IMG/VR virus record: IMGVR_UViG_3300027976_000041
Coordinates: 1-60,274 of that record
Reading direction: 5' to 3' (one strand)
DNA length: 60,274 nt
DNA from: a virus
A model generated the notes under the pieces. The model saw only the letters and a program-made list of their open reading frames with translations, did not search any database and had not been told where the DNA came from. The stretch's first letter is position 1. Each line of letters begins with the position of its first letter. The position numbers and the translations under genes were made by a program. Positions 1 to 60,274 of the stretch are shown here, piece after piece.

Positions 1-615
1 GCTCATTGCGCCCGTACCAATCGCAACATTATTAATTGCTGTGGTGTTACTCTGGAGTGCTTGATACCCGCTAGCCGTGTTGTTGCTGCCTGTGGTGTTG
101 CTGTAGAGTGCGGCCTCACCGTTAGCTGTGTTGCTGCCGCCTGTGGTGTTGCTTAGGAGTGCGTTTACCCCGTTAGCTGTGTTGTTGAAGCCTGTGGTGT
201 TGAAAACGAGTGCGTTCACCCCGCTAGCTGTGTTGTTGAAGCCTGTGGTGTTGGCAGCTAATGCGGCTGTCCCATAGCTTGTGTTACTTGATATCGCACC
301 TGCACCGCGATATGTCACAGCGCCTGTAAAGGTTGCGCCAGATAGATCGGCTTTGAGCGCCAAGTCAGCGCTGCTAGCAGCCCCCAGCGTAGCCCTCGCC
401 GCAGCAGCATCAGCGTCGTCGATTAGGGTGCTCCCGAAGGTGCTGACAGCCGAGACTGCCAGCTTCTCAGCATCCAACTCGTTGAGCGCAGCCTGCACCG
501 TAGTGGCTTCGATGTTGCCTGCTGGGGTGTTGGGCACGTTCCCTGCTATGGGCTTAGTCGTCATTGTGGTGGCATCATTAAAGACCACCTGTGTTGCATT
601 TAGTGAAACTGCCAT
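1..615 (-). CDS. tail fibre/adhesin protein, C-terminal part beyond the window
   Basis: The first 205 residues of a minus-strand protein are visible; the rest lies left of position 1. The ATG at 613-615 is preceded by AAGGAG at good spacing. Residues up to about 100 are small, Ala/Thr-rich fibre-shaft-like sequence. After that come at least four roughly 20-residue repeats with the core NTTGxNNTAxGxxAL, also visible as DNA repeats at 40-260. Such GIN-type repeats resemble those in trimeric adhesin heads and phage fibres. It is the first of three adjacent fibre-like genes, so it is probably part of the host-recognition apparatus. The exact fibre role is not known. Confidence 0.75.
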   Translation of the reverse strand, partial: MAVSLNATQVVFNDATTMTTKPIAGNVPNTPAGNIEATTVQAALNELDAEKLAVSAVSTFGSTLIDDADAAAARATLGAASSADLALKADLSGATFTGAVTYRGAGAISSNTSYGTAALAANTTGFNNTASGVNALVFNTTGFNNTANGVNALLSNTTGGSNTANGEAALYSNTTGSNNTASGYQALQSNTTAINNVAIGTGAMS

Positions 616-625
616 GTTTGGCTCC

Positions 626-874
626 TTATGGTGTGCTACCAGCGGTTACCATCGCTGATCTCAAATTTACGTTTGCCGAATTTACCGTAAAGCTATAAAA
701 GAAAATACTGGTCGCACTACGATAGCTCACCATCTGAATGCCACCAACCGGATTGTCAATCAACTGTCGCACATCTGCATCATTTAGTGAGATTGGCGTT
801 GTACGACCTGGTGTGACAAGCTGAAGCTCAGCCAGAATAGCACTCATTGAAACAACACTAGTTCCTATAGTCAT
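626..874 (-). CDS. small protein between fibre genes, unknown function
   Basis: 82 residues. The start ATG overlaps the stop of the upstream fibre gene as TAATG, so the two are translationally coupled. It has no signal peptide or membrane segment, and it has a predicted mixed alpha/beta character. Its position between two fibre genes suggests a fibre-associated structural or assembly protein, but the sequence gives no family I recognise. Confidence 0.65.
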   Translation of the reverse strand: MTIGTSVVSMSAILAELQLVTPGRTTPISLNDADVRQLIDNPVGGIQMVSYRSATSIFFYSFTVNSANVNLRSAMVTAGSTP

Positions 875-1950
875 TACTTATTCTCCAGAGCGACGATACG
901 TTCCCGCAGCATCACAACTTCCTTTGCCAATTCAATGCAAGCGGCGAGTGCGGCGTTACCATAGGCGACCGACAAGCTACCCTCTTCATTAGTAATAACC
1001 GCATCTGGCATCACCACTTGCAACGACTGGGCTGACACACCAACTTGGGTTAGTTCGACATCGGTACGATCATAAATTCCCGACTTGACTTCCGCGAGTT
1101 CAGCGATAAAATCAGCACCAAAACCGCGCCAGTTAGTTTTAACACGCTCATCCGAATTAGCAGTTACGTTATTCGCTGCTGTTAAATTACCAGATGCATC
1201 TAATGTCAGCTTCGTTGATTGAGTACTCGTGTCAGTCTGTTGTTGAAATAACAAAGATCCAGCATCATTTACAACCTGCCTATAATTATGCCCGTTATTC
1301 AGAGAGTGAACTCTGACTTGCCCACCGAGTGACGTTACAATAATAGGGCAATATATAGAAGCATCAAAAGTTTTACTGCCAGTAAATGTCTGGGCACCAG
1401 TAGTAATGATACCCGATGCAGTTGAACTAGCCGCAGGAATTGCTCCATAAGCTACTGCAGTCATCCCGGTCCCAGTCAAAGACCCGGTTGGGCCTGCGGT
1501 TGTACCGGCCGTCCAAGCGAATGTGGTTGGATAGTAATTAGTATCTGTATTATTATCTGCACCCCATGCAGCTGTACCTAAGGCAGTCCATCTAAGAATA
1601 TTTCCAGAAACACCGCCTGCAGGGATATGGATATTGCCAGCCGTAGTTGGGTGGGTATATACAGTATTATTATCTGGCGGTGTACTCCATGCGCCCACTC
1701 CATTTAGATACTGGCTTGCTGTTCCAGCAGCCTTTGCGACTAAAACTCCAGAGTCAGATGTCAGTATAGGTAGATCTGTAGTGGTTCCAATAGCCCCAGC
1801 ATTAGTAATGTTACCATGAGTGTGGCTTGTTGGTGACCTAGAATCAGATAACCGACTATCATCAGAAACCAATCCGGTCATAGCTTCCTGTGCCGTGCCT
1901 GCTGCGTTCATGCGCAGACTTTCTAAAGCTTTGAGTGTTATATTTGCCAT
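874..1950 (-). CDS. tail fibre with C-terminal S74 intramolecular chaperone
   Basis: 358 residues. The N-terminal two thirds are Gly/Thr/Ser-rich fibre repeats. From about residue 265 the sequence NSDERVKTNWRGF begins a peptidase S74 (endosialidase-type) chaperone domain. The Ser at the NS junction and the following Lys match the self-cleavage dyad of that family. The chaperone helps trimerise the fibre and is then cut off. A coiled-coil-like C terminus (ACIELAKEVVMLRERI) is usual for these domains. Start ATG at 1948-1950 follows AGGAG. The fibre probably binds the host surface. Confidence 0.85.
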   Translation of the reverse strand: MANITLKALESLRMNAAGTAQEAMTGLVSDDSRLSDSRSPTSHTHGNITNAGAIGTTTDLPILTSDSGVLVAKAAGTASQYLNGVGAWSTPPDNNTVYTHPTTAGNIHIPAGGVSGNILRWTALGTAAWGADNNTDTNYYPTTFAWTAGTTAGPTGSLTGTGMTAVAYGAIPAASSTASGIITTGAQTFTGSKTFDASIYCPIIVTSLGGQVRVHSLNNGHNYRQVVNDAGSLLFQQQTDTSTQSTKLTLDASGNLTAANNVTANSDERVKTNWRGFGADFIAELAEVKSGIYDRTDVELTQVGVSAQSLQVVMPDAVITNEEGSLSVAYGNAALAACIELAKEVVMLRERIVALENK

Positions 1951-1953
1951 GTC

Positions 1954-3780
1954 TTATGCTCCTGCGATAACTTCGCTTGTGTTGACGGTGCAAAGCCACC
2001 GGATGTTGGTTGCTGCGACCCCTGTTACTGTGATCGCCAAGCCTCCATTGACCGTGTCTGCGGTGAGTACAAGGGGTGTGGCACTCAGACCTGTGATGTT
2101 GTTGAACAGCGAGGTGAGAGTGGATGCGTGCAGTGTGGTGGCTGCTGCGGATGCTACCCGGTTGATAACTGCGGTGAACTCGAAGGCTGCTAGCTCTGCA
2201 CCACCCGCTATGTTTCTACGTGCTGCTACTTGTCCTTGCACAGTCATCATCTGATTGTTTTGGAGGATGAGTTGGTTGTCTGCTCCGCCTGCTGAACCGT
2301 CTGAGCCAAGGGTTGATGCTGTTGCGTTTGTGGTTTCGCGGCGTAGGGTTAGGCTTCCGCGTTGACAGTCTCCAGCGTCTACGAATCTGCCGGAAGCATA
2401 GGCGTATTTACCGGTGATACCTTGAGTATTCGCAGAATATCCGCCTGGGATTGTTGAATATAACCCGCTGGCTGTATTACCAGAACCACCACCTACCGTG
2501 GCATTGGAACCGCCCCCAGCAGCATTCGTGTTGCCACCCGATACAGTGCAGGAAGTGGCATTTGCGGTGTTTGCTGTTCCCCCAGCAACAGTAGCAAAGT
2601 TGCCACTTGCAGTATTAGAAGCTCCACCGGCCACAGTAGCATTTGTCCCGCTTGCAAGACTACTTGACCCGCCGCCTATTGTTGAATATGCACCGCCCGC
2701 CACGCCATCAGCATTTGATCTAGATGACTGCCAATCAACCGCGTTTATGCCTCGTTTATTACCGCCCGCAGCCAAGTTATCCGCAATGTGAGCAGTCAGC
2801 GCACCAGAGCCTTTAGGTTTCAGTGCAAAGTCAACATTCGTTGCTGCATTGGTCGCTGTGAAAGATACAACAGGGACTGTTGCATTCGGCGCTGTTGTGC
2901 TGACTGCGGATGTGAAGTTGGAGACGTCTGTGGCAGTGCCGGTCATCGTCCCCGCCGAGAAGTTGCCAACAGCATCCCGCATTACCAGTGTGCTTGCCGT
3001 ATTCGCTGTAGCTTGGCTGTCTCCTGTTATGGTTCCGTTGAGGACTGCCATGGTCAGGATCTTATTGGTTAATGTGGCAGACGATGTAAGTGTCACAACT
3101 TCTGTCCCAATATCTATAGCATCGTCTGCCACGGAAATACGATTAGCCGTTCCAATTATATTCAGAATATTGCCATCTTTTTTTAATCCTGCGCCTGCAG
3201 TAATTGTTTGGCTAAATGTCAGAGGTGTTACGCCAAGTTCAATAGGATTTACTGTCGTGAGTGTATAACTCATTGACCCAGATATCGTTCCAGATGTTAC
3301 GAATACATCCATACCGGAAGTAACTTTAGAACTTGTATTTGCATCTGTAGAACGGGAGGCTACTACGCCTGATGCAACGACTACATAGATACCATTCTCA
3401 GTTGTAGCAGTTTGATTCTTAAGCAACACCCTATTACCGGTTGCTATTATCACATCATCTATAGTAACGTTATTAATCAATCCCGTGGCTATATTGATAT
3501 TAACAGTAGAGGCAACAAGAACCGATTCCTTATCCTTAAGTTCTTGTTTGGTTGTATCTACATAAAGTCTAGTTGACGCGTCTGTACCATTGGTCGGTGT
3601 AGGTACGGTGACGACTCCCGTAAAAGTAGGCGACGCTAATGTTGCGCGAAGAAGAACGCTGTCACTAAGTGACTTAAAGTTCCCATCGAGTTCCAAATTA
3701 GTAAGTGGTGCACCTTTAAGGATGGTACTTGTAGGAACTATTGGGGTAAGAGATGCCCTGTATTTAATATTACTCATCAT
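1954..3780 (-). CDS. long tail fibre/adhesin with YadA-head-like repeats
   Basis: 608 residues. Residues about 355-460 hold a run of 14-16-residue repeats of the type GGxxNTASGxxATVxGG, like the head repeats of trimeric autotransporter adhesins and many phage fibres. The N-terminal region (about 10-110) is a phage-structural-type segment ending in a TRLYVD-type motif often seen before fibre shafts. The C-terminal 130 residues form a non-repetitive domain. The start overlaps the stop of the upstream 82-residue gene as ATGATGA. Probably a receptor-binding or distal fibre subunit. Confidence 0.8.
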   Translation of the reverse strand: MMSNIKYRASLTPIVPTSTILKGAPLTNLELDGNFKSLSDSVLLRATLASPTFTGVVTVPTPTNGTDASTRLYVDTTKQELKDKESVLVASTVNINIATGLINNVTIDDVIIATGNRVLLKNQTATTENGIYVVVASGVVASRSTDANTSSKVTSGMDVFVTSGTISGSMSYTLTTVNPIELGVTPLTFSQTITAGAGLKKDGNILNIIGTANRISVADDAIDIGTEVVTLTSSATLTNKILTMAVLNGTITGDSQATANTASTLVMRDAVGNFSAGTMTGTATDVSNFTSAVSTTAPNATVPVVSFTATNAATNVDFALKPKGSGALTAHIADNLAAGGNKRGINAVDWQSSRSNADGVAGGAYSTIGGGSSSLASGTNATVAGGASNTASGNFATVAGGTANTANATSCTVSGGNTNAAGGGSNATVGGGSGNTASGLYSTIPGGYSANTQGITGKYAYASGRFVDAGDCQRGSLTLRRETTNATASTLGSDGSAGGADNQLILQNNQMMTVQGQVAARRNIAGGAELAAFEFTAVINRVASAAATTLHASTLTSLFNNITGLSATPLVLTADTVNGGLAITVTGVAATNIRWLCTVNTSEVIAGA

Positions 3781-4025
3781 CTATCCAGTTTTTGTAAAAT
3801 AAGATTTATCATAGATTGTATATTTATTATTTCGGTTTTAAGAAACCCAACTGAAGTATCTAATTCATTAATTTTATTAACACCATTTTTAACTCTTAAA
3901 GCGTCAATTTGTGCCCGATGAAAAGCAGAATTATTATTGACGAGAATGGCGCCGTTACAATCCCTAAGAATATTGGGAATAATTTGCCCGGCTTCGTCTT
4001 GAATTATGTTGCTAGAATTATGCAT
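3777..4025 (-). CDS. small structural protein with C-terminal helix, unknown
   Basis: 82 residues. It overlaps the end of the 873-residue structural gene by 22 bases and the next fibre gene by 4. The C-terminal 35 residues (LDTSVGFLKTEIINIQSMIN onward) look like a short coiled coil, which suggests oligomerisation with a fibre. Function not recognised. Confidence 0.65.
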   Translation of the reverse strand: MHNSSNIIQDEAGQIIPNILRDCNGAILVNNNSAFHRAQIDALRVKNGVNKINELDTSVGFLKTEIINIQSMINLILQKLDR

Positions 4026-6625
4026 CTATAACCCGTTACAGTTGGAATTACCATTCGATTAGTTGATCGAAGAACAATTTTAAGATCATATATATCGAAT
4101 GGCGATAGATCCTCTAAAGTAAACACATAATCTAGTTCTTGTGTTGAGTTTGAAGATAAATTTCTCTCTACAGGACAATTCATCTTTGTCCAATTTAGAT
4201 CGGTGTGAATAAGACTGGCTGATGTCAATGAAGTTCTCATATATACATCCACATTACTTTCCGCAGTCGATATCGCCGTTAGATTAAGTTGGGCGCCCTT
4301 TGAAATTTGAACAAGTGTAAATTGTTTTGTAAAATATTTAGAACGAGCAGAACCGCCGAATGCCAAAAGTTCCGAATTAAATCCAGAAAGTATGGCACTC
4401 CCTATGGCGCCAGTACCATCACCAGCAATTGTAAGTTTTGGTGGTTTTAGATAACCAGTTCCTGCTGTAACCACGGCCAAGGCGGTGACTTGTCCCCCAC
4501 TTACTGTAGCAGTAACAACCGCCTGGACCCCATCTGATAGATGAGGCGGCTCAACAGTTACAGTTGCAGTAGTATATCCGGACCCATTAAATCCCTGAGT
4601 CATGCTAACGCTAGAGATAATAGCCGAAGCACTTGTTGATTCGAAGTCTTCTATACTACTTTGATTATTGATAATATATGCAAATGTAGAAAGTTGAGGT
4701 GGCTCATGAACAACTATCATCGGTGATACATTTGAATTAGTTGAGGACAGACCCATTGTAATCGATGTACCCGCGGGTTCAATTGAATTAAATATGTTCT
4801 GTGTAGCATTAACGGTTGATAACAATATAGAAGGTGCCACAGGTCTATAATAACCCGAGGTAATTCTAGTCGGTGATGATACTGCATACGACTCTGAAGT
4901 AGTAATCAAATCTGTCGTAATTTTACTTCCAATTGGAATATGGTTAACAATTTGAGATTTATAACCGGCCACAATATTATTTGTAGTAAGAATAAAAATT
5001 GATTCACAAATTAGTTTGGCCACTGCGTCTCGTCCTGGCGTATGGCCACCAGTGATCGTTATAGTTGGAGCAACTGTATATCCAGCACCAATATTGGTCA
5101 GCGTAATACTTGTAATTACACCACCGGCAATAACTGGAGTAGCAGTAGCAGCAGTAGTAAATGTGCCAGGCGCACTGGTAATAACTATAGCAGCATCAAC
5201 AATATTATATCCAGCCCCGCCGTCATCGACTATAATTTTATTAACGAAGCCCGGCGTAGCCAAGGAACCAGTAGATGTAGCAACTACTGAAGCCGAAAAT
5301 ATAAAGACATAATCAGAAATTGATGTAATGACAAAATCTCCGGTCAAATTAGCAGCAGAGATTCCCCTAAATACCCCACCTTCTTTTGCGACCAGCGATA
5401 TTTTATTATTAGTTATAAGACCGTGCTGATGTTGTGTACAAACAGTAATAACATTACTACCTATAGTAACTAAAAAGTTAGCCCCCATTAATAGTGTGGG
5501 CGCAGACTTGGCTGTATAAGTCAAATAACTATTTGTACTTGAAGTATCGAAAACCGCTTGATATAATGTAAATTTAATATCTTCGGATTGTTCTGCGGTC
5601 CAGGTCGAATTGTTTTGAGATTTAAACATAGAACCAAGATGAGGCTGTTCAAAAATAGTTAATGTATTTTCGATTGATTTTGCACCCATTTGAGATGTAA
5701 AAACGTGATACGCCATAGAATTTGTTCTAAGTACAAAACAATATTCTTTATTTTCATTAAGATAGACCGGTATATCAAATTTAAATTTTGTCGGAAGCGA
5801 CGAATTTGAAGAAACAGCTACTTCTGTTGGTAATAGAGATTTTCTAGCAAATCTTGATACTAGTGCCGCGCCAGGATAACCATTAACTACTTCCCGAAGT
5901 TCAACCCAAACAGGGAGTGTATTATCCTTGGTAGAAAAGAAAATATCCAAAGATGTCACGAAACAACCACCGATTATACCGTACGTAAAAAACGATTGGG
6001 CGAGAGGGTCGGCTGGACCTACATCAGAACCATCCGAAAAACTCGATATTGAGTCTATAACATCAGTTGTGACAGTTGTGACTTCATTAATTACTACTGC
6101 TGGCGGCGCGCCAACGATATTCATCGTAATCGTCCGCAAAGAATCTTGTGTTTCCTTAAATGTCTCAAGAACACCTTGAGTATAGTATATAGCTGATGCA
6201 GAACCAACCATCGCGCCAGGTACAATATTTGTGCTTAATAGCGGTGTGTCTTGTACTCGAAACACTCGTGAACCAGTTTTAAAGGTGAATGGCGGAATAT
6301 AAAAGTCTAGAACCAATCGACCCTGCGCATCTGTTACCGCTGCAGCGCCCTGTATCAGTCCCGCAGGAGTTATTAGATCATCGATTGAAGTGCCATCAAA
6401 GAAAGCATATAATCTGGTATTTGGTTTTGTATCGACTATATTAATTTTAATAATACGACTTCTCATAAATACTATAGGTAAAGATCCTATCAAATCAGTA
6501 CGGGTAGACGTAATCGTAGAAGATTGTGCGTCGCTAGTAATAACTTGACGAGTCAATATTTGTGTAGTACTTTGTCCAGCATTAGTTAGGTTACCCCATA
6601 GTGTATTACCAGCGCCTGTTATCAT
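4004..6625 (-). CDS. large tail/baseplate-associated structural protein
   Basis: 873 residues. A segment around residues 210-360 (YPGAALVSRFARKSLLP, then KEYCFVLRTNSMAYHVFTSQ and LGSMFKSQNNSTWT) is a block conserved in large structural proteins of cyanophage-like T4 relatives, next to the DUF4815 protein as here. Residues about 450-540 and 660-740 carry GAGYT/GGGxGY-type beta repeats. The ATG at 6623-6625 has only a weak GGGG ribosome site. It probably belongs to the baseplate rim or proximal fibre. The specific T4 counterpart is uncertain. Confidence 0.7.
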   Translation of the reverse strand: MITGAGNTLWGNLTNAGQSTTQILTRQVITSDAQSSTITSTRTDLIGSLPIVFMRSRIIKINIVDTKPNTRLYAFFDGTSIDDLITPAGLIQGAAAVTDAQGRLVLDFYIPPFTFKTGSRVFRVQDTPLLSTNIVPGAMVGSASAIYYTQGVLETFKETQDSLRTITMNIVGAPPAVVINEVTTVTTDVIDSISSFSDGSDVGPADPLAQSFFTYGIIGGCFVTSLDIFFSTKDNTLPVWVELREVVNGYPGAALVSRFARKSLLPTEVAVSSNSSLPTKFKFDIPVYLNENKEYCFVLRTNSMAYHVFTSQMGAKSIENTLTIFEQPHLGSMFKSQNNSTWTAEQSEDIKFTLYQAVFDTSSTNSYLTYTAKSAPTLLMGANFLVTIGSNVITVCTQHQHGLITNNKISLVAKEGGVFRGISAANLTGDFVITSISDYVFIFSASVVATSTGSLATPGFVNKIIVDDGGAGYNIVDAAIVITSAPGTFTTAATATPVIAGGVITSITLTNIGAGYTVAPTITITGGHTPGRDAVAKLICESIFILTTNNIVAGYKSQIVNHIPIGSKITTDLITTSESYAVSSPTRITSGYYRPVAPSILLSTVNATQNIFNSIEPAGTSITMGLSSTNSNVSPMIVVHEPPQLSTFAYIINNQSSIEDFESTSASAIISSVSMTQGFNGSGYTTATVTVEPPHLSDGVQAVVTATVSGGQVTALAVVTAGTGYLKPPKLTIAGDGTGAIGSAILSGFNSELLAFGGSARSKYFTKQFTLVQISKGAQLNLTAISTAESNVDVYMRTSLTSASLIHTDLNWTKMNCPVERNLSSNSTQELDYVFTLEDLSPFDIYDLKIVLRSTNRMVIPTVTGYRCIILAT

Positions 6626-6690
6626 AATTTTTGCCCCACTTTATTGAAAAAGTTTTTCCTAATTTTATTAATTTTTGATGTTATCATTTT

Positions 6691-9600
6691 TTATTTCTGT
6701 TCTGAGCGTACTGTATACTCACCCTTAAATAGTGATTTCCACTCAACCTTTTTTACGAATACACCAATGAACCAAGAAATCGGTTTAAAAAATACTTCGC
6801 GGATAATCATGCCCTTAATATTCGGTTTAGAATTTTTTACACCCATTTTATATGCAATATCTTCGGCAAACCATCGTGTTGGGTATACAATTAGTTTAGC
6901 AAAAATTTTATATCTACGTATCAGCTTGACAATACTCCGACCCCAGAAATGATAACCCCGCATAGTCTGTTCCGAAAAATTATTTTTACTATATTTAATA
7001 TCGGCGCGCCATAATTCTCGCGAGATGACGCCTGTGCGATAAAATTCTGTACATATAATTTTGCCGCTATCGCCCCCGCTATCGCCCGGTCCAGCGTCGC
7101 TGCCAAAGTCGGACGGCGCGAAGTTACCAGAAACTGACTCACCAACATCCTGCACATCCATCATCGCCTGACCAGAATCGTCGACCCAGCCGCTATCGAC
7201 AAACGAGCTATTATCGGTGTCGCCGCCCCCTGTCGATGTAATGGGGACTATGACCAGGCCAGGCACTGTTCTAAAAACATTTATTGTGGTTTTATTAATA
7301 ATTGGCGGCGGCGCTGGTGTAAATTGAATCAGAGCACCAGCAGTCGGTTGCCAATCATAGGACCGATGTATTTCAGTCGTTTGAGTCTGAGCGTCATTAA
7401 TGTGCATAGGTAAATATTCAGTCTCAACCCAATTATCAAAAGAAGGTACCAGTTCCATATATCCAGTCCACCCAAAGGATAAAAACGGATTTAAATTAGT
7501 TTGATTAGATGATAAAGGCTGCTTGGCAAAAGTTATTTCGGTATATGGTAATGTATATACCATATTACTATCACCAAGTTGGATGTTATTAGTTGTTTTA
7601 AGCGTCATATCAATTAATTGACGTTCGATCTGAGGAATAATTCCACTACCCGTATATGTAACACTAAATTCTAAATTACCAAGATTAGAAATGGTATCTG
7701 GATTATCGAACGACTCAACTAAATAGCCAGATTTAAAACGATTCAATCCAGTTGCGGCATCAACCACATCAAAATTGATGGTATTTTTTTCCGACATCGA
7801 AAGCAAAGCGAAATTTTCAATATTCATAACACGCTTTTCGAGTCTACCAAGTCCCGCCATAGTATAGCCTCGGTTTTTTGGTATAGTGATACGAATATCT
7901 TTCGTCCGCCTTGTGTACGCTGGAATAAATAATCTTGCAAGTACTAAAATATCCAATGGAATATTTGGTGCCACCGGTATTTCTTTTGGTGTACCATATA
8001 TTATACGAATTTTAGATGATTTATCCAGAGCCACAATTACAATTTGAGGTATATAGAAGTCAACAATACTTGAGAATCTTGATTGCGGTATTAGCATATC
8101 TGATAAACTATCATACCCATCGCCCGCAGAATTTTCACGAGGTCTAAAATCTATGGAAGAGGCCAGCTTATAGAATCGTCCATCAGATGGTGATTTGAAA
8201 TTAGGAATTAATTCATAATCATCTGTTAATGCTACACTATATGATTCAGGCCCAAAGAAATCACCAGTGCCATGATGTGAGAAATACTCATAATTTACAG
8301 TCAGTGTTCCGGTGACCGGCAACCCAACTAATATTAAGCGCCCGCGTAGATAAGCAAAATCTCTCTGGCCATTATCAAGTTTATAATGATTAGTTACATC
8401 GCCCATTGTAGTCGAAATTACACTATTCAGTTTAAAAATATCAGCCTGCGCTAATAATACGCTTACGCCTGGGGTTAAGCCCTCCTCTTGAGTATTCGGT
8501 ACTAGAGTTTTTGTTTTGCTTGGAATACCAACTTTAGAAACCGCCACGATTACCGCAATTGGAAGATTAGCTGCCCAGGTATCAGTAATTGTAATATTGT
8601 GACCAGAAGAATCCAATGTGCAATTTGCAACAGAAATAGAGCCGTTTGGACCGACGGCAGTAATATTACCAATTTCAAGGGGATCAATAGTAATACCGAC
8701 AGTATTGCCGATACCCAATGTTGCGGTATTAAGACTAGTTACACCTGAGATATATTTGAAGACTTTATATGAAACACCGACTGTTCCAATATTTTTGGGA
8801 GCAGAAAATGGGAGTTGAATAACAGATGAATTACCCCCAAAGTTACCGACCGAACTTATTTCGGTAATAACACCAGTACCATTAGTACCAGTGATAAGAT
8901 CATTTATAATAGGATTTAAATTTGCAGAATTTCGATAGATATAAAGTTCATTATTGGATTTATCCCATTTCCAAACAACACCAGATCGGCCTATCCCTGT
9001 GACAGTAATTGCTTCATCTTTAATAAAATTAGCACCCGAACCAAGAATAGCAAGCTTTTGCAATACTATTCCAATATCTACATTTGTAGACGATTTGATA
9101 TAACCAATATTTTCTAACGAGGCCCCGCCTGTCATTAGAATATCGGTGATAAAGAATTTTGAGATAAAATGTTGTGTAATACTACCAGTATCATGAAAAT
9201 CTATCGCAATAATTTTGGCGGTACCTACTTGGACGCCAGTAGCAAATGTAAATAGCTTAACGGTTTCTCGGGTAACAATGTTCGGTAATGAAAAAATGTT
9301 TGTAACAAACAGATATTGACCAAATGATGGATTAACATTAATAGTTCGGCTATTAATATGTGCGGCCGTCCGAGCTTTATTAATTGAAAACGCTTGTTTC
9401 GAAAGGGTTGTATTCTCAAAACCTTCTATATATGCTTTACCATCATCAATATTTACAACAAACTGTTCAGCATCGCCGCCCTGTGCGACCGTAAATTGCC
9501 CGTTATTATATTTAGTTTTAAGATGTTCTCGAGCGGAAACTTTAAGGCCACGAACAACATAATTACCAGATTCATCAAAGGTCCGCCGTGCCAACGCTTT

Positions 9601-10428
9601 TTCTAGTTCATTATATTTTGGATAACGGGCATGTTCTTCAAGCACACCATCACTAAACCGCATCAATTCAATATAATCATCGGTTATATTAGAACCTATT
9701 GGCGTGGCAACAGGTAAAGTCGTTAATATTAATGACAATTTAAAACGATCCGCTCCAGGTGCTGAAAAGTTAAAAGAGCCATTGGCTGGATCAAGTAAAG
9801 TTTGATCTGTATCTGACGTAACTATAGTTTCGTTTATTTTTAGAAGTACGTGTGTGGTTGGGGTGCTTGTATATTTTCCAATAATAACAGTCTGTTTTGC
9901 TACACTAGCAAAATATCCGTTTACATAATAGACACCCTCGTTGACCGAAGCAGATGCCCCAATACCGATTGCTGTATTAAGACCAACTGTATTAGCAACA
10001 GTTAGTGCCAGAGCACCAGCTCCAATTAGAATAATTTCATTTGCGACAACCTGACCGCTACCAGAAATATATCCAACATATAGAGTACTTGGATCAGATT
10101 CTGTTGCACCAATTGCGTTTTTAATCACAAAGGTAACGCCCGATGTTTGTCCAACTCCAGTTGAACCAATTAGGGTTAATACATCGGTAGTCCCGTCTAC
10201 TAACTTTATATATGGAAGAGTCAGATTAGCCGTTGAATTACCAGGAATAACAATAGACCCATGCTTAAAGATATGGTTGCCAAAGGTTTTTATTTGATTC
10301 TGTATAATAGATTGAATCTGAGTCAGTTCTCGGGCTTGAACAGAGACCCCAGGCTTAAATAGAATTTGATGATAAGCCTTAGCAGGATTATAGTCATCAT
10401 AATAGGGAGCTTGTGAAAAAATGGTCAT
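6691..10428 (-). CDS. DUF4815-family baseplate/fibre structural protein
   Basis: 1245 residues, the largest gene here. The N terminus (YDDYNPAKAYHQILFKPG, then VQARELTQIQSIIQNQI) is the typical DUF4815 opening found in virion proteins of T4-like marine phages. The C-terminal 130 residues, starting near IICTEFYRTGVISRELW and including GYHFWGRSIVK, form a separate conserved block with amphipathic or hydrophobic helices. Between them is beta-rich repetitive sequence and a low-complexity Gly/Asp/Ser linker (about 1080-1125). It lies directly after the gp8-like wedge gene, fitting an attachment between baseplate and fibres. Confidence 0.8.
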   Translation of the reverse strand: MTIFSQAPYYDDYNPAKAYHQILFKPGVSVQARELTQIQSIIQNQIKTFGNHIFKHGSIVIPGNSTANLTLPYIKLVDGTTDVLTLIGSTGVGQTSGVTFVIKNAIGATESDPSTLYVGYISGSGQVVANEIILIGAGALALTVANTVGLNTAIGIGASASVNEGVYYVNGYFASVAKQTVIIGKYTSTPTTHVLLKINETIVTSDTDQTLLDPANGSFNFSAPGADRFKLSLILTTLPVATPIGSNITDDYIELMRFSDGVLEEHARYPKYNELEKALARRTFDESGNYVVRGLKVSAREHLKTKYNNGQFTVAQGGDAEQFVVNIDDGKAYIEGFENTTLSKQAFSINKARTAAHINSRTINVNPSFGQYLFVTNIFSLPNIVTRETVKLFTFATGVQVGTAKIIAIDFHDTGSITQHFISKFFITDILMTGGASLENIGYIKSSTNVDIGIVLQKLAILGSGANFIKDEAITVTGIGRSGVVWKWDKSNNELYIYRNSANLNPIINDLITGTNGTGVITEISSVGNFGGNSSVIQLPFSAPKNIGTVGVSYKVFKYISGVTSLNTATLGIGNTVGITIDPLEIGNITAVGPNGSISVANCTLDSSGHNITITDTWAANLPIAVIVAVSKVGIPSKTKTLVPNTQEEGLTPGVSVLLAQADIFKLNSVISTTMGDVTNHYKLDNGQRDFAYLRGRLILVGLPVTGTLTVNYEYFSHHGTGDFFGPESYSVALTDDYELIPNFKSPSDGRFYKLASSIDFRPRENSAGDGYDSLSDMLIPQSRFSSIVDFYIPQIVIVALDKSSKIRIIYGTPKEIPVAPNIPLDILVLARLFIPAYTRRTKDIRITIPKNRGYTMAGLGRLEKRVMNIENFALLSMSEKNTINFDVVDAATGLNRFKSGYLVESFDNPDTISNLGNLEFSVTYTGSGIIPQIERQLIDMTLKTTNNIQLGDSNMVYTLPYTEITFAKQPLSSNQTNLNPFLSFGWTGYMELVPSFDNWVETEYLPMHINDAQTQTTEIHRSYDWQPTAGALIQFTPAPPPIINKTTINVFRTVPGLVIVPITSTGGGDTDNSSFVDSGWVDDSGQAMMDVQDVGESVSGNFAPSDFGSDAGPGDSGGDSGKIICTEFYRTGVISRELWRADIKYSKNNFSEQTMRGYHFWGRSIVKLIRRYKIFAKLIVYPTRWFAEDIAYKMGVKNSKPNIKGMIIREVFFKPISWFIGVFVKKVEWKSLFKGEYTVRSEQK

Positions 10429-10434
10429 AGTATT

Positions 10435-12504
10435 TTAGAATTCTATTACTGTTCGAAATGAAACGGTTTGATCGGGAGTCTGAATAAATGATGGTCGATT
10501 ATCAATAAACAAAATTTCACCAGTATTTTTGTCGATATTTGGTCCAAGAACACTCACAATAGTCTCGTTGGTGCCAGTCCCAACAATATTTATAACAGCA
10601 CCGGCAGTTAATACACCCGCGGTTTTCGGGAGTACAAGTAAACTTGTTACCCCGGTCACCGATGTATCTGATGAAATGATCAAATATGTATGATTATCAG
10701 TAATATTCCTAATAACCGTATCTGCTATCCATACTGTAAGATCAAATGCACCGGTAACGGCATAACATGTTGATCCGATAATAGAATCAAGTTTTTCTCG
10801 TCTTTGGCTATTTTGAACTGTCAGAGTTTTGATGATCGTTGTGGCCGTTACAATAGTAAATGTCGGGGGAGTTGCTACATTGGACTTTGTCAAAATTACA
10901 CCAGGTAATACACTTACAGGGTTTCCGTTTTTCGTAAAAATGTATACATTACTCGCATCTGAAAAATAAACCAAATAAACATTTGCAGCTCCATCTGTAC
11001 AGACAGTCCCCACCGGGAAGTCGGCAAACGTCGCCCCAACGCTAAAAGTACCAGTGGTATTCCAAAGATTAGTACTAGTCAATGACACACCATTGACAAC
11101 CTGTGATCCAGATGCAGAAGTTACTGTCATACCAGAAATCGATGTACCTACAGTAACAGAAGTTATCGTATAATCATTGGTTAAACTATCCCGTAGAATA
11201 GTACCTGGGGGGAAGTCTTGAATTGTTATACCAACACCAAATTCGGAAATTAACGCATACGAGTTCTTACTAATCGGATCAGAAATGTTAGTGCCAAACG
11301 CAGGACTTCTTGGGTTACGAATTAAGCCGTATTGTCGATAATCATTGTCAATCTTTACACCGCCGTATGATTCGCGTGTGAGATTACCGAAAAACATAAT
11401 TGATGTCGCAAATAATTCCGATACAGCATCTCGCCCGTGCCCAAGTGGTGGAGAAATATTGGCATAAAGTATCGCGGCTGTTCCACCAGGTGCTGGTGGT
11501 TGTGAAATTACTATATTTGCTACTGTATAATTTTTACCAATATTGGTCATTATTATATTTGTCAGTTCACCATTTAATCCAAGCGTATATGTAACAGTAG
11601 CATCGGAGCCGTCACCCTCAATTGTTAATAGTGTATTTACGGGATAACCAGTGCCCGCCAAAGTAGTTACTATTCGCTCAATTGTACCAGGAATCGCTAG
11701 CATTTCTACAACCGCCTGAGAAGATGTATAATCGCCCGTAGAAAGATTCACAGAGACCTGTGCACCTGTACCAAATGGATCAGATGTGTTTATAGTAATC
11801 GTAGCATTTGTATAACCAAACCCAGCATTAGTAATAACTACATTGACCAACTGCCCACCAACGATGACTGGCAGCATGGTCGCATCAACCCCATCACCAC
11901 TTACAATTAAAGTCGTCGCCCCCTGGCTATATCCAGATCCCCCATCTTCAATAGTAATATTATCAATACTACCATTCGAAAAGAATCTAGACCGAAGCGC
12001 CGTCATCACGGGCATAAACTCACCCGTCAAAAACTTGTTAGCCAAATGCCTTGGAATATTATACATGAATTTCCAAGTATAACCATCAGATAATTGTTGC
12101 GGAGACAAGTCAGTCGTTGACGGTGGTATTGTAGATGGATTCAATGTCCCACCATTATCGAGACATTTATAGACATTAAAAGTCTCAGTAATTAAACAAT
12201 ATTTTGGATTGCCCTCAGAACCCTCGTCAACGGAGATATCATATGCGTTAAAAAATTTACCAAAAGCCCAATCGCTTCTTGGCACTACGAAACTCAGATC
12301 GGCTGCGGTAAGGGCTTTTAATAGCACAATCTCATTCCGAACTTTAGATTCATAATCTACAGATGAATTTGGCTGTTCATTTACATCGGCGAAATCGACT
12401 GTTCGCCCAAGATAATAATAATATCGTGCTTGCTTTGACTCGATCTCAGAGTACATAGCATCGGCGATCGCCTGCTTAAGTTTTTGTTTTACAATAGCGC
12501 CCAA
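10435..12504 (-). CDS. gp8: baseplate wedge protein, gp8-like
   Basis: 689 residues from a TTG at 12502-12504 preceded by GGGAAAT; no in-frame ATG precedes it. Residues 20-190 match the T4 gp8 wedge family: YYYYLGRTVDF, then a SDxAFGK region, YCLITETFNVYKCLDN, and DGYTWKFMYNI. T4 gp8 is 334 residues, so this protein is about twice that length. The extension holds repeated GGxGY/GAGY beta motifs (about 175-370) like those in the neighbouring 873-residue protein. Role: part of the wedge linking the hub to the fibres. Confidence 0.8.
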   Translation of the reverse strand: MGAIVKQKLKQAIADAMYSEIESKQARYYYYLGRTVDFADVNEQPNSSVDYESKVRNEIVLLKALTAADLSFVVPRSDWAFGKFFNAYDISVDEGSEGNPKYCLITETFNVYKCLDNGGTLNPSTIPPSTTDLSPQQLSDGYTWKFMYNIPRHLANKFLTGEFMPVMTALRSRFFSNGSIDNITIEDGGSGYSQGATTLIVSGDGVDATMLPVIVGGQLVNVVITNAGFGYTNATITINTSDPFGTGAQVSVNLSTGDYTSSQAVVEMLAIPGTIERIVTTLAGTGYPVNTLLTIEGDGSDATVTYTLGLNGELTNIIMTNIGKNYTVANIVISQPPAPGGTAAILYANISPPLGHGRDAVSELFATSIMFFGNLTRESYGGVKIDNDYRQYGLIRNPRSPAFGTNISDPISKNSYALISEFGVGITIQDFPPGTILRDSLTNDYTITSVTVGTSISGMTVTSASGSQVVNGVSLTSTNLWNTTGTFSVGATFADFPVGTVCTDGAANVYLVYFSDASNVYIFTKNGNPVSVLPGVILTKSNVATPPTFTIVTATTIIKTLTVQNSQRREKLDSIIGSTCYAVTGAFDLTVWIADTVIRNITDNHTYLIISSDTSVTGVTSLLVLPKTAGVLTAGAVINIVGTGTNETIVSVLGPNIDKNTGEILFIDNRPSFIQTPDQTVSFRTVIEF

Positions 12505-12523
12505 AATTATTTCCCATCAACTA

Positions 12524-12976
12524 TTAAGTTGGGTTAACAGTAACAGTCCATGTAATCGAAACCGTATCCAAAACACCCTTAGTCACTACGCCGTATATAG
12601 TTCGGCAAAGCATAGTACCAACCGTCGCGGCATTAAAAATACCCGCCTCGCGCAGAGCACCAGTACCAACGCCGGGCGCAAATGTTGTCGCATATGTCAC
12701 TGTATTAGCGGACACAGATGATGAAACAAAGACCAATCTCGCGGTTTCAGCGACCAAAGTCGTCTGTGCCGCCGATGCCACCGTTGAGCCCGTGCCAATA
12801 GCCAGGTGTGACATGACGGTGGTTGTATTATTGAATACCCGTGATGCCATATAAGCAAGACCCGCGGACACAACCAAATTGGGGACGTGTTTTTCCTCAA
12901 CTAAAACCATATTTTCGTCATAACGACGTACAAATAACTCACCGCTTGCTTTAATATTTTCTACGATTTTTCCCAT
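12524..12976 (-). CDS. phage structural protein, fibre/baseplate-associated family
   Basis: 150 residues. I chose the ATG at 12974-12976 because AGGAGAG lies just upstream; an in-frame ATG 24 bases earlier overlaps the previous gene. The core (NLVVSAGLAYMASRVF, then HLAIGTG, LREAGIFNA, TMLCRTIYGVV, ending SITWTVTV) is a common phage family found near tail genes. It has no characterised enzymatic role. Probably a small structural or decoration protein. Confidence 0.8.
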   Translation of the reverse strand: MGKIVENIKASGELFVRRYDENMVLVEEKHVPNLVVSAGLAYMASRVFNNTTTVMSHLAIGTGSTVASAAQTTLVAETARLVFVSSSVSANTVTYATTFAPGVGTGALREAGIFNAATVGTMLCRTIYGVVTKGVLDTVSITWTVTVNPT

Positions 12977-12993
12977 TTTTTCTCTCCTGTTAA

Positions 12994-14925
12994 TTACCAT
13001 GTTTCTATATGTGACCCTGATTGCGTAAGATAAGAATTTCCCAGTGTTTCGGGGACTACAAAATAAGATGATACATCAGATGTATAATCTTGCGCAAATA
13101 TTACTATAATTTGGCCCGTGTCCCCGGCAACTGCGATTTCAGCTCTAATATTATTTATATTGAAAATTGGATTGGAATCAATAGCACCAACCAATTCAGG
13201 CTTTACAAGCAGGGTATTATGGAGCCAAACCTCGTTACCAATCGAGGCTAGTTCAGATTTAGTCAGTGTAGTTTGGTGTGTCAGAGCATCGGTACCAAGC
13301 GCAATATCGGACTTGACTAGTGTAGTTTGGTGTGTCAGAGCATCGGTACCAAGCGCAATATCGGACTTGACTAGTGTAGTTTGGTGTGTCACCACATCGG
13401 TACCAAGCGCAATATCGGACTTGACTAGTGTAGTATCATGCAACCAAACTTCGTGACCACCCGTTGCAAATTCGGGTTTCACGAGAGTAGTATTGTGTAA
13501 CCAAACGTCGGTACCAAGCGCAATTTCGGGCTTGACCAGTGTTGTATCATGTAACCAAACGTCGGTACCAATCGAGATATCGGGCTTTACCAGTGTTGTA
13601 TCATGTAACCAAACTTCGTGCCCCGCTGTAACACTATCCTTAAGCAATTGTAAAAATTCACGAATAGCGTCTTTTAGAGTCGGGCTAATACTAATATTGT
13701 TTCGTAATTCAAATTGTCCCCATAACGCCATACCATCGGGATGCAGCAACGACATTACAGCATTTTTATATGTAGCCAATTGCGCATCTAATCGGAGAAC
13801 ATAAGAATTATGCTGATAATAATTGCTATCCTGTATCTTGATATCGTCCGACAAGAAGCCGCGAGTCGACGCATAGAAGCCTCGGTATCGCATTAACCCA
13901 CTAAGATTTAATTTAATATAGGCATCACCTACCTGATACCCGGGATTATAAGTTAGATCTGTAAAGTCACCAAATGTACCACTTATAAAGTAAGCAAGTC
14001 TCGTTTGGGGTCTAATACATATATATGTTGTTCCAACAAATCCGTTACCTTGAGCAATAATATCAACAAATAGAAACCTTGATAAATCATTGGGGTCCAT
14101 TGTAGTAATACGAATGATACAGTCTTTAGCTTGAAGCCCCGCTCCCGGAATAACATAAGCAGCCCCCGCAAAAAAACCGGGCTTTTCAGCACTCGTTAGA
14201 ACAGCAATACCGGGTCCACCATTGAGTACAGTGGCACTAATGATCGCATCTACAATTACACCAGGTATTTCAATACCATCCTTATTCACAAAACTAAAAA
14301 TATCACCAGTCTCGATAATAGCCTTGTGGGCCCGATCAATAAACAGGTCATAAATAGTATCGGAAATTTTCTTGACACTAGTGCATAATACAGCAAATCC
14401 AAGCTCGTGTACCTCGGGAGAATGAGCATCGCCATCGAAATGGATACCCCCCTTTTTGAGGATGAAATAATTACCCTGTATATTTGATGTTCCCACAAGA
14501 TCAGTTTCGGGTCCAGAAAGTTGGACCCGAAATGAGACTTCCTGGGTCCAACGACCGTCAGAAGCTCTCAGAACACTATCGCCTGGATATATAAAATCTA
14601 CTGACTTCCCGAACATAGCTCGCATCAGAAATTTAAACGAATCCTCACTACCTCGGGATAAGTAAAAATGTTTTGCTACTTTAAGAAAATCTTCGTCCGA
14701 TATAGATCCAAAGCTCGGCACATTCTTGGCTAACTCAGCCTTCAAGGAACCTATAAAGCGATTCAGAGATGCATCGATATCTCTAAGATTATCTACTTTA
14801 CCCGACTCCGTTGTCTCTAAGTACTCATAATACTTCTCCATAAACGTGATGATCTGAGGGAACTCATCACGATACAGCTCGGGGAACTGCTCTGCTATAA
14901 AGAGCGAAAGATTAGGTTTTTCCAT
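12994..14925 (-). CDS. T4-like baseplate-region structural protein with 18-residue tandem repeats
   Basis: 643 residues. It starts at TAATG overlapping the gp6 stop. Residues 1-130 (FIAEQFPELYRDEFPQIITF, YYEYLE, HFYLSRGSEDSFKFL) match an N-terminal domain of large virion proteins next to gp6 in T4-like phages. Residues about 435-573 are eight tandem copies of an 18-residue unit of the type VWLHDTTLVKPEIALGTD, encoded by 54-base DNA repeats. The repeat tract looks like a rigid or extendable spacer. The C-terminal 65 residues are unique. Function is inferred from position only. Confidence 0.75.
   Translation of the reverse strand: MEKPNLSLFIAEQFPELYRDEFPQIITFMEKYYEYLETTESGKVDNLRDIDASLNRFIGSLKAELAKNVPSFGSISDEDFLKVAKHFYLSRGSEDSFKFLMRAMFGKSVDFIYPGDSVLRASDGRWTQEVSFRVQLSGPETDLVGTSNIQGNYFILKKGGIHFDGDAHSPEVHELGFAVLCTSVKKISDTIYDLFIDRAHKAIIETGDIFSFVNKDGIEIPGVIVDAIISATVLNGGPGIAVLTSAEKPGFFAGAAYVIPGAGLQAKDCIIRITTMDPNDLSRFLFVDIIAQGNGFVGTTYICIRPQTRLAYFISGTFGDFTDLTYNPGYQVGDAYIKLNLSGLMRYRGFYASTRGFLSDDIKIQDSNYYQHNSYVLRLDAQLATYKNAVMSLLHPDGMALWGQFELRNNISISPTLKDAIREFLQLLKDSVTAGHEVWLHDTTLVKPDISIGTDVWLHDTTLVKPEIALGTDVWLHNTTLVKPEFATGGHEVWLHDTTLVKSDIALGTDVVTHQTTLVKSDIALGTDALTHQTTLVKSDIALGTDALTHQTTLTKSELASIGNEVWLHNTLLVKPELVGAIDSNPIFNINNIRAEIAVAGDTGQIIVIFAQDYTSDVSSYFVVPETLGNSYLTQSGSHIETW
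13152..13159 (-). promoter_or_regulatory. possible internal late promoter (TATAAATA)
   Basis: A perfect T4-type late promoter octamer on the minus strand inside the 3' end of the 643-residue gene, about 175 bases before the start of the 150-residue structural gene. Its in-gene position makes chance occurrence quite possible. Confidence 0.3.
13206..13625. repeat. 54-base tandem repeats inside a virion gene
   Basis: Eight units in phase with the reading frame (54 bases = 18 codons). Several neighbouring units around 13265-13440 are identical or nearly so at the DNA level. The recurring element includes catcggtaccaagcgcaat. The left units vary at T/Q versus W/D codons, so the tract mixes recent copies with older ones. 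Confidence 0.9.
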
Positions 14926-16739
14926 TATCGCGGTGTGAATGTATAATTAGCACCGCCCGTAGCGATACCCGCAGCAATTTTATCTGAAATCGCTGATACT
15001 TTAAGAAGTTCATTTTGGATACCCGCAATAAGATTCTTATTAGATACCACATCATTGCTTAATGGGGTAAATACAAATTCAAGAAATGGATCATATAACG
15101 ATGTAATTAGCAGAGCTAAAACATGCCAAGAACCAACATTATAATTAATTGTACCAACGTCTTGTATATAGAAAGGCGCACCAAGACTATTTTCTCGATA
15201 AAGTTGTAATATTCCCGCCCCATTATCCTTAATATAGCAACGGTCGGTAGTTAAATTTGTATAAAATCGAGTCGTATAGAAACTTCCGCCGTTATCTAGT
15301 TTGACGATTGGATTATTATGAACCAATGAATAGCCCGTGTTAATTTCAAAGTTGGGTTGTACTGGCACACGAATTCGTAGAGACATAGAGTTAGAACTAA
15401 TTGATGTATCGCTATTGTCAATTAAAGCACTCAGTTTTGAAAATCTGAATACTGAATCAAATTTATTCAGAGTTTCTGAATAGTTAACAATTGTAGCTCT
15501 TACGTTGGTTTCAATTTCCCCCGTACTGAACGCGGCGATATTTTCGTTGTAATATACATTACAAAGAAGTTCTATATTCAAAAACCCTGCATCCACAAAT
15601 TCTGGAGTCACTGTGACTATTCCACGCCGTAACAGTAAACTGCCAAGCATAGAGTTCTTTTCTATTGTATTAAAGAAATCTCGATTGTGCGGCTTGGCTG
15701 CAATAAAAAGTTTACCGTAGATTGGGGGGTTATTGTCCTGTCCACCCCAGGCTCGCACGGATTCAATATTTGGATAGTGTTGCATCAAAATATTCTCATA
15801 GTCAATAGCAGTGACCGCTCGATCCTGTGCCACAAACGCCCGAGGCGCATTGAAACGAATAGACTCGATATCTTCTGCTTCCTGGCCTGTACGGGCGGCC
15901 TGGACCGTGGTAATATCAAATACGAATGGATTTGAAAAGGTGCTATGGGGTATAAAGTTGTTAGCCCCATTCGCCTTAGACCCTGCTGAAATTCGATAAT
16001 CAATATTAACTATATTGCCAGGTACTGGAGCAACTCCTAGTACACCATTGCCAAAGTAGATTTCGAACAATAGATCTTCTCGCTGTTTGATAAAGAAGAA
16101 ATGATCCGTGCCGGTCGCTCGAAGCATAGAAGCAGCAGGAAAGAATCGACGCACTACATTTGAAGAAGAATTATCGGATACCAGAATCTCAAGTGTCGTT
16201 GTATCAATATCGGCATTTGGTATTACATACGAAGAAGTATTCGTGACCGTATATGAAATACTGCCTGTGGTCCCCTCAATAATTTCAACATTATTAAAGA
16301 TAAAGGTACCCGCAAAAGTTTTAATCGCGCTATAATTTGTCAAAGGGCGAAATGTATAGGTTGAAGAACCAATACCCGCCAAAAAGATAGTATCTTTAGA
16401 TAGGGCTAAAACCTTTAGGTCGTCGGATCCAGGTGGGGGTGTTACAACTATATTGATAATAGCCCGGGCCGATGTTACAGATTTTGCAGTATAGCCAAGT
16501 GCCTTAGCCAACGAAATAACTGAGGCCTTTTTTGATGCAGAGTCGATGAAAGATTCATTGATGGCCAAATTGGTATACAACATATTGTAATGTGTATTAT
16601 ATGCCAATAGATCAATCAAAACGGTCATCGCAGAACCCTCAAAATTATACGAATCAAATTCACTCTGTCCCCGAAGGAATGTTTTTAAATTCGCCTTGAT
16701 GTCCTCGAATCCTAGACCGTTTGTTACGATTTGCTTCAA
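14925..16739 (-). CDS. gp6: baseplate wedge protein gp6
   Basis: 604 residues from a TTG at 16737-16739 with GGAG seven bases upstream. The N terminus (FLRGQSEFDSYNFEGSAM, LIDLLAYNTHYN, NLAINESFIDSASKK, ALGYTAKSVTSA) is diagnostic for T4 gp6/baseplate J-type wedge proteins. In T4, gp6 forms the ring that clamps wedges around the hub and drives the baseplate conformational change. The length is close to T4 gp6 (660). The homing endonuclease gene ends 25 bases upstream, between gp25 and gp6, which are normally neighbours. Confidence 0.93.
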   Translation of the reverse strand: MKQIVTNGLGFEDIKANLKTFLRGQSEFDSYNFEGSAMTVLIDLLAYNTHYNMLYTNLAINESFIDSASKKASVISLAKALGYTAKSVTSARAIINIVVTPPPGSDDLKVLALSKDTIFLAGIGSSTYTFRPLTNYSAIKTFAGTFIFNNVEIIEGTTGSISYTVTNTSSYVIPNADIDTTTLEILVSDNSSSNVVRRFFPAASMLRATGTDHFFFIKQREDLLFEIYFGNGVLGVAPVPGNIVNIDYRISAGSKANGANNFIPHSTFSNPFVFDITTVQAARTGQEAEDIESIRFNAPRAFVAQDRAVTAIDYENILMQHYPNIESVRAWGGQDNNPPIYGKLFIAAKPHNRDFFNTIEKNSMLGSLLLRRGIVTVTPEFVDAGFLNIELLCNVYYNENIAAFSTGEIETNVRATIVNYSETLNKFDSVFRFSKLSALIDNSDTSISSNSMSLRIRVPVQPNFEINTGYSLVHNNPIVKLDNGGSFYTTRFYTNLTTDRCYIKDNGAGILQLYRENSLGAPFYIQDVGTINYNVGSWHVLALLITSLYDPFLEFVFTPLSNDVVSNKNLIAGIQNELLKVSAISDKIAAGIATGGANYTFTPR

Positions 16740-16763
16740 AATTATTCTCCAGTATTATTTGTG

Positions 16764-17606
16764 TTATTTATTATTGATATAGAACCACGTGGCCCATTTT
16801 GGGCCTGTAGAGTGGCATCTTACACTAATCGTTGATTTAACAACACCCAAAGTACTAGCAGCCACGGCGCCGGATTTGTATTGTATTCCGTCAATAGAAC
16901 ATGACTTCGACCATATATTTCCAGCTGCGCATCTTTTTCGTCCTGCGATCGACATATTTGCCCGAGAAGCTTCTGACATAGGTTTCCCAGTCAGAGCGAG
17001 TGATATTTTAGCCTTATGTTCGGCTGTGGGTCTAATTCCTATATGACCTAACCCTATATTTTTCTTGTGTTCATCTGATAGAGGTATACCAGTTAGGACC
17101 AATGATCTTTTAGACCTCTTTTCCTCTGTCCAACCTAACCCCATATTTTTCTTGTGTTCATCTGATAGAGGTATACCAGTTAGGACCAATGATAACGCTG
17201 CTCTCTTTCCCTCTGTCCAAGCTAAGGATATTTTTTTCTTATGCTCATCTGTCAATTTTTTTCCGGTCTTTGATAACGATATAGCAGACCTAGTAGTTAT
17301 AGATACTATGTTACCGGCTTGCCCATCACCACCGTCCGTGAGATTGATTAGAATACCTGTACCGAGATTTTTTCTGCCATACCACATAATATAGCGGCGT
17401 TCAAGAGCCAAGGCCCCAAGTTCAGTAAGATTAGATTCCATAATTATTATATTGGAACGATCTTTAGGTGGAAATTTCTTGCCATGCATAGCAAATGCTC
17501 GGCCACCTTTGCCCTTTCCAATATAATATGGAGTACCAGCCATGGCCGCTTTGCTGTCCTTTGCCCGCAGGTAAGCGTAAATATAATAAATTGTTTTATT
17601 ATTCAT
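16764..17606 (-). CDS. GIY-YIG homing endonuclease with NUMOD3 repeats
   Basis: 280 residues from the ATG at 17604-17606; an earlier in-frame codon would overlap gp25. The N terminus has TIYYIYAYLR and TPYYIGKGKGGRAF, the two halves of a GIY-YIG nuclease core, and the Glu in LERRYI fits the catalytic Glu. Residues about 115-225 hold four to five NUMOD3-type DNA-binding repeats (SDEHKKN/ISLALTGKPMS). The C-terminal SIDGIQYKSGAVAASTLGVV resembles a NUMOD1/helix-turn-helix element. It is a free-standing mobile gene inserted between gp25 and gp6. Unlike the other two homing genes in the window, it reads with its neighbours. Confidence 0.9.
   Translation of the reverse strand: MNNKTIYYIYAYLRAKDSKAAMAGTPYYIGKGKGGRAFAMHGKKFPPKDRSNIIIMESNLTELGALALERRYIMWYGRKNLGTGILINLTDGGDGQAGNIVSITTRSAISLSKTGKKLTDEHKKKISLAWTEGKRAALSLVLTGIPLSDEHKKNMGLGWTEEKRSKRSLVLTGIPLSDEHKKNIGLGHIGIRPTAEHKAKISLALTGKPMSEASRANMSIAGRKRCAAGNIWSKSCSIDGIQYKSGAVAASTLGVVKSTISVRCHSTGPKWATWFYINNK
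17013..17260. repeat. 87-base repeats encoding NUMOD3 units
   Basis: The string cttgtgttcatctgataga recurs at 17064 and 17151, and a diverged copy begins near 17238, giving an 87-base (29-codon) period. A shorter-period relative lies near 17013. The repeats encode the NUMOD3 modules of the homing endonuclease and probably arose by internal duplication. Confidence 0.8.
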
Positions 17607-17613
17607 AGCTCTT

Positions 17614-18006
17614 CTAGCGCACGCGGGTGAGTGTAACACCCACTTCTAATGGGTTCTCTGTATTCTTAATTCTAAAGATAATTCCGATATACACTTTATT
17701 GTTATCGTAACTAGGGCGTACATTGACAGATAGAACATCGATCCTAGGCTCATAGTTATTTAGTACATTTGTGATGGCCTCGGTCATAGTTATAACAAAT
17801 AGATCGTCCATATTATCGAACATCAATTTTCTAATTGGTGTACCGATCTCAGAATGAAATAGACGCTCATAATTACCGATCATCACTAGACTCTTAACCG
17901 CAAACTTTATTGCTCGGTCGTCAATCCGGATATTTAGATCGCCAGAGTTCGGATTCGCCCCAAAGACTGCATCTATATCTGTGTATGTTCGTGTTATTCT
18001 TGGCAT
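17614..18006 (-). CDS. gp25: baseplate wedge protein gp25
   Basis: 130 residues, the usual length for T4 gp25 (132). The segment DDRAIKFAVKSLVMIGNYER, the LFHSEIGTPIRKLMFDN motif and the VNVRPSYDNNKVYIGIIFR strand are typical of the gp25/GPW family, which connects the wedge to the sheath-initiating collar. A late promoter (18025-18032) lies 19 bases upstream of the ATG. There is no clear ribosome site in the AT-rich leader. Confidence 0.95.
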   Translation of the reverse strand: MPRITRTYTDIDAVFGANPNSGDLNIRIDDRAIKFAVKSLVMIGNYERLFHSEIGTPIRKLMFDNMDDLFVITMTEAITNVLNNYEPRIDVLSVNVRPSYDNNKVYIGIIFRIKNTENPLEVGVTLTRVR

Positions 18007-18024
18007 AATTTTATTATTTAGTTA

Positions 18025-18032
18025 TATTTATA
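18025..18032 (-). promoter_or_regulatory. T4-type late promoter for gp25 and downstream baseplate genes
   Basis: Perfect TATAAATA on the minus strand, overlapping the stop codon region of the gp5-type gene and lying 19 bases before the gp25 ATG. In T4-like phages this octamer is recognised by the gp55/gp33/clamp-modified RNA polymerase. Confidence 0.75.
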
Positions 18033-20457
18033 ACAGCAATACAAATGCGCCACGAGTATGCGTTTTATCGTTACGCATCGTAAAATGCGCCATTTTGTTG
18101 TCCCTTTGTTTGTATGAAATATGAATCCATATTGTGGGCCCTCTATACTCTAGAATAATCTGATTATATGCGGGCAATAATTTTTGGATTGCTATACAAG
18201 CATCAAAAGTCTCTTTCTCATCGAATAGATTAAACACTATGTCAACAGCGGATCCCGTCAAATGGTCTGATGATATAGAGCCTTTAATGGCTTTATTCCT
18301 AGCTTCTGAGCGCCAAGTATTGGTGATAATCATGTTTGGATATACACGTTTGATAGGATCGATAACATTTATAGTCAACTGTTTTAGATTACAAACGATT
18401 TGTTGTGCAGATAGGCCAGAGTTTATGCCCCTTGGGATCTCAGGCTTACTTCCCGTAATAATTTGACCCAATGTCCAATTATCGGTTAACTTATACGCCA
18501 TCGTAAAATTGTGCTCCTGCATAATAGCATCACAGGACGATGGATCGATCGGTGGCGACACCTTTGGTGGTATTTTAACCTCAGCCTTTTTTATAACTTC
18601 GGGCACCAGCATATCTGGATCAATATTACCTTCTCTTATATGCAACTGTATAAATTCCGTTGGATCACCATCCTCGGGAGTATCATAGGCATATTGAAGC
18701 ACATCTTGCCGATTTGGAGTAATTAACTTAGATAGATTTGGATCGCCCCGTGCGCCACCCTTTGATTTTAACACCGACCCGCCTTTGCCTGAGTTTAAAT
18801 GGATATTCGGGCCGTCACCGGATATTTCGACTCCCGCGGCCAATCGGATAGATCCTCCCGCCCCAATACCAATATTACCGCCGACCTTTAGATCAAAGTT
18901 CCCGAGAATATCAAATGTGGCATTATTTTCTACTCGAACATTAGCATTACCTTGCACAGTTATATTGCAGTTACCTCGAATAAGAATATTGCCATTTCGT
19001 TCCATAATAGAAAAATTATCGCCAATGATTCGGTTAACCTGGGTTCCATTGACATCAATCTCAGTATAGGTTCCCGCCTTATGATATAAATGTATACGCT
19101 CAGATCCCTCGGTATCATCAAATTCTTGAATATGGCCCGACTCACTTGAGTATACATTGTTATATGGATACGATGCATTGTAGGGTATAGCGGGTTGATC
19201 CCATGTGGACCCCGTGGCAGTAATAATGCCCGTGGCGCGGCCAGCCTCTTTCTTAACTACTATGGTGCCACCAAGATTCTCATGTCTTGCGAGTCTATTT
19301 GTATCGGGTTCATTTAGAAATTTTGGATATTTCTTTTTGGGGTCCGCAAAACCCGTCTCGGATAGCTGTTTGGGTGTATCGTTTGGGGTCGTACTCGGGA
19401 CACTTGGTATTCTAGATCTTATAACAACTGGATTTTGTGTCGCATCTGGTCTCGTTGGTGATTTCGCATCAGGTAATACTGGGGTAGTGGTTCCATCGTC
19501 GTTTGGAATGCCATTCTTCAGAAAGAGAGTCTTTTCTCGATCTCGTCTCGCGGATAAAACCCCCCCCTTCGTTGCAGAAATTGGAATAAACGCCGATGCC
19601 GCGTCATACTTGCCACTATTCAGAGCGGGTAGAATACTAGTATGCGAAAATCCGTCCGGCCCCATATTATAGATCATCGATACACAAGCATCAAACATCG
19701 ACTGTGTAACAGGTACTTTAATCAAGCTCCGAGCGGCTTTTTCGTATATACCCTTTAACGTTAAGACAAAAAGTTCATCACATTCGCGTTTAGTCAAGAC
19801 TGTATTAGCTAATACTTTGCTTTTGTCCTTTAGAAAAGTGCTACCCCAGCCTATTGTCCAAACCTTGGCGGTATCTTGATAAGCATGGATCAAAGTATCG
19901 TCTGGTAACGTAGACTTACCCACCACATTCTTGCCTTTGACAGTAGACGATAGCCCCTCTTCGCCGTGAAGGAATGTGATACCCGCCGGTGAGGTAACCA
20001 TGGCGGATGGTACCTTGACCTCTATGGGAATCTTGGCTATCGTAACTGGGCCTTCTACAGGCGCGTCGGCTCCCGACCTAATCGGATTACCCGACGAGTC
20101 ACGCCATATTATACCATCGGATGAGACAACAACATTATTAGTTTGTGGCGCCGCCGCGGTGCGAACACCATCATCACTTGGTATACCCGGCAACGTGCCT
20201 ATAATAATCGGTGATTGTTTGTCCTCATCCGAAAAGACAAGCATACACCAAGTCCCCTCAAGTATTCCCGTGGGTGAATGTCCGATACCAGAGTTAGCCG
20301 CACTGTTCGTAGGCTGCATAACTTGAGCCCACGGTAGATCCGACGTTGGCAGTTCAATTTTATTCTCAGAGTGGATTCCTGAGATACGGACACGCACGCG
20401 CCCCAACCGCAGGGGGTCATTAATGCGATCCTCACAGACGCCGTAGTAAATATTCAT
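18028..20457 (-). CDS. gp5: baseplate hub/tail needle: gp5-like lysozyme with C-terminal M15 peptidase domain
   Basis: 809 residues from the ATG at 20455-20457, which overlaps the upstream stop as ATGA. Order of parts: OB-fold hub domain (about 1-100, GVCEDRINDPLRLGRVRVRI); T4-type lysozyme (about 158-316) with Glu in LHGEEGL, Asp and Thr in YQDTAKVWTIGWG at the T4 D20-T26 spacing; a beta-helix needle (about 400-560, RIIGDNFSIMERNGNI and following); then a C-terminal domain (about 640-809). That domain has SDHLTGSAVDI (His 732, Asp 739) and WIHISY (His 779), the zinc ligands of M15 D-Ala-D-Ala peptidases. T4 gp5 (575) lacks the M15 part. It probably punctures and digests peptidoglycan at injection. 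Confidence 0.92.
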   Translation of the reverse strand: MNIYYGVCEDRINDPLRLGRVRVRISGIHSENKIELPTSDLPWAQVMQPTNSAANSGIGHSPTGILEGTWCMLVFSDEDKQSPIIIGTLPGIPSDDGVRTAAAPQTNNVVVSSDGIIWRDSSGNPIRSGADAPVEGPVTIAKIPIEVKVPSAMVTSPAGITFLHGEEGLSSTVKGKNVVGKSTLPDDTLIHAYQDTAKVWTIGWGSTFLKDKSKVLANTVLTKRECDELFVLTLKGIYEKAARSLIKVPVTQSMFDACVSMIYNMGPDGFSHTSILPALNSGKYDAASAFIPISATKGGVLSARRDREKTLFLKNGIPNDDGTTTPVLPDAKSPTRPDATQNPVVIRSRIPSVPSTTPNDTPKQLSETGFADPKKKYPKFLNEPDTNRLARHENLGGTIVVKKEAGRATGIITATGSTWDQPAIPYNASYPYNNVYSSESGHIQEFDDTEGSERIHLYHKAGTYTEIDVNGTQVNRIIGDNFSIMERNGNILIRGNCNITVQGNANVRVENNATFDILGNFDLKVGGNIGIGAGGSIRLAAGVEISGDGPNIHLNSGKGGSVLKSKGGARGDPNLSKLITPNRQDVLQYAYDTPEDGDPTEFIQLHIREGNIDPDMLVPEVIKKAEVKIPPKVSPPIDPSSCDAIMQEHNFTMAYKLTDNWTLGQIITGSKPEIPRGINSGLSAQQIVCNLKQLTINVIDPIKRVYPNMIITNTWRSEARNKAIKGSISSDHLTGSAVDIVFNLFDEKETFDACIAIQKLLPAYNQIILEYRGPTIWIHISYKQRDNKMAHFTMRNDKTHTRGAFVLLL

Positions 20458-21707
20458 TGGAGTGTAGATTCCTTGCTTAATTCCATTGTGCATTTATATC
20501 CGTCACGAAGTATGTGGTGCGCAATCGCGGTGATCAGATAATTACCCGAATGTACTTTATCGATAATAGCTGTATCTCCTTTAGTTATCTGTCGAAGTTG
20601 ATTTAGATTCAAATGAACCTTTCGTCCCACTGTATAGGCCGTATGTCCATAAACGTCGATTTCCACCTTCGAGGCTTGAAGTCTTCGTAATATACTCGTC
20701 CGTTTTTGGATCCGGGCATAATTGGAATACTCACCGATTTCAAAATTACCATAAGAACGGTTCATACTACTAATCACAGGGTTCAACACCTTCACAATAC
20801 TTTCGGGATATAAATGATTGGGATTCATTACTGATGGGATATCGGCTGCAGAATAGGTTCCCCACCGAAACTTCTTGGTAATAGGATCGTTACTATATAG
20901 TTTCGAAATCAACGAACCATCTAGATAATCCTTCGCAAAATCATAAGTTAGATCGATTCGAAGGCCAAGAATACTTCTGTATTCTAAGCCCATATCTCGA
21001 GTAACATTGCCCGCGTTCGCCGTTGGCGCGCCGCCTATAATTCCCGAATAGTCTGAGGCCACGAACTTCTGTAAAACCTCGGTCTTCATAAGTTTCGACA
21101 CCGATTTAAAATTAAAGCCGTCCCGATTCTCATAGAAAAGAAATGATGCATCTGAATCGGCCCCATAACTATGATCAATGATATAAGAGAAATTCTTCGA
21201 TGGATTCCAAAAGTTTGATACATAGATCAGCTTATTACCAGATTCATCGGAATTAATCTTCTTGGTCGTCTTCAGATAATCAGTCGCAATCTTTGTGATG
21301 ATATCAACACATGAGCCCTCGAATTTCCGTGATATAGATGAGTTAATATCATGAAGAAACTCGGTCGATGCAAAATACAAAGTATACGTCTGGGCCCTGT
21401 CTCCCGTAGCAGCCTGATCTGAGATTTTATACACTACGAATAACGAATCAATAGTGAAGGACTTATCAAGTTCGGGTTGTTCTATCTTTAGTTTTAGAAG
21501 TGATGGGCCGAAGCGACCATCTTGATTAAGAAAGTCAAGAGTATCACTTAACTTCAGCTTCCCCGTGATAAATGGAGAAAATAGATCCTCAAAGATAGTG
21601 ACCGACTCAACGATAGAAAGAATATTGGTGGAATCGCCGGTACCCTGTTTTATAAGTGAACACTCTGTAATCTTTATCGATCCCGGTTGGACTTTAAGAT
21701 CAGGCAT
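20454..21707 (-). CDS. baseplate hub protein, gp27-like
   Basis: 417 residues, close to T4 gp27 (391). The start overlaps gp53 as TAATG and the end overlaps the gp5-type gene as ATGA, so the hub pair gp27-gp5 is coupled. The opening IKITECSLIKQG, then ESVTIFEDLFSPFITGKLKL, then FIIDHSYGADSDASFLFYEN is typical of hub proteins of the gp27/gpD fold. The C terminus (VHSGNYLITAIAHHIL) is the usual beta domain. It forms the cylinder that carries the lysozyme needle. The gp27 assignment rests on fold-like motifs and gene order. Confidence 0.8.
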   Translation of the reverse strand: MPDLKVQPGSIKITECSLIKQGTGDSTNILSIVESVTIFEDLFSPFITGKLKLSDTLDFLNQDGRFGPSLLKLKIEQPELDKSFTIDSLFVVYKISDQAATGDRAQTYTLYFASTEFLHDINSSISRKFEGSCVDIITKIATDYLKTTKKINSDESGNKLIYVSNFWNPSKNFSYIIDHSYGADSDASFLFYENRDGFNFKSVSKLMKTEVLQKFVASDYSGIIGGAPTANAGNVTRDMGLEYRSILGLRIDLTYDFAKDYLDGSLISKLYSNDPITKKFRWGTYSAADIPSVMNPNHLYPESIVKVLNPVISSMNRSYGNFEIGEYSNYARIQKRTSILRRLQASKVEIDVYGHTAYTVGRKVHLNLNQLRQITKGDTAIIDKVHSGNYLITAIAHHILRDGYKCTMELSKESTLQ

Positions 21708-22657
21708 TAGAAGCTTTCAGAGGTAATGGCGGCCTTAAGATCAGAGAGAATACGTGGTATTAGCTTGGGGTGAATAAGACGTATTCTCCGTTTGCTTTCA
21801 TTAATTTTAAATTCGTGATCATAATTGGAAATTGCGATAGCCAATGGATTAACTTGATAACTAATATCAACCCAAGGCGTATCAATAGTGGGATTTCCAA
21901 AGATAGTATTACTAACTTCTAGTACGCCCGGGACGATATTGCCCGAACCATCTTCAAAATGGAGATTACCCCAGATTAAATGTTGTGTATTTCTTTTAGA
22001 AATAGGAGTAACACCCTGAGTTATAGTAATTGTGGGAACCAGGCCCGTGCCCGTTGTATACGCTACTAAATCAAGTACGGGAACAGACGGGGAAGTACTG
22101 ACGAAGACTATCGTGGCGGGTTCATCGGGGGTGTCATTAAGCAAAGTATAATCCACAAGAGTACCCGACAAACTAAGACCGGCGACGATTGATCCAAGAA
22201 ACACAGATGCACTTTGTGCGCCCGTAAAGATTGCAGATCCATCTGATGTCACGGTCAGACCCGCTATAGACACAGTGCCCGGATTCGCGAACGAAAACCC
22301 ATGGAGGAGAACTTTCGCCGTTTCGTCGATACCAACGATAGCCGGAATCGACGCATATTTCTTTTCAATATACTTTTCAAGTACAGTATTGCTCATCGGA
22401 AAATCATTAATATTCGAGAACTTGTCGTTCGTAAGCATGATGACCCAATTGAGATTTGGATCGCCATAGATTTTGTCGGCAATTCTCTCGGGGGTATCGC
22501 CATCAATAATGTCGTAGTCTTCGTATAAAGTAATATTGGAGAGCACCTGTTTCTTTATCCGAATATTCATCGTGATGTCGTTAACGACGCGCAGCTCATT
22601 TTTCCCATTAATATTGTAAAGATAGGTTATTAGGGGGAAATCTTGAAAGAAACTCAT
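21707..22657 (-). CDS. gp53: baseplate wedge protein gp53
   Basis: 316 residues. The N-terminal third (VNDITMNIRIKKQVLSNI, YEDYDIIDGDTPERIADKIY, NLNWVIMLTNDKFSNINDFP) is the conserved gp53/LysM-like wedge domain; T4 gp53 is 196 residues. A beta-rich insert of about 100 residues (110-220) separates it from a conserved C terminus (ISNYDHEFKINESKRRIRLI). A strong GGAGG site lies inside the gp48 stop region just upstream. gp53 joins neighbouring wedges into the six-fold baseplate. Confidence 0.9.
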   Translation of the reverse strand: MSFFQDFPLITYLYNINGKNELRVVNDITMNIRIKKQVLSNITLYEDYDIIDGDTPERIADKIYGDPNLNWVIMLTNDKFSNINDFPMSNTVLEKYIEKKYASIPAIVGIDETAKVLLHGFSFANPGTVSIAGLTVTSDGSAIFTGAQSASVFLGSIVAGLSLSGTLVDYTLLNDTPDEPATIVFVSTSPSVPVLDLVAYTTGTGLVPTITITQGVTPISKRNTQHLIWGNLHFEDGSGNIVPGVLEVSNTIFGNPTIDTPWVDISYQVNPLAIAISNYDHEFKINESKRRIRLIHPKLIPRILSDLKAAITSESF

Positions 22658-23743
22658 TTATCCTCCTTCAGGTGATGCTAACACATCCGGCACGAAGATA
22701 CCTGATGCATCGTCATCGCCTTTATTAAAATTAGCACCTATAACACCGGTCGCTCCGCCATAGGGCTTAGACTTAACTTCAGGCGCTTTGCCTGGTACCG
22801 TTTCTTTTGTCGCCAGTGACAGTTCGGTGAAGCTCATCGTGAGATCGATCATCGTGGGCATGCCATTGGGAAACGTAGAAAAGATACCATTTGGGCTATA
22901 ATTGATTGAAATGTTAGTGAGTACGCAAGTAAAATTCTTTTCAAGATACTGGTTCTCCTTATCACCGACATAATACTTTATGTTGAAATCCGATGGATAT
23001 AAGAACAGGAATGTCGCGGTATCCTTATACTCGGGAAGCATGTGGTGTTTGAACATTCGAATGATAGATAGTACATTAGCAGCCTCAGCCTCAGACTTGG
23101 GGGCAAAATTGTACAGCATATTAAACGAGCGGAATGTTACCCGTTTGAATAATTGTTCGGCCCTTGTATTGCCTGGCGTAATTCGAGAAGTTGCAGCGGC
23201 AAGATTAGCTGCACCCAACAGATTAGATTTTATTAATGCCAGCCCTGTGCCGTAATAAGCTAAATTGCCCGCAGCATTAAGAACTCCCGACGCGCCGTCA
23301 CCCTTATAGCCAGCGTGTACCGAGGCTATACCTACAGTTGCAAGATTCGCCGGGTTATCTAACTCTTCTTCTCCCCAAACGACAGAAGTATCCTGAGCAA
23401 GAGCGTTTGGCATATATAACACAATCGCCGCGGCTAGTCGTTTCTTGGCTTCTCCGACTATTGGGGTCTTCGTGAGAACAGTTGATAACTTTATTCCAGA
23501 TGAGTTCTTTAGATCAGACTCTGGTATCTTGTGTAGATCATAATTAGGTGAGCCCTTTGGCGCGAAACCCTGGCTAGATTCGTTAACATTAATAAAGAAT
23601 ACAACGCGATTGCCCGAATACTTGTTGGATTTCGTTGCTTCCATCAAATCGAGGGGATATGTCAATTGCGCGATATTATATAGATCGGCGCCTTCGGGGT
23701 CCCCGTCATTATCGACAAATAGTGTTTTTTGGTGGTATGGCAT
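22658..23743 (-). CDS. gp48: baseplate tail-tube cap protein gp48
   Basis: 361 residues, matching T4 gp48 (364). Landmarks: NRVVFFINVNESS, KKRLAAAIVLYMPNAL, SFNMLYNFAPKSEAEA, IIRMFKHHMLPEY, FLFLYPSDFNIKYY, and PNGMPTMIDLTMSFTELSL. The protein caps the hub and, with gp54, nucleates the tail tube. It is the first gene of the minus-strand baseplate operon, with a late promoter 26-33 bases upstream. No ribosome site is visible in the AT-rich leader. Confidence 0.9.
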   Translation of the reverse strand: MPYHQKTLFVDNDGDPEGADLYNIAQLTYPLDLMEATKSNKYSGNRVVFFINVNESSQGFAPKGSPNYDLHKIPESDLKNSSGIKLSTVLTKTPIVGEAKKRLAAAIVLYMPNALAQDTSVVWGEEELDNPANLATVGIASVHAGYKGDGASGVLNAAGNLAYYGTGLALIKSNLLGAANLAAATSRITPGNTRAEQLFKRVTFRSFNMLYNFAPKSEAEAANVLSIIRMFKHHMLPEYKDTATFLFLYPSDFNIKYYVGDKENQYLEKNFTCVLTNISINYSPNGIFSTFPNGMPTMIDLTMSFTELSLATKETVPGKAPEVKSKPYGGATGVIGANFNKGDDDASGIFVPDVLASPEGG

Positions 23744-23750
23744 ATAAATA
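23743..23750 (+). promoter_or_regulatory. T4-type late promoter, plus strand (gp4 operon)
   Basis: Perfect TATAAATA, 30 bases before the gp4 ATG. It overlaps the first codon of gp48 and faces away from its partner at 23769-23776. Confidence 0.75.
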
Positions 23751-23768
23751 ATTAAATTATTGTACTAT

Positions 23769-23776
23769 TATTTATA
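23769..23776 (-). promoter_or_regulatory. T4-type late promoter, minus strand (gp48 operon)
   Basis: Perfect TATAAATA on the minus strand, 26 bases before the gp48 ATG and only 4 bases from the gp4 ATG on the other strand. Together with 23743-23750 it forms a compact back-to-back late promoter pair for two structural operons. Confidence 0.75.
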
Positions 23777-23779
23777 CCG

Positions 23780-24229
23780 ATGCCAAAATATCACAAAGGG
23801 ATTTATACATGCAAGAATCCATTGAAATATGTAGGTGATCCAACAAAGATAGTATTCCGATCGAGTTGGGAGAGAAAGTTCATGATCTGGGCCGATTCTA
23901 ATTCCCAGGTGTTACAGTGGGGTTCAGAGGAACTTGTGATACCTTATATCAGTCCCGTGGATCAAAAGATTCACCGGTATTTTCCCGACTTTATTATGAA
24001 AGTTGCCACGAATACAGGCATCATAAAGAAGTATTTAATCGAAATTAAACCCGAAGCCCAGACGAGGCCCCCTATTCCAAAAAGAAATACAAAACGGTTA
24101 TATGAGGAAACTGCGGCGTATGCTGTTAATACATCTAAGTGGCAGGCGGCAGAGGCCTTTTGTCTAAAGCACGATCTTACCTTCGTGATCATTACGGAAA
24201 AAAGTTTAGGACTCAAGCAAAGTAAATGA
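23780..24229 (+). CDS. gp4: head completion protein gp4
   Basis: 149 residues, exactly in the T4 gp4 range (150). The N terminus KYHKGIYTCKNPLKYVGDP, the FRSSWERKFMIWAD segment, and the nuclease-like core EELVIPY...YFPDF...IEIKP (Glu, Asp, Glu-x-Lys pattern) match the gp4 family, which has a TnsA/restriction-endonuclease-like fold. It acts at the end of head filling. First gene of the plus-strand late block, with no ribosome site visible before the ATG. Confidence 0.93.
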   Translation: MPKYHKGIYTCKNPLKYVGDPTKIVFRSSWERKFMIWADSNSQVLQWGSEELVIPYISPVDQKIHRYFPDFIMKVATNTGIIKKYLIEIKPEAQTRPPIPKRNTKRLYEETAAYAVNTSKWQAAEAFCLKHDLTFVIITEKSLGLKQSK

Positions 24230-24249
24230 CCCCATATTAAATACTAAGT

Positions 24250-24837
24250 ATGAAACAAACTACCCTAGATCTATATCATGTAGAGTTGAAGGACATCCAA
24301 AAGTCCAAGGCCTGGTTCGACGCCAAAATCAAAGCGATGGCAAAGACTCGGGTTACACCTCAGGCGATGTTGGGTAGAGATAGCGGTATGGTTCTCACCA
24401 CGCGTTTGATACCCACGAAGATGTATGCTTTCTCTTATATGCCTTTGGGTAAAGATACGCTCCCATATTATGATACCTTCCCGCTTATTTTCCCTTTAAG
24501 TAGAACACCCGACACCTTCATGGGTCTCAATATGCATTATTTAGATTATCCCCTCCGATTTGCCCTCTTTCGAGCGTTGCTTAAGATTTCGGCTAATTCT
24601 AATATTACCGATGCGTCAAAGATGAGAATATCGTGGGCACAAATCTCTGGCTTGGCTTCGACACCTCAAGCCCAGGCCTGTATCAAGCAATATAGATATG
24701 ATCACGTCAAGTCGGTGTTCCTCGAAATTATGCCGACAGACTGGGCGACCGCTATGATGCTGCCAACCCATAGGTTCGTTGGTGCATCCCCTCAAGCAAT
24801 CTGGCAAGAATCCACTAAAATAGGTAGAAATTGGTAA
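24250..24837 (+). CDS. conserved T4-like phage protein, probably virion assembly
   Basis: 195 residues. The segment LIPTKMYAFSYMPLGKDTLP, then YYDTFPLIFPL and LGLNMHYLDYPLRFALF, plus AMMLPTHRFVGAS near the end, is a pattern I recognise from T4-like phages close to gp4/gp53, but I cannot name its T4 counterpart. It lies between gp4 and gp54. The TAA overlaps the next ATG (TAATG). No catalytic motif seen. Confidence 0.7.
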   Translation: MKQTTLDLYHVELKDIQKSKAWFDAKIKAMAKTRVTPQAMLGRDSGMVLTTRLIPTKMYAFSYMPLGKDTLPYYDTFPLIFPLSRTPDTFMGLNMHYLDYPLRFALFRALLKISANSNITDASKMRISWAQISGLASTPQAQACIKQYRYDHVKSVFLEIMPTDWATAMMLPTHRFVGASPQAIWQESTKIGRNW

Positions 24838-26093
24838 TGAATCCACACACCCTCAACGACTTTATTACCCACATCAAGAGTGTTGGGCTACCATTAGCAG
24901 CCTATTATTTTGTGCTTATGCCCTCATTACCAACTAAGGGTGGGCCTGTTACCGAGAACCCACGAACTATCGCCTTACTGTGCGATTCTGTTAATATGCC
25001 TGGCGTAAATATTATGTCGGCCGAAGTACGGGTTTTTGGTGAGGTTACAGATGTTCCTTTCGGGATTACTTATCCACCTTTGCAAATGGAATTTATTCTT
25101 GACCATAACTTCTCGGCTCGTAACTATTTTGAGGATTGGTCTCAGCTGGTTATGAATCGGGCTACACGCGCTATTGGATATTATGAAGACTATATCCGTC
25201 AAATCGACGTCATAGCGGCCGATAAGAATGGCGAAATTATTTTCGGCGTTCGGTTATTTGAGACGTGGCCTAAGACGATATCTGACACAATATTATCTTC
25301 AGGCGCAAGAGATATTATCCGACTTCAGGTTTCGTTGGCCTACAAGTACTGGAAACGCCTTGATCCGACAAACGAGTTTACAACAACAACAGACTATGGT
25401 ACTAAATCCGTGTTCGAAGAACTTGGAAAATCTAAGATATTCAAAGAAACATTGGCCAATTCTAATATGGCTGTAAATTTACCAAATGAATTGCAAACCG
25501 GTGTCGGTGCGGAAGCATTAACTCAATATGGCCCCTCGACCGCTGCAGACTTTGTTCGTTCTGGCAATGCCTGTTCTGCAGTACTTAATACGTCGAATAT
25601 AATTGCAACATCAGTTTCTACCGGATCACCGGTAGCAGGATTTAGTTCTACGCTGGGTGGCTTATTTGGTTCCACAGGGGCGCAAATGGGATCATTTGCT
25701 AATGCTATAGGCCAACTCGGAACCGCAGTTAATACTATTGCTGGCCCTATCTCTGCTGCTACAAATGCTCTCGTTGGAGTCTCTGGGACTTTGGGCTCTA
25801 TCGACGCGTTATTATCGTCGGTCGGTATAAACTCAGGTCTTGGAAATATTGCAAATGGTCTAACCCAATCCGCGGGCAAACTTGCGGTAGTCTCTCAGTT
25901 AAATAATATACCTGGATCCTTAACCTCAATTGGTGCCAATATGGGCGCCGCTGGTGGTGCAATCTCTGAGGCGACACGTCAGATCTCAGGCCTACCTGGT
26001 GCTACATCTTCCGTTACAGGCGCCTTAAGTAATATTGGGGCTTTATTTGGTACCAAGGGATCTACACTTGGCAATCTCGGGAATACATTTTGA
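24837..26093 (+). CDS. gp54: baseplate tail-tube initiator gp54
   Basis: 418 residues from the ATG at 24837, overlapping the upstream TAA. Residues 15-190 carry the gp54/tube-like domain: YYFVLMPSLP, LLCDSVNMPGVNI, YPPLQMEFILDHN, WSQLVMNRATR, FGVRLFETWPKTISD, and LQVSLAYKYW. T4 gp54 is 320 residues. The extra C-terminal 200 residues here are Gly/Ala/Ser-rich, low-complexity and weakly hydrophobic. gp54 sits on gp48 and starts tube polymerisation. Confidence 0.87.
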   Translation: MNPHTLNDFITHIKSVGLPLAAYYFVLMPSLPTKGGPVTENPRTIALLCDSVNMPGVNIMSAEVRVFGEVTDVPFGITYPPLQMEFILDHNFSARNYFEDWSQLVMNRATRAIGYYEDYIRQIDVIAADKNGEIIFGVRLFETWPKTISDTILSSGARDIIRLQVSLAYKYWKRLDPTNEFTTTTDYGTKSVFEELGKSKIFKETLANSNMAVNLPNELQTGVGAEALTQYGPSTAADFVRSGNACSAVLNTSNIIATSVSTGSPVAGFSSTLGGLFGSTGAQMGSFANAIGQLGTAVNTIAGPISAATNALVGVSGTLGSIDALLSSVGINSGLGNIANGLTQSAGKLAVVSQLNNIPGSLTSIGANMGAAGGAISEATRQISGLPGATSSVTGALSNIGALFGTKGSTLGNLGNTF

Positions 26094-26479
26094 ACGATTT
26101 ATCAACTACATTTGATGTGCTGCCACTACCTCTAGTGGCTGTACCTACAGTAGAATTTCCCGTAAGTAGTATTAGTGAGGATGCTGATGTTGCTCGAGAT
26201 AATCTGAAGAACCTTATTGATACCGCAACAGAAGCCCTTAACGGTATGCTTAATGTGGCAACACAGACTGAAGATCCAAAGGCATATACAGTCGTAGCCG
26301 ATCTTATTAGAGTGGCCGCAGAGTTAAATGCAAGAGTTATGGATACCCATGCAGTAGCAGCACGAGTAAATAATATGGTAACCTCGGCAGTAACATCTGC
26401 GACCCAACACAATCGCACAACGAACAACATTGTATTTTCAGGAACTTCGGCTGAATTAGCTTTATTATTGAAAGAATGA
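26090..26479 (+). CDS. gp16: terminase small subunit, gp16-like
   Basis: 129 residues. The core from DADVARDNLKNLIDTATEAL through DPKAYTVVADLIRVAAELNA to DTHAVAARVN has the helical pattern of T4-type small terminases (about 165 residues in T4). It regulates cutting and packaging of concatemeric DNA with the large subunit, which is not in this window. The only upstream start is a TTG at 26090 that overlaps the gp54 TGA. The next Met is deep inside the helical domain. Confidence 0.85.
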   Translation: MNDLSTTFDVLPLPLVAVPTVEFPVSSISEDADVARDNLKNLIDTATEALNGMLNVATQTEDPKAYTVVADLIRVAAELNARVMDTHAVAARVNNMVTSAVTSATQHNRTTNNIVFSGTSAELALLLKE

Positions 26480-27177
26480 TCATGAACCTTTCCACTCTAA
26501 ACCCAACGCCAATTTATACTACGACCTTGCCATCAACGGGCAAATCTGTACAGTATCGCCCATTCTTCGTCAAAGAGGAACGCGCACTTCTTTCAGCCTA
26601 TGAGTCAGACGATGTTGTCACGATGCTCGCTACACTTAATGCGGTGGTAAATTCTTGTATGATCGTTCCAATGCAAATGGCTATCTTCGATGTTGAATAT
26701 ATGTTTCTTCAGATTCGTGCTAAGTCGGTAGAAGAATTCTCTCATCTAGTTATGGAGTGTGGTGGGTGTAGCGTAGAAACTCAAATCGCCGTAGATCTTC
26801 GGAACGCCATAGTAGAAGGGCTGAACGTTGATAAGACTATAGTTTTATCGCCGGTGTTATCAATCAAGATGAAATATCCATCACTTACTGATGTTATCGA
26901 AATCTATAATGGCACTGATAATAGTAAGGTACTCGGCCACGCTATCGTGGCATCTATAGACACTATTTTCACTAAGGATGAATCGCTGAAGATCGTTGAT
27001 GAACCTATCGAGACGGTGAATGATTTTATTGATACTTTAACGGGTAAGCAGTTTGCCAAACTTGAGACATTTATCCATTCTATACCAACCGTTTCATTGA
27101 ATGCCGATTGGACTTGCCCAAAATGCAAGCATAAGAATATACACACTTTAAGAGGCGTCAATAATTGCTTTGAGTAA
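26476..27177 (+). CDS. gp26: baseplate hub protein, gp26/T4 base plate family
   Basis: 233 residues; T4 gp26 has 208. The opening PSTGKSVQYRPFFVKEERAL, then YESDDVVTMLATLNAVVNSC, DVEYMFLQIRAKSVEEF and a C-terminal zinc-ribbon-like CPKCKHKN are characteristic. A second Cys pair, CGGC, occurs near residue 95. The start overlaps the small terminase stop as ATGA. Role: central hub or hub assembly. Confidence 0.87.
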   Translation: MIMNLSTLNPTPIYTTTLPSTGKSVQYRPFFVKEERALLSAYESDDVVTMLATLNAVVNSCMIVPMQMAIFDVEYMFLQIRAKSVEEFSHLVMECGGCSVETQIAVDLRNAIVEGLNVDKTIVLSPVLSIKMKYPSLTDVIEIYNGTDNSKVLGHAIVASIDTIFTKDESLKIVDEPIETVNDFIDTLTGKQFAKLETFIHSIPTVSLNADWTCPKCKHKNIHTLRGVNNCFE

Positions 27178-27179
27178 AT

Positions 27180-27392
27180 ATGATTAATCAACTTGTCGGG
27201 GTAAAGACTATTCTGTTATTGGGTTTGAGCCATGATACATTGGCCAATCACTATAAAACTAACTTCGCCCTAATATATAAACATAGATATAGTCTGACAG
27301 AATTAGACAATATGCTCCCGTATGAACGAGAGATAAACATTACATTATTAACTCAACATTTAGAAGACGAGAAAAATAAGCTAAAGGGATAA
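27180..27392 (+). CDS. small helical protein downstream of gp26
   Basis: 70 residues. The pattern FALIYKHRYSLTELDNMLPY followed by EREINITLLTQHLEDE resembles short proteins found after gp26-type genes in contractile-tailed phages, which may help hub assembly. The resemblance is weak and no function is assigned. It sits 2 bases after gp26 and 1 base before the next gene, so it is clearly part of the operon. Confidence 0.6.
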   Translation: MINQLVGVKTILLLGLSHDTLANHYKTNFALIYKHRYSLTELDNMLPYEREINITLLTQHLEDEKNKLKG

Positions 27393-27393
27393 T

Positions 27394-29241
27394 ATGGCAG
27401 CCGCAGAAAAACAAGATAAAGAACGTGCCGAAGATATAGTGGCGAAAGATAAAGATCTAAAGGCGAAAGATAAAGCGTCTAAGAACTCAGAATCATTAGC
27501 AGAAGCTATTAAGCAACTCACCGAAACCTTCATGAAGGCAGGAGAAGATGCCAAGAAGGGTACTCAGAATAAATCTATAGAGCCAGGCTCGGGCTCTATT
27601 AAAGACGGAATCAAGGCGCATTTCGCTCCAATGATAGCCTCGATTAAACAGCTTACCACAAAAACAGGCGTGCTTGATATGTTATCGGCCAAGGCGGGTG
27701 GCGGTCTCATGAGCAGCGTGTTAAGTACGTCGTCTGATGCCCTAAAAGCGCGCGCAGAGGCTCGCGAGACTAAAACCAAATGGGGGGCAGCTTATCTTGC
27801 AGGAACTGATAAAGGTCGTGCTTTAGTTATAGAACATGGATCTGAGAAAGCCTCCACGATGGCCGCTCAAACCTATGATGATAAACTTAAGCTTGAAGAC
27901 GAAATCCGCGCCGAAGAAGAACAACGGTCAACTCTGCGAAAATCTGGCATCGGAGGCGCGGATCTAGATAAAGATAGGCTTATCGCCTTGGCTAAGAAAA
28001 AGAAAGATCATGCTGATCTAATTGGCGCTAAGTCGTATGACGCTGAGGCTGCTAAAAGACCAAAAGCTCCAAACAAATCAGGTATTCCAGAAACTACATG
28101 GGCGCCAACTGACGACAAAACAGACCCAAACGGTGGCCGACCCGTGCCAGAATCATTTGGCGCTGGTTCCAAAGATGATATTCAAGAGGAACTACTGAAG
28201 CTAAATGAAGAGCAACTAACGGCTTTAAAGGAACTCGTTAAAAACTCGATGAAGTCCGAAGAGGACAAGTTTGAAGAGGATAAGAAGGGAAAGATCGCTA
28301 GTGTGGGTGAAAAGATTATGGTGCCCCCAAAAAATAGTGGAATTTTATCAACGCTATTAAATGTAGCAAAAGACGCGCTGGGCCCCGCGGTAGGGGTGAT
28401 TAGCGGTTTAGTGGGTACGAGGATTACTGCAACGTTATTACCCGCCGCCGCGGCCGCCGCTGGTAGTCTAGGGGCAGGAGTGGCGGCTACCGCCGCCACT
28501 AGCGGATTGGCGGCAAAGGCTGCGATAGCGGCAGCGCCAGCAGTGGCAGCAAAGGCGGCGGTAGGCGCCTCGGCCGGTAAGGCCGCGATGATAGGTGGTG
28601 GGCTTTTAGCGGCCAAGGGGGCTCTGTTAGGCGCCTCGGCTTATGCGGGCTACAAAGCTGGCGGATTGCTTAATGACTATGTACTGAACCCATTAGCCGG
28701 GGCCATTACTGGGAACAAAAATGACACCCTTGGCGGCGCTATATATACAGGCGTCGATAAACTCAAGGGTTTCTTTGGAATGAAAACCGACCAGGATAAG
28801 ATTAATGATGCAGAGAAAACTCCGGCTACTGCATCAAAAATGAAAAGCCGTAGTATTTCTAATACTAAAATGAGAATCGGTGGGATAGATGTTGTCCCAG
28901 GTAAACCATTAACACCTTTGCAATTAACTTTGGTCCAAACCCGTAAAGATATGGGTAATGCACCAGATCCAGAAATCGAAGCTCATATTTTAGCTACAAG
29001 TGCAGTTAAAGTAACTAAGTTACCTGAACCATCTGCTATAAAGACCTCTGATGCAATGAAAAAATCAAGCGAAGCTATTGATAAAGCTAAATCGGACGCG
29101 CCCGAGGCTAAAGCTAACTCGAGTCAGAATATTGCTAATACTGTGGTGAACAATAACTCATCAACAATCTATACGGCGCGACCAGAGTTGAGGACAGCTG
29201 AACCGACATTCAATCGAATTTTGGCTAGGAACTTTGCTTAG
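27394..29241 (+). CDS. candidate tape-measure/baseplate hub protein (gp29 position)
   Basis: 615 residues; T4 gp29 has 590. Residues 1-80 are highly charged and helical (Lys/Asp/Glu). Residues about 335-430 are extremely Ala/Gly-rich and hydrophobic, with several possible membrane-spanning stretches, as expected of a tail tape measure that enters the envelope. The last 30 residues (NNSSTIYTARPELRTAEPTF) are more conserved-looking. AAAGGG precedes the ATG. It follows gp26, where T4 has hub/tape-measure genes. No diagnostic motif was found, so the call rests on position, length and composition. Confidence 0.5.
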   Translation: MAAAEKQDKERAEDIVAKDKDLKAKDKASKNSESLAEAIKQLTETFMKAGEDAKKGTQNKSIEPGSGSIKDGIKAHFAPMIASIKQLTTKTGVLDMLSAKAGGGLMSSVLSTSSDALKARAEARETKTKWGAAYLAGTDKGRALVIEHGSEKASTMAAQTYDDKLKLEDEIRAEEEQRSTLRKSGIGGADLDKDRLIALAKKKKDHADLIGAKSYDAEAAKRPKAPNKSGIPETTWAPTDDKTDPNGGRPVPESFGAGSKDDIQEELLKLNEEQLTALKELVKNSMKSEEDKFEEDKKGKIASVGEKIMVPPKNSGILSTLLNVAKDALGPAVGVISGLVGTRITATLLPAAAAAAGSLGAGVAATAATSGLAAKAAIAAAPAVAAKAAVGASAGKAAMIGGGLLAAKGALLGASAYAGYKAGGLLNDYVLNPLAGAITGNKNDTLGGAIYTGVDKLKGFFGMKTDQDKINDAEKTPATASKMKSRSISNTKMRIGGIDVVPGKPLTPLQLTLVQTRKDMGNAPDPEIEAHILATSAVKVTKLPEPSAIKTSDAMKKSSEAIDKAKSDAPEAKANSSQNIANTVVNNNSSTIYTARPELRTAEPTFNRILARNFA

Positions 29242-29546
29242 CCCGCAAAGACGTTATCTGAGCCTTTGGTGATTATGTTGTTACCATAGCTATCACCAAT
29301 ACGCCCAACACCTTTGCCGCCGATAAAGACGGTATTAGAGTTGACGGATAACGTGGATTCATCGGGTCCACATCCAGATAGAGGGTGGGGCGCAATCTTG
29401 TTTCCATTTACGACTATTAAGATACCATTGGCATAGACGTTCGATGAGTTAACTTCATCAACCGAAGTTATCATTGGTGTTCCGCATTTGTATCCAATAC
29501 CATCTGGACTTGATACGTCATCATCTTTTCTTGATATTGCGGGCAT
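29238..29546 (-). CDS. PAAR-domain spike tip protein
   Basis: 102 residues, nearly all one PAAR domain: repeats of the type VYANGILIVVNGNKIAPHP, CGPDESTLSVNSNTVFIGG and GVGRIGDSYGNNIITKG, with His and Cys available for zinc. PAAR proteins sharpen the tip of the needle, as gp5.4 does in T4. Its 3' end overlaps the convergent tape-measure candidate by 4 bases. AAGGAT precedes the ATG. Confidence 0.9.
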   Translation of the reverse strand: MPAISRKDDDVSSPDGIGYKCGTPMITSVDEVNSSNVYANGILIVVNGNKIAPHPLSGCGPDESTLSVNSNTVFIGGKGVGRIGDSYGNNIITKGSDNVFAG

Positions 29547-29562
29547 AGGTTATCCTTTCTCT

Positions 29563-29570
29563 TATTTATG
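29563..29570 (-). promoter_or_regulatory. possible late promoter, one mismatch (CATAAATA)
   Basis: CATAAATA on the minus strand, 16 bases upstream of the PAAR ATG and just beyond a terminator that would isolate this gene from the gp32 transcript. This layout supports an independent late promoter. Confidence 0.5.
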
Positions 29571-29577
29571 ATACTAA

Positions 29578-29597
29578 AAAGGACCCGAAGGTCCTTT
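29578..29597 (-). terminator. intrinsic terminator after the gp32 group
   Basis: Perfect 8-bp stem AAAGGACC/GGTCCTTT. On the minus strand the loop is TTCG (a stable UUCG tetraloop), and the 3' arm runs into TTTTT. It ends transcripts from gp32 and the 53-residue gene before the PAAR gene. Confidence 0.9.
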
Positions 29598-29600
29598 GGA

Positions 29601-29762
29601 TTATCCAAGAAGAATATTTGGTCCTGTATTTTGACCAGATTCGTTTCGAGTCTTAATTTCCGTTATCTTCAGCAAGACCTCTTGAGCCTTCCCATACTCG
29701 CCATTCTCGAGCATCTTCTTGTAAATGAATTCAAGTTCGGCTATAATATTAAGATTAGACAT
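29601..29762 (-). CDS. small protein downstream of gp32, unknown
   Basis: 53 residues, read directly from the sequence: begins MSNLNIIAELEFIYKKML and ends GPNILLG. It starts one base after the gp32 stop and ends 4 bases before the terminator stem. Helical, charged, no motif recognised. Confidence 0.65.
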   Translation of the reverse strand: MSNLNIIAELEFIYKKMLENGEYGKAQEVLLKITEIKTRNESGQNTGPNILLG

Positions 29763-29763
29763 T

Positions 29764-30657
29764 TTATTTTGCCAAAGAAGCGAAGTAATCAGTTAGATCA
29801 TCTTCTTCTGATACTGAGCTTGAGGCTTCGCCTTTTGGCGCAGGCGCCTCGGGTCGCTTAGCATTCTTAGACGGTTCGGCGCGCATTTGCTCAACAATTT
29901 GTTCTGCACGAGCAGTGCCCCCTTCGGCTAGAACAGATTCAAGTTTCTTGGTGAGTTCTTCATAAGACTTGAACCTACTTGGAGCCATAACAACATTCAG
30001 GGGTGTTACTTGATTCATGATAGCTAGAATAGCCTCGTCCGTTTTAGCGATTTCCGATGCGGAATCAAACTTTGACTGGTCGTAGTTTGGATAGCCTTCA
30101 ACTTTAGCCATGCGCAATCTAAATGCCGCGCCTTCCCATAGATCAAATACGTTACAAGCTACTTCGTCTTCAAACGTTGGTTGGACCACACCCATGATCT
30201 TTTCGAAGATTTTCTTGCCGTACTTGAAGGGCATAACTTTGTCATTGTTTTCTGGGTTTCTCGGGTCGCTGATAACAAGTATGTTTGACACATAGTGGGT
30301 ACGGCGTTTGCGCTTAGCACCAAGCTTCTTGTTATCTTCGGTGCCTGTGTTATATAGAGCGCGAGTTGCTTCACATACTGGGCAGGGAAGACCCAAAGAG
30401 GTTGGACAGTTATCGATCAACCATTTGCCGGAGTCGCCTTGAAAGCCGTGGGAATGATAGATAACCCACGGTAGTTCATCGTCTGCGTGCTTTGGGAGAA
30501 ACCGAATAACGGCGGATCCGTTGCCGGCCTTGTCAGCTGTGAGTTTGAAGTAGCCTTCGTCATCACGAGCGTATTCACTCTTTTTATTGAGTGCCTCTGT
30601 GATTTGACCAAAACCTTTTGTGCGGAGAGCCCGCAAGTCGGCGATAGATAGTGCCAT
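29764..30657 (-). CDS. gp32: single-stranded DNA-binding protein gp32
   Basis: 297 residues (T4 gp32: 301). I chose the ATG at 30655-30657, preceded by AAAGGA. Residues about 65-100 hold the zinc site (SHGFQGDSGKWLIDNC, then LPCPVCEATRALY: one His, three Cys). The OB-fold core follows, with RKRRTHYVSNILVI. The last 30 residues are acidic (SVSEEDDLTDYFASL), the tail that in T4 recruits replication partners. It coats ssDNA and works with the gp59 loader encoded upstream. Confidence 0.93.
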   Translation of the reverse strand: MALSIADLRALRTKGFGQITEALNKKSEYARDDEGYFKLTADKAGNGSAVIRFLPKHADDELPWVIYHSHGFQGDSGKWLIDNCPTSLGLPCPVCEATRALYNTGTEDNKKLGAKRKRRTHYVSNILVISDPRNPENNDKVMPFKYGKKIFEKIMGVVQPTFEDEVACNVFDLWEGAAFRLRMAKVEGYPNYDQSKFDSASEIAKTDEAILAIMNQVTPLNVVMAPSRFKSYEELTKKLESVLAEGGTARAEQIVEQMRAEPSKNAKRPEAPAPKGEASSSVSEEDDLTDYFASLAK

Positions 30658-30720
30658 AATTTTCCTTTTACCCACTAGGGGGGATTGTTCCGACGACCAA
30701 GAACGGTTGCGTCGGTATTT

Positions 30721-30728
30721 TATTTATA
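30721..30728 (-). promoter_or_regulatory. T4-type late promoter for gp32
   Basis: Perfect TATAAATA on the minus strand, 63 bases before the gp32 ATG. It is embedded in one arm of the inverted repeat at 30723-30746. Confidence 0.7.
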
Positions 30729-30746
30729 CGATGTATTCCGTATAAA
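30723..30746. repeat. inverted repeat over the gp32 promoter region
   Basis: Perfect 8-base arms TTTATACG and CGTATAAA around an 8-base spacer. It overlaps the gp32 late promoter and could be an operator or an RNA hairpin. T4 gp32 represses its own translation through a leader structure. Confidence 0.6.
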
Positions 30747-30752
30747 ATAAAC

Positions 30753-30929
30753 CTATTCTGTATCAGAGTACAGATCTTCTTCGTCGTTTAGAATACGATC
30801 GATTTCATCTTCATCATCGATGACATAATACCGCTTGTCGCGGATAACTTTACGGGTGTTTAAATTGTTATGCTCGTCGAGCTTTTCTTGACGATAATCG
30901 GGACCCCGATTAACGGGCTTATTTTTCAC
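30753..30929 (-). CDS. small acidic protein between gp59 and gp32
   Basis: 58 residues from a GTG at 30927-30929 that overlaps the gp59 stop region. It begins KNKPVNRGPDYRQEKLDEHN and ends in a strongly acidic tail (DDEDEIDRILNDEEDLYSD). No known motif. The tight overlap and intact frame argue that it is real. Confidence 0.6.
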   Translation of the reverse strand: MKNKPVNRGPDYRQEKLDEHNNLNTRKVIRDKRYYVIDDEDEIDRILNDEEDLYSDTE

Positions 30930-31485
30930 ACTGTTTTTTCACTATTAGTTGAGCTATAAGTTCTGTGTTATATTTAACAAATCGTTTCAACTTGATTAAT
31001 TTTAACACACTTTCCTCGTGTCCAAAATAAACTTTGGCATCCCAATCAGCAAGAAATGGGATGACGGCATCTATTGCTACTGCAGTTTGTGGCATTATCT
31101 TACCGCCGACTATGAGTTTTAGGAGTTTTGGTAGAACATCGTCATGAAGATCGGTCGATAGGTCGAGCCCACCAAGATCGTCGGCTATCAACTTTGTTAG
31201 TGATTCCTTTTCTCGGATCCAGCGCTTGTAATTATCCCAGGCGTGGAGTGTAAAGGCTTCATCTGCTCTTGTATAGAGTAGATTAGATAAGAAGAACTCT
31301 ACCGCTTGATGCGGATTTTCAAACTTAACCGACATCATCTCATATAACATTTTATGATTAAGCTTCTTAAACATAATCTCATCGTCACCATAAAAACGTC
31401 CGTTATATTGGAATAGATCATACTTGCGAGTCGTAAAGTGCATCTTCAATGCACGATGCAATCTCCATACCTGAAAGCCGTTCAC
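30919..31485 (-). CDS. gp59: replicative helicase loader gp59
   Basis: 188 residues (T4 gp59: 217) from a GTG at 31483-31485 preceded by AGGGCG. The N terminus (FQVWRLHRALKMHFTTRKYD, LFQYNGRFYG) is the family signature. Basic and helical throughout, as expected of the forked-DNA-binding loader that puts gp41 helicase onto gp32-coated DNA. In T4 gp59 is also next to gp32 and gp33, the same order as here. Confidence 0.88.
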   Translation of the reverse strand: MNGFQVWRLHRALKMHFTTRKYDLFQYNGRFYGDDEIMFKKLNHKMLYEMMSVKFENPHQAVEFFLSNLLYTRADEAFTLHAWDNYKRWIREKESLTKLIADDLGGLDLSTDLHDDVLPKLLKLIVGGKIMPQTAVAIDAVIPFLADWDAKVYFGHEESVLKLIKLKRFVKYNTELIAQLIVKKQCEK

Positions 31486-31487
31486 GA

Positions 31488-31682
31488 CTATGCGCCCTGG
31501 TTATAACCAAATGTGGCTTTGGCTTTTGATATGAAGAAATCGGCAGAACGGATGGCGTCCTCAAGCTGAAACGCATTCCATATTTCACGTGACAAAGCTA
31601 GCTTAGCATCAGCAAGATATACAAGCGCTACACCAATAGCTGGTGTTGGTGGCGGATTTGTAATTGGTACTATTGGTCTCAT
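31488..31682 (-). CDS. small protein between gp33 and gp59, unknown
   Basis: 64 residues. The start overlaps the gp33 stop as TAATG, with GAGGG upstream. The Pro-rich start (IVPITNPPPTPAIG) is followed by helices. No family recognised. Confidence 0.6.
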   Translation of the reverse strand: MRPIVPITNPPPTPAIGVALVYLADAKLALSREIWNAFQLEDAIRSADFFISKAKATFGYNQGA

Positions 31683-31984
31683 TAGAATCCCTCTAAGGTT
31701 GATCTTGAATCCATTAAACCCGTTTCGATCATTTCCTGCTCAATTTTGCCCTTCAAACTATTGTTGATGTGCTTGGCAATAGCATCGGGTTCGATGTCTT
31801 TTTCGTCACAGTATTTCAAGATGATATCGGTACATGTTTTATCCTGCTTAACCGCTTCACTTTCAATAAAGAGACTAAAATCGGTGGCAGATTTGAATAA
31901 GAAGTTATCGCTGAACTTAATATTAGCTAAAGCCATGACCTCAGCGGTCATAATAACAAATGGAGTTTCATTTTGTGTAGGCAT
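31682..31984 (-). CDS. gp33: late transcription co-activator, gp33-like
   Basis: 100 residues (T4 gp33: 112) from the ATG at 31982-31984, overlapping the upstream stop. The middle and end (DFSLFIESEAVKQ, CTDIILKYCDEKDIEPDAIA, HINNSLKGKIEQEM) have the pattern of T4-type gp33. That protein bridges the polymerase flap to the sliding clamp at late promoters. The call is supported by its place next to gp59/gp32, as in T4, and by the many TATAAATA promoters in the window. Confidence 0.75.
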   Translation of the reverse strand: MPTQNETPFVIMTAEVMALANIKFSDNFLFKSATDFSLFIESEAVKQDKTCTDIILKYCDEKDIEPDAIAKHINNSLKGKIEQEMIETGLMDSRSTLEGF

Positions 31985-32225
31985 GGATAACTTTTTGGAG
32001 ACGAGTAATTTTAGCGTATTCCTCACACTGTATTTTGTGGAATTTATGGTATTTGTCAAATTTTTCTACATCTAATTTTTGTCCAAATTGATCGACGAAT
32101 CGATCACAGTTGTAGATGATTTGCGCTTTATAATCCTCCAGTTCGGCCATAACAGAGACTATGAAAGAAGTATCCTTATTACGGGAGTAGATAATATCTA
32201 ATTCCGTTTGTTTAAAATTGATCAT
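31968..32225 (-). CDS. small protein upstream of gp33, unknown
   Basis: 85 residues from the ATG at 32223-32225, chosen because AAGAAGG lies 8 bases upstream. A longer frame would need a TTG at 32279. Rich in Lys, Asp and aromatic residues (RFVDQFGQKLDVEKFDKYHK). T4 has a dsDNA-binding protein (dsbA) at a similar place, but I see no convincing similarity. Confidence 0.6.
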   Translation of the reverse strand: MINFKQTELDIIYSRNKDTSFIVSVMAELEDYKAQIIYNCDRFVDQFGQKLDVEKFDKYHKFHKIQCEEYAKITRLQKVIHAYTK

Positions 32226-32376
32226 GAGCCATACCTTCTTACGTAAAGCGGGATTATCCCAAAAAGAAACAGTCCGCAAAATTTATAGTGCGAACCAGAT
32301 GTGGCCCAAGTAGAATCTTTTGGCTTTTGGACCATCCATTCACGATAATAAAAGATAATATTTCTCCTAAATTAGA

Positions 32377-32538
32377 TTATGACTTTCTTTTAGACATCTT
32401 TATGCCAAAGAATAATGCGCCAACAAGGAATACAACAGGCCAGAAAAATAATGGCATCAGCACGATCCACCAGGACCATGCTATATAACCCATTAATTTC
32501 AATGTGATGAAGATAAGACCTAATATAGGTAAAGTCAT
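32377..32538 (-). CDS. two-helix membrane protein, Fragile-X-F-like phage family
   Basis: 53 residues. The sequence LGLIFITLKLMGYIAWSWWI followed by VLMPLFFWPVVFLVG gives two membrane helices, with the LKL..I.WSWW signature common in small phage proteins often labelled transmembrane Fragile-X-F protein. The function of that family is unknown; the name is historical. The start overlaps the previous stop as ATGA. Confidence 0.75.
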   Translation of the reverse strand: MTLPILGLIFITLKLMGYIAWSWWIVLMPLFFWPVVFLVGALFFGIKMSKRKS

Positions 32539-32678
32539 GATAGAAGTCCCTTAATAATTAATTCTATAACAAGATACCAGCCCCAAAATGGGATTATAAT
32601 GGCAAACGTTGTGCTCCAGAAGCCATTAGCTAAAACAATACCCGCGATCCAAATTATTATAAAGAAGATAGCTGTCAT
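32535..32678 (-). CDS. small membrane protein
   Basis: 47 residues, two hydrophobic stretches (AIFFIIIWIAGIVLA and TFAIIIPFWGWYLVIELII). Coupled on both sides by ATGA overlaps, so three tiny genes (32377-32791) form one unit, probably acting at the membrane early in infection. Confidence 0.7.
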   Translation of the reverse strand: MTAIFFIIIWIAGIVLANGFWSTTFAIIIPFWGWYLVIELIIKGLLS

Positions 32679-32791
32679 ATAGTTGCATTCAACCTATCGA
32701 TGAACCACCGACGTGCTACAGTGGCTATTGGGCCACCAAGTTTCTTGGGCTCAAACTGATTTTCCACAATTATATCCATTTCCTCTTTCAT
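32675..32791 (-). CDS. 38-residue protein at the head of the small membrane-gene unit
   Basis: Begins MKEEMDIIVENQFEPKKLGG and ends VARRWFIDRLNATI. The ATG is only 6 bases after a TATAAT -10 box. Its stop overlaps the next start. Function unknown. Confidence 0.6.
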   Translation of the reverse strand: MKEEMDIIVENQFEPKKLGGPIATVARRWFIDRLNATI

Positions 32792-32797
32792 AATATT

Positions 32798-32826
32798 ATT
32801 ATAACACATACTGCAGGTTTCTCATT
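32798..32826 (-). promoter_or_regulatory. early promoter, extended -10 type
   Basis: Minus-strand TGTGTTATAAT (-10 at 32798-32803), with no good -35 at 17 bp. It shares the -10 region of the early promoter family. ATG 6 bases downstream. Confidence 0.55.
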
Positions 32827-32831
32827 TACCC

Positions 32832-33887
32832 CTAAGAATTCATTCGATCTATAAAATAGGTTCTGGCGATTTTCGCTACGTGAGGGAATACTTCCTTTGG
32901 AGAAATACCGCTCTTGACAAAAAGATCTGAACACTCTTTCATAATATCTTGGTTGACGAACTTTAGATATGCGCCAAGATGGGTCATCTCCATGTTCCCG
33001 CCGTTCAATAGATTACATGCAGCTTCAATCCCCTGGTCAAGCCTCCAGGCTGGGGTAACACCATTAGCTAAGATGATCCTTTCGTTTATCGAATCAACAT
33101 CCACTAGTGCCAAGGTTTTTACCTTTGAATTGGCGTGGGCGGTACCTTTTATTTTGAACATGAAGTCAGAAGATTCGTAACCTGGTGTGATACATTTCCA
33201 TACAACACCTTCACCAACAGTCACGTCGGTTCCAAGCACGCGACCAAAGTGTTTACCAATCGGACATTCAACTTCAACTGCGTCAGTAATGGCAATCATT
33301 TCGTTCACTGCTCTACCGGAGTTTTCAAAGTCAATATCGATGTGGTATGATCCGAAGTCCAAGATATTATAGATATTGTGCTCGGGTTCAGCAATATTAC
33401 CGACAGCCGCCATATCCATCCAAGTATGGGTTTCACCTTTGATAACCTTGATACCGAAGATGATAAACATCTTAGCAAGACCGTTGATTGATACGCCCTT
33501 TTGAATAGACCCACCGCACCACTCCCCGTAAATAGCAATCTTTTCAGGATATACAACATCACTTAGCGCATGAATATGTGTGAAGATAGAGAACAGTGCA
33601 GCTTCCTTACTCATCATATACAGCATGAATCCGGCGTTATCGGAAGTCAGTTCTAAAACACGTTCACGAGATTGATATTGAAGCGTGCTACTTGCAATGT
33701 CATAGATAATACCGCCGTTGGAACCGTGTGCTTTCGTGGTTCCTCGGAAAGTCAGTGTCGGCATCTTCGCGGTACGGTCAAACACGTTATCGCCGTTTTC
33801 ATCAAGCGAACGCCATTGTACTTTAGCTTGAACAGCCTTAGCACAGTTACGAAATTGATCGATACTAGGAAACTTGTAAATTGTCAT
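32832..33887 (-). CDS. RNA ligase 2 (Rnl2-type)
   Basis: 351 residues (T4 Rnl2: 334) from the ATG at 33885-33887. Nucleotidyltransferase motifs appear in order: I TTKAHGSNGG (Lys 52 carries AMP), IIIa/III around EKIAIYGEWCGGSIQKG, IV GEGVVWK, V FMFKIKGTAH. The ligase seals 3'-OH/5'-phosphate nicks in duplex RNA, typically as part of tRNA or mRNA repair. No polynucleotide kinase partner is visible in this window. It belongs to the early minus-strand block. Confidence 0.92.
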   Translation of the reverse strand: MTIYKFPSIDQFRNCAKAVQAKVQWRSLDENGDNVFDRTAKMPTLTFRGTTKAHGSNGGIIYDIASSTLQYQSRERVLELTSDNAGFMLYMMSKEAALFSIFTHIHALSDVVYPEKIAIYGEWCGGSIQKGVSINGLAKMFIIFGIKVIKGETHTWMDMAAVGNIAEPEHNIYNILDFGSYHIDIDFENSGRAVNEMIAITDAVEVECPIGKHFGRVLGTDVTVGEGVVWKCITPGYESSDFMFKIKGTAHANSKVKTLALVDVDSINERIILANGVTPAWRLDQGIEAACNLLNGGNMEMTHLGAYLKFVNQDIMKECSDLFVKSGISPKEVFPHVAKIARTYFIDRMNS

Positions 33888-34107
33888 AATCTGCTTCGTT
33901 AACCACCCACCCATCATTTCTGAGGGCTTCCCGACCCTCGACGGTTTCGAGTAATCGATTCATGGTATTGTGTAATTTTTGAATTTCGGTTTGGACATAC
34001 TCAATTGAGTTCAAATGCATGCACCATACTGGGCGGAAGCCAAGCAGGTCTTTATGGAAGTCAGAGAACCGCGTGCGCAGTTCTTCTAGTTCAGTTGATT
34101 CATTCAT
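33865..34107 (-). CDS. conserved small phage protein
   Basis: 80 residues. LRTRFSDFHKDLLGFRPVW matches a small phage family with an (S/D)FxKDxxGFRP motif that is widespread but uncharacterised. Overlaps both neighbours by 4-23 bases. Confidence 0.75.
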   Translation of the reverse strand: MNESTELEELRTRFSDFHKDLLGFRPVWCMHLNSIEYVQTEIQKLHNTMNRLLETVEGREALRNDGWVVNEADYDNLQVS

Positions 34108-34304
34108 TTTTTACTCCGTGTTGGCTCTGTGTTTGCCATCAGAACTGATAGCAGATGATTATAATCACCGGACTGACAGTCGTAAAGTACATTGGCGATG
34201 TCATTCTGAGACCAACCTTGCTGACGAGCTGCTCTTTGAAAAGCCCCCATCAGAGCGAATGCATTGCCGTCGAGACCGACGAGTTTGAGTTTAACTTTTT
34301 CCAT
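34104..34304 (-). CDS. conserved small phage protein
   Basis: 66 residues from the ATG at 34302-34304; an upstream in-frame codon would overlap the previous gene. VKLKLVGLDGNAFALMGAFQ and SGDYNHLLSVLM match a common phage family of unknown function, with an N-terminal beta strand and helices. Confidence 0.75.
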   Translation of the reverse strand: MEKVKLKLVGLDGNAFALMGAFQRAARQQGWSQNDIANVLYDCQSGDYNHLLSVLMANTEPTRSKK

Positions 34305-34311
34305 TTTGAAC

Positions 34312-34566
34312 TTAGTAAGATTGAAATTTAACCGTGCTGTCGATACTGCATAATTCTTTAACACACAAATTTAAGCATTCTGCCTTGGCGCGAAGCGCCG
34401 TCCCGCGAATCTCACCATCGCAGGAAATATTTTCTGGGCTCATATCAGCTACCAAATGATCTGCAATTGACTGACGGTCGGCAGCATTCGAGAGGCTGTA
34501 CGGCGCGATCATAAAAAATTTGTGTAGGCGGTTTTTCTGCTCTACGTACATTTCTAGCGATTTCAT
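34312..34566 (-). CDS. unknown early protein
   Basis: 84 residues; AAAGGAAA upstream of the ATG, and the early promoter 34587-34615 drives it with a 20-base leader. Two C-terminal Cys and an Ala-rich helix. No family recognised. Confidence 0.65.
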   Translation of the reverse strand: MKSLEMYVEQKNRLHKFFMIAPYSLSNAADRQSIADHLVADMSPENISCDGEIRGTALRAKAECLNLCVKELCSIDSTVKFQSY

Positions 34567-34586
34567 TTCATTTCCTTTGTTGGTTT

Positions 34587-34615
34587 ATTATAACACAAAC
34601 AAGAATAAAAGTAAA
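34587..34615 (-). promoter_or_regulatory. early sigma70-type promoter
   Basis: Minus strand: TTTACT (34610-34615), 17-bp spacer, TATAAT (34587-34592) preceded by TGT (extended -10). The 29 bases are almost identical to 35331-35359 and 51816-51844. Confidence 0.85.
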
Positions 34616-35008
34616 CTATGTTTTGCTCACTTCGACGATGTGCTTGCAAGCACGTCGAAACTGGAATCCTGGGCAGCTGCATGTGTAGACGCCTCTGTTG
34701 CCAGTTACTGTATAAAATACACCCGACTTGGAGCCCGCAACCTTCACCGTCTTGAGCGATACCGTGACAGGCCGAAAGAAGCCGTTGATGAGTCTGATTT
34801 GCTCAACTGTGCTGATATCGATAACGCGAACTGGCGTATCGCCGTATCCGCTCAGGCAGAACTGACTATCAGTCATCCATTTATAAGACGGTAGAACTTC
34901 GCCGGTGTAATATTCTGTGGTATGGCGGGGTGGAATCATCGATGAGCCAAACGGGTAGCTCATCATTACTAGGACAGTCGAACCGACTGTAGGAATTTCG
35001 TTAATCAT
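34616..35008 (-). CDS. SWIM zinc-finger protein
   Basis: 130 residues. The C terminus YTCSCPGFQFRRACKHI is a SWIM motif (CxCx(n)CxH), a zinc-binding fold used for DNA or protein binding. The N-terminal 50 residues look like a small beta barrel (VGSTVLVMMSYPFGSS). It sits in the early block. Function unknown; possibly a host-takeover or regulatory protein. Confidence 0.8.
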   Translation of the reverse strand: MINEIPTVGSTVLVMMSYPFGSSMIPPRHTTEYYTGEVLPSYKWMTDSQFCLSGYGDTPVRVIDISTVEQIRLINGFFRPVTVSLKTVKVAGSKSGVFYTVTGNRGVYTCSCPGFQFRRACKHIVEVSKT

Positions 35009-35309
35009 TGAAGATCGTCATTTCATAACCAGCCAGAATGGGCGTGTATTTGAGATCAAACTCCGTCATCACGGGCTTCAGGATCCAGCCTAGCTGGCAG
35101 CCTGGGCAATCACCGGTCACATACCACACGGTAACATTTCCTGTATTCTCGTTGCGAATGGCGATGCCGCGGTCGTATGCGTCGCCGTAGAGCCGGAGGA
35201 ATAAATCGTTAGTAGGAAAGTCGGAACGTTCGGCCGACAGGGTTTTGCGCTTAGAGTCGTGCGCAAACATCTTTGAATTCCATTCGACGAGAGGGAGAAA
35301 TTTTGCCAT
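35001..35309 (-). CDS. unknown early protein with CPGC motif
   Basis: 102 residues. TGDCPGCQLGWILKP includes a CPGC pair that could bind metal or form a disulfide. AAGGAAAC lies upstream of the ATG, and the promoter at 35331-35359 leaves a 21-base leader. Confidence 0.65.
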   Translation of the reverse strand: MAKFLPLVEWNSKMFAHDSKRKTLSAERSDFPTNDLFLRLYGDAYDRGIAIRNENTGNVTVWYVTGDCPGCQLGWILKPVMTEFDLKYTPILAGYEMTIFND

Positions 35310-35330
35310 TTTGTTTCCTTATATGAGTTT

Positions 35331-35359
35331 ATTATAACACAAACAAGAATAAAAGTAAA
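35331..35359 (-). promoter_or_regulatory. early sigma70-type promoter
   Basis: TTTACT (35354-35359), 17 bp, TATAAT (35331-35336), minus strand, extended -10 TGT. Nearly identical to 34587-34615. Confidence 0.85.
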
Positions 35360-35364
35360 CTACA

Positions 35365-35622
35365 TTATTTCGGCCCCCAAAGTTCTATCTTAAAGTATAT
35401 TTTCTTTGTTTCAAAGCTTTTTAACTTTGTCATAAAATTGACTTTGATATCAAGGAGTTCCATATTATCCCTGTCTTGAATTAGTCGATTGAGAAACTCA
35501 ACTTCACCCTTGGATAATTCTGTAACCTCAAAATAAAATTGTGGGAACTTCTTGAGTTTCCACAATGCACGATTCAGCGATGGCAACGTGCCGTAAGCTA
35601 TTTCCCAGCAGATATCTTTCAT
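35365..35622 (-). CDS. unknown protein
   Basis: 85 residues. Helical N terminus (SLNRALWKLKKFPQF) and a charged beta-rich C terminus. The start overlaps the epimerase-like gene's stop as ATGA, so it may be coexpressed with the sugar genes. No family recognised. Confidence 0.6.
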   Translation of the reverse strand: MKDICWEIAYGTLPSLNRALWKLKKFPQFYFEVTELSKGEVEFLNRLIQDRDNMELLDIKVNFMTKLKSFETKKIYFKIELWGPK

Positions 35623-36473
35623 ACAGTCTCCATAATTGTCTTAATGTAGCCACGAACATTTCGTTTAGCCGACCACCCTAGACTTTGCGTCTTATAAGTG
35701 GAAAGGGTCGCTTCCATACGATTGCCGGCACGGTGCGCCATCATCTCAATTTCACCGCCAAACATTTTTGCTATATCAAGTACAGAATATGTTTCTTCAG
35801 AGCCGATACTATATCCATCACCGATGCCATTTTGTCCAACCAATATTAAGCCATCAACAATATCATCCACGTGGGTAAAGTTACGAAGCTGTGAACCCGG
35901 CGAAGTTATCGTCAGGGCTTTGCCATTTTTTGCTAGTCGAGCAAACTTTGCTATCAGCGTGGCATATTTGCCATCGGCGATCTCATTTTTCCCGTAGACA
36001 TTGTAGAAGTAGGTGATAGCATAATCAAGACCAAACCATATCCCATAATTCTTTACGAGCTCAGTGTTCTTTGCTTTCGTGAATGCATAGGGCGAACTGT
36101 CGGCACCGATATCACCAAATTTGGTAGAGGAACCTGCGTAGATAAGTTTGGCTTTTTTCGACCGAGCGAATTCAAGAACTTCAAAAGACCCTGTCGAATT
36201 AGATTCCCATACTTGCCGTATATCATCGAATGACTGTTCGACTCGAGGATATTCACCAAGATGGTAAATAGAGGTCGGCTTAAAATCAAGTTCAAAAATA
36301 TCGGCTGTATGCATATCATGATAGCTCACACCGGGTACGTGATTCGATCGAGAACCGGTACTATAATTATCAACTGATACCACGTTATGGCCAGTTTTCA
36401 CTAGTCGTTCACATAAATTACTACCAATAAAGCCTGCTCCGCCAGTTATTAGAATGTTCGTTCGTTCGTCCAT
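35619..36473 (-). CDS. NAD-dependent sugar-nucleotide epimerase/dehydratase (extended SDR)
   Basis: 284 residues. Rossmann motif ITGGAGFIGSNL at residues 9-20, NAD-specific Asp in VVSVDNYSTGS, the catalytic YAFTK (YxxxK) near residue 129, and LRNFTHVDDIVDGL in the substrate domain. The family includes UDP-glucose 4-epimerase, dTDP-glucose dehydratase and UDP-glucuronate decarboxylase. The sequence alone does not decide which. It lies beside a UDP-sugar dehydrogenase-like gene and close to a glycosyltransferase, suggesting a sugar-donor pathway. Confidence 0.88.
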   Translation of the reverse strand: MDERTNILITGGAGFIGSNLCERLVKTGHNVVSVDNYSTGSRSNHVPGVSYHDMHTADIFELDFKPTSIYHLGEYPRVEQSFDDIRQVWESNSTGSFEVLEFARSKKAKLIYAGSSTKFGDIGADSSPYAFTKAKNTELVKNYGIWFGLDYAITYFYNVYGKNEIADGKYATLIAKFARLAKNGKALTITSPGSQLRNFTHVDDIVDGLILVGQNGIGDGYSIGSEETYSVLDIAKMFGGEIEMMAHRAGNRMEATLSTYKTQSLGWSAKRNVRGYIKTIMETV

Positions 36474-36490
36474 AATCGCCTAAAAATTAA

Positions 36491-36519
36491 ATTATAACAC
36501 CACTTCGGTAAAATAGAAA
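36491..36519 (-). promoter_or_regulatory. early promoter for the epimerase gene
   Basis: TATAAT at 36491-36496 with TG upstream; TTTCTA at 36514-36519 is a weak -35 at 17 bp. Leader of 17 bases to the epimerase ATG. Confidence 0.65.
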
Positions 36520-36590
36520 TAAACTACCGTTCTTCATACATTCCAATCGCGGAAAACCGTTCTTTCAGTTCAACGAGTTCTAAGTCATGA
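36520..36590. other. short gap between sugar genes
   Basis: A minus-strand frame here reads HDLELVELKERFSAIGMYEE and then stops, but no usable start codon precedes it. It may be the tail of a decayed gene. Nothing else seen. Confidence 0.3.
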
Positions 36591-37418
36591 TTATAGTTTC
36601 ACGTGTTGAGCTATCTCTCTTTCTAAAAGATTTGAATACCCACCACGAATGATCTTATTCACTCGAATTACTTCATCTAAAATGGTGAGTTTACAATCTG
36701 AAAAGTGAGAAAATGCTGCTGTATCTTTGAGGAAACAACTGCCTCCGGCTCCATACCGACCATCATTACCTGGAACCATTGTGTGACCGGGCGCAATTCG
36801 CGGGTCTGTCGTTACTGCTTCGCGAACGGTATTATAATCGGCGCCATACTTCGAACACAATGCTTCTATCTGATTGAAGAATAAAACCTTAGCCGTCAAA
36901 AATGAGTTCATCGTATACTTTACAAATGAGGCTTCAACAGCACTCATGTGGAAACGCGGCGCATCATTGTTACAGATTGACGCGTGGATGTATAACAGCT
37001 CCAGTTTCCTGGTCTGTTCAAGTTCACCACCGAATACATGCATAATTGGCCACTCGAAATCTCGTAATGCGTTACGTTCTGTTAAAAATTCTGGGTTATA
37101 GATAAAGTTCGTATAACGTACAGCTAATTTCTCAACGATATCGGGTACTACTGTGGATTTAAGAACCAGAAGAGTTTCCAAATATCTCAATTCAAACAAA
37201 ACCTTTTCAACAATAGATGCGTCAATTACACCATCACTCCCCATAGGAGTTGGAACACAAATAAAAATGGCGTCAAATTTCTCTTTGGTTTGAACCATAT
37301 CTGCGGTTGATGTTCCTAATAACGGGTCAGCTATTATTAAATTACAACCTTGAAACCCATGTGCTACAGCTCGTCCAACGAAGCCGTATCCAATTATTCC
37401 AATATTTGCTTTTTTCAT
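36591..37418 (-). CDS. UDP-glucose/GDP-mannose dehydrogenase-family protein, short
   Basis: 275 residues. Rossmann start IGIIGYGFVGRAVA, IFICVPTPMGSDG, LKSTVVP, NPEFLTERNALRDF and the catalytic-Cys motif GAGGSCFLKDTAAF are all present. Typical members have 380-450 residues; the C-terminal UDP-binding domain is missing or reduced here. Family members oxidise UDP-glucose to UDP-glucuronate, or similar sugars. AGGA precedes the ATG. It could supply an unusual sugar donor for the nearby glycosyltransferase. Confidence 0.88.
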   Translation of the reverse strand: MKKANIGIIGYGFVGRAVAHGFQGCNLIIADPLLGTSTADMVQTKEKFDAIFICVPTPMGSDGVIDASIVEKVLFELRYLETLLVLKSTVVPDIVEKLAVRYTNFIYNPEFLTERNALRDFEWPIMHVFGGELEQTRKLELLYIHASICNNDAPRFHMSAVEASFVKYTMNSFLTAKVLFFNQIEALCSKYGADYNTVREAVTTDPRIAPGHTMVPGNDGRYGAGGSCFLKDTAAFSHFSDCKLTILDEVIRVNKIIRGGYSNLLEREIAQHVKL

Positions 37419-37456
37419 GTTGTTCCTAAAAATTCTGACAGGGGTTCGTTAACTGA
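37419..37456 (-). pseudogene. leftover 3' end of a duplicated small gene
   Basis: The minus strand here reads VNEPLSEFL just before the dehydrogenase start. This matches the C terminus VNEPLLEFF of the 76-residue gene at 38043-38273, including the following leader up to the ATG. The copy has no body. Confidence 0.5.
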
Positions 37457-37464
37457 CTTTACCT

Positions 37465-38034
37465 TCACTCGCATGAATATGTGTCGAACTGACGTTTCAA
37501 GTCAGTTGGGGCAATCATATCCCAGTTGTTCGTGTGCGACTGTTCTTTGAATATCAAATGGTTTGTTGGCAACACTGCGAGACGATCATTTTTAAGTTTG
37601 ACGAAACTGAACTCTTTGGCTTGCTCTGGGTACAAAGAAAAACTATCACTCACCGGGGCAACTGTAAATAGGTAAGTCCCCGGTATTGTACGTTTATTGC
37701 CGTGCACGTCAATGCGTGCAGCGATTTCCAAATCCGACAAATATTCATATCGAATCGTCGAAAATCTTTCGCCGTAGCAGTTCCAAGCCTGCGCATCTTT
37801 CGGAGTCCACAAAGGTTCAGGAGTTTTTGAGAATGCCAAGGCGTGTACGGGGACATTGCGGTAGACCGCGCCGGATTTGAGCAGCACCGTGCAACCCCAG
37901 ACGCGACCTCGCATCGAAACCAGACCGTACCAAACAGCCTCTATAAATCCAATAGGTTGTGTGTGCGTGAACGTGGTATCGACAAAAATATATTGATGTT
38001 TAGGCAGCTCGCCTACAAGGGTGTAATCTGACAT
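37465..38034 (-). CDS. unknown protein
   Basis: 189 residues. Beta-rich, Trp- and Tyr-rich (FIEAVWYGLVSMRGRVWGCT, VPVHALAFS). The layout resembles conserved phage proteins of unknown function. No enzymatic motif found. It lies between the dehydrogenase and the two related small genes. Confidence 0.65.
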   Translation of the reverse strand: MSDYTLVGELPKHQYIFVDTTFTHTQPIGFIEAVWYGLVSMRGRVWGCTVLLKSGAVYRNVPVHALAFSKTPEPLWTPKDAQAWNCYGERFSTIRYEYLSDLEIAARIDVHGNKRTIPGTYLFTVAPVSDSFSLYPEQAKEFSFVKLKNDRLAVLPTNHLIFKEQSHTNNWDMIAPTDLKRQFDTYSCE

Positions 38035-38042
38035 TGTTGTTT

Positions 38043-38273
38043 CTAAAAAAATTCTAACAGGGGTTCGTTAACCGCACTGTCGATAGACCATTTTAATTTT
38101 GTCACGGAATGCTTCTTCATAGCCTTCAGGTGTGGTGTACCAAGCAAATCTGCGAACTTTGCCAGATCAGTCTTATTACGAATCCGCACCATAATAAAGC
38201 GACCTTCGCCGCGTGACATTCGTTCAACTTCCGGAGACGGTTTTGTAAAATCTTCGGGTTCGTTATATAGCAT
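38043..38273 (-). CDS. small protein, paralogue of the next gene
   Basis: 76 residues. The core FIMVRIRNKTDLAKFADLLG followed by a Lys-rich segment resembles YVVEVCMQTEADMKKFCELTG in the upstream 88-residue protein. Both look like a small phage family with one beta-alpha unit. GAGGAC precedes the ATG. Confidence 0.65.
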   Translation of the reverse strand: MLYNEPEDFTKPSPEVERMSRGEGRFIMVRIRNKTDLAKFADLLGTPHLKAMKKHSVTKLKWSIDSAVNEPLLEFF

Positions 38274-38275
38274 AT

Positions 38276-38542
38276 TTAGTCCTCTTCAATCCACACAAAT
38301 AATGCATTTGAACCACGTTCCCCAGGGTCCAGGCGGGGAAACCATATTGACTTGGCGCTTCTGATACCGTTCTCTAGGATACTCTCGATCCCTGTCAGTT
38401 CGCAAAACTTTTTCATATCTGCTTCTGTTTGCATGCAAACTTCTACAACATAGGGCGCCTCAAATGCTTCTTGTTCATATGGGGGAAACCCAAGATAACC
38501 AATACGGTTTATTGTTTTGGCTCCAAAAAATTCTGTCGTCAT
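38276..38542 (-). CDS. small protein, phage family of unknown function
   Basis: 88 residues from the ATG at 38540-38542, overlapping the glycosyltransferase stop as ATGA with GGAG upstream. It carries DMKKFCELTG and AKSIWFPRL, a FA-LTG...KSIWFP pattern seen in many small phage proteins. Confidence 0.7.
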   Translation of the reverse strand: MTTEFFGAKTINRIGYLGFPPYEQEAFEAPYVVEVCMQTEADMKKFCELTGIESILENGIRSAKSIWFPRLDPGERGSNALFVWIEED

Positions 38543-39477
38543 TCTAACTCCATTCGCACTTCGGTCATTGTTGTATTCGTATAAGATCCACAAATATTCT
38601 TTGGGTTATTCAACTTAACCAACTTAAGTTTAGTATCATATTCATCGGGCCAGGTGCAACCATCTTTCAAGATAAGCCTATTATTCTTTTGAAAATGCGA
38701 ATAATCTACCTGGTGATGGTGTCGCCCCCATTTAGTAGTTAGCTCAACACAATCTGGATGCGCGCGATGCAGAGATGCAGCAAATGAATATCGGTTATCG
38801 AAATCCTTCTTATCACCAATCTTATAGATAGCCTCAGTATTTCCACCCTTCATCTGATTGGTTGCAGCTTTACCAACAGCGAATGAATTCAATAAAATTG
38901 TGCAATAGCCTTTTTTTAAGAGCTGAAGGGATAAATCTGTATCTTCATTGAATGGTGCGGGTTTGTTATCCCATTCAAGAACTCGCCAACGTTCAGAAAT
39001 GGAGTTATCCAAGAGGATACACGAGTAGATTCTCGTGTTATAATAAGCGGGCTCCTTTTTAACGAATGATGGGCAGAAGAAGTGATAGTTCAGACCGCTC
39101 ATTTTTACATTAGTAAAGCGATCCGTATAATCTTCTAATACTCGAAATGGTACAGATGATCTAACACGCAATTTAGTATTTTGGTGGATACGATATAGAT
39201 ATCTAAAGTTATCGTCGCACACCCAATGCCGCTTGTGCCCTTCGGCTATAGAATGTTCCCAGATCCAATTGCGAGCGGGGATGCCACCAAGCCCAAGATT
39301 TTTGAATGGTAGTACCAGAATCTTCTTTGGATTGATGACTGAGGCATATTTGTCGTATTCTTGTTCTTCGATTACGATTCTATAATCCATGTCGTTTTCT
39401 TCGAATGTTTTTGACGTCATTCGAGATTCCCATCTGCCCTTTGAGAGGATGTAGATAGGGTAGCGGGTTTGCTTCAT
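38539..39477 (-). CDS. TET-associated-type glycosyltransferase (probable DNA-base glycosyltransferase)
   Basis: 312 residues. Motifs follow the TAGT family: YPIYILSKGRWESRMTS, IVIEEQEYDKYA, LVLPFKNLGLGGIPARNWIW, HWVCDDNF (metal-binding DDN replacing DxD), NTRIYSCILLDN, FNEDTDLSLQLLKKGYCT and MKGGNTEAIY. In other phages this family sits near TET/JBP oxygenases or modified-base pathways and is thought to add sugars to hydroxymethylated bases. No TET enzyme or base hydroxymethylase is visible here. The two sugar-nucleotide enzymes at 35619-37418 are plausible donor makers. Confidence 0.85.
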   Translation of the reverse strand: MKQTRYPIYILSKGRWESRMTSKTFEENDMDYRIVIEEQEYDKYASVINPKKILVLPFKNLGLGGIPARNWIWEHSIAEGHKRHWVCDDNFRYLYRIHQNTKLRVRSSVPFRVLEDYTDRFTNVKMSGLNYHFFCPSFVKKEPAYYNTRIYSCILLDNSISERWRVLEWDNKPAPFNEDTDLSLQLLKKGYCTILLNSFAVGKAATNQMKGGNTEAIYKIGDKKDFDNRYSFAASLHRAHPDCVELTTKWGRHHHQVDYSHFQKNNRLILKDGCTWPDEYDTKLKLVKLNNPKNICGSYTNTTMTEVRMELE

Positions 39478-39509
39478 TTAATCTTTCGCGTTGTTCATTG
39501 TATAGTTTA

Positions 39510-39538
39510 ATTATAACTTATCTTTGGGAAACCAGAAA
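39510..39538 (-). promoter_or_regulatory. early promoter for the glycosyltransferase gene
   Basis: TATAAT at 39510-39515 and TTTCTG at 39533-39538 (17 bp), a weaker member of the family without the extended -10. The leader to the ATG at 39477 is about 32 bases. Confidence 0.6.
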
Positions 39539-39542
39539 TAAA

Positions 39543-40337
39543 CTATACCATAGCCGTGAGTTCTGCCAAACTAATGATTTTGATACCGAGATCACGGGCT
39601 TTCTGAGTTTTTCCTGAGGTTGAATGAATATCCTTACACACAAGAATCGTGATAGCCTTGGAGAAGTTTTCTACGACCTCACCACCCATCGACTGCACTT
39701 TGGCAATCATCTCAGGCGATAATCTAACACCTGTTGCGATAATCACTTCATTTATGAGAGCGCCTTTGCCGAGAACGACTGCTTTCGGTTGAACGAATTT
39801 AACTTTCGATTTGATGCGTTGATATATTGTGTTAGCAGAACTTGCATTGCAATGAAGTAATTCCGCCGATTTTACATCATAGCCTTGGAGCTCACAGTAT
39901 TCCTCAACCGAAACCCGTCCAGATAATACTTCCTCAACCGTGTACTTATCAAATACTACTTTGAGCTTTCGTTCGCCGAGCCCACGGCCAAATAAACCAA
40001 GCGCCGCGAACAAGCGTTGAGGCGTGGTTGATTCAAGAATCTTTTTCATCATGATCCCAGCTTTACGACCGTTTTCGCCGATAACTTCTTCTAGAACTTC
40101 TGGGTTGTTGATAATACCCACCGCGCTAAAGAAACCATGTTCAATCAGTTTTGCGACAGAACCTTCGCCAATCCAATCAATCTCCATCTTCGAGAAGAAA
40201 TATTGAAGCACCTTGGCGCGCTGTTCATCGGCGCCCTCGGCTGAAGTAGATACAAGATCAACACCCGTGGCATTCCATTCTACACCAGCTCTGCCTCCTG
40301 GGAATTGCCCGTAAAACCAATCATCATATGTTTGCAT
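39543..40337 (-). CDS. ligA: NAD-dependent DNA ligase, C-terminal half (HhH + BRCT)
   Basis: 264 residues. VEWNATGVDLV, QRAKVLQYFFSKMEIDWIGE, LFAALGLFGRGLGERKL and a BRCT domain (GVRLSPEMIAKVQSMGGEVV, AITILVCKDIHSTSGKTQKA) correspond to the part of bacterial LigA after the zinc finger. The adenylation and OB parts are in a separate gene at 41190-42278; the zinc-finger cysteines are absent from both. It has its own early promoter at 40369-40397, so it is probably expressed and may assemble with the N-terminal half. Confidence 0.9.
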   Translation of the reverse strand: MQTYDDWFYGQFPGGRAGVEWNATGVDLVSTSAEGADEQRAKVLQYFFSKMEIDWIGEGSVAKLIEHGFFSAVGIINNPEVLEEVIGENGRKAGIMMKKILESTTPQRLFAALGLFGRGLGERKLKVVFDKYTVEEVLSGRVSVEEYCELQGYDVKSAELLHCNASSANTIYQRIKSKVKFVQPKAVVLGKGALINEVIIATGVRLSPEMIAKVQSMGGEVVENFSKAITILVCKDIHSTSGKTQKARDLGIKIISLAELTAMV

Positions 40338-40356
40338 AATAAATCCGAAATAAAAA

Positions 40357-40377
40357 TGTTATAAATACATTATAACA
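40357..40377. repeat. inverted repeat under opposed promoters
   Basis: Perfect arms TGTTATAA and TTATAACA with a 5-base spacer. It contains the plus-strand late octamer and the minus-strand -10 box. Confidence 0.75.
40360..40367 (+). promoter_or_regulatory. T4-type late promoter for the homing endonuclease in the ligase gap
   Basis: Perfect TATAAATA on the plus strand, about 92 bases before the ATG at 40459. Confidence 0.65.
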
Positions 40378-40397
40378 CATTTTGTTATAAAAGTAAA
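40369..40397 (-). promoter_or_regulatory. early promoter for the ligase C-terminal half
   Basis: TTTACT (40392-40397), 17 bp, TATAAT (40369-40374) with extended TGT; leader of about 31 bases to the ATG at 40337. The -10 lies 1 base from the divergent late promoter. Confidence 0.8.
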
Positions 40398-40458
40398 AAG
40401 TGCCATCCACGGGCCTCGAGAGCCCCGACGACAGTACGCAACCCTACTAGGAGTCTTT

Positions 40459-41253
40459 ATGCGCAACAAAAATATTTATCAATTCAACTATGTCTACCGT
40501 ATTACCAACATAGTTACTAGTATGCATTATTACGGTTGTAGAAGCTGTGATATTGATCCAAAACTAGACCTTGGTATCAAATACTTTGGTTCACTTACGG
40601 GTGAAGTCGGTAAAGCCTTTAGAGCCGACCAAAAAGCAAATCCGTCAAAATTCAAGTATAAGATCGTTAGAATATTCACCACACGTGAATCTGCACTAAC
40701 ACTCGAAATAATGCTCCATGCTATGTTTGATGTTGGCCGCAACCAGAAATTCTACAATATAGCAAAACAGACATCAACTTGGTATGATAGAACTGGTGTG
40801 CCAGTTTCTCCAGAAGTTTTAGCAAAAAGGACTATCACGCTCGCAAGAAATAGAGCGGCCCCTGGTTACATACACCCGCTTAGTGGTAAGAAGCGTTCGG
40901 CCATTCATATAGCGAGTAGCATTACCGCTAGGGCGATAATTCGGGCTAAACCAGATTACATAAATCCTCAAAAGGGTAAAAAACACACGAAAGAACATAA
41001 TGCTAGTATTGCAGCCGGTATGGCAAAAGCTAACGCCGTTCCTGGGTATATAGATAAACGTACTGGCACAGTATGGTCAGAGGAAACTAAAATTAAGGCC
41101 GCAAAAATTCGAGCAAGAAGAAGGGCTGAACCGGATTATATCAGGCCCGTATATCGGACGAATGTTTTCGTCCGTAAAATGAAACGCTTTTATTGCAGGG
41201 GGCCTGGTTTACCAAACCCGATAATGGTTGGTATAACATCTCCCGCTCGGTGA
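40459..41253 (+). CDS. GIY-YIG-type homing endonuclease inserted in ligA
   Basis: 264 residues. The N-terminal 110 (YVYRITNIVTSMHYYGCRSC, IDPKLDLGIKYFGSLTGEVG, EIMLHAMFDV) form a GIY-YIG-like nuclease domain, close to that of the plus-strand gene at 45463. The C-terminal half has three repeats of the type A(P/K)PxYIxPxxGK with Lys-rich helices, probably DNA-binding. AGGAGTCTTTATG matches the start context of the sibling gene. The last 64 bases overlap the end of the ligase N-terminal half on the other strand, so its C terminus is read from antisense ligase sequence. Confidence 0.85.
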   Translation: MRNKNIYQFNYVYRITNIVTSMHYYGCRSCDIDPKLDLGIKYFGSLTGEVGKAFRADQKANPSKFKYKIVRIFTTRESALTLEIMLHAMFDVGRNQKFYNIAKQTSTWYDRTGVPVSPEVLAKRTITLARNRAAPGYIHPLSGKKRSAIHIASSITARAIIRAKPDYINPQKGKKHTKEHNASIAAGMAKANAVPGYIDKRTGTVWSEETKIKAAKIRARRRAEPDYIRPVYRTNVFVRKMKRFYCRGPGLPNPIMVGITSPAR

Positions 41254-42278
41254 ATCTTAACAATTGAACCCGGTTGAATTTTGTTATCATAAATGAATCG
41301 TGCATTAAAACCAGAGCATCTGGAGATAGTAACCCCGCCAATATACACTGGCTCGATAAGTATGACTGGTTTGTAAAAACTGTCTTTTGACACGGACCAC
41401 TCGATTCCTATCACCTCTGTTTCTACGGAGCTATTCACCAGTTTAATTTTTACTGAGTAATTAGGATTTAAATCATCGGATGTAGCATTGAACTTTCGAT
41501 ATTCAATACTATCAACATCGACTACCACACCATCGAGTTCGTATTCTGAGTGCTCGATCATCTGTGCGATTACCATTTCAACATCTTTATAAGTAAAATG
41601 GCAATTCTGTAAGTATGTAACTGGTGTGGTGAAGTTATAGTGCTGCGATAGTATACGCATCTGTGCACTCTTATCCATTAGATTTTTGTAATTGGCGAAC
41701 ATCTCGAACGCCACGAATTTAAAATATTTGTAAAGTTCGCCTTGACCTTTAGTCGAGTTTAAGAATCCTGCGACGAAGTTACGGGCATTAGCATACTCGC
41801 GGTCGGCTTCGGCCAGAAGCGCGGGCCAATCCTTTTTAGCAATCACCAATTCGCCCCGGATAAAACCTGTAAACTTATCTCCAGTATGGGCGGGAAGGCC
41901 AACCATCTTAGATGTATGACGGATATTGGATGCGCCATAAACTCCATCGCCACGAGACCAGGAATTGATCAGGACGCCGTTTTTGTATTCCAGCAGGCAA
42001 GAATTGCCGTCGATTTTTTCGGTGAACAGATATTCACGAGCCTTTGGAAAGTTGTTTTTCCAAGCCGACCACTCTTTTTCATTGCGAATTTGATTCAAAC
42101 TGCCCATCACCATAGGCAATTTTTCCTTGCCTGTGCGTTCGTTTGAACCAATGTGCTTCAGAATCTCGGGGTTGGTTTTGGATAGAGCAAGTTCGAATGC
42201 GTCGAACTCAGTATCCGTCATGATGGGATCGCCCGCGAAGTAGGATTTCTTCGCGGCGAAATATTTGGAAACAGTCAT
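41190..42278 (-). CDS. ligA: NAD-dependent DNA ligase, N-terminal half (adenylation + OB)
   Basis: 362 residues; complete LigA has about 670. YFAGDPIMTDTEFDAFE marks the NAD-binding Ia-type start; FTEKIDGNSCLLEY holds the AMP-accepting Lys (KIDG); GFIRGELV, YELDGVVVDVD and VKIKLVN are later nucleotidyltransferase motifs; VTISRCSGFNARFI and VKIHRAGDVIPTI are the OB fold. It then ends abruptly with IIGFGKPGPLQ where a zinc finger would follow. Zinc finger, HhH and BRCT are missing from this gene; the last two are encoded at 39543-40337. Confidence 0.92.
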   Translation of the reverse strand: MTVSKYFAAKKSYFAGDPIMTDTEFDAFELALSKTNPEILKHIGSNERTGKEKLPMVMGSLNQIRNEKEWSAWKNNFPKAREYLFTEKIDGNSCLLEYKNGVLINSWSRGDGVYGASNIRHTSKMVGLPAHTGDKFTGFIRGELVIAKKDWPALLAEADREYANARNFVAGFLNSTKGQGELYKYFKFVAFEMFANYKNLMDKSAQMRILSQHYNFTTPVTYLQNCHFTYKDVEMVIAQMIEHSEYELDGVVVDVDSIEYRKFNATSDDLNPNYSVKIKLVNSSVETEVIGIEWSVSKDSFYKPVILIEPVYIGGVTISRCSGFNARFIYDNKIQPGSIVKIHRAGDVIPTIIGFGKPGPLQ

Positions 42279-42280
42279 GA

Positions 42281-42511
42281 TTAGATATAGAAGGGGGTTT
42301 TGAATTCAAGTTTATTGTAAACAATTTCACGAACTGCGGTATCAAGACATTCGGCGAATTGTCCATCAAACTTTTCTGCGAGTTCTTCGAGTTCTTCAAG
42401 AACCTGTGGCCAGGTCAGTTTCAGAACCCAGGCCTCACGTACAATAGCGTGAACAGCATCGTCACCGAAGTCTGTATACATGCTATATTTGTTATCGACG
42501 AGATCGATCAT
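42281..42511 (-). CDS. unknown early protein
   Basis: 76 residues from the ATG at 42509-42511. Acidic, helical (TWPQVLEELEELAEKFDGQF). Ends 2 bases before the ligase start, so probably cotranscribed with it. Confidence 0.65.
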   Translation of the reverse strand: MIDLVDNKYSMYTDFGDDAVHAIVREAWVLKLTWPQVLEELEELAEKFDGQFAECLDTAVREIVYNKLEFKTPFYI

Positions 42512-42512
42512 T

Positions 42513-42701
42513 TTAGTTTCCGTTTCTGAAGTACTGAAGTGCAACTGATTCGGAAGAGCCGTGAACCATCAGTGATATTGCAGCCAGGGCCCGGCGCTCG
42601 ACCGTCTCAGCATAGCGGCGCTGTGTATAAGTTTTTGCCGTTATTTGATCTAAGCGAACTTTATCAATTATTCTGCCGAGTTTTTTAGTAAGATTTGTCA
42701 T
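42513..42701 (-). CDS. unknown early protein
   Basis: 62 residues from the ATG at 42699-42701 with AAGGAATCGG upstream. Basic N-terminal two thirds (KKLGRIIDKVRLDQITAKTY). Driven by the promoter at 42726-42754. Confidence 0.65.
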   Translation of the reverse strand: MTNLTKKLGRIIDKVRLDQITAKTYTQRRYAETVERRALAAISLMVHGSSESVALQYFRNGN

Positions 42702-42718
42702 TCCGATTCCTTGTTTTG

Positions 42719-42973
42719 TTAGTTTATTATAACACAACAAGGGATAAAAGTAAACCAGGTTAGCGGCCGGAGCGAACCGGTCCGAACCGGTCCGATTTTT
42801 GGGAGCAGCCGAAGCTCCCTACGACGAGATTCCATTGCAGCGTCTACTCTATTCTGCTTGACGATAGCAGTCGGTACCACACGGAAATCCCGAGAATCAG
42901 CGGTAGAAGAACGAACGGGAGTCGTGTCGATGAGAACGGTGCGAGGGGAAGAAGTTGAGAGTATTGTTTTCAT
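42719..42973 (-). CDS. possible small basic protein
   Basis: 84 residues, Arg/Ser/Thr-rich, with a tandem 10-base DNA repeat (cgaaccggtc, near 42770-42791). The ATG is only 6 bases past the -10 box at 42980-42985. It overlaps the next promoter. No family recognised, so it may be a chance frame. Confidence 0.45.
   Translation of the reverse strand: MKTILSTSSPRTVLIDTTPVRSSTADSRDFRVVPTAIVKQNRVDAAMESRRRELRLLPKIGPVRTGSLRPLTWFTFIPCCVIIN
42726..42754 (-). promoter_or_regulatory. early sigma70-type promoter
   Basis: TTTACT (42749-42754), 17 bp, TATAAT (42726-42731), extended TGT, minus strand. Drives the 62- and 76-residue genes and the ligase N-terminal half. Confidence 0.85.
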
Positions 42974-42979
42974 TCGGCT

Positions 42980-43008
42980 ATTATATCACACACCGGAATA
43001 AAAGTAAA
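42980..43008 (-). promoter_or_regulatory. early sigma70-type promoter
   Basis: TTTACT (43003-43008), 17 bp, TATAAT (42980-42985) with TGA as extended -10. The next ATG is at 42973, so the predicted transcript would be leaderless. Confidence 0.8.
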
Positions 43009-43009
43009 A

Positions 43010-43201
43010 CTACTTCAGACCATACTTATCGCCTGCAACTTGAAGAATAGCCGCGGTTTTTGGCGGTAGATCTTTGACTAGTTCTGTAAAGAATAATTGA
43101 ATATAAGTTTGTAGATATTCCTGTTTATCGCAGACTGGGCTGTCAAAGCTATCAAAGCGAATACCTGCGGCGAATGCATATTTGGTTAAATGTAAATTCA
43201 T
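43010..43201 (-). CDS. unknown small protein
   Basis: 63 residues from the ATG at 43199-43201 with TAGGAAC upstream. No motif recognised. Belongs to the run of small genes following the segE-like gene. Confidence 0.6.
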   Translation of the reverse strand: MNLHLTKYAFAAGIRFDSFDSPVCDKQEYLQTYIQLFFTELVKDLPPKTAAILQVAGDKYGLK

Positions 43202-43202
43202 T

Positions 43203-43409
43203 TTAGTTCCTAAAGTTAAGTTTGTAATCAATCATACAATCGACCCACGCGTTTTGGTAGATCAAAAGTTCTTTCCATGTGGGATGGTTCACATCCTCAT
43301 GCATAGTTGTAACTTCTTCTAAGATCGGCATAGACATAAAGAAGTTCATACTTACGTGAGCGATCTCGCCGTCGCCCAAAATTTCACGTATTTCGTCGGT
43401 TGTTCTCAT
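43203..43409 (-). CDS. unknown small protein
   Basis: 68 residues. The start overlaps the stop of the segE-like gene as ATGA. The C-terminal part (WKELLIYQNAWVDCMIDYKL) is helical. No family recognised. Confidence 0.6.
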   Translation of the reverse strand: MRTTDEIREILGDGEIAHVSMNFFMSMPILEEVTTMHEDVNHPTWKELLIYQNAWVDCMIDYKLNFRN

Positions 43410-43849
43410 ATTTTAGGTGTAATGTGTCGGTGATTTATTCTACAATTGATGATGCCATTAAAATACTTATCTTGATTTTCCAAAACCTCAGAAAGCATCT
43501 GCTCTTTAGCTTCCCAATACGACATGCCGCCTTTGGTGCTGCAGAAAAACAAAATTTCTCGCGTGAATTTATCTTCGCCGAGTTCCTTAACAAGCTGAAC
43601 AAGCTTCTCGCTACTGCTCCAATATGTCGGCCAATCTGACTGCACTAAAGTTTTTGTTTTCTTTTTATATTTCGCGCCATTTTTTCTCTTCAAAGTTTTC
43701 ACGGACGTCTTCTTAAAAAACAAAAGTTTTTTTCCAAGATATGCCTTGCCATTTTCCAAACAAGTAATTTTGTAAATGAAACCTAAAGCGTTTTCGGGAA
43801 TAAGAGTTTCGTTAAATGGCGCATCATGGTATACCCACTCAGACATCAT
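43406..43849 (-). CDS. SegE-like GIY-YIG endonuclease
   Basis: 147 residues. GFIYKITCLENGKAYLGKK is the GIY-YIG core, followed by a Lys-rich stretch, the SDWPTYWSSSEKLVQLVKEL block, and FTREILFFCSTKGG with YWEAKEQ (catalytic Glu). This layout is typical of phage proteins named putative endonuclease SegE. It could be a homing enzyme or a domesticated nuclease. It lies in line with its neighbours rather than opposed to them. Confidence 0.8.
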   Translation of the reverse strand: MMSEWVYHDAPFNETLIPENALGFIYKITCLENGKAYLGKKLLFFKKTSVKTLKRKNGAKYKKKTKTLVQSDWPTYWSSSEKLVQLVKELGEDKFTREILFFCSTKGGMSYWEAKEQMLSEVLENQDKYFNGIINCRINHRHITPKI

Positions 43850-43991
43850 CCGAATCGTCTGAGTTATCTAAATCAAGAGGGTCGGCGCAGACTGGGCAAT
43901 ATGCTACTTCGGCGTCATCGAAGTCGTCTCCTAGTTTTATCAATCCTCGAGTCTCGCATGAATCGCAGAAGAAGCTTATTTTTTGTGTCAT
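43839..43991 (-). CDS. small zinc-ribbon protein
   Basis: 50 residues, read from the sequence. FFCDSCETRG and YCPVCADPLD supply two CxxC pairs 23 residues apart, a zinc ribbon, followed by an acidic tail (DLDNSDDSDDV). It overlaps the start of the segE-like gene. Probably a regulatory or adaptor protein. Confidence 0.7.
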   Translation of the reverse strand: MTQKISFFCDSCETRGLIKLGDDFDDAEVAYCPVCADPLDLDNSDDSDDV

Positions 43992-44016
43992 AATGGTTAT
44001 CTAAGTTTATATAAAC

Positions 44017-44274
44017 CTATTTAACGCACTCTTTTAAACTAAGTAACTCCGTGAAGCCCCCGATATAGATACCATCAACAAAAATAACCGGAACAGCGCG
44101 AGCGGTCGGCGCTAATTTCATAAGGTCTTCTCTAATGATATAAGTTAGTGTGGTATCTTTCTCTTGGTTTATATCTACATGAATTTCTTCAAAAACCAAC
44201 CCCCTCTTTATAAGAAAATTCTTTGCTTGGACACAGTAAGGGCAATTTGGCTTGGAATAAATTATTATCATCAA
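44017..44274 (-). CDS. glutaredoxin
   Basis: 85 residues. The active site is CPYC (residues 11-14) in YSKPNCPYCVQAKNFLIKRG; VPVIFVDGIYIGG holds the cis-Pro and glutathione-binding GG. It overlaps the nrdB stop by 4 bases, so it is translated with the reductase it probably reduces, as NrdC serves T4 NrdA. Confidence 0.93.
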   Translation of the reverse strand: MMIIIYSKPNCPYCVQAKNFLIKRGLVFEEIHVDINQEKDTTLTYIIREDLMKLAPTARAVPVIFVDGIYIGGFTELLSLKECVK

Positions 44275-45371
44275 AAGTCCACATCAAAGGAAGTTACAGA
44301 ATCGTCACGAATTATAGAGTTTACTTTATAGGCATTTGCGTCTTGCTCTTGTGGCGCAGCTTGGGTCTGACCGATGTTTATCCAGTTTTCTACATGGGGC
44401 ATTGGATTATATCTTGGAAACTTATGTTCAGATTCGATATCTAAAAATGTATAAACATCCCGCGCATTATATAGAACAAACTGCTTCACCATAGCCGCAT
44501 TGGTACCAACCAACTCCCGCCCATCGCTGAATAGGTTTGTCGTCCACGCAAGTTCGGATTCAACGACCTCATCGAGTAGGGCCTTTATTTTATCCTTCTG
44601 ACGCTCGTATGATACACGCCCGCGTGCTGTTGCCAATTCAATCCGAAGAACCTCTTTATCAAGTTCAACGTGAACCTCAAGCTCGTCCTGTGCAATTTTC
44701 TGAACTGCTTTTCCGATTGGTTGGAATAAATTGGAAGAGCAGATGGTGAAGGTGACAGCAAATGATGCCATAAACTGCACCCGTTCAAGCATCAGCAGTG
44801 CTACGATACCCATAAACAAGTCATCATATGCTTCGATGATCTTGACTTTACCAAGCGCGTACTTATGTGATGTATTATACAGGGTTTCCATCACGGTACC
44901 TACTGTTGATAACCGCGCGAATGATTCCTTGACGGCTAGTACTTCAGAGAGTACTGTTGTGGGGTCATCAAAAGACATTCGTACAATCTCGGAATATGTT
45001 GCTGAATGAATAACTTCATTATCAGAGATACGCTGCCATGCTGCCCATAAAGATGCATCAGTGATAAACGGCGCAAGCACTGGTGCGATAGATCGTGATG
45101 CTATGGAGTCGGCTTCCCACTGCCAAGCCAAAGTTCGGATCATTATATCATAAACTGACTTAGGGCAATTTTTAAAGTCGAGGTTGCACTGTGTGTAGTC
45201 AAATTCCGCTTCGTCCCAATCTAATGATTTCATGGTTTTGTATATTGCCCAAATCTTCGGATAGGGTTTGTTCACTGTATTGAACAAACCCGGATCTGGG
45301 CCAAAAAACAATGGGGCACTCCGATCAAGATAAGACTCTTCTGTTTGTTCAAAATTAAATACTTTGCTCAT
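44271..45371 (-). CDS. nrdB: class I ribonucleotide reductase, small subunit
   Basis: 366 residues (E. coli NrdB: 376). DNEVIHSATYSEIV contains a metal-binding Glu and His and the radical Tyr at the NrdB spacing (ExxHxxxY). ERVQFMASF and QDELEVHVELD supply the later iron ligands. The C terminus is acidic (SVTSFDVDF), as needed to bind NrdA. A GGAAATG site precedes the ATG. It makes dNTPs during infection. It is separated from nrdA by a plus-strand homing endonuclease. Confidence 0.95.
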   Translation of the reverse strand: MSKVFNFEQTEESYLDRSAPLFFGPDPGLFNTVNKPYPKIWAIYKTMKSLDWDEAEFDYTQCNLDFKNCPKSVYDIMIRTLAWQWEADSIASRSIAPVLAPFITDASLWAAWQRISDNEVIHSATYSEIVRMSFDDPTTVLSEVLAVKESFARLSTVGTVMETLYNTSHKYALGKVKIIEAYDDLFMGIVALLMLERVQFMASFAVTFTICSSNLFQPIGKAVQKIAQDELEVHVELDKEVLRIELATARGRVSYERQKDKIKALLDEVVESELAWTTNLFSDGRELVGTNAAMVKQFVLYNARDVYTFLDIESEHKFPRYNPMPHVENWINIGQTQAAPQEQDANAYKVNSIIRDDSVTSFDVDF

Positions 45372-45396
45372 TTTTCATTTCCATTAAATAAATTTC

Positions 45397-45404
45397 TATA
45401 AATA
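45397..45404 (+). promoter_or_regulatory. T4-type late promoter for the homing endonuclease between nrdB and nrdA
   Basis: Perfect TATAAATA on the plus strand, 58 bases before the ATG at 45463. Confidence 0.65.
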
Positions 45405-45407
45405 GGT

Positions 45408-45436
45408 GGTACTCGCGGTTTCTGAGACCCAGTACC
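45408..45436. repeat. leader hairpin of the homing endonuclease transcript
   Basis: GGTACT/AGTACC outer stem with an inner GGTTT/AGACC stem. It begins 4 bases after the late octamer. On the minus strand it would lie in the nrdA-nrdB intergenic RNA. Confidence 0.65.
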
Positions 45437-45462
45437 ATTAGCCAACTCAACAAGGAGCCTTT

Positions 45463-46224
45463 ATGGCCAAGTCATATACTTATCATTACGCATACCGTAT
45501 CACAAACAAGGTAACCGGAATGCACTACTACGGTGCACGTAGTTGTAATATCGAACCAAAACTAGATCTCGGTTACATTTATCCCGGCTCACTCTCAAAT
45601 AAAGAGGGTGTTATATTCGTGGCCGATCAAAAAACTAATCCCCGAAACTATAGGTACAAGGTTGTTCAAATATTTGAAACTCGCATACTGGCAATATCAC
45701 GCGAAATAATCCTCCACGCCATGTTCAACGTGAAGTGCCATCCAAAGTTCCACAATAAGTCAAACCAAACATCCACCGGATGGGATACCACTGGTACGAC
45801 CATGCCAGAAGGAGCTACGTTGAAGCGACTTAGTACCCGAGCGAATAATGATGCACTCCTAACATTAGCTAAAAGGGAAAAACGTGCCGCTGACCGAACA
45901 GCGCGCCGCATTGCAAAGGCGGCCGGTGGATTCGTTCGCAAAAAGCAAACTCCAATATCTTCAGAAGCAAATGCCATCAAAAAGCAAAAAGAAAGATATA
46001 CACGGGCCATAAATGATGCACGCAGATCACCAGAAGATACAGCGACAAATTACGCAAAGAGACTTGCATCATGGGCTCAAACTATGGCTAATGGTTTCGA
46101 GCACCCGAATAAGGGAAGGAGCCCTTCGGCGGTCTCCGAAGCATCTCGCCTGGCCTCCAGAGATAGAAACCAAGCAGCCGGGAAGATTTACAATAAACCC
46201 GGGCCCAAGATTAATAGATCATAG
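45463..46224 (+). CDS. GIY-YIG-type homing endonuclease between nrdB and nrdA
   Basis: 253 residues. The N-terminal 115 (YAYRITNKVTGMHYYGARSC, IEPKLDLGYIYPGSLSNKEG, EIILHAMFNV, QTSTGWDTTGT) are clearly related to the gene at 40459. The C-terminal half differs: a Lys/Arg/Ala-rich helical region instead of the three repeats. AGGAGCCTTTATG start context is shared with its sibling. The 3' end overlaps nrdA by 6 bases on the opposite strand. T4 itself has the unrelated homing gene mobE at this same nrdA-nrdB junction. Confidence 0.85.
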   Translation: MAKSYTYHYAYRITNKVTGMHYYGARSCNIEPKLDLGYIYPGSLSNKEGVIFVADQKTNPRNYRYKVVQIFETRILAISREIILHAMFNVKCHPKFHNKSNQTSTGWDTTGTTMPEGATLKRLSTRANNDALLTLAKREKRAADRTARRIAKAAGGFVRKKQTPISSEANAIKKQKERYTRAINDARRSPEDTATNYAKRLASWAQTMANGFEHPNKGRSPSAVSEASRLASRDRNQAAGKIYNKPGPKINRS

Positions 46225-48486
46225 CGTACACGACTCGCATGGCTCTTCGTCATCTGGTGCATCCAAACTTATTAGAGCATTTTCGGTTGTATTAAGATCA
46301 ACTCCATCAGAAGTTAGGCTCACGACATAATATCTTGTCTTCATTCCGAACTTCACCATGTCCAGGTAGTCGTTGATCATGCTCGATGATGTTACCTTAT
46401 CGTCGCCGACGATTCTCACAAACAGGTCGGCACTAATACCTTGGTCGGTCCACTTTTGCATCACAGCATATACTTTGATCATGTCTGTCGTGGCTATATC
46501 CCATGCAGACTGATATCGAACCTTCAGCTTTGTCGAATCGGGTGCGCACCAGTGATTCACTGCAGTATCGTTTGTCTTCATGATGTATGTTTCACGAATA
46601 GGGTATGGTCCATTCGTAGTACCTGAACTGATACTGCTAGACTCGCCTGGCATATAAGCTGCTAGCACAGAGTTACGAATTCCGCCGTTCTTGATGATTT
46701 TTGATCTGAGTGATTCCCAGTCTCGTTTGTTTTCAATCGTAACCAAACCACCCACCCGCTTTTCATAGGTATCGATAGGCAACCATCCAGATGGCCATTT
46801 TGTTTTGTTCATCCATGGAGCATTACCGAGTTCTTTACCAAGACGCAATGACGCGTTGATGAGATGATATATGTGTGTCTCAGCAAGCTCGTGAATAAAG
46901 TTCAAACCATCTTGATCATCATACTTTTTGTTCTTCATCGCCATAAGGTGTGCAAGACCCATCATACCAACGCCAGCCGACATACGAGCTTTTGCTGTAT
47001 CGTCTAGATTTTTGAACACATAGTCAGATTTGAAGATACACACGTCGATCATTTTAAGACTGTAATAAGCAGCATCGGCATACATCTCATCTGATTCGAT
47101 ATTCGATACGACAATCCCAGCAAGGGAACAGAGCCCTATTTCGCCGCCGCCTTCTGTATATGATTGATACAGACCTGCGACCGATTTATATGCTGATGTC
47201 GGAAGAGCTATTTCGGCGCATAAGTTACTTGAATAAATTTTGTCGTTAAACGGTGTATGCTGATTCATCATGTCGGTCATATGAAGATACTGAACCCCGG
47301 TTTCATACGATTGGGTTAGGGCGGCCAACAATACATCGCGGGCATTTAGTTTATGGATTGACGTTTTTTCAAACTCGGCATACATTTCTTCAAATTTCGT
47401 TTGATCGGTGTCGTACATCGCTTCATACATCTCTGGATGTGTAGAGTATGAGAACAGTGAGTACAACTCGTTCCGGGCCGCGCGCCGAGCAAATAGCTTA
47501 TTGGATCCAAAGTTATAATGACAGCCGCCGATCTTTTTGCTGGCAGGCGTCATTGGATGCTTTAGCTTCATAATCACCTCGACCTCTGGGTCAAAGCATG
47601 TGTAATACACAGTTGACGCGCCCCCGCGACCATTCTGCATGTTCGCGCCAATAGCTCCAACCATGGCGCGATAGTAGGGTAGTTTGCCCTGATGCTGGAT
47701 CATACCGCCACGGATTGGATCGCCAAGCGATCGCGTCTTAATGTGGGTACCGATACCCGCGCTCATGCACGTCATCATATACGCAATGTGATCGCCCGCA
47801 GCCAGACTTGGTGCAGAGTCGTGGGTTGTGTACAGACAGCACGACGCATAGCCGTTCAGTGCAGTACCGAGATTCACGAAGTTTGGGGTCGGCGCGTTGA
47901 TACGATTGTGAGCGAAGTGCTCGTACCACTTGGCCACGTGGAGCAAACGGTCGGACTTTTCATTCTCCCCTAGTGCCATGGCCATACGCATATACACGAA
48001 CTGAGCGGTTTCATATTCCAGTTTAGTAACCTTATTACGGATAGCATACTTGTTACGGATCTGATTCAATTGGAAGTGAGGATATTTCAAGTCGATTTTA
48101 TGATCAATGACACTCTCAAGATGTTCATAGTCATCGTCTGTATAGTTCAGTTTTACCATAAGACCTGCATCAAACAACCGAGAGTGCAGTTTTTTGATAG
48201 TTGGTCGGCCAGTTGGATATATGATGCGCGTCAAGAGGGCTGAGTATAATCGACCAGCCATGCGGTTGTATTCCCACGTCTTCCGATTAATACATACGTT
48301 GATAAGAGTCTCTTGAAGCTGCAAGGAACTACATTCGGTTGGACATTGATTAACTGCTTCAAGAATAACCGTTGACCATTCAACATGACCATTCAATGTC
48401 TTAGCTGCCCACATTCCCCAACCGTTTACTTTAGAAGGAGAGAATGGTTGGGTAGAACCATCCCGCTTGATGATAGTCTCGATCAT
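46219..48486 (-). CDS. nrdA: class I ribonucleotide reductase, large subunit
   Basis: 755 residues (E. coli NrdA: 761). An ATP-cone-like N terminus (IIKRDGSTQPFSPSKVNGWG) provides allosteric control. Active-site parts: NGYASCCLYT and GEIGLCSLAG hold the reducing Cys pair; SSNLCAEIALP has the radical Asn-Cys-Glu triad. AAYMPGESSS is a substrate-binding loop. The C terminus ends CESCTL, the shuttle CxxC reduced by glutaredoxin. It starts 4 bases within the 210-residue gene (ATGA). Confidence 0.96.
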   Translation of the reverse strand: MIETIIKRDGSTQPFSPSKVNGWGMWAAKTLNGHVEWSTVILEAVNQCPTECSSLQLQETLINVCINRKTWEYNRMAGRLYSALLTRIIYPTGRPTIKKLHSRLFDAGLMVKLNYTDDDYEHLESVIDHKIDLKYPHFQLNQIRNKYAIRNKVTKLEYETAQFVYMRMAMALGENEKSDRLLHVAKWYEHFAHNRINAPTPNFVNLGTALNGYASCCLYTTHDSAPSLAAGDHIAYMMTCMSAGIGTHIKTRSLGDPIRGGMIQHQGKLPYYRAMVGAIGANMQNGRGGASTVYYTCFDPEVEVIMKLKHPMTPASKKIGGCHYNFGSNKLFARRAARNELYSLFSYSTHPEMYEAMYDTDQTKFEEMYAEFEKTSIHKLNARDVLLAALTQSYETGVQYLHMTDMMNQHTPFNDKIYSSNLCAEIALPTSAYKSVAGLYQSYTEGGGEIGLCSLAGIVVSNIESDEMYADAAYYSLKMIDVCIFKSDYVFKNLDDTAKARMSAGVGMMGLAHLMAMKNKKYDDQDGLNFIHELAETHIYHLINASLRLGKELGNAPWMNKTKWPSGWLPIDTYEKRVGGLVTIENKRDWESLRSKIIKNGGIRNSVLAAYMPGESSSISSGTTNGPYPIRETYIMKTNDTAVNHWCAPDSTKLKVRYQSAWDIATTDMIKVYAVMQKWTDQGISADLFVRIVGDDKVTSSSMINDYLDMVKFGMKTRYYVVSLTSDGVDLNTTENALISLDAPDDEEPCESCTL

Positions 48487-49115
48487 TTTTTATTTCTTTT
48501 CTTGTTTATTTTTCTCAGAGTGCTTTGGAATTCTGCAATGTCTTCAGTTAGATCTGGGTGAATGTCCATCACTGGTACAAAATCGGTTATAACTTCTAAT
48601 TTATCTTCGACAATCAATTCGAAATATTTAGGTTCAACTATAGGAGTCATTTCAATTGTCTCAAAACCAGATGCTAGAATATCTTGAAATTCCTCACTGA
48701 GCGGATCAATAGTTATCACAGAATTATCAACAACTATCACTGGTTCGAGTGATTCATTAATTATCAATTGTTCTTTTGTGGCTAGTAATTGCCATGGGTT
48801 CATCAATTCAGGTTCGCTAATGATGTTAACTGCTATGACAGGAGTCATTTCGATAATGATAATCTCAGGCTTACCAAACACAAGCTTAGGTATGATCGTA
48901 TATAACTTACCACGAACATGTTCCTGATTTTTTATATCACCGGTCAACTTCATGATCACTGTAGATTTATCTGAGTTAATGTTGGCATAATTGTATAACT
49001 CAGAATAGAATGAATCGTTTTCCAACCAATATTCGTGTGTGTCGGTATTGATAATAATTATATTATCATCAACGGAGCACCAATTATTTTTTTGATAATG
49101 TTCTTTCATTAGCAT
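48483..49115 (-). CDS. unknown protein between primase and nrdA
   Basis: 210 residues, very rich in Ile, Val and Glu. It has short internal repeats (IIEMTPVI/TIEMTPIVE) and a basic C-terminal tail (LRKINKKRNKK). It overlaps the primase stop and the nrdA start, so it is coexpressed with both. A second ATG at 49109 has better spacing to AGAAGA. No family recognised. Confidence 0.65.
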   Translation of the reverse strand: MLMKEHYQKNNWCSVDDNIIIINTDTHEYWLENDSFYSELYNYANINSDKSTVIMKLTGDIKNQEHVRGKLYTIIPKLVFGKPEIIIIEMTPVIAVNIISEPELMNPWQLLATKEQLIINESLEPVIVVDNSVITIDPLSEEFQDILASGFETIEMTPIVEPKYFELIVEDKLEVITDFVPVMDIHPDLTEDIAEFQSTLRKINKKRNKK

Positions 49116-50125
49116 CTTCTTTCTAGGGCTAGAGATAATAGAGCTCCCGCCCCACTCTTTTTGTTACTTAATATGTATTGTTCGATGTCATTAGACGATA
49201 TCCCAGACTGAACAATTTCGTTGATATCTTTTTTCCAGTGATCTGGTAATAGACAGATCGTATAACCATTTATCACAGCCTTTTTCAATTGCAATAGCAC
49301 ATGGGGATTTCTACGAAAGTCATTGTCGGGTATGATAATCACCTGTTCTTTATGGGCTTCTAGAAAAGCGGACTTGTAACTAGCACGACCTATTCCAACA
49401 CAGTTATTAAGAAACATGGAATCGATCTGTCCCTCTACTACGAAAATGGGGGCTTTGATATCAATATGATTCAACCCATAAATAAATTCCTTTGTGTCGT
49501 CCGTTCTAAGATGGATATATTTTGGCTGTTCTTTACCAAAAGCCCGACAGCTAAACCCAAGTAGATTATTATTTAGGTCATAGTAGGGTATGATCAGTCG
49601 AGGCACGTCACGTTTGAACTTGGCGAAGATGGGATCGATTCGAGATGCCCATTTATAAAACTTTGGCGCTAGGAAAAATTGTATATACCGATGCTTTGGG
49701 ATACCACGGTCGATAATATACTTTACGGCTGGATTATTTTGATCAAGCTCGATGTATGAAACTAAGCCGTCAAGATAGTTTAGTTTTGGTTTTTCAATAA
49801 CAGCCACAGGTTCCACGAGCACGGGACGATATTCTTCTTTACTCTCCCATACGCCAGCCTTAAAATTCTCGAGACAATATTCTTTATATAGACCTGGATC
49901 GATATCTTGAATAAACTTGGAAAGGGGAAGAGACTCACCACAATTAAAGCATTTTAACAGGGTAACATTTTTATAAGTTAAAAAGTGACCACGCTTCTTG
50001 TTAGAATCGGAGCGTTCGCAAGTATGTGAAAAACTAGCAACAACTGATGCTGTGTTTTTGTATACAAGATTTCTTAGACGTGATGACACAAGCCCAATAA
50101 ATTTACGATCAATAATTATACACAT
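49109..50125 (-). CDS. gp61: DNA primase, T4 gp61-like
   Basis: 338 residues (T4 gp61: 342). An N-terminal zinc motif (CERSDSNKKRGHF, then LKCFNCGESL), and a TOPRIM domain with the catalytic Glu in IFVVEGQIDSMFL and the metal-binding Asp pair in VIIIPDNDF. It makes RNA primers for lagging-strand synthesis with the gp41 helicase. The ATG at 50123-50125 follows the -10 box by 5 bases, so its mRNA is predicted to be leaderless. Confidence 0.92.
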   Translation of the reverse strand: MCIIIDRKFIGLVSSRLRNLVYKNTASVVASFSHTCERSDSNKKRGHFLTYKNVTLLKCFNCGESLPLSKFIQDIDPGLYKEYCLENFKAGVWESKEEYRPVLVEPVAVIEKPKLNYLDGLVSYIELDQNNPAVKYIIDRGIPKHRYIQFFLAPKFYKWASRIDPIFAKFKRDVPRLIIPYYDLNNNLLGFSCRAFGKEQPKYIHLRTDDTKEFIYGLNHIDIKAPIFVVEGQIDSMFLNNCVGIGRASYKSAFLEAHKEQVIIIPDNDFRRNPHVLLQLKKAVINGYTICLLPDHWKKDINEIVQSGISSNDIEQYILSNKKSGAGALLSLALERRC

Positions 50126-50130
50126 AGTTT

Positions 50131-50159
50131 ATTATAACACATAAGTTAGATAGATATAA
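50131..50159 (-). promoter_or_regulatory. early promoter for primase/nrdA operon
   Basis: Extended -10 TGTTATAAT (hexamer at 50131-50136). The -35 position (TTATAT, 50154-50159) is poor. Confidence 0.6.
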
Positions 50160-50183
50160 TAAATTGTGGTATAAGAGAAGTTC

Positions 50184-50198
50184 GCCCGCAACGCGGGC
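50184..50198 (-). terminator. GC hairpin after the 66-residue gene, weak terminator
   Basis: GCCCGC/GCGGGC stem with a 3-base loop, 6 bases past the stop at 50205. On the minus strand it is not followed by a T run, so it may pause or protect RNA rather than terminate. Confidence 0.45.
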
Positions 50199-50204
50199 TC
50201 TAGA

Positions 50205-50405
50205 TTAAGAACCGCCGCTACGTTGATACATATCTAATACATAGCTAATTACTTTCGCCGAATTAAGCCCCCAGGTCTCGCTTGGGCTTTTAAATCTAAG
50301 TGCGCTATTCTGGCTGTGCCACCACATGTTAACTAATTCCTGTGATCCAAGCATGGCCATTAGAAATGGGGCCAATTGCTCTTTAGTTTCTATATTATAG
50401 ATCAT
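50205..50405 (-). CDS. small protein resembling the MbcA/ParS/Xre C-terminal domain
   Basis: 66 residues. MLGSQELVNMWWHSQNSALR followed by SPSETWG and a short helix recalls the toxin-binding domain of Xre/MbcA-type antitoxins (GxxExxxxWWxxxNxAxxGxxP). There is no partner toxin nearby, so the role is open. Its start overlaps the clpP stop. Confidence 0.6.
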   Translation of the reverse strand: MIYNIETKEQLAPFLMAMLGSQELVNMWWHSQNSALRFKSPSETWGLNSAKVISYVLDMYQRSGGS

Positions 50406-51046
50406 TAAAACTCAATCGGGCCAATTCTATCGGCCATATTATATTGTACAACCTGTTCGGGCGCAAGATAAATATCATGATCTGTCACTAGAAACTTACG
50501 AATAATTTTCTCATCTAATCCAGTATGTTTAATATAATGCTGCATTATCATACGATCTAAACGGTCATACTCGCTCTGTAGGCTTTTGAGTTCCGTGTAG
50601 GAGCCCTCGGACACTGTATTGAAGTTATGGGTCAGTGTCATGCACGATGGCGTGATCACTCGGCGGCCCTTCGCGCCAGCCATGAAGATCAATAAACCGG
50701 CGGACTGAATCTGGCCGATACCAACGGTCTTGATTGGAATCTTGGATGCAGTAATGGCTTCAACAATAGCCATGCCGCCACACAAGTCGCCGCCTTCCGA
50801 ATTAATAAGAATCGTGAGTTCTGGCGGGGGATTATCGACAATATTCATCATAACAATCCACTGAACCATATCTGCCGCGGATTCGGTCGTTATCTCGGAG
50901 AATAATAAAAACGGCCCAAGTTTCTCTTGGAATTCGATTCTAGTTAAATCGAAATTCTCTTGTTTAATTGGGGTCTTTTTTGATACGGGCTTTTTGATTG
51001 GAGACCTTTTGATTGGAGACTTTTTGATTGGTGATTTTTTCGTCAT
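50405..51046 (-). CDS. clpP: ClpP-like serine protease
   Basis: 213 residues from the ATG at 51044-51046, with GAGAGG upstream. S14-family features: ILINSEGGDLCGGMAIVEAI, the nucleophile in GIGQIQSAGLLIFMAG (Ser 115), CMTLTHNF (His 140) and the Asp in TDHDIYLAP. The first 30 residues are Lys/Pro repeats (SPIKK/R x3) encoded by 15-base repeats that also code for the end of the cell-wall hydrolase. A late promoter (51094-51101) precedes it. It may process virion proteins or host proteins. Confidence 0.9.
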   Translation of the reverse strand: MTKKSPIKKSPIKRSPIKKPVSKKTPIKQENFDLTRIEFQEKLGPFLLFSEITTESAADMVQWIVMMNIVDNPPPELTILINSEGGDLCGGMAIVEAITASKIPIKTVGIGQIQSAGLLIFMAGAKGRRVITPSCMTLTHNFNTVSEGSYTELKSLQSEYDRLDRMIMQHYIKHTGLDEKIIRKFLVTDHDIYLAPEQVVQYNMADRIGPIEF

Positions 51047-51548
51047 TGACTGCCTCTCCAGTATAGAATATATGATTTCCGATCTGCATATGGTATTTAT
51101 ATCCGAATCGTTCATAAAACGATTTTACTGTAGTATTGTGAAAAAACAGAGATCCGACCGTATTATCTTTGATAGATTTAGATATCACCAAATTATAGGC
51201 TATCTCTTTAATTTTAGAGGATATTTTAGTGGCAATGGCTGTCGATTCCAACATATTAATAGTCCAAGAAAATTGATACGGTTGATAAACCACACCACAG
51301 ATACTATTTGGAAATCTAATATTTTTGACACGATTCATTGTGACGTGGCCCACGGCGATAATACCCATTTGAGACTCGCCGCGAGCCTCGTAATGGAGAT
51401 TGAGTTCCATACACCGGAGTTCTGTTTTTAGCTTTTTGTTTATTAGAACAAATTCTGGCTTCAGAATCATGTGACCAACGACTGCGTTGTGATAAAAAAA
51501 GCCGATTATAATATTTATGAATAGAATAGATTTAATTAATTTTTGCAT
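50964..51548 (-). CDS. SleB-type cell-wall hydrolase (candidate endolysin)
   Basis: 194 residues. It starts with a hydrophobic segment (LIKSILFINIIIGFFY), a signal or anchor. The Hydrolase_2/SleB domain follows: CMELNLHYEARGESQMGIIA (catalytic Glu in EARGE), VGHVTMNRVKN, FPNSICGVVYQPYQFSW, SLFFHNTTVKSFYERF and IGNHIFYTG. The last 20 residues are NQKVS repeats in the region shared with clpP. It could be a signal-anchor-release endolysin. No holin is recognised next to it. Confidence 0.85.
   Translation of the reverse strand: MQKLIKSILFINIIIGFFYHNAVVGHMILKPEFVLINKKLKTELRCMELNLHYEARGESQMGIIAVGHVTMNRVKNIRFPNSICGVVYQPYQFSWTINMLESTAIATKISSKIKEIAYNLVISKSIKDNTVGSLFFHNTTVKSFYERFGYKYHMQIGNHIFYTGEAVNDEKITNQKVSNQKVSNQKARIKKDPN
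50985..51040. repeat. 15-base repeats read in two frames
   Basis: Three near-identical copies of ttttgattggagac plus one base. They encode SPIKK/R in ClpP and NQKVS in the overlapping hydrolase. Confidence 0.85.
51094..51101 (-). promoter_or_regulatory. T4-type late promoter for clpP
   Basis: Perfect TATAAATA, 47 bases before the clpP ATG, inside the hydrolase gene. Confidence 0.55.
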
Positions 51549-51606
51549 GTATCTTATATTGATACCAACCCAATCGTGGGAAGAATACCGATGTCGAATA
51601 TTTCAA

Positions 51607-51810
51607 TTATCGTTTGTAATGAACTGGTCGTTCATATAAACCGCCTTCGGAACGATATACTGATATGTAATGGCCGTTCTTCGAACCATCTTGAAAGGTC
51701 CAACTACGAGTTTCACCGTAGACAATGGCCCGAGAAGTTTCCCCCCATGTGTCAATCAAGCCCTCGGATTCGAGTGCAGCATTTAGTGTGGGAAAGTAAT
51801 TTTGTTTCAT
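51607..51810 (-). CDS. small unknown early protein
   Basis: 67 residues. FQDGSKNGHYISVYRSEGG and SRAIVYGETRSW suggest a small beta-rich protein. The ATG lies 5 bases past a TATAAT box (51816-51821), again a leaderless layout. Confidence 0.65.
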   Translation of the reverse strand: MKQNYFPTLNAALESEGLIDTWGETSRAIVYGETRSWTFQDGSKNGHYISVYRSEGGLYERPVHYKR

Positions 51811-51815
51811 GTTTC

Positions 51816-51844
51816 ATTATAACACAAACAAGAATAAAAGTAAA
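51816..51844 (-). promoter_or_regulatory. early sigma70-type promoter
   Basis: TTTACT (51839-51844), 17 bp, TATAAT (51816-51821), extended TGT. Same spacer as 34587-34615. It begins inside the T-rich end of the terminator at 51849-51885. Confidence 0.85.
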
Positions 51845-51848
51845 AATA

Positions 51849-51885
51849 AAAACGCGGCCTAAGATAGCTCCTTATCATCTAGGCC
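51849..51885 (-). terminator. terminator after the PrkA-SpoVR operon
   Basis: Minus strand: GGCCTA ... TAGGCC stem with an inner GATA/TATC pairing (51856-51885), followed by GCGTTTTTATTTTT. It ends the minus-strand operon above. Confidence 0.75.
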
Positions 51886-51910
51886 CGGTGCACCTCGGCT
51901 AACGAAAAGA

Positions 51911-52015
51911 TTATTTCGTCATTGCCAACAATAAAACGAATATAACAACAGAGATAAATCCACCCAATACTACTGTGATTGATTGTGTCGCAATTGTTAC
52001 AATAACAGAAACCAA
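51911..52015 (-). CDS. possible 34-residue membrane peptide
   Basis: The frame from a TTG at 52013-52015 reads VSVIVTIATQSITVVLGGFI and then SVVIFVLLLAMTK, one or two membrane helices. No ribosome site is visible. It fills most of the gap between SpoVR and the terminator. Confidence 0.3.
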   Translation of the reverse strand: MVSVIVTIATQSITVVLGGFISVVIFVLLLAMTK

Positions 52016-52046
52016 GAGCGAGATAAAACAAAAACTTTAAACATAG

Positions 52047-53549
52047 TTATTCCTCAAAATCTTCGGTAGAAACCGTATCTGATTCCACACCATCTATAAA
52101 TGTAGAAAGTTCTACTTTAAATCCCCAAAGATTTTGAACGTGTTGCAATACGGCTAATGTATCCTTTTCGTGTAATTCAGAACCATCCTGGGAAATATAA
52201 TGGAGTTCTAAACGCCGGGTTGAATTTAGATTGGCAGAATATACTTGAATATTAGGAGTAATTTTAGATCGATCATATCTATTAGCTAGAGTAGCTCTAA
52301 TCTCTTTATAACCCTTTTCGTCATGAATTTGTTCAACGACATACGCACGATCATTTAAATCGGCGATCTGAAACATTCTAAATTCCCGCATAACCTTAGG
52401 CCCGAGGAACTGTCGTATACCCGATTCGTCGTTGTAGTTTGCAACAATATCTCGAATTACTCCAAAGTGATTGCCTTTGCCCGCAATGGCGGGAAACCAT
52501 TGGCGATCTTCTTCATCTGGTTTAGTACAGATTCGTTCTATATCACGCAGAATTGCCAGACCGAGTGCATAGGGATTAAAATTTGGGCCAACCTGCTCAA
52601 AGGTACCTTGACGCACAACAGCGGACTGTACATCTGCGATCTCAAGCATAGAGCCTTCAGAGATTAATCCCTTTTCATACAGCCGACCCAAAATATACAT
52701 GTGCGTATATGTGGCCATACCTTCATTAAGAACCTTTGTTTTCGACTGCCCATTAAAGTATGTTGCTATGGTGCGAACGATTCTAATTATCTCGCGTTTC
52801 CATGGGGCTAGTGATGGGGAGTGCTTTTCGATAAATTTTAGAATATTTTCTTCTGTATCGATAGGGAATTTCTTGTGTTCAGTTTCTATAACCTTTGGAG
52901 GTTCTGGTAATGTACTATCCATTACAATATCAACCTGTGATAAAAGATATTCTTCTCGAGCTAGACGATGAGCTGTATCTTCGGCTAGATTAAATACTTT
53001 CTTTTTTGTTTTATCAACCCCCTGTTGCTCTAGAGCGTGAGCTGAATCCAATATAGATTCCACTTCGCCTAGGCCATATTTTTCTTCGCAATTAGAGATA
53101 AATTTCTTAGCGAATGTAAGATAATCTATTATAGAATCCGCCATACCCAATTCTTTAAATAGATAGTTATGTTTAAAGAAATGATTGTGGCCGAATGCGG
53201 CGTGCGCTATAACTAGTGCTTGTATAGTTGCAGAGTTGCCCTCCATAATAAAATTGATACATGGGTTTGTGTTAATTACAATCTCATATGCCAGTCCGCT
53301 ATGGCCCTTCCTATAGTTATATTCATCTCTAGCAAATGATTTTCCAAAGCTCCAATGATTATATCCCGTGGTAAGGCCGACTCGACTATACGCATCTAGC
53401 ATCTGTTCGCTTGTAGTGATATAGAATGTGTTTGGATATATATCTAATCCCATTTCACTGATGGCGATTTTTTCACACTCAACTGCTATTTTAGAAATAG
53501 TATCGGCATTCCACTCGTTATCGACAAAAAGTAATTTAGATTTTTTCAT
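52047..53549 (-). CDS. spoVR: SpoVR-family protein
   Basis: 500 residues (E. coli YcgB: 510). HWSFGKSFARDEYNYRKGHS, AYEIVINTNPCINFIMEGNS, HAAFGHNHFFKHNYLF and NEGMATYTHMYI are hallmark segments. Conserved His and Glu residues could bind metal. In bacteria SpoVR/YcgB is found with PrkA and DUF444 proteins and is linked to sporulation or starvation responses; the biochemistry is poorly known. The start overlaps the DUF444 stop as ATGA. Confidence 0.95.
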   Translation of the reverse strand: MKKSKLLFVDNEWNADTISKIAVECEKIAISEMGLDIYPNTFYITTSEQMLDAYSRVGLTTGYNHWSFGKSFARDEYNYRKGHSGLAYEIVINTNPCINFIMEGNSATIQALVIAHAAFGHNHFFKHNYLFKELGMADSIIDYLTFAKKFISNCEEKYGLGEVESILDSAHALEQQGVDKTKKKVFNLAEDTAHRLAREEYLLSQVDIVMDSTLPEPPKVIETEHKKFPIDTEENILKFIEKHSPSLAPWKREIIRIVRTIATYFNGQSKTKVLNEGMATYTHMYILGRLYEKGLISEGSMLEIADVQSAVVRQGTFEQVGPNFNPYALGLAILRDIERICTKPDEEDRQWFPAIAGKGNHFGVIRDIVANYNDESGIRQFLGPKVMREFRMFQIADLNDRAYVVEQIHDEKGYKEIRATLANRYDRSKITPNIQVYSANLNSTRRLELHYISQDGSELHEKDTLAVLQHVQNLWGFKVELSTFIDGVESDTVSTEDFEE

Positions 53550-54823
53550 GGTGTATCTCTAGAAAAAATTTCCCGAAACACGGCATAAATTCCTGATGGG
53601 AATATCAATTTTTTCAAGACGATATTTTCGTGCGCAGTTCGCAATTTTTCATATAAGCCCCACAAACTTGTTTTTCTGATATCGGACATATTAAATGAAC
53701 TAACATGTTCTGAAGTTAATTCGGTATAGATAAAATACTGTAGTTTTGGCAATAAATCTTCTAAATATTTTTGTACGGCTGGATTATCACTTTCGAAATT
53801 ATCGCCGTCACTAGAAGAAGCACAATAAATATTCCATTCTTCTATGGGATATCTAGCCTTGATGATTTCTGTTACTAGTTTGAATGCTGTTGATACTATA
53901 GTGCCACCCGATTCTTTGCCGTAAAAGAATTCATCTTCATCGCACTCTTTCGCCTCAGTCGTGTGTCTGATAAAAACCACGTCTATATTTTTATATTTAG
54001 AAGATAAGAACATATGCAGAAGCATATAGAATCTTTTAGCGAGATCCTTTTCATATTCTCCGACAGAGCCAGATACATCCATCACACAAAACATCACCGC
54101 CTGGTTCATGGGTTTAGTTTGTATTTCAAACTTTTTATATTTTAGATCAATTGGATCAAGAAAAGTTATAGCATTGGCTTTTCGTTTTAATCGGGCGATT
54201 TCTTCAATAATAGAATCACGCTCTTCATCATCTAGTTCTTCAAATAATAGAATCTTTTCAAGCTCTAAGATTTTTCGAAGCTTTGGAAATTTCAGCGCGA
54301 TACGTCGCCCCAATGAATTTATCATTGACTGTTCTAAATCTAGTAGAGACGGGTTTCCAGAGGAAGAATATCCAGCTCGATTTCGTACAGTAGAGTTTAC
54401 TTGCTTTGATGATTTTTTGATAAAGTCCGGTAGTTCAAGCCCATCAAATAATATTTCGGCGTATTCTTCTTTGGATAAAACGAATTCGAATTCGTCTTCG
54501 CCGGAACCAGAATCAGATGCATCATTACCTTTGCCTTTATTCTTTTCGGGCTTTTTAATGAGATCATCGACAACGAATTCTTCATTTCCCGGAAGAACAT
54601 ACTTGCCTTTAACAGTATTCGGATCATGACGAAAATGCGGCTCTGAAATCCCATCGATCGGGATTTTAACTTTCTGTTGACCAGTATTAGTAATAGAACG
54701 CTCTGATACTGTATCCCGGATAGCTTTCTTAATCGATTCTCGTGCTCTTCTAATAAATCGGCCCCGATTGCCCAGTGACTTACCGCCCGGATTAGTTCTT
54801 CTATCAACAATAGTATGTGACAT
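53546..54823 (-). CDS. yeaH: YeaH/DUF444 VWA-like protein
   Basis: 425 residues from the ATG at 54821-54823; E. coli YeaH has 427. The N terminus VDRRTNPGGKSLGNRGRFIR matches the family start. AVMFCVMDVSGSVGEYEKDL is a von Willebrand-A MIDAS (DxSxS). IDVVFIRHTTEAKECDEDEF and FYGKESGGTIVSTAF follow as in YeaH. An acidic linker lies near residues 105-125. Partner of PrkA in bacteria. Coupled to its neighbours on both sides. Confidence 0.95.
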   Translation of the reverse strand: MSHTIVDRRTNPGGKSLGNRGRFIRRARESIKKAIRDTVSERSITNTGQQKVKIPIDGISEPHFRHDPNTVKGKYVLPGNEEFVVDDLIKKPEKNKGKGNDASDSGSGEDEFEFVLSKEEYAEILFDGLELPDFIKKSSKQVNSTVRNRAGYSSSGNPSLLDLEQSMINSLGRRIALKFPKLRKILELEKILLFEELDDEERDSIIEEIARLKRKANAITFLDPIDLKYKKFEIQTKPMNQAVMFCVMDVSGSVGEYEKDLAKRFYMLLHMFLSSKYKNIDVVFIRHTTEAKECDEDEFFYGKESGGTIVSTAFKLVTEIIKARYPIEEWNIYCASSSDGDNFESDNPAVQKYLEDLLPKLQYFIYTELTSEHVSSFNMSDIRKTSLWGLYEKLRTAHENIVLKKLIFPSGIYAVFREIFSRDTP

Positions 54824-54824
54824 A

Positions 54825-55157
54825 TTAAACTGAGAAGGATGATCCACAGCTACATGTAGATGTAGCGCCGGGATTATTCGTGACGACAAATTGTGCGCCA
54901 GCCAGATTGTCATTATAATCTATAATAGATCCAACCAGATACTGATAGCTCATTGCGTCGATCAAGAGGGTTACACCGTTCGTGACCGTGGTCATATCGT
55001 CTTCCTCGATATCTTCGGCGAACGCGAATCCGTAGGAAAAGCCAGAACAGCCTCCACCCTGTACAAAAACGCGTAGCATAAGACCGGGCTTGCCGTCTTC
55101 GGCGAGTAACTCTGCAACCTTTACGGCCGCTGATTCGGTAAAAATTATTTCTGTCAT
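54825..55157 (-). CDS. erpA: ErpA-like A-type iron-sulfur carrier
   Basis: 110 residues. Cys 37 in [11 protein letters not shown] and Cys 102/104 in STCSCGSSF give the three-Cys A-type site; PMS-like [20 protein letters not shown] resembles ErpA closely. It would hand Fe-S clusters to apoproteins. The start overlaps the IscA-like stop as ATGA. Confidence 0.92.
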
Positions 55158-55483
55158 ACTTTTTTGATGTGAAAACTTTCGCCGCAACCACACATTGTAT
55201 CGACGTTAGGATTGTCAAATTTGAACATCTGCTTGAGCCCTTCGGTGACGAAATCTATACGACTACCATCAAGATATTGTAGATTTATCTTATCGATCAA
55301 TACCGTGGCACCATATGCCTCAAATATATTATCTGTATCTGTTACATTGCCTGCTATTTCGAATGTGTGTGCCAAACCAGTACACCCAACCTTCTTGATA
55401 CCGATTCGCAATCCAATACCTGGCTGTTTCTCAAGTTGGTGGCGAATCTGTTTCGCGCAATTTTCAGTTAGTATGATTGCCAT
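55154..55483 (-). CDS. iscA: IscA-like A-type iron-sulfur carrier
   Basis: 109 residues. Cys 34 in VGCTGLAH and Cys 98/100 in [30 protein letters not shown] and FDNPNV are close to bacterial IscA (107 residues). AAGGC precedes the ATG. A late promoter (55499-55506) lies 16 bases upstream inside the hydrolase gene, so the carriers may be boosted late. Confidence 0.93.
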
Positions 55484-56042
55484 GGGAAAGCCTTATTATA
55501 TTTATAATGTCAACAAGTTCTGGGCTCTGGAGTACTTCAGTGTGCCCATAGTTCAGAATTATTTCATTTGACTGTTTATATAGTTCTCGTTGACTTTCGA
55601 TGGTAATAACCCCATCGTTTTTTCCAAACCATAAGACATCAAAACCGTGGGTAGTAACAATATTAGTCCATGGGCATGCCGGAGGCATATGTCGCGGGCG
55701 ACTTGTCCACATTCCAGTTCTACTCAACATTATTAACCAGTGTGGTATCCGATTGAATGATGACCAGAAGCTAACGTATTTACTACCGCCCCAAGGTGTT
55801 CCAATAGAGATTCCGTGAGTTACAAGCTCTGGATTCCGTTTAGCCAAATGCCAGGCATAAAGACCGCCCATGCTGTGTCCAACAACGATGCACGGTTCGG
55901 TGATGTGCTTCTCCATCGCGATGAGATTATCTTCCGGCGATAATGTCATTTCCCAAGATAAACGAGTATTTGACATATGCGCACCGACCCAATTCCAGGA
56001 TATATTTGATGCATGTGCGCCATGAATCAATAGGATTTTCAT
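55464..56042 (-). CDS. alpha/beta hydrolase
   Basis: 192 residues from the ATG at 56040-56042. KILLIHGAHASNISWNW contains the oxyanion HG. VVGHSMGGLYAW has the nucleophile Ser (GxSxG). LWFGKNDGVI supplies the Asp and NYGHTEVL the His. Family members are esterases, lipases or thioesterases; the substrate is unknown. It lies 4 bases after prkA and overlaps iscA, so it is an integral operon member. Confidence 0.88.
   Translation of the reverse strand: MKILLIHGAHASNISWNWVGAHMSNTRLSWEMTLSPEDNLIAMEKHITEPCIVVGHSMGGLYAWHLAKRNPELVTHGISIGTPWGGSKYVSFWSSFNRIPHWLIMLSRTGMWTSRPRHMPPACPWTNIVTTHGFDVLWFGKNDGVITIESQRELYKQSNEIILNYGHTEVLQSPELVDIINIIRLSHGNHTN
55499..55506 (-). promoter_or_regulatory. T4-type late promoter before iscA
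   Basis: Perfect TATAAATA, minus strand, 15 bases before the iscA-like ATG. Confidence 0.55.
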
Positions 56043-56046
56043 AATA

Positions 56047-57984
56047 CTAACTCTTGGCGATACGAAGATACCATTCAACTAAACGCCGGACGGTTTTTTC
56101 AGTGTAACCTTTTTCAATCATCCGTTTCAGGAATTCAGCATGTTTCTCGCCATCGGCTTTTGAGGCTTTTGCGCTAAAAGATATAACCGGTAACATTTCG
56201 TCAGTCGCGCTGAACATCTTTTTCTCGATCACTTCGCGTAGCTTCTCATAGGAAGTCCATGCGGGATTCTTACCCTTATTCTGAGCACGGGATCGCATTA
56301 CAAAGTTTACGACCTCGGCTCTAAAATCTTTAGGATTAGAAATCTGGGCGGCCTTCTCTATTTTCTCAAGTTCCTTATTCAGGACTGCTCGATCAAACAT
56401 CTGGCCCGTGTCGGCATCTTTAAATTCGATATCCTGAACCCAGTGATCAGCGTAATCGATATATCGGTCAAACATATGCTGACCGAAGTCGGAGTACGAA
56501 TCTAAGTATGCTTTCTGAATTTCATGGCCGATATATTCTTTATACTTCTCGGTCATGTGTATCTTAACAATCTCCAGTAAAGAGGTTGCCTGATCTTCTG
56601 GAAATTGCTCCTGTTTAATTGCGCGTTCTAATACATACATTAAATGCACGGGATCACACGAAACTTCAGTGGGATCAAAATTGTATGTTTGTGACAGGAT
56701 TTTGAAGGCGAATCGAGTAGAGATGCCACGCATGCCCTCATCGACTCCAGCATTCTCTTTGTACTCTTGGAGAGTTTTGGCCTTAGGGTCTTTGTCCCGT
56801 AAATTCTCACCGTTATATACAGCCATCTTCGAAACCTTGGAAGAATTTTCGTGCTCCTTCAGACGGGACAATACAGAGAAGTCTGCTAGAAGTTCCATAG
56901 TCATCGGTGCGCATGGGGCAGTTTTCAGGGATGATTCGCCTATCATCTTCTTGTATACTTTAACCTCTTCTGTGGTCCGGAGGCAATATGGAACTTTAAC
57001 AATATAGATACGATCCAAGAAGGCTTCGTTATTCCGGTTTGAACGGAATGTGATCCATTCAGCCTCATTCGAGTGAGCCAAAATAATTCCGTTAAATGGA
57101 ATCGCGCCGAGCCCTTCTTCAGTTCCGTTATAGTTACCTTCTTGTGTAGCAGTTAAAAGCGGGTGAAGAACTTTGATCGGTGCTTTGAACATCTCGACGA
57201 ACTCAAGGATACCCTGATTCGACAAACACAAACCTCCGGAATAGGAATATGCATCTGTGTCGGATTGAGAAAATTCCTCAAGCATCCTGATGTTAACTTT
57301 TCCGCAGAGAGCAGAAATATCTTGATTATTATCATCACCAGGTTCAGTTTTGGAAATTGCTACTTGATTCAGCTTTGAAGGCCACATCTTCATAACAGAG
57401 AATTTAGAAAGATCGCCGTCACATTCCTTGAGACGTTTCAGAACCCATGGTGATGGAATCTGATTTAGATAACGTGTCGGAATATTATATTCGGCTTCAA
57501 TATGTTCCTTCAGAGCTGGGTCAGTGAATAGACCGAGGGGAGATTCGAAAACTGGGGAAACTTGGTTACCGAACTTCAGTACGTAGATCGGTTGTTTTTC
57601 CATCATGTTTTTTAGACATTCCGCAATGGAAGATTTTGCTGAACCCACTGGTCCAAGTAGATACAATACCTGTTTACGTTCTTCAAGCCCTTGTGCAGAG
57701 TGTCGGAAGTAACCAACGATTCGTTCAATTGTATCTTCCATACCGTAGAGATCCGCGAAGGGTTTATAACGGCTGATGGTTCGATTTTGAAAAATACGTG
57801 ATAGTGTATGATCCGTAGATGTATTAATTACCTCAGGTTCACCGAACGACTTTAACATTCGCTCGGCTGGAGAGGCATAAGTGTCTGGAGAGGTTTTACA
57901 TAGGTCCAAATATTCTTCAAGTGAAAATTCTTCACTGTTCTTTGATTTTGCAACGTCGGAATACAGAGAAAACAGTTTATTCAT
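56047..57984 (-). CDS. prkA: PrkA/YeaG serine protein kinase
   Basis: 645 residues; E. coli YeaG has 644. AAA+ part: YLLGPVGSAKSSIAECLKNM (Walker A), FNGIILAHSNEAEW, RNNEAFLDRIYIVKVPYCLR. The C-terminal PrkA kinase-type domain is very conserved (GQMFDRAVLNKELEKIEKAA, NFVMRSRAQNKGKNPAW, KGYTEKTVRRLVEWYLRI). Bacterial PrkA/YeaG is a stress-induced kinase or AAA+ factor. First gene of the six-gene unit, with a late promoter 41 bases upstream. Full length with no missing motif. Confidence 0.96.
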   Translation of the reverse strand: MNKLFSLYSDVAKSKNSEEFSLEEYLDLCKTSPDTYASPAERMLKSFGEPEVINTSTDHTLSRIFQNRTISRYKPFADLYGMEDTIERIVGYFRHSAQGLEERKQVLYLLGPVGSAKSSIAECLKNMMEKQPIYVLKFGNQVSPVFESPLGLFTDPALKEHIEAEYNIPTRYLNQIPSPWVLKRLKECDGDLSKFSVMKMWPSKLNQVAISKTEPGDDNNQDISALCGKVNIRMLEEFSQSDTDAYSYSGGLCLSNQGILEFVEMFKAPIKVLHPLLTATQEGNYNGTEEGLGAIPFNGIILAHSNEAEWITFRSNRNNEAFLDRIYIVKVPYCLRTTEEVKVYKKMIGESSLKTAPCAPMTMELLADFSVLSRLKEHENSSKVSKMAVYNGENLRDKDPKAKTLQEYKENAGVDEGMRGISTRFAFKILSQTYNFDPTEVSCDPVHLMYVLERAIKQEQFPEDQATSLLEIVKIHMTEKYKEYIGHEIQKAYLDSYSDFGQHMFDRYIDYADHWVQDIEFKDADTGQMFDRAVLNKELEKIEKAAQISNPKDFRAEVVNFVMRSRAQNKGKNPAWTSYEKLREVIEKKMFSATDEMLPVISFSAKASKADGEKHAEFLKRMIEKGYTEKTVRRLVEWYLRIAKS

Positions 57985-58025
57985 TTTGTTTCTTTCAGCT
58001 AAGTTAATTCATAACAACTATCATT

Positions 58026-58033
58026 TATTTATA
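58026..58033 (-). promoter_or_regulatory. T4-type late promoter for prkA operon
   Basis: Perfect TATAAATA on the minus strand, 41 bases before the prkA ATG. Confidence 0.7.
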
Positions 58034-58082
58034 AAATAATCTTAACCAATAATTTTCTGGCACCATTTCATTTGAAGTATGT

Positions 58083-58098
58083 GATAAATATATTTATC
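58083..58098. repeat. perfect 16-base palindrome
   Basis: GATAAATATATTTATC, between the prkA promoter and the compositionally different right-end genes. It could be an operator or a diverged two-way late promoter (GATAAATA each way). Confidence 0.5.
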
Positions 58099-58118
58099 CT
58101 AGTTTATCTTAGATCATT

Positions 58119-58325
58119 TCATATTCCTGATAGAGTCTCCTTGAGTTCCACCGCCTCCGGGTTACAAGAAGGCCAAGTGCAGGAGTGGCTCTGGGAGGTG
58201 TCGAGGGAAGCCCGCAGCGCATCCATCGCCCCATCAATTTCAGCAGGTAGGCAAGGCCCGCCGATACTTGTCTCGTTCAGTTGCTCAAGCCGCAGGAGAG
58301 CTAGCTTTAATACTTCGATGTTCAT
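58119..58325 (-). CDS. small protein with CTWPxCNPEA motif
   Basis: 68 residues. SHSCTWPSCNPEAVELKETL shares its Cys motif with the upstream gene's TYPCTWPACNPEAG, and the DNA around both motifs is nearly identical. It overlaps the upstream gene as ATGA. AAGGAGACACC is the ribosome site. Function unknown; typical of densely packed phage accessory genes. Confidence 0.65.
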   Translation of the reverse strand: MNIEVLKLALLRLEQLNETSIGGPCLPAEIDGAMDALRASLDTSQSHSCTWPSCNPEAVELKETLSGI

Positions 58326-58783
58326 GGTGTCTCCTTAGTTTGCTGCGCTATGGCAGCGTTTAGCACGATATAGAGATTCCGCATTTCTGTAGGTAGCCCC
58401 CTAGAAGCAACCTCGTCATTCCCATAGTCACACGGGTGCACATCTACATTGTTAAGTGCGAGTCTAACTACTGACTGTGCTGCTGCCCTCAACCCTTCGA
58501 TCTCCTTGGCTTGTGCAGGTGGTGAGGTGTAGAGCGGTCGGTCATCCTCACAAGTCTTGTGCCCCCAGATGCTTCCACCAATGGCTTGCCATGCAACAGG
58601 CTCCTGCTCCCCCGCCTCCGGGTTACAAGCAGGCCAAGTGCAGGGGTATGTGTCGATGGAAGCATCAGCCTTCAACTCCTCGATCTCCTTGGCTTGGCGT
58701 TCTAGTTCTTCAACAGCATCTTTGACGTCACCGTACTCTTCGTATAACGCACCTGCTCGGAGGTGTTCAATTAGTGTGCTAAT
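58322..58783 (-). CDS. EPVAWQ/PLYTSPP phage protein, probable ATT start
   Basis: 153 residues if it begins at the ATT at 58781-58783, where AAGGAGACGAA gives the same ribosome site as neighbouring genes. The first TTG is at 58675 and would give 117 residues with no usable site. Features: a coiled coil (AVEELERQAKEIEEL), CTWPACNPEA, then EPVAWQAIGG and PLYTSPPAQ, a module common in phages of Burkholderiales and relatives. Function unknown. Confidence 0.6.
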   Translation of the reverse strand: MSTLIEHLRAGALYEEYGDVKDAVEELERQAKEIEELKADASIDTYPCTWPACNPEAGEQEPVAWQAIGGSIWGHKTCEDDRPLYTSPPAQAKEIEGLRAAAQSVVRLALNNVDVHPCDYGNDEVASRGLPTEMRNLYIVLNAAIAQQTKETP

Positions 58784-58899
58784 TTCGTCTCCTTTGTTTG
58801 CTGCGCTATGGCAGCGCCGATTGCATCAGCCTTCAACAGCCGTATCTCAGCATGAGCCTTACCCAGCTGTAGGTCAAGCTCTCGTAGTTCTTCAGTCAT
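58771..58899 (-). CDS. 42-residue coiled-coil protein
   Basis: MTEELRELDLQLGKAHAEIR, then LLKADAIGAAIAQQTKET. GAGGAGAA precedes the ATG. Its end AAIAQQTKET repeats the end of the downstream 153-residue protein, a local duplication. Confidence 0.6.
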   Translation of the reverse strand: MTEELRELDLQLGKAHAEIRLLKADAIGAAIAQQTKETKLAH

Positions 58900-58955
58900 T
58901 TCTCCTCGGGGTCTTCTACAGTTCTATGTAAAACTTTTACTATCGTCTCCCACTC

Positions 58956-59237
58956 CTAATGAGTCATGATAGTTCGCAAGGTGCTATACGCCCCATTGCT
59001 TAGTTGCGTGCGCAATACAAATTCATAGTCTAATAACGCGCTGGCTCCGCTACCCAATACGATACAGTGCGTTGCGCCCATAAAGTTTTCTTCGTTTTTC
59101 TCTGTCCTCTCGATAGACTCTGCTGCGGCGGGGCGGATGCCGAGATAGTTGTAGCCGATGCCAACGGTAATTCCCCGCTGGTCGGCTACCCTTTTGTGAA
59201 GAAAACCGCCGTACATTGTTGAGTCAACTTTTGTCAT
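58956..59237 (-). CDS. unknown small protein
   Basis: 93 residues. AAGGAGATGAA precedes the ATG. It overlaps the upstream gene as ATGA. No motif recognised. Confidence 0.6.
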   Translation of the reverse strand: MTKVDSTMYGGFLHKRVADQRGITVGIGYNYLGIRPAAAESIERTEKNEENFMGATHCIVLGSGASALLDYEFVLRTQLSNGAYSTLRTIMTH

Positions 59238-59407
59238 TTCATCTCCTTCTTTTTCGGTAGTGCTTTTACATCATCAACCCACACTCCGCTGTCGGGCTTG
59301 GCTTTTAACGCCACATCATTTTCCCTGCCGTGGGCAAGATAGAAGCCGTTGCGGTCTGCCATCTCATTGGCAACTTCGTGTTGTCTTACTGTTTGCCATG
59401 CGTTCAT
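59234..59407 (-). CDS. 57-residue unknown protein
   Basis: Begins MNAWQTVRQHEVANEMADRN and ends ALPKKKEMK. AGGGGAACGAA precedes the ATG. ATGA overlaps on both sides. Confidence 0.6.
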   Translation of the reverse strand: MNAWQTVRQHEVANEMADRNGFYLAHGRENDVALKAKPDSGVWVDDVKALPKKKEMK

Positions 59408-59484
59408 TTCGTTCCCCTAAGTTTCTTCCACCAATAAAGAAGGCTCATGCCTTCAAATACGTCTCGCCAGAATTGTTTAGTCAT
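59404..59484 (-). CDS. 26-residue peptide
   Basis: MTKQFWRDVFEGMSLLYWWK plus KLRGTK. It is linked to both neighbours by ATGA overlaps, which supports translation despite the length. Amphipathic, Trp-rich. Confidence 0.45.
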   Translation of the reverse strand: MTKQFWRDVFEGMSLLYWWKKLRGTK

Positions 59485-59684
59485 TTGTAAAACCCTGTAG
59501 TTTTAAGCCACGCAATAAACGCGGCATAGACTGCCGTAGCCTCGTCGGTATCTTGCTCAATCTTCACGCCGTGGACGTAGAACCCGTCTGGCGATACGCG
59601 GAACATCTCAGCACCGCCCATAGGTGCGTGGAATGTGATTGAGTTTTTTGGCTCGGGTGCTGCTGTAATTTCAGTGTTGTTCAT
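59481..59684 (-). CDS. small conserved phage protein
   Basis: 67 residues from the ATG at 59682-59684 with AAAGGAGAG upstream. AEMFRVSPDGFYVHGVKIEQ followed by AVYAAFIAWL is a pattern widespread in phages of beta-proteobacteria. Function unknown. Confidence 0.75.
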   Translation of the reverse strand: MNNTEITAAPEPKNSITFHAPMGGAEMFRVSPDGFYVHGVKIEQDTDEATAVYAAFIAWLKTTGFYK

Positions 59685-60109
59685 ATCGATCTCTCCTTTA
59701 TGTGTCGCTCGACGTACTCGGCCTGCATCCAAGCCAAAGCTCCTAGCTGTTGATAAACGTCATCGTGGAAGTCGCACCACGCAGCCATTGCTGCGTCACT
59801 TCCGCTGCCTATGGCAAAAAACTTGTTTCTAAGTTTCATGGGGTATGGACTATTTTCATAGAGCCATACTCCCTCCGGCCCACCGACCAATAATGTCGAT
59901 TTATCTGCCTCGGCAATTTTGGGAAACTTTTCAATGTTAGCCCCCGCCTCTAACCACTTGATCATGGCTTCAGTGGCGCAAACCGTACCAGCACCCCCGA
60001 CAATAGCGTGCCCAACTCGTTGAATTTTCGTACGCTGCGTTTTTGTGTAGTAATACTCACCCTGTCTATCAGAGGCCATTGAGTTGCCATCGAATGCGAT
60101 TACAGTCAT
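59681..60109 (-). CDS. HslV/proteasome-like phage protein
   Basis: 142 residues. MTVIAFDGNSMASDRQ, then AIVGGAGTVCATEAMIKWL, LLVGGPEGVWLYE and FFAIGSGSDAAMAAW follow the beta-sandwich layout of Ntn hydrolases of the HslV type found in phages. The usual mature N-terminal Thr is not obvious, so activity is uncertain. AAGGAGACGAA precedes the ATG. Confidence 0.75.
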   Translation of the reverse strand: MTVIAFDGNSMASDRQGEYYYTKTQRTKIQRVGHAIVGGAGTVCATEAMIKWLEAGANIEKFPKIAEADKSTLLVGGPEGVWLYENSPYPMKLRNKFFAIGSGSDAAMAAWCDFHDDVYQQLGALAWMQAEYVERHIKERSI

Positions 60110-60274
60110 TTCGTCTCCTTCATAGCCGCGTCAATCTCAGCGCAAACTTCGCGCAGTCGGTTTTCTTGAGCATCCCACGCAACAGTCCCCGCAACAGTCC
60201 CCGCAACAGTCCCCGCAACAGTCCCCGCAACAGTCCCCGCAGCAGCCCCCGCAGCAGCCCACGCCGCAGCCCCC
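60106..60274 (-). CDS. protein with AGTV repeats, 5' end outside the window
   Basis: The last 55 residues are visible: Ala/Gly repeats (AAAG, then five AGTV units) followed by WDAQENRLREVCAEIDAAMK. It overlaps the HslV-like start as ATGA. The repeats come from the 12-base tandem at 60178-60260. Confidence 0.65.
   Translation of the reverse strand, partial: GAAAWAAAGAAAGTVAGTVAGTVAGTVAGTVAWDAQENRLREVCAEIDAAMKETK
60178..60274. repeat. 12-base tandem repeats
   Basis: Five copies of gcaacagtcccc and then diverged gcagcagccccc copies up to the window edge, in frame with the coding sequence. Such tracts vary in copy number by slippage. Confidence 0.85.

Follow-up and report, generated by a model that had tools for sequence, protein, structure and literature searches.

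Homing endonuclease genes (HEGs) are often carried in introns or inteins. In the "fractured genes" that Dassa et al. (2009) reportedly described, split inteins are accompanied by EDxHD/Vsr-like HEGs. Among phages, homing genes have split genes of DNA-metabolism enzymes in two, namely nrdA of Aeromonas phage Aeh1 (by mobE), gene 60/39 of T4 (by mobA) and gene 43 of phage 25 (43A/43B, with seg43), and the halves of nrdA and of gene 43 are reported to function together (PMC2988022). A preliminary description of the DNA analyzed here had named T4-type precedents of this kind, and the nrdA and gene 43 splits described in that study (PMC2988022) make the comparison an apt one.

Phage NAD-dependent DNA ligases (LigA) made of two subunits are also known. 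In T5, ligA and ligB are adjacent, with promoters between them, and a pair of neighbouring ligase genes likewise occurs in an Epseptimavirus, a Shenzhenvirus, a Sugarlandvirus, and a Vibrio phage. PDB entries 9HU3 and 9I5I are titled "PR1 phage heterodimeric DNA ligase," with 9HU3 solved on nicked DNA, and T5 LigA and LigB are homologous to the PR1 heterodimer 9HU3 (8e-104 and 4e-80).

We analyzed a stretch of viral DNA of 60,274 nucleotides (hereafter the window; IMG/VR record IMGVR_UViG_3300027976_000041), in which an opposite-strand homing gene separates two parts of LigA. As in Aeh1 nrdA, one gene appears to have been made into two open genes by insertion of a HEG. The Aeh1, T4, and phage 25 splits are single T4-like cases, whereas the enzyme split here is LigA, by an antisense HEG, and we find indications of at least six invasions by two nuclease families. 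Like T5/PR1 LigA/LigB, the window ligase is broken between the OB fold and the zinc/HhH region, and in T5, as in the window, the gene for the C subunit is preceded by promoter sequence of its own. Unlike the window, the T5-family records examined hold no HEG between the ligase genes; the T5/PR1 ligase also has a C4 zinc finger that the window ligase does not, is distant in sequence, and branches elsewhere in the tree.

Results

The N-terminal half (N-half; 41190..42278, minus strand, 362 aa) comprises domain Ia, the adenylation domain, and the OB fold. It matches Pfam DNA_ligase_aden (1.6e-20) and DNA_ligase_OB (2.3e-14), can be aligned to 2OWO through the LigA profile, and carries K88 in KIDG, SRGDG at 108, RGEL at 141, ELDG at 247, VKIK at 276, and RAGDVIP at 344. 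Its C-terminus lies 12 residues past VIP, where the T5 N subunit stops 8 residues past it. The C-terminal half (C-half; 39543..40337, minus strand, 264 aa) consists of a Cys-less remnant of the zinc region followed by HhH and BRCT domains (Pfam BRCT, 7.9e-6), and it aligns to the second half of the PHROG 3869 profile, "NAD-dependent DNA ligase" (3.6e-25). The HhH domain is recognized by alignment and fold, with GRGLGERK at 117. For an AlphaFold model of the C-half (pLDDT 84.5), the best PDB matches are LigA structures, including E. coli LigA 2OWO (E 1.3e-5) and the PR1 ligase B subunit 9HU3_B (20% identity). The preliminary description had proposed a LigA split by an opposite-strand homing gene, with adenylation and OB domains in one half and HhH and BRCT in the other; the open reading frames and the Pfam and PHROG domains agree with the split, and the allocation is borne out by Pfam for the N-half and by Pfam, alignment, and fold for the C-half.

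Adjoining the C-half is a gene for a TET-associated glycosyltransferase (38539-39477, minus strand; Pfam TAGT, 5.4e-36), which may mean that the phage DNA is hypermodified. Toward the right end of the window (58322-60109), small genes unlike the T4-like remainder mark a possible boundary or chimera.

In the preliminary description, the zinc-finger part appeared lost. Indeed, the window ligase has no Cys4 motif, which is expected for the C4 zinc finger of LigA. However, the unsplit ligases of the jumbo phages XacN1, Atu_ph07, Phosso, and RAS14 also lack a Cys4 finger, with 0-2 Cys per whole protein, so the loss is ancestral, older than the split and not an effect of it, and goes back to the common stock of these ligases. 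The Cys4 finger thus does not define the branch of phage LigA to which the window belongs.

Between the halves lies a free-standing HEG of probable GIY-YIG type (40459..41253, plus strand, 264 aa), assigned by its match to PHROG 314, "homing endonuclease" (3.3e-21), by a paralogue elsewhere in the window, and by its repeats. Its motif is a degenerate GIY-YIG, YVYRITN..YYG, with R28 and E83, both of which are common to the paralogue, and it contains four 30-aa NUMOD3-like repeats. Pfam matches to SegE/NUMOD3 fall under the cut-offs, the predicted structure (pLDDT 38) was too poor for use, and a plasmid search with the HEG gave no match. We recounted the overlap between the 3' end of the HEG and that of the N-half, and the 64 nt given previously are correct (41190..41253), as is the statement that the HEG fills the gap; its final ~20 codons consist of ligase DNA read in antisense. 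Ahead of the HEG is a leader (40399..40458, plus strand) with an AGGAG ribosome site; its homology to the leader of the paralogue (45403-45462) indicates that it travelled with the HEG.

The paralogue itself (45463-46224, plus strand) is likewise a HEG of GIY-YIG type, and its N-terminal 127 residues are 54% identical to the ligase HEG. It lies antisense between nrdB and nrdA and overlaps the 3' end of nrdA by 6 nt, with nrdA intact. Further HEG-type genes are found on the minus strand at 16764-17639, with NUMOD3 and I-TevI DNA-binding domains and an overlap with the end of a gp25-like gene, and at 43406-43849, where the product is SegE-like and GIY-YIG (Pfam, 1.2e-30).

At the junctions, the N-half ends in CCC CTG CAA TAA and the C-half begins with ATG CAA ACA TAT. 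When the halves are joined at the common TGCAA, the reading is in frame (..GFGKPGPLQTYDDWFYGQF..), at a place where the unsplit ligase L013 has ..VISPMPLENMKYDEWFYNQF..; the joined window linker is PGPLQTYDDWFYGQF and that of L013 is PMPLENMKYDEWFYNQF. Because the join is in frame and the L013 linker matches it, the C-half opens with native ligase residues, and little or no ligase sequence was lost. The insert would be ~855 bp (40338..41192), between the LigA codons CTG CAA and ACA TAT, with TGCAA on both sides. Mapping the site on unsplit homologues, a check put forward in the preliminary description, found L010 and L011 unsplit and the L013 linker aligned with the window join, and the putative HEG target is empty in all three. 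The empty site PLQTYDDW, sought among viral contigs as degenerate DNA, gave no match.

Within the overlap, an antisense-ligase stretch (41203..41220, plus strand) matches the start of the HEG repeat unit at 13/18 nt and in frame (P about 0.003-0.005 versus other window DNA), which hints at microhomology possibly used in the insertion. A strong RNA hairpin is predicted at the stop codon of the N-half (41130-41215, minus strand; -26.4 kcal/mol, z -2.9, 0/200 shuffles as stable), pairing CAGGCCC of the native ligase with GGGCCTG of the insert and followed by no T-run.

If the insert were spliced out as RNA (an intron) or as protein (a split intein), a single chain would be restored. HEGs often travel in such elements, and split inteins are known from fractured genes; these genes resemble the split LigAs in that a free-standing HEG lies between two parts of the gene for a replication enzyme. 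In contrast to fractured genes, however, the LigA junctions have no intein halves, and the protein would remain two chains. We rejected a split intein since the junction residues are ligase linker, with no added sequence and no non-ligase residues at either junction for an intein half, and a group I or II intron since the insert has no Rfam match to a catalytic core. Rfam introns were absent from the window region at gathering and relaxed thresholds and from the other split loci at gathering thresholds, and the site is occupied by different nucleases in unrelated inserts. Splicing is therefore highly improbable.

We regard an assembly artefact as a negligible prospect. The window is a metagenomic contig, and it alone covers the junction between the C-half and the HEG. 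However, a contig assembled from a different sample, L001, matches the window at 99.99% identity over 7.3 kb and runs through the junction between the N-half and the HEG before ending inside the HEG, so this junction is not an assembly error; moreover, other samples contain ligases arranged in the same way, four of them for the L014 group. Searches with exact peptides found no close relatives of the C-half and HEG except L001, a nucleotide search of named phages gave no match, and genome contigs yielded distant bacterial or archaeal ligases only.

A profile search of viral contigs with the N-half returned 76 loci, 62 with unsplit LigA. The nearest relatives of the window N-half, L010 (46%) and L011 (45%), are unsplit, as are the ligases of the named large phages Motura, Amme-1, Ab1-TPeters, RHph_N46, LIS04, and Aphrodite1. 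In a tree of 64 ligases (L247 left out), HEG-split ligases occupy at least five places among unsplit ones. The starred groups that join HEG-split with unsplit ligases have support of 100 for the window and 99 each for L014, L026, and L032/L043, while L065 is a long branch. The window ligase groups with the unsplit L010 and L011, outside the T5 LigA/LigB clade.

At least five further phage ligases, all from metagenomic contigs like that of the window, are split in the same linker by homing genes (L014, L026, L032/L043, L065, and L247). The preliminary description knew of no equivalent for LigA; this does not hold, given these HEG-split LigAs in at least five other lineages, the T5-family LigA and LigB, and PDB 9HU3/9I5I. 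The further HEG-split ligases are broken 8-15 residues past the GDVIP motif, and all 16 split N-halves compared, HEG-free ones included, end 5-17 residues past VIP. The HEG insert is antisense in five of six events. Two nuclease families, GIY-YIG and EDxHD/Vsr-like, are found at the site. In L014, L026, L032, and L043, the opposite-strand HEG between the halves (PHROG 559 and 9084) combines DUF723/DUF4379/CapR repeats with a C-terminal nuclease, the layout of the EDxHD/Vsr-like outgroup (PMC12350094). The L014 arrangement is shared by three near-identical further contigs. In L065, an opposite-strand GIY-YIG HEG is followed by a C-half bearing a zinc finger. A HEG-centred search found HEGs adjoining LigA only in the L014 group and L026. 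Near the split ligase of L032, we observed a permuted tmRNA gene (L032:8448-8787; Rfam RF04321, 83 bits).

L247 was located by a C-half search. Its N-half stops at TAA, and 2390-4234 would encode one 614-aa fusion of an EDxHD HEG with the LigA C-half (zinc-HhH-BRCT) in the sense orientation, which rules out the notion that the HEG is always antisense. The fusion frame contains TAG three times, each time where an LxGQxFG repeat has its glutamine, and from the 8 kb examined, this phage probably reads TAG as Gln. L247 stands outside the tree and would count as a sixth independent event because its ligase is of a distant, zinc-bearing type and its HEG has the other orientation. With homing genes having entered this linker independently at least six times in large phages, it would be both tolerant and a recurrent target.

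A different order of events, in which ligA first broke in two as in T5 and a HEG settled later in the ready gap, is unlikely at the window. Such an order has been discussed for gene 43 of phage 25 (PMC2988022), and HEG-free split LigAs occur in several lineages (the T5 clade, L061/L067, L082, L231/L233, and L255). However, in the window, L014, L026, and L032/L043, the ligase has unsplit nearest relatives, the window halves abut at the common TGCAA with no spare gap, and the HEG runs into ligase coding sequence at five of the six antisense loci. Among the HEG-free splits, L061:2945-6077 and L067:3455-6071 have a C-half that is separated from the N-half by some distance and encoded on the other strand. 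In Vibrio phage D17 and L231, small ORFs lie between the two ligase parts but are not recognisable as HEG remnants.

Ahead of the C-half lies an early-type promoter, TTTACT-17-TATAAT (40397-40369, minus strand; TTTACTTTTAt..TGTgTTATAAT). It is one of six near-identical minus-strand copies, the others being at 51844, 43008, 42754, 35359, and 34615, and a looser form, TTTAC-N18-TATAAT, has 7 matches in the window versus 0.055 expected, which upholds the earlier assignment of this promoter to the phage's own family. Promoter-like sites are also found ahead of the C-halves of L043 and L032 and ahead of T5 ligB. The same search at other split loci found no C-half promoter at L026 or L065 and one that was not significant at L014, ruling out a general rule that every C-half has a promoter.

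It is quite improbable that the insertion inactivated the ligase, leaving a dying gene and a phage that uses the host ligase. The C-half has no strong ribosome site, and the terminal branch of the window ligase is long (1.01, versus 0.59 and 0.67 for its unsplit sisters L010 and L011), so some relaxation is possible. Against decay, both halves are open and retain the catalytic and HhH residues, the C-half promoter belongs to the phage's family, and structure 9HU3 shows a T5-type split ligase in heterodimeric form on nicked DNA. A further argument comes from L032 and L043, whose N-halves are 76% and C-halves 79% identical at the amino acid level, versus only 44% for their HEGs. Between them, dS is saturated while dN is 0.17 for the N-half and 0.13 for the C-half, a pattern of strong purifying selection on both halves during divergence. 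Their matching junctions suggest that the split is older than their divergence; if so, both halves have been kept functional as separate genes. By analogy with the 9HU3 homologue and with selection on the L032/L043 halves, the window halves likely work in trans. Sequence alone shows the split, the HEG, the unsplit relatives, the recurrence, and selection on both halves in one other lineage, while we infer expression, assembly, nick sealing, and homing activity in the window phage.

Discussion

We consider it probable, at about 0.82, that an antisense GIY-YIG cassette split ligA into a trans-acting two-subunit ligase and that this was one of at least six independent invasions of the linker. The cassette would consist of the free-standing HEG, the leader that belongs to it, and a phage early promoter facing outward, and would have entered ligA in antisense orientation, in the linker that connects the OB fold to the Cys-less zinc/HhH region. 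Insertion would have placed a stop codon directly after the OB-side half, and an ATG and promoter directly before the HhH-BRCT half, at the cost of little or no ligase sequence. On nicked DNA, the separate gene products would then most likely come together again to form a heterodimeric NAD-dependent ligase like that of T5/PR1.

HEG-split genes (Aeh1 nrdA, T4 gene 60, and gene 43) and two-subunit phage LigA were already known. New here are the HEG-split LigA, of which a partial literature search found no published report, its antisense layout, and its convergent recurrence, with HEGs of two nuclease families at one linker. More tentatively, the linker that joins OB fold and zinc region in phage LigA could be a general hot spot where HEGs make obligate heterodimers, and the HEG-free T5/PR1 ligases might be descendants of such splits after deletion of the HEG; we consider this conceivable but rather doubtful.

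Splits of essential-type enzymes by selfish genes were previously a few isolated T4-like cases. Here, unrelated nucleases, mostly antisense, would have struck one exact linker of one enzyme on at least six occasions. For biotechnology, the linker offers a natural break point for split-ligase designs. For phage biology, the recurrence would allow the fates of such splits to be tested by comparison, including the gain of a promoter, the formation of a stable heterodimer, and the origin of the two-subunit ligase of T5.

Follow-up and report, generated by a model that had tools for sequence, protein, structure and literature searches.

What would a phage gain from a string of six genes in which PrkA, DUF444 and SpoVR (the trio), counterparts of bacterial YeaG, YeaH and YcgB, are interleaved with two iron-sulfur carriers and an alpha/beta hydrolase? 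Many bacteria conserve YeaG, YeaH and YcgB, on whose biochemistry there is still no consensus. The string lies in the window, the whole stretch of 60,274 nucleotides analysed here (IMG/VR record IMGVR_UViG_3300027976_000041), a T4-like myovirus fragment whose source virus is a large T4-like phage. On the evidence below, its products look more like machinery for remodelling proteins than for making iron-sulfur clusters. We put at about even odds (roughly 0.5) the reading that the phage expresses, late in infection, its own version of the bacterial PrkA-DUF444-SpoVR stress machine, which would remodel proteins, with the carriers and hydrolase as accessories.

The six genes are open, free of internal stops and arranged head to tail on the minus strand between 52047 and 57984, with spacings of +4, -20, -4, +1 and -4 nt along PrkA-hydrolase-IscA-ErpA-DUF444-SpoVR (Table 1). 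The hydrolase start was taken at the ATG at 56042, the mechanical ORF opening at a TTG, and the DUF444 start at the inner ATG at 54823, which gives 425 aa against 455 for the mechanical ORF. The ORF calls, the gaps and overlaps and the Pfam/NCBIfam families bear out the initial annotation, which had described six full-length genes in one tight string, and the family profiles and T4-like context agree with its description of the trio as phage-borne and of YeaG/YeaH/YcgB type. The window also has a ClpP of its own, which is divergent and may be a head protease.

Table 1. Positions in the window of the operon genes, two neighbours and the upstream motifs
Feature	Position	Strand	Basis
PrkA/YeaG-type AAA+ protein, 645 aa	56047..57984	-	Pfam/NCBIfam
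Small alpha/beta hydrolase, 192 aa	55464..56042	-	Pfam; L341 has a relative of the same length
IscA-like A-type Fe-S carrier, 109 aa	55154..55483	-	Pfam/NCBIfam
ErpA-type A-type Fe-S carrier, 110 aa	54825..55157	-	NCBIfam
DUF444/YeaH-type protein, 425 aa, C-terminal VWA/MIDAS (about 239-424)	53546..54823	-	Pfam/NCBIfam, model
SpoVR/YcgB-type protein, 500 aa, predicted gluzincin-like fold	52047..53549	-	Pfam, model
Cell wall hydrolase (Hydrolase_2), neighbour, context only	50964..51548	-	Pfam
Divergent ClpP/S14-type protease, neighbour, context only	50405..51115	-	Pfam
T4-type late-promoter motif TATAAATA, starts 49 nt upstream of PrkA start	58026..58033	-	Motif enrichment upstream of gene starts
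Second TATAAATA, starts 23 nt upstream of IscA-like gene	55499..55506	-	Motif search

The octamer TATAAATA, a motif of the T4 late-promoter type, has 11 copies in the window. Eight of these lie no more than 100 nt upstream of a gene start, among 50 starts considered; for the 55 other 8-mers made up of the same letters the mean is 0.95 near-start copies out of 7.8, and the best has 4 of 14. This enrichment supports the earlier proposal of a late unit on the basis of sequence only, and the operon looks like one such unit.

PrkA scores 1107 bits in NCBIfam (cut-off 576), has AAA_PrkA and PrkA C-terminal domains above the Pfam/NCBIfam cut-offs and, judged by these profiles, is an AAA+ ATPase. Its Walker A, GPVGSAKSS, retains Lys117 and Ser118 and has Ala for Gly ahead of the Lys, altering the canonical GK[ST]; 6 of the 21 other viral rows show a similar change, and none of the 32 bacterial ones does. 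Replacement of Gly by Ala before the Walker A Lys is tolerated in other AAA+ families. The protein groups with those of three other contigs (L002, L003 and L049) in an all-viral set (4 rows, support 100/99). A literature search for PrkA as an auxiliary metabolic gene found no paper.

DUF444, at 507.9 bits (cut-off 396) and above both PF04285 and NCBIfam NF003707, has, on the evidence of alignment and model, a C-terminal VWA domain whose MIDAS is intact: D249, S251, S253, T308 and D339 are invariant in 61/61 rows, and the model has a VWA fold (Z up to 16.6), the matches listed including Midasin and Rpn10. Foldseek also aligned it (E 1.2e-4) with 9qhe_G, a chain of the NorQD complex that we take to be NorD.

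SpoVR clears PF04293 (460 bits, cut-off 27), falls below the YcgB equivalog NF008737 (618.6 bits against a cut-off of 679) and groups with L002 and L049 (support 100/98). Its model (pLDDT 86.4) resembles gluzincin-type structures (VIA-align Z up to 12.5): a putative lipoprotein heads the 50 matches listed, and the others are, to judge by their titles, M1, M2/ACE, M3, M30 and M32-type proteins. Because Foldseek with this model gave no match at E <= 0.001 and hhalign against M1 peptidases gave a probability of 8%, the gluzincin reading has a predicted-model basis. His116, His121 and Glu276 are present in 63/63 rows and also in 3 additional phage sequences, of which two are distant; they persist down to about 25% identity. 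The equivalent of HExxH is HAAFGH, in which the catalytic-Glu position is Ala117 in 63/63 rows and Ala or Val in the 3 more; the two distant rows have HATGH and HVYGH at this place. SpoVR is modelled with a gluzincin-type fold whose two His and one Glu could hold a metal and which lacks the catalytic Glu; it is probably a metal-binding non-peptidase. No publication on SpoVR as a metalloprotease was found among titles and the opening parts of abstracts.

The carriers and hydrolase also have their expected residues. ErpA exceeds its equivalog NF010147 (161.7 bits, cut-off 117), and its Cys37, Cys102 and Cys104 are invariant in 9/9 rows; the IscA-like carrier is below the IscA equivalog TIGR02011 (113.4 bits against 150.6), with Cys34, Cys98 and Cys100 present as read by position. 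The hydrolase (Hydrolase_4, 30.4 bits, cut-off 27) has a Ser57, Asp143, His167 triad that aligns by eye in four of five rows, the fifth being incomplete; a single-sequence scan for viral relatives returned none, missing the closest hydrolase found, that of contig L341, which has equal length. The earlier assertion that all catalytic and binding motifs open to checking are intact holds for the MIDAS, the three Cys of each carrier and the hydrolase triad; the Walker A of PrkA is a variant.

The arrangement was compared with loci surveyed by PrkA, namely the best 80 of 202 viral relatives and the best 80 of at least 593 bacterial ones, in which the trio stands in the same order in 67/80 and 74/80, respectively. 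The viral loci without the full order end at a contig edge in 12 cases, L077 being the exception, and the bacterial ones in 5, with L155 the exception. These counts include "viral" rows that group with bacteria (L056, L075 and L076 by PrkA; L056, L075 and L077 by DUF444), and by this grouping the four may be mis-sorted bacterial contigs. The same six-gene order, for which a search had been proposed, is absent from both sets, 4 of the viral loci ending before DUF444, and PrkA is separated from DUF444 by a carrier or hydrolase in 0 of the 76 viral loci holding both and in 0/80 bacterial loci. Within the surveyed loci, then, the hydrolase-IscA-ErpA block between PrkA and DUF444 is found only here. 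The trio is common in phage contigs and is already in print; its pairing with carriers is rare. Enterobacter phage LAU1 was rejected as a trio phage, its YeaG/YeaH genes opening the record and looking like flanking host genes.

Do the carriers serve the trio? An iron-sulfur cluster on SpoVR, as the initial annotation had tentatively suggested, is unsupported, because the trio proteins have no invariant Cys (PrkA, 54 rows; DUF444, 61; SpoVR, 63, with best columns of 61, 60 and 58), a test that covers invariant Cys ligands only. There remains a scheme in which PrkA and DUF444 would open up SpoVR, or a client, so that iron or Fe-S from IscA/ErpA could be inserted, comparable to the part that NorQ/NorD play in the insertion of FeB into nitric oxide reductase. 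It draws on the placing of the carriers within the trio in one tight string, on the carrier and hydrolase near the trio of L002, on the likeness of the DUF444 model to a NorQD chain and on the possible 2-His-1-Glu site kept in SpoVR. Among trio records of 40 kb or more, 8 of 28 have a carrier somewhere, whereas for NrdA-baited contigs in this size class the figure is 1 of 31; L018 has a weak ErpA-like frame about 7 kb away on the opposite strand (phmmer 38 bits, not reported by a PF01521 search), and a weak SufBD-like gene occurs in 3/50 trio records, 2 of them above the cut-off. The locus counts, like the missing Cys, weaken the case: no carrier lies within 8 kb or the contig end in the best 80 of at least 593 bacterial trio loci, no trio gene is within reach in the 80 viral loci nearest to ErpA, and three NrdA-related contigs of 330-350 kb, possibly incomplete, have PrkA without carriers. 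Passages of the NorQD paper itself hold iron delivery by NorQD to be unlikely. We consider the scheme unlikely, and slightly more so its fuller form, in which SpoVR would be a mononuclear metal protein with 2-His-1-Glu on a former peptidase scaffold, PrkA/DUF444 its dedicated AAA+/VWA loader and the co-transcribed A-type carriers its source of iron. If true, SpoVR would be the trio's missing client in a new kind of metallo-insertase system.

The trio might instead be an ATP-dependent protease, with PrkA unfolding, SpoVR acting as a metallopeptidase-like chamber and DUF444 delivering substrates. The modelled fold of SpoVR is consistent with this, as are the ClpP, ClpX, ClpS and FtsH genes that accompany the trio in relatives. 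An excerpt of PMC13001217 relates that PrkA has been described as a kinase or protease and that B. subtilis PrkA is said to degrade casein, yet this 2026 study of a PrkA homologue itself reports negligible kinase and protease activity. With Ala, or rarely Val, at the catalytic-Glu position in every SpoVR row, a protease is unlikely.

It is quite improbable that the trio lets the virus persist by shielding the host or by driving it into dormancy or a state like that of a spore, since the phage is T4-like and has a late-promoter motif. The named bacterial relatives, moreover, are Pseudomonadota, which are not known to form endospores. Dormancy has nevertheless been proposed for viral spoVR in an oxygen-minimum zone, in a passage of PMC8940887, and YeaG is reported to shape metabolic heterogeneity under nitrogen starvation.

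DNA identical to the window over 43000-49215 is present in IMG/VR contig L186, and L172 and L173 have identical stretches at the protein level; since none of the three spans the operon, its junctions are known from one contig alone. That bacterial DNA was misassembled onto phage sequence, for which this want of a second contig and the deviating codon use of the adjoining 58-60 kb end might speak, is barely credible given operon codon use like that of the phage's middle genes (correlation 0.87), the phage-type late motif, the all-viral PrkA set, a Walker A variant absent from 32 bacterial rows and the similar gene set of viral contig L002, and no chimera of the kind that the initial annotation had named as its refutation is obvious.

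The stress-machine reading would proceed as follows. PrkA would assemble as a ring, DUF444 would be its MIDAS adaptor and, by analogy with MoxR/VWA pairs, the two would remodel SpoVR or a SpoVR-bound client. Late in infection the trio might sustain protein quality control and the envelope of a stressed or starved host until lysis. Consistent with such a role, ClpP, ClpX, ClpS, Hsp20 or FtsH genes lie with the trio in one stretch of 10-35 kb in four jumbo-type relatives. In excerpts of PMC4664914 and PMC2375023, E. coli yeaG and yeaH act jointly under nitrogen starvation, and the resistance of S. typhimurium to antimicrobial peptides involves yeaH and, according to unpublished data, ycgB. Since phages keep the trio intact and in bacterial order, here behind a late-promoter motif, it is arguably useful within the time scale of infection. 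The hydrolase and IscA/ErpA would be separate phage accessory genes that this lineage has recruited to the same late transcript; the needs met by the carriers are more likely those of general Fe-S supply or of ribonucleotide-reductase iron than those of the trio. Their accessory status is proposed because carriers usually travel with IscU and IscA, at times with RNR genes, rather than with the trio: of the 80 viral loci nearest to ErpA, 34 contain IscU, 26 IscA, 12 NrdB and 11 NrdA. These data caution against inferring function from a single gene order. The models meanwhile yield testable roles, of DUF444 as a MIDAS adaptor and of SpoVR as a putative metal-binding, peptidase-like protein without the catalytic Glu.

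Among known systems, the MoxR/VWA pairs NorQ/NorD and RavA/ViaA join an AAA+ ATPase to a VWA/MIDAS partner as PrkA would be joined to DUF444, a likeness confined to AAA+ and VWA; to our knowledge they have no SpoVR counterpart. Phage IscU-IscA-ErpA clusters, some near ribonucleotide reductase as in L341, have the carriers in common with the operon, and L341 also has the closest relative found for its hydrolase; unlike the window, such clusters have no trio gene within reach (80/80 loci). The yeaG-yeaH/ycgB (prkA-duf444-spoVR) genes of Pseudomonadota comprise all three families, with similar model lengths and, in the 74/80 loci above, the same order, whereas in them neither a carrier nor a hydrolase separates PrkA from DUF444 (80/80, best of at least 593), and Walker A is canonical in 32/32 rows. 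The cultured Thermus phage MN1 has all three families too, in the order DUF444-SpoVR-PrkA, unlike the window, and with 25-29% identity in SpoVR and PrkA. In Ralstonia jumbo phage RsoM2USA, SpoVR (ORF28) and PrkA (ORF30) share a neighbourhood, according to a part of PMC8504454. The closest trio is that of L002 (IMG/VR 3300047160_024096; PrkA 74%), whose locus, like the window's, also has an A-type carrier and an alpha/beta hydrolase; there they lie downstream of the trio, behind an exonuclease and ClpP, whereas the window's lie between PrkA and DUF444, the L002 hydrolase being only distantly similar and one carrier being seen before the contig ends, against two in the window.

The six-gene operon is real and well built, with a late-promoter motif, and is a new variant of a module already known from phages and bacteria. 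It lies in part of a T4-like myovirus genome that encodes baseplate, tube and tail proteins, gp32, RNA ligase, DNA ligase and ribonucleotide reductase. Its genes, described in the initial annotation as full-length and tightly overlapping, are indeed complete and closely packed; the lengths given there hold when an inner ATG is used for DUF444, and likewise for the hydrolase. Expression in the late class, as had been claimed, is made probable by copies of TATAAATA, a T4 late motif, upstream of gene starts. Eight of its 11 copies lie within 100 nt upstream of a gene start (50 starts listed), whereas 55 letter-matched 8-mers average 0.95 near-start copies and the top one has 4 of 14; in the operon, one copy precedes PrkA and another IscA. 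Elsewhere in the window, the TET-associated glycosyltransferase (TAGT) gene hints at modified phage DNA.

Coordinates of features in the window and in two compared records
Record	Positions	Feature
Window	23743-23780	Two divergent late-promoter motifs, between baseplate tail-tube-cap gene and TnsA-like endonuclease gene
Window	38539-39477	TAGT gene
Window	44-48.5 kb	NrdA, NrdB and glutaredoxin genes
Window	58113-60274	Terminal stretch, G+C about 49%, including short repeats at the extreme end of the window
Window	59681-60109	HslV-like Ntn hydrolase
L341 (phage contig)	7648-16211	NrdA-ErpA-IscU-NrdB-glutaredoxin
MN688132.1 (Enterobacter phage LAU1, L212)	1-3308	Record opens with YeaG/YeaH

Viral relatives of PrkA were found at 202 places, and among the best 80 of these the order PrkA, DUF444, SpoVR is as in the window at 67, with 12 of the remaining 13 interrupted by contig ends; for the best 80 of at least 593 bacterial loci the count is 74, with 5 of the remaining 6 so interrupted. 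Carriers or hydrolase between PrkA and DUF444 were found in none of the 76 viral loci holding both genes and in none of the 80 bacterial loci, from these same best-80 sets, and any carrier within the fetched flanks in 2 of 80 viral loci (L002 and, weakly, L018) and 0 of 80 bacterial ones. In L002, the viral contig with the closest trio, the order is PrkA-DUF444-SpoVR-exonuclease-x-x-ClpP-x-carrier-hydrolase, followed by the contig edge. In the record of locus L059 (G036) a carrier is next to ClpP and a hydrolase one small ORF beyond, about 23 kb from SpoVR, and in that of L063 (G040) ClpP and a hydrolase are separated by two small ORFs, about 19-20 kb from SpoVR. The hydrolases of all three are distant from that of the window (24-27% identity).

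The preferred view of the carriers is that they are a passenger or general iron-supply pair. They occur at no fewer than 591 places in viral contigs, far more commonly than trios, and a trio gene is in reach of ErpA in none of the 80 nearest of these at least 591 loci; in reach are IscU at 34 (IscU-like frames, assigned by reading of the sequence), IscA at 26, NrdB at 12 and NrdA at 11. The phage contig L341 has Fe-S assembly genes inside its ribonucleotide reductase cluster and, 3.4 kb past glutaredoxin, the one nearest to the window's hydrolase among those found (192 aa, 38% identity). Thus, both inserted elements exist independently in trio-free phages. Of the 50 trio records searched, 9 contain a carrier at any position; at a length of 40 kb or more the figures are 8 of 28 trio records and 1 of 31 NrdA-baited contigs, a weak contrast, given the different baiting of the samples and the near-copies in them. 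PrkA is in 3 of those 31 contigs, none of the 3 with a carrier. The initial annotation took the carriers as a hint that the trio handles or needs an Fe-S cluster, or else that infection demands cluster repair. The link to the trio is possible but not favoured, since carriers are mostly found without the trio and every Cys column varies in at least one row of SpoVR (best 61/63), DUF444 (55/61) and PrkA (53/54). This variation makes it less likely that these families share a Cys-ligated cluster, other ligands being compatible. A weak SufBD-like match is present in 3 of 50 trio records, 2 of them above the cut-off.

Misassembly is an unlikely origin of the operon. In codon use the correlation is 0.87 to middle genes of the phage and 0.74 to structural ones; no second contig spanning the operon was found. 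The terminal stretch of the window, with codon use unlike the remainder (correlation 0.33-0.56) and no blastn match against phages, is possibly acquired DNA or a join.

In the trees, the window's PrkA groups with L002, L003 and L049, an all-viral set (support 100/99); for SpoVR of the window the set is L002 and L049 (100/98). The PrkA tree needs 4 label changes, neither viral nor bacterial rows forming one clade, so that either the genes were transferred repeatedly or the set includes mis-sorted contigs, which the few viral rows that cluster with bacteria may be. Ala precedes the Walker A Lys in the window, L002, L003, L049, L064, L065 and L078, i.e. in 6 of 21 other viral rows versus 0 of 32 bacterial rows. 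PrkA Lys117 was placed by our own reading of an alignment to the family model. Contigs L003 and L004 each have DUF444 in two frames and SpoVR in two frames, through either decay or a common sequence error.

PrkA and DUF444 would most likely form an AAA+/VWA machine acting on or together with SpoVR. The DUF444 model (pLDDT 80.7, its N-terminal part poor) has a predicted C-terminal VWA domain, with Z 14.5-16.6 for the rows shown, which include Midasin and Rpn10, and Foldseek pairs it at E 1.2e-4 with a chain of a NorQD complex, which we take to be NorD's VWA; the MIDAS residues are invariant (61/61). The trio stretches of G036 and G040 (L335-L338) hold ClpX, ClpS and ClpP, and Hsp20, ClpS and ClpP, respectively, that of L049 FtsH, ClpS and ClpP, and that of L003 ClpS and ClpP, which suggests a proteostasis neighbourhood around the trio in one group of jumbo-type phages; the weak SufBD-like protein likewise falls in the trio stretch within this group. 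Of 50 trio records, 17 include a ClpP-family gene at any position. No weight is given to the ClpP of the window itself because it is divergent and its top phage family is head maturation protease. The phage might benefit from greater endurance of the host, a protected envelope or protein quality control.

The predicted fold of SpoVR (model pLDDT 86.4) is the most useful new lead. No convincing solved relative was found by sequence, and Foldseek gave no match to the model at E <= 0.001. In a second look with VIA-align at 998 of Foldseek's chains, the 50 rows shown consist of gluzincin-type peptidases of M1, M2, M3, M30 and M32, families that we assigned in part by title, and a putative lipoprotein (3o0y, Z 12.5); LTA4H has Z 10.2 over 181 residues with rmsd 4.0. 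The tool cautions that such scores may arise by chance for helical models; a gluzincin-type reading is favoured because unlike peptidase families agree. The sequence is consistent with it: M1 enzymes of the same bacteria have ALIAHELAHSW ... LWLNEGF and SpoVR LVIAHAAFGHNHFF ... KVLNEGM; hhalign sets NEG against NEG with a probability of just 8%. His116, His121 and Glu276 are conserved in 63/63 rows and 3 further phage rows, the His spacing in two distant phage rows (25-26% identity) being HATGH and HVYGH, and the catalytic-Glu position is Ala in 63/63 and Ala or Val in the 3 further rows.

Among annotated phages, PrkA matches occur in 16 records and SpoVR matches in 6, cultured Thermus phages included. 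YeaG/YeaH of the LAU1 record look like flanking host genes. Thermus phage MN1 has all three trio families, but in the order DUF444-SpoVR-PrkA. Published reports give RsoM2USA both PrkA and SpoVR (PMC8504454), name spoVR the most abundant sporulation-related viral gene of a marine oxygen-minimum zone (PMC8940887), and have the triplet YcgB-YeaH-YeaG as co-conserved, in print since 2007 (PMC2375023).
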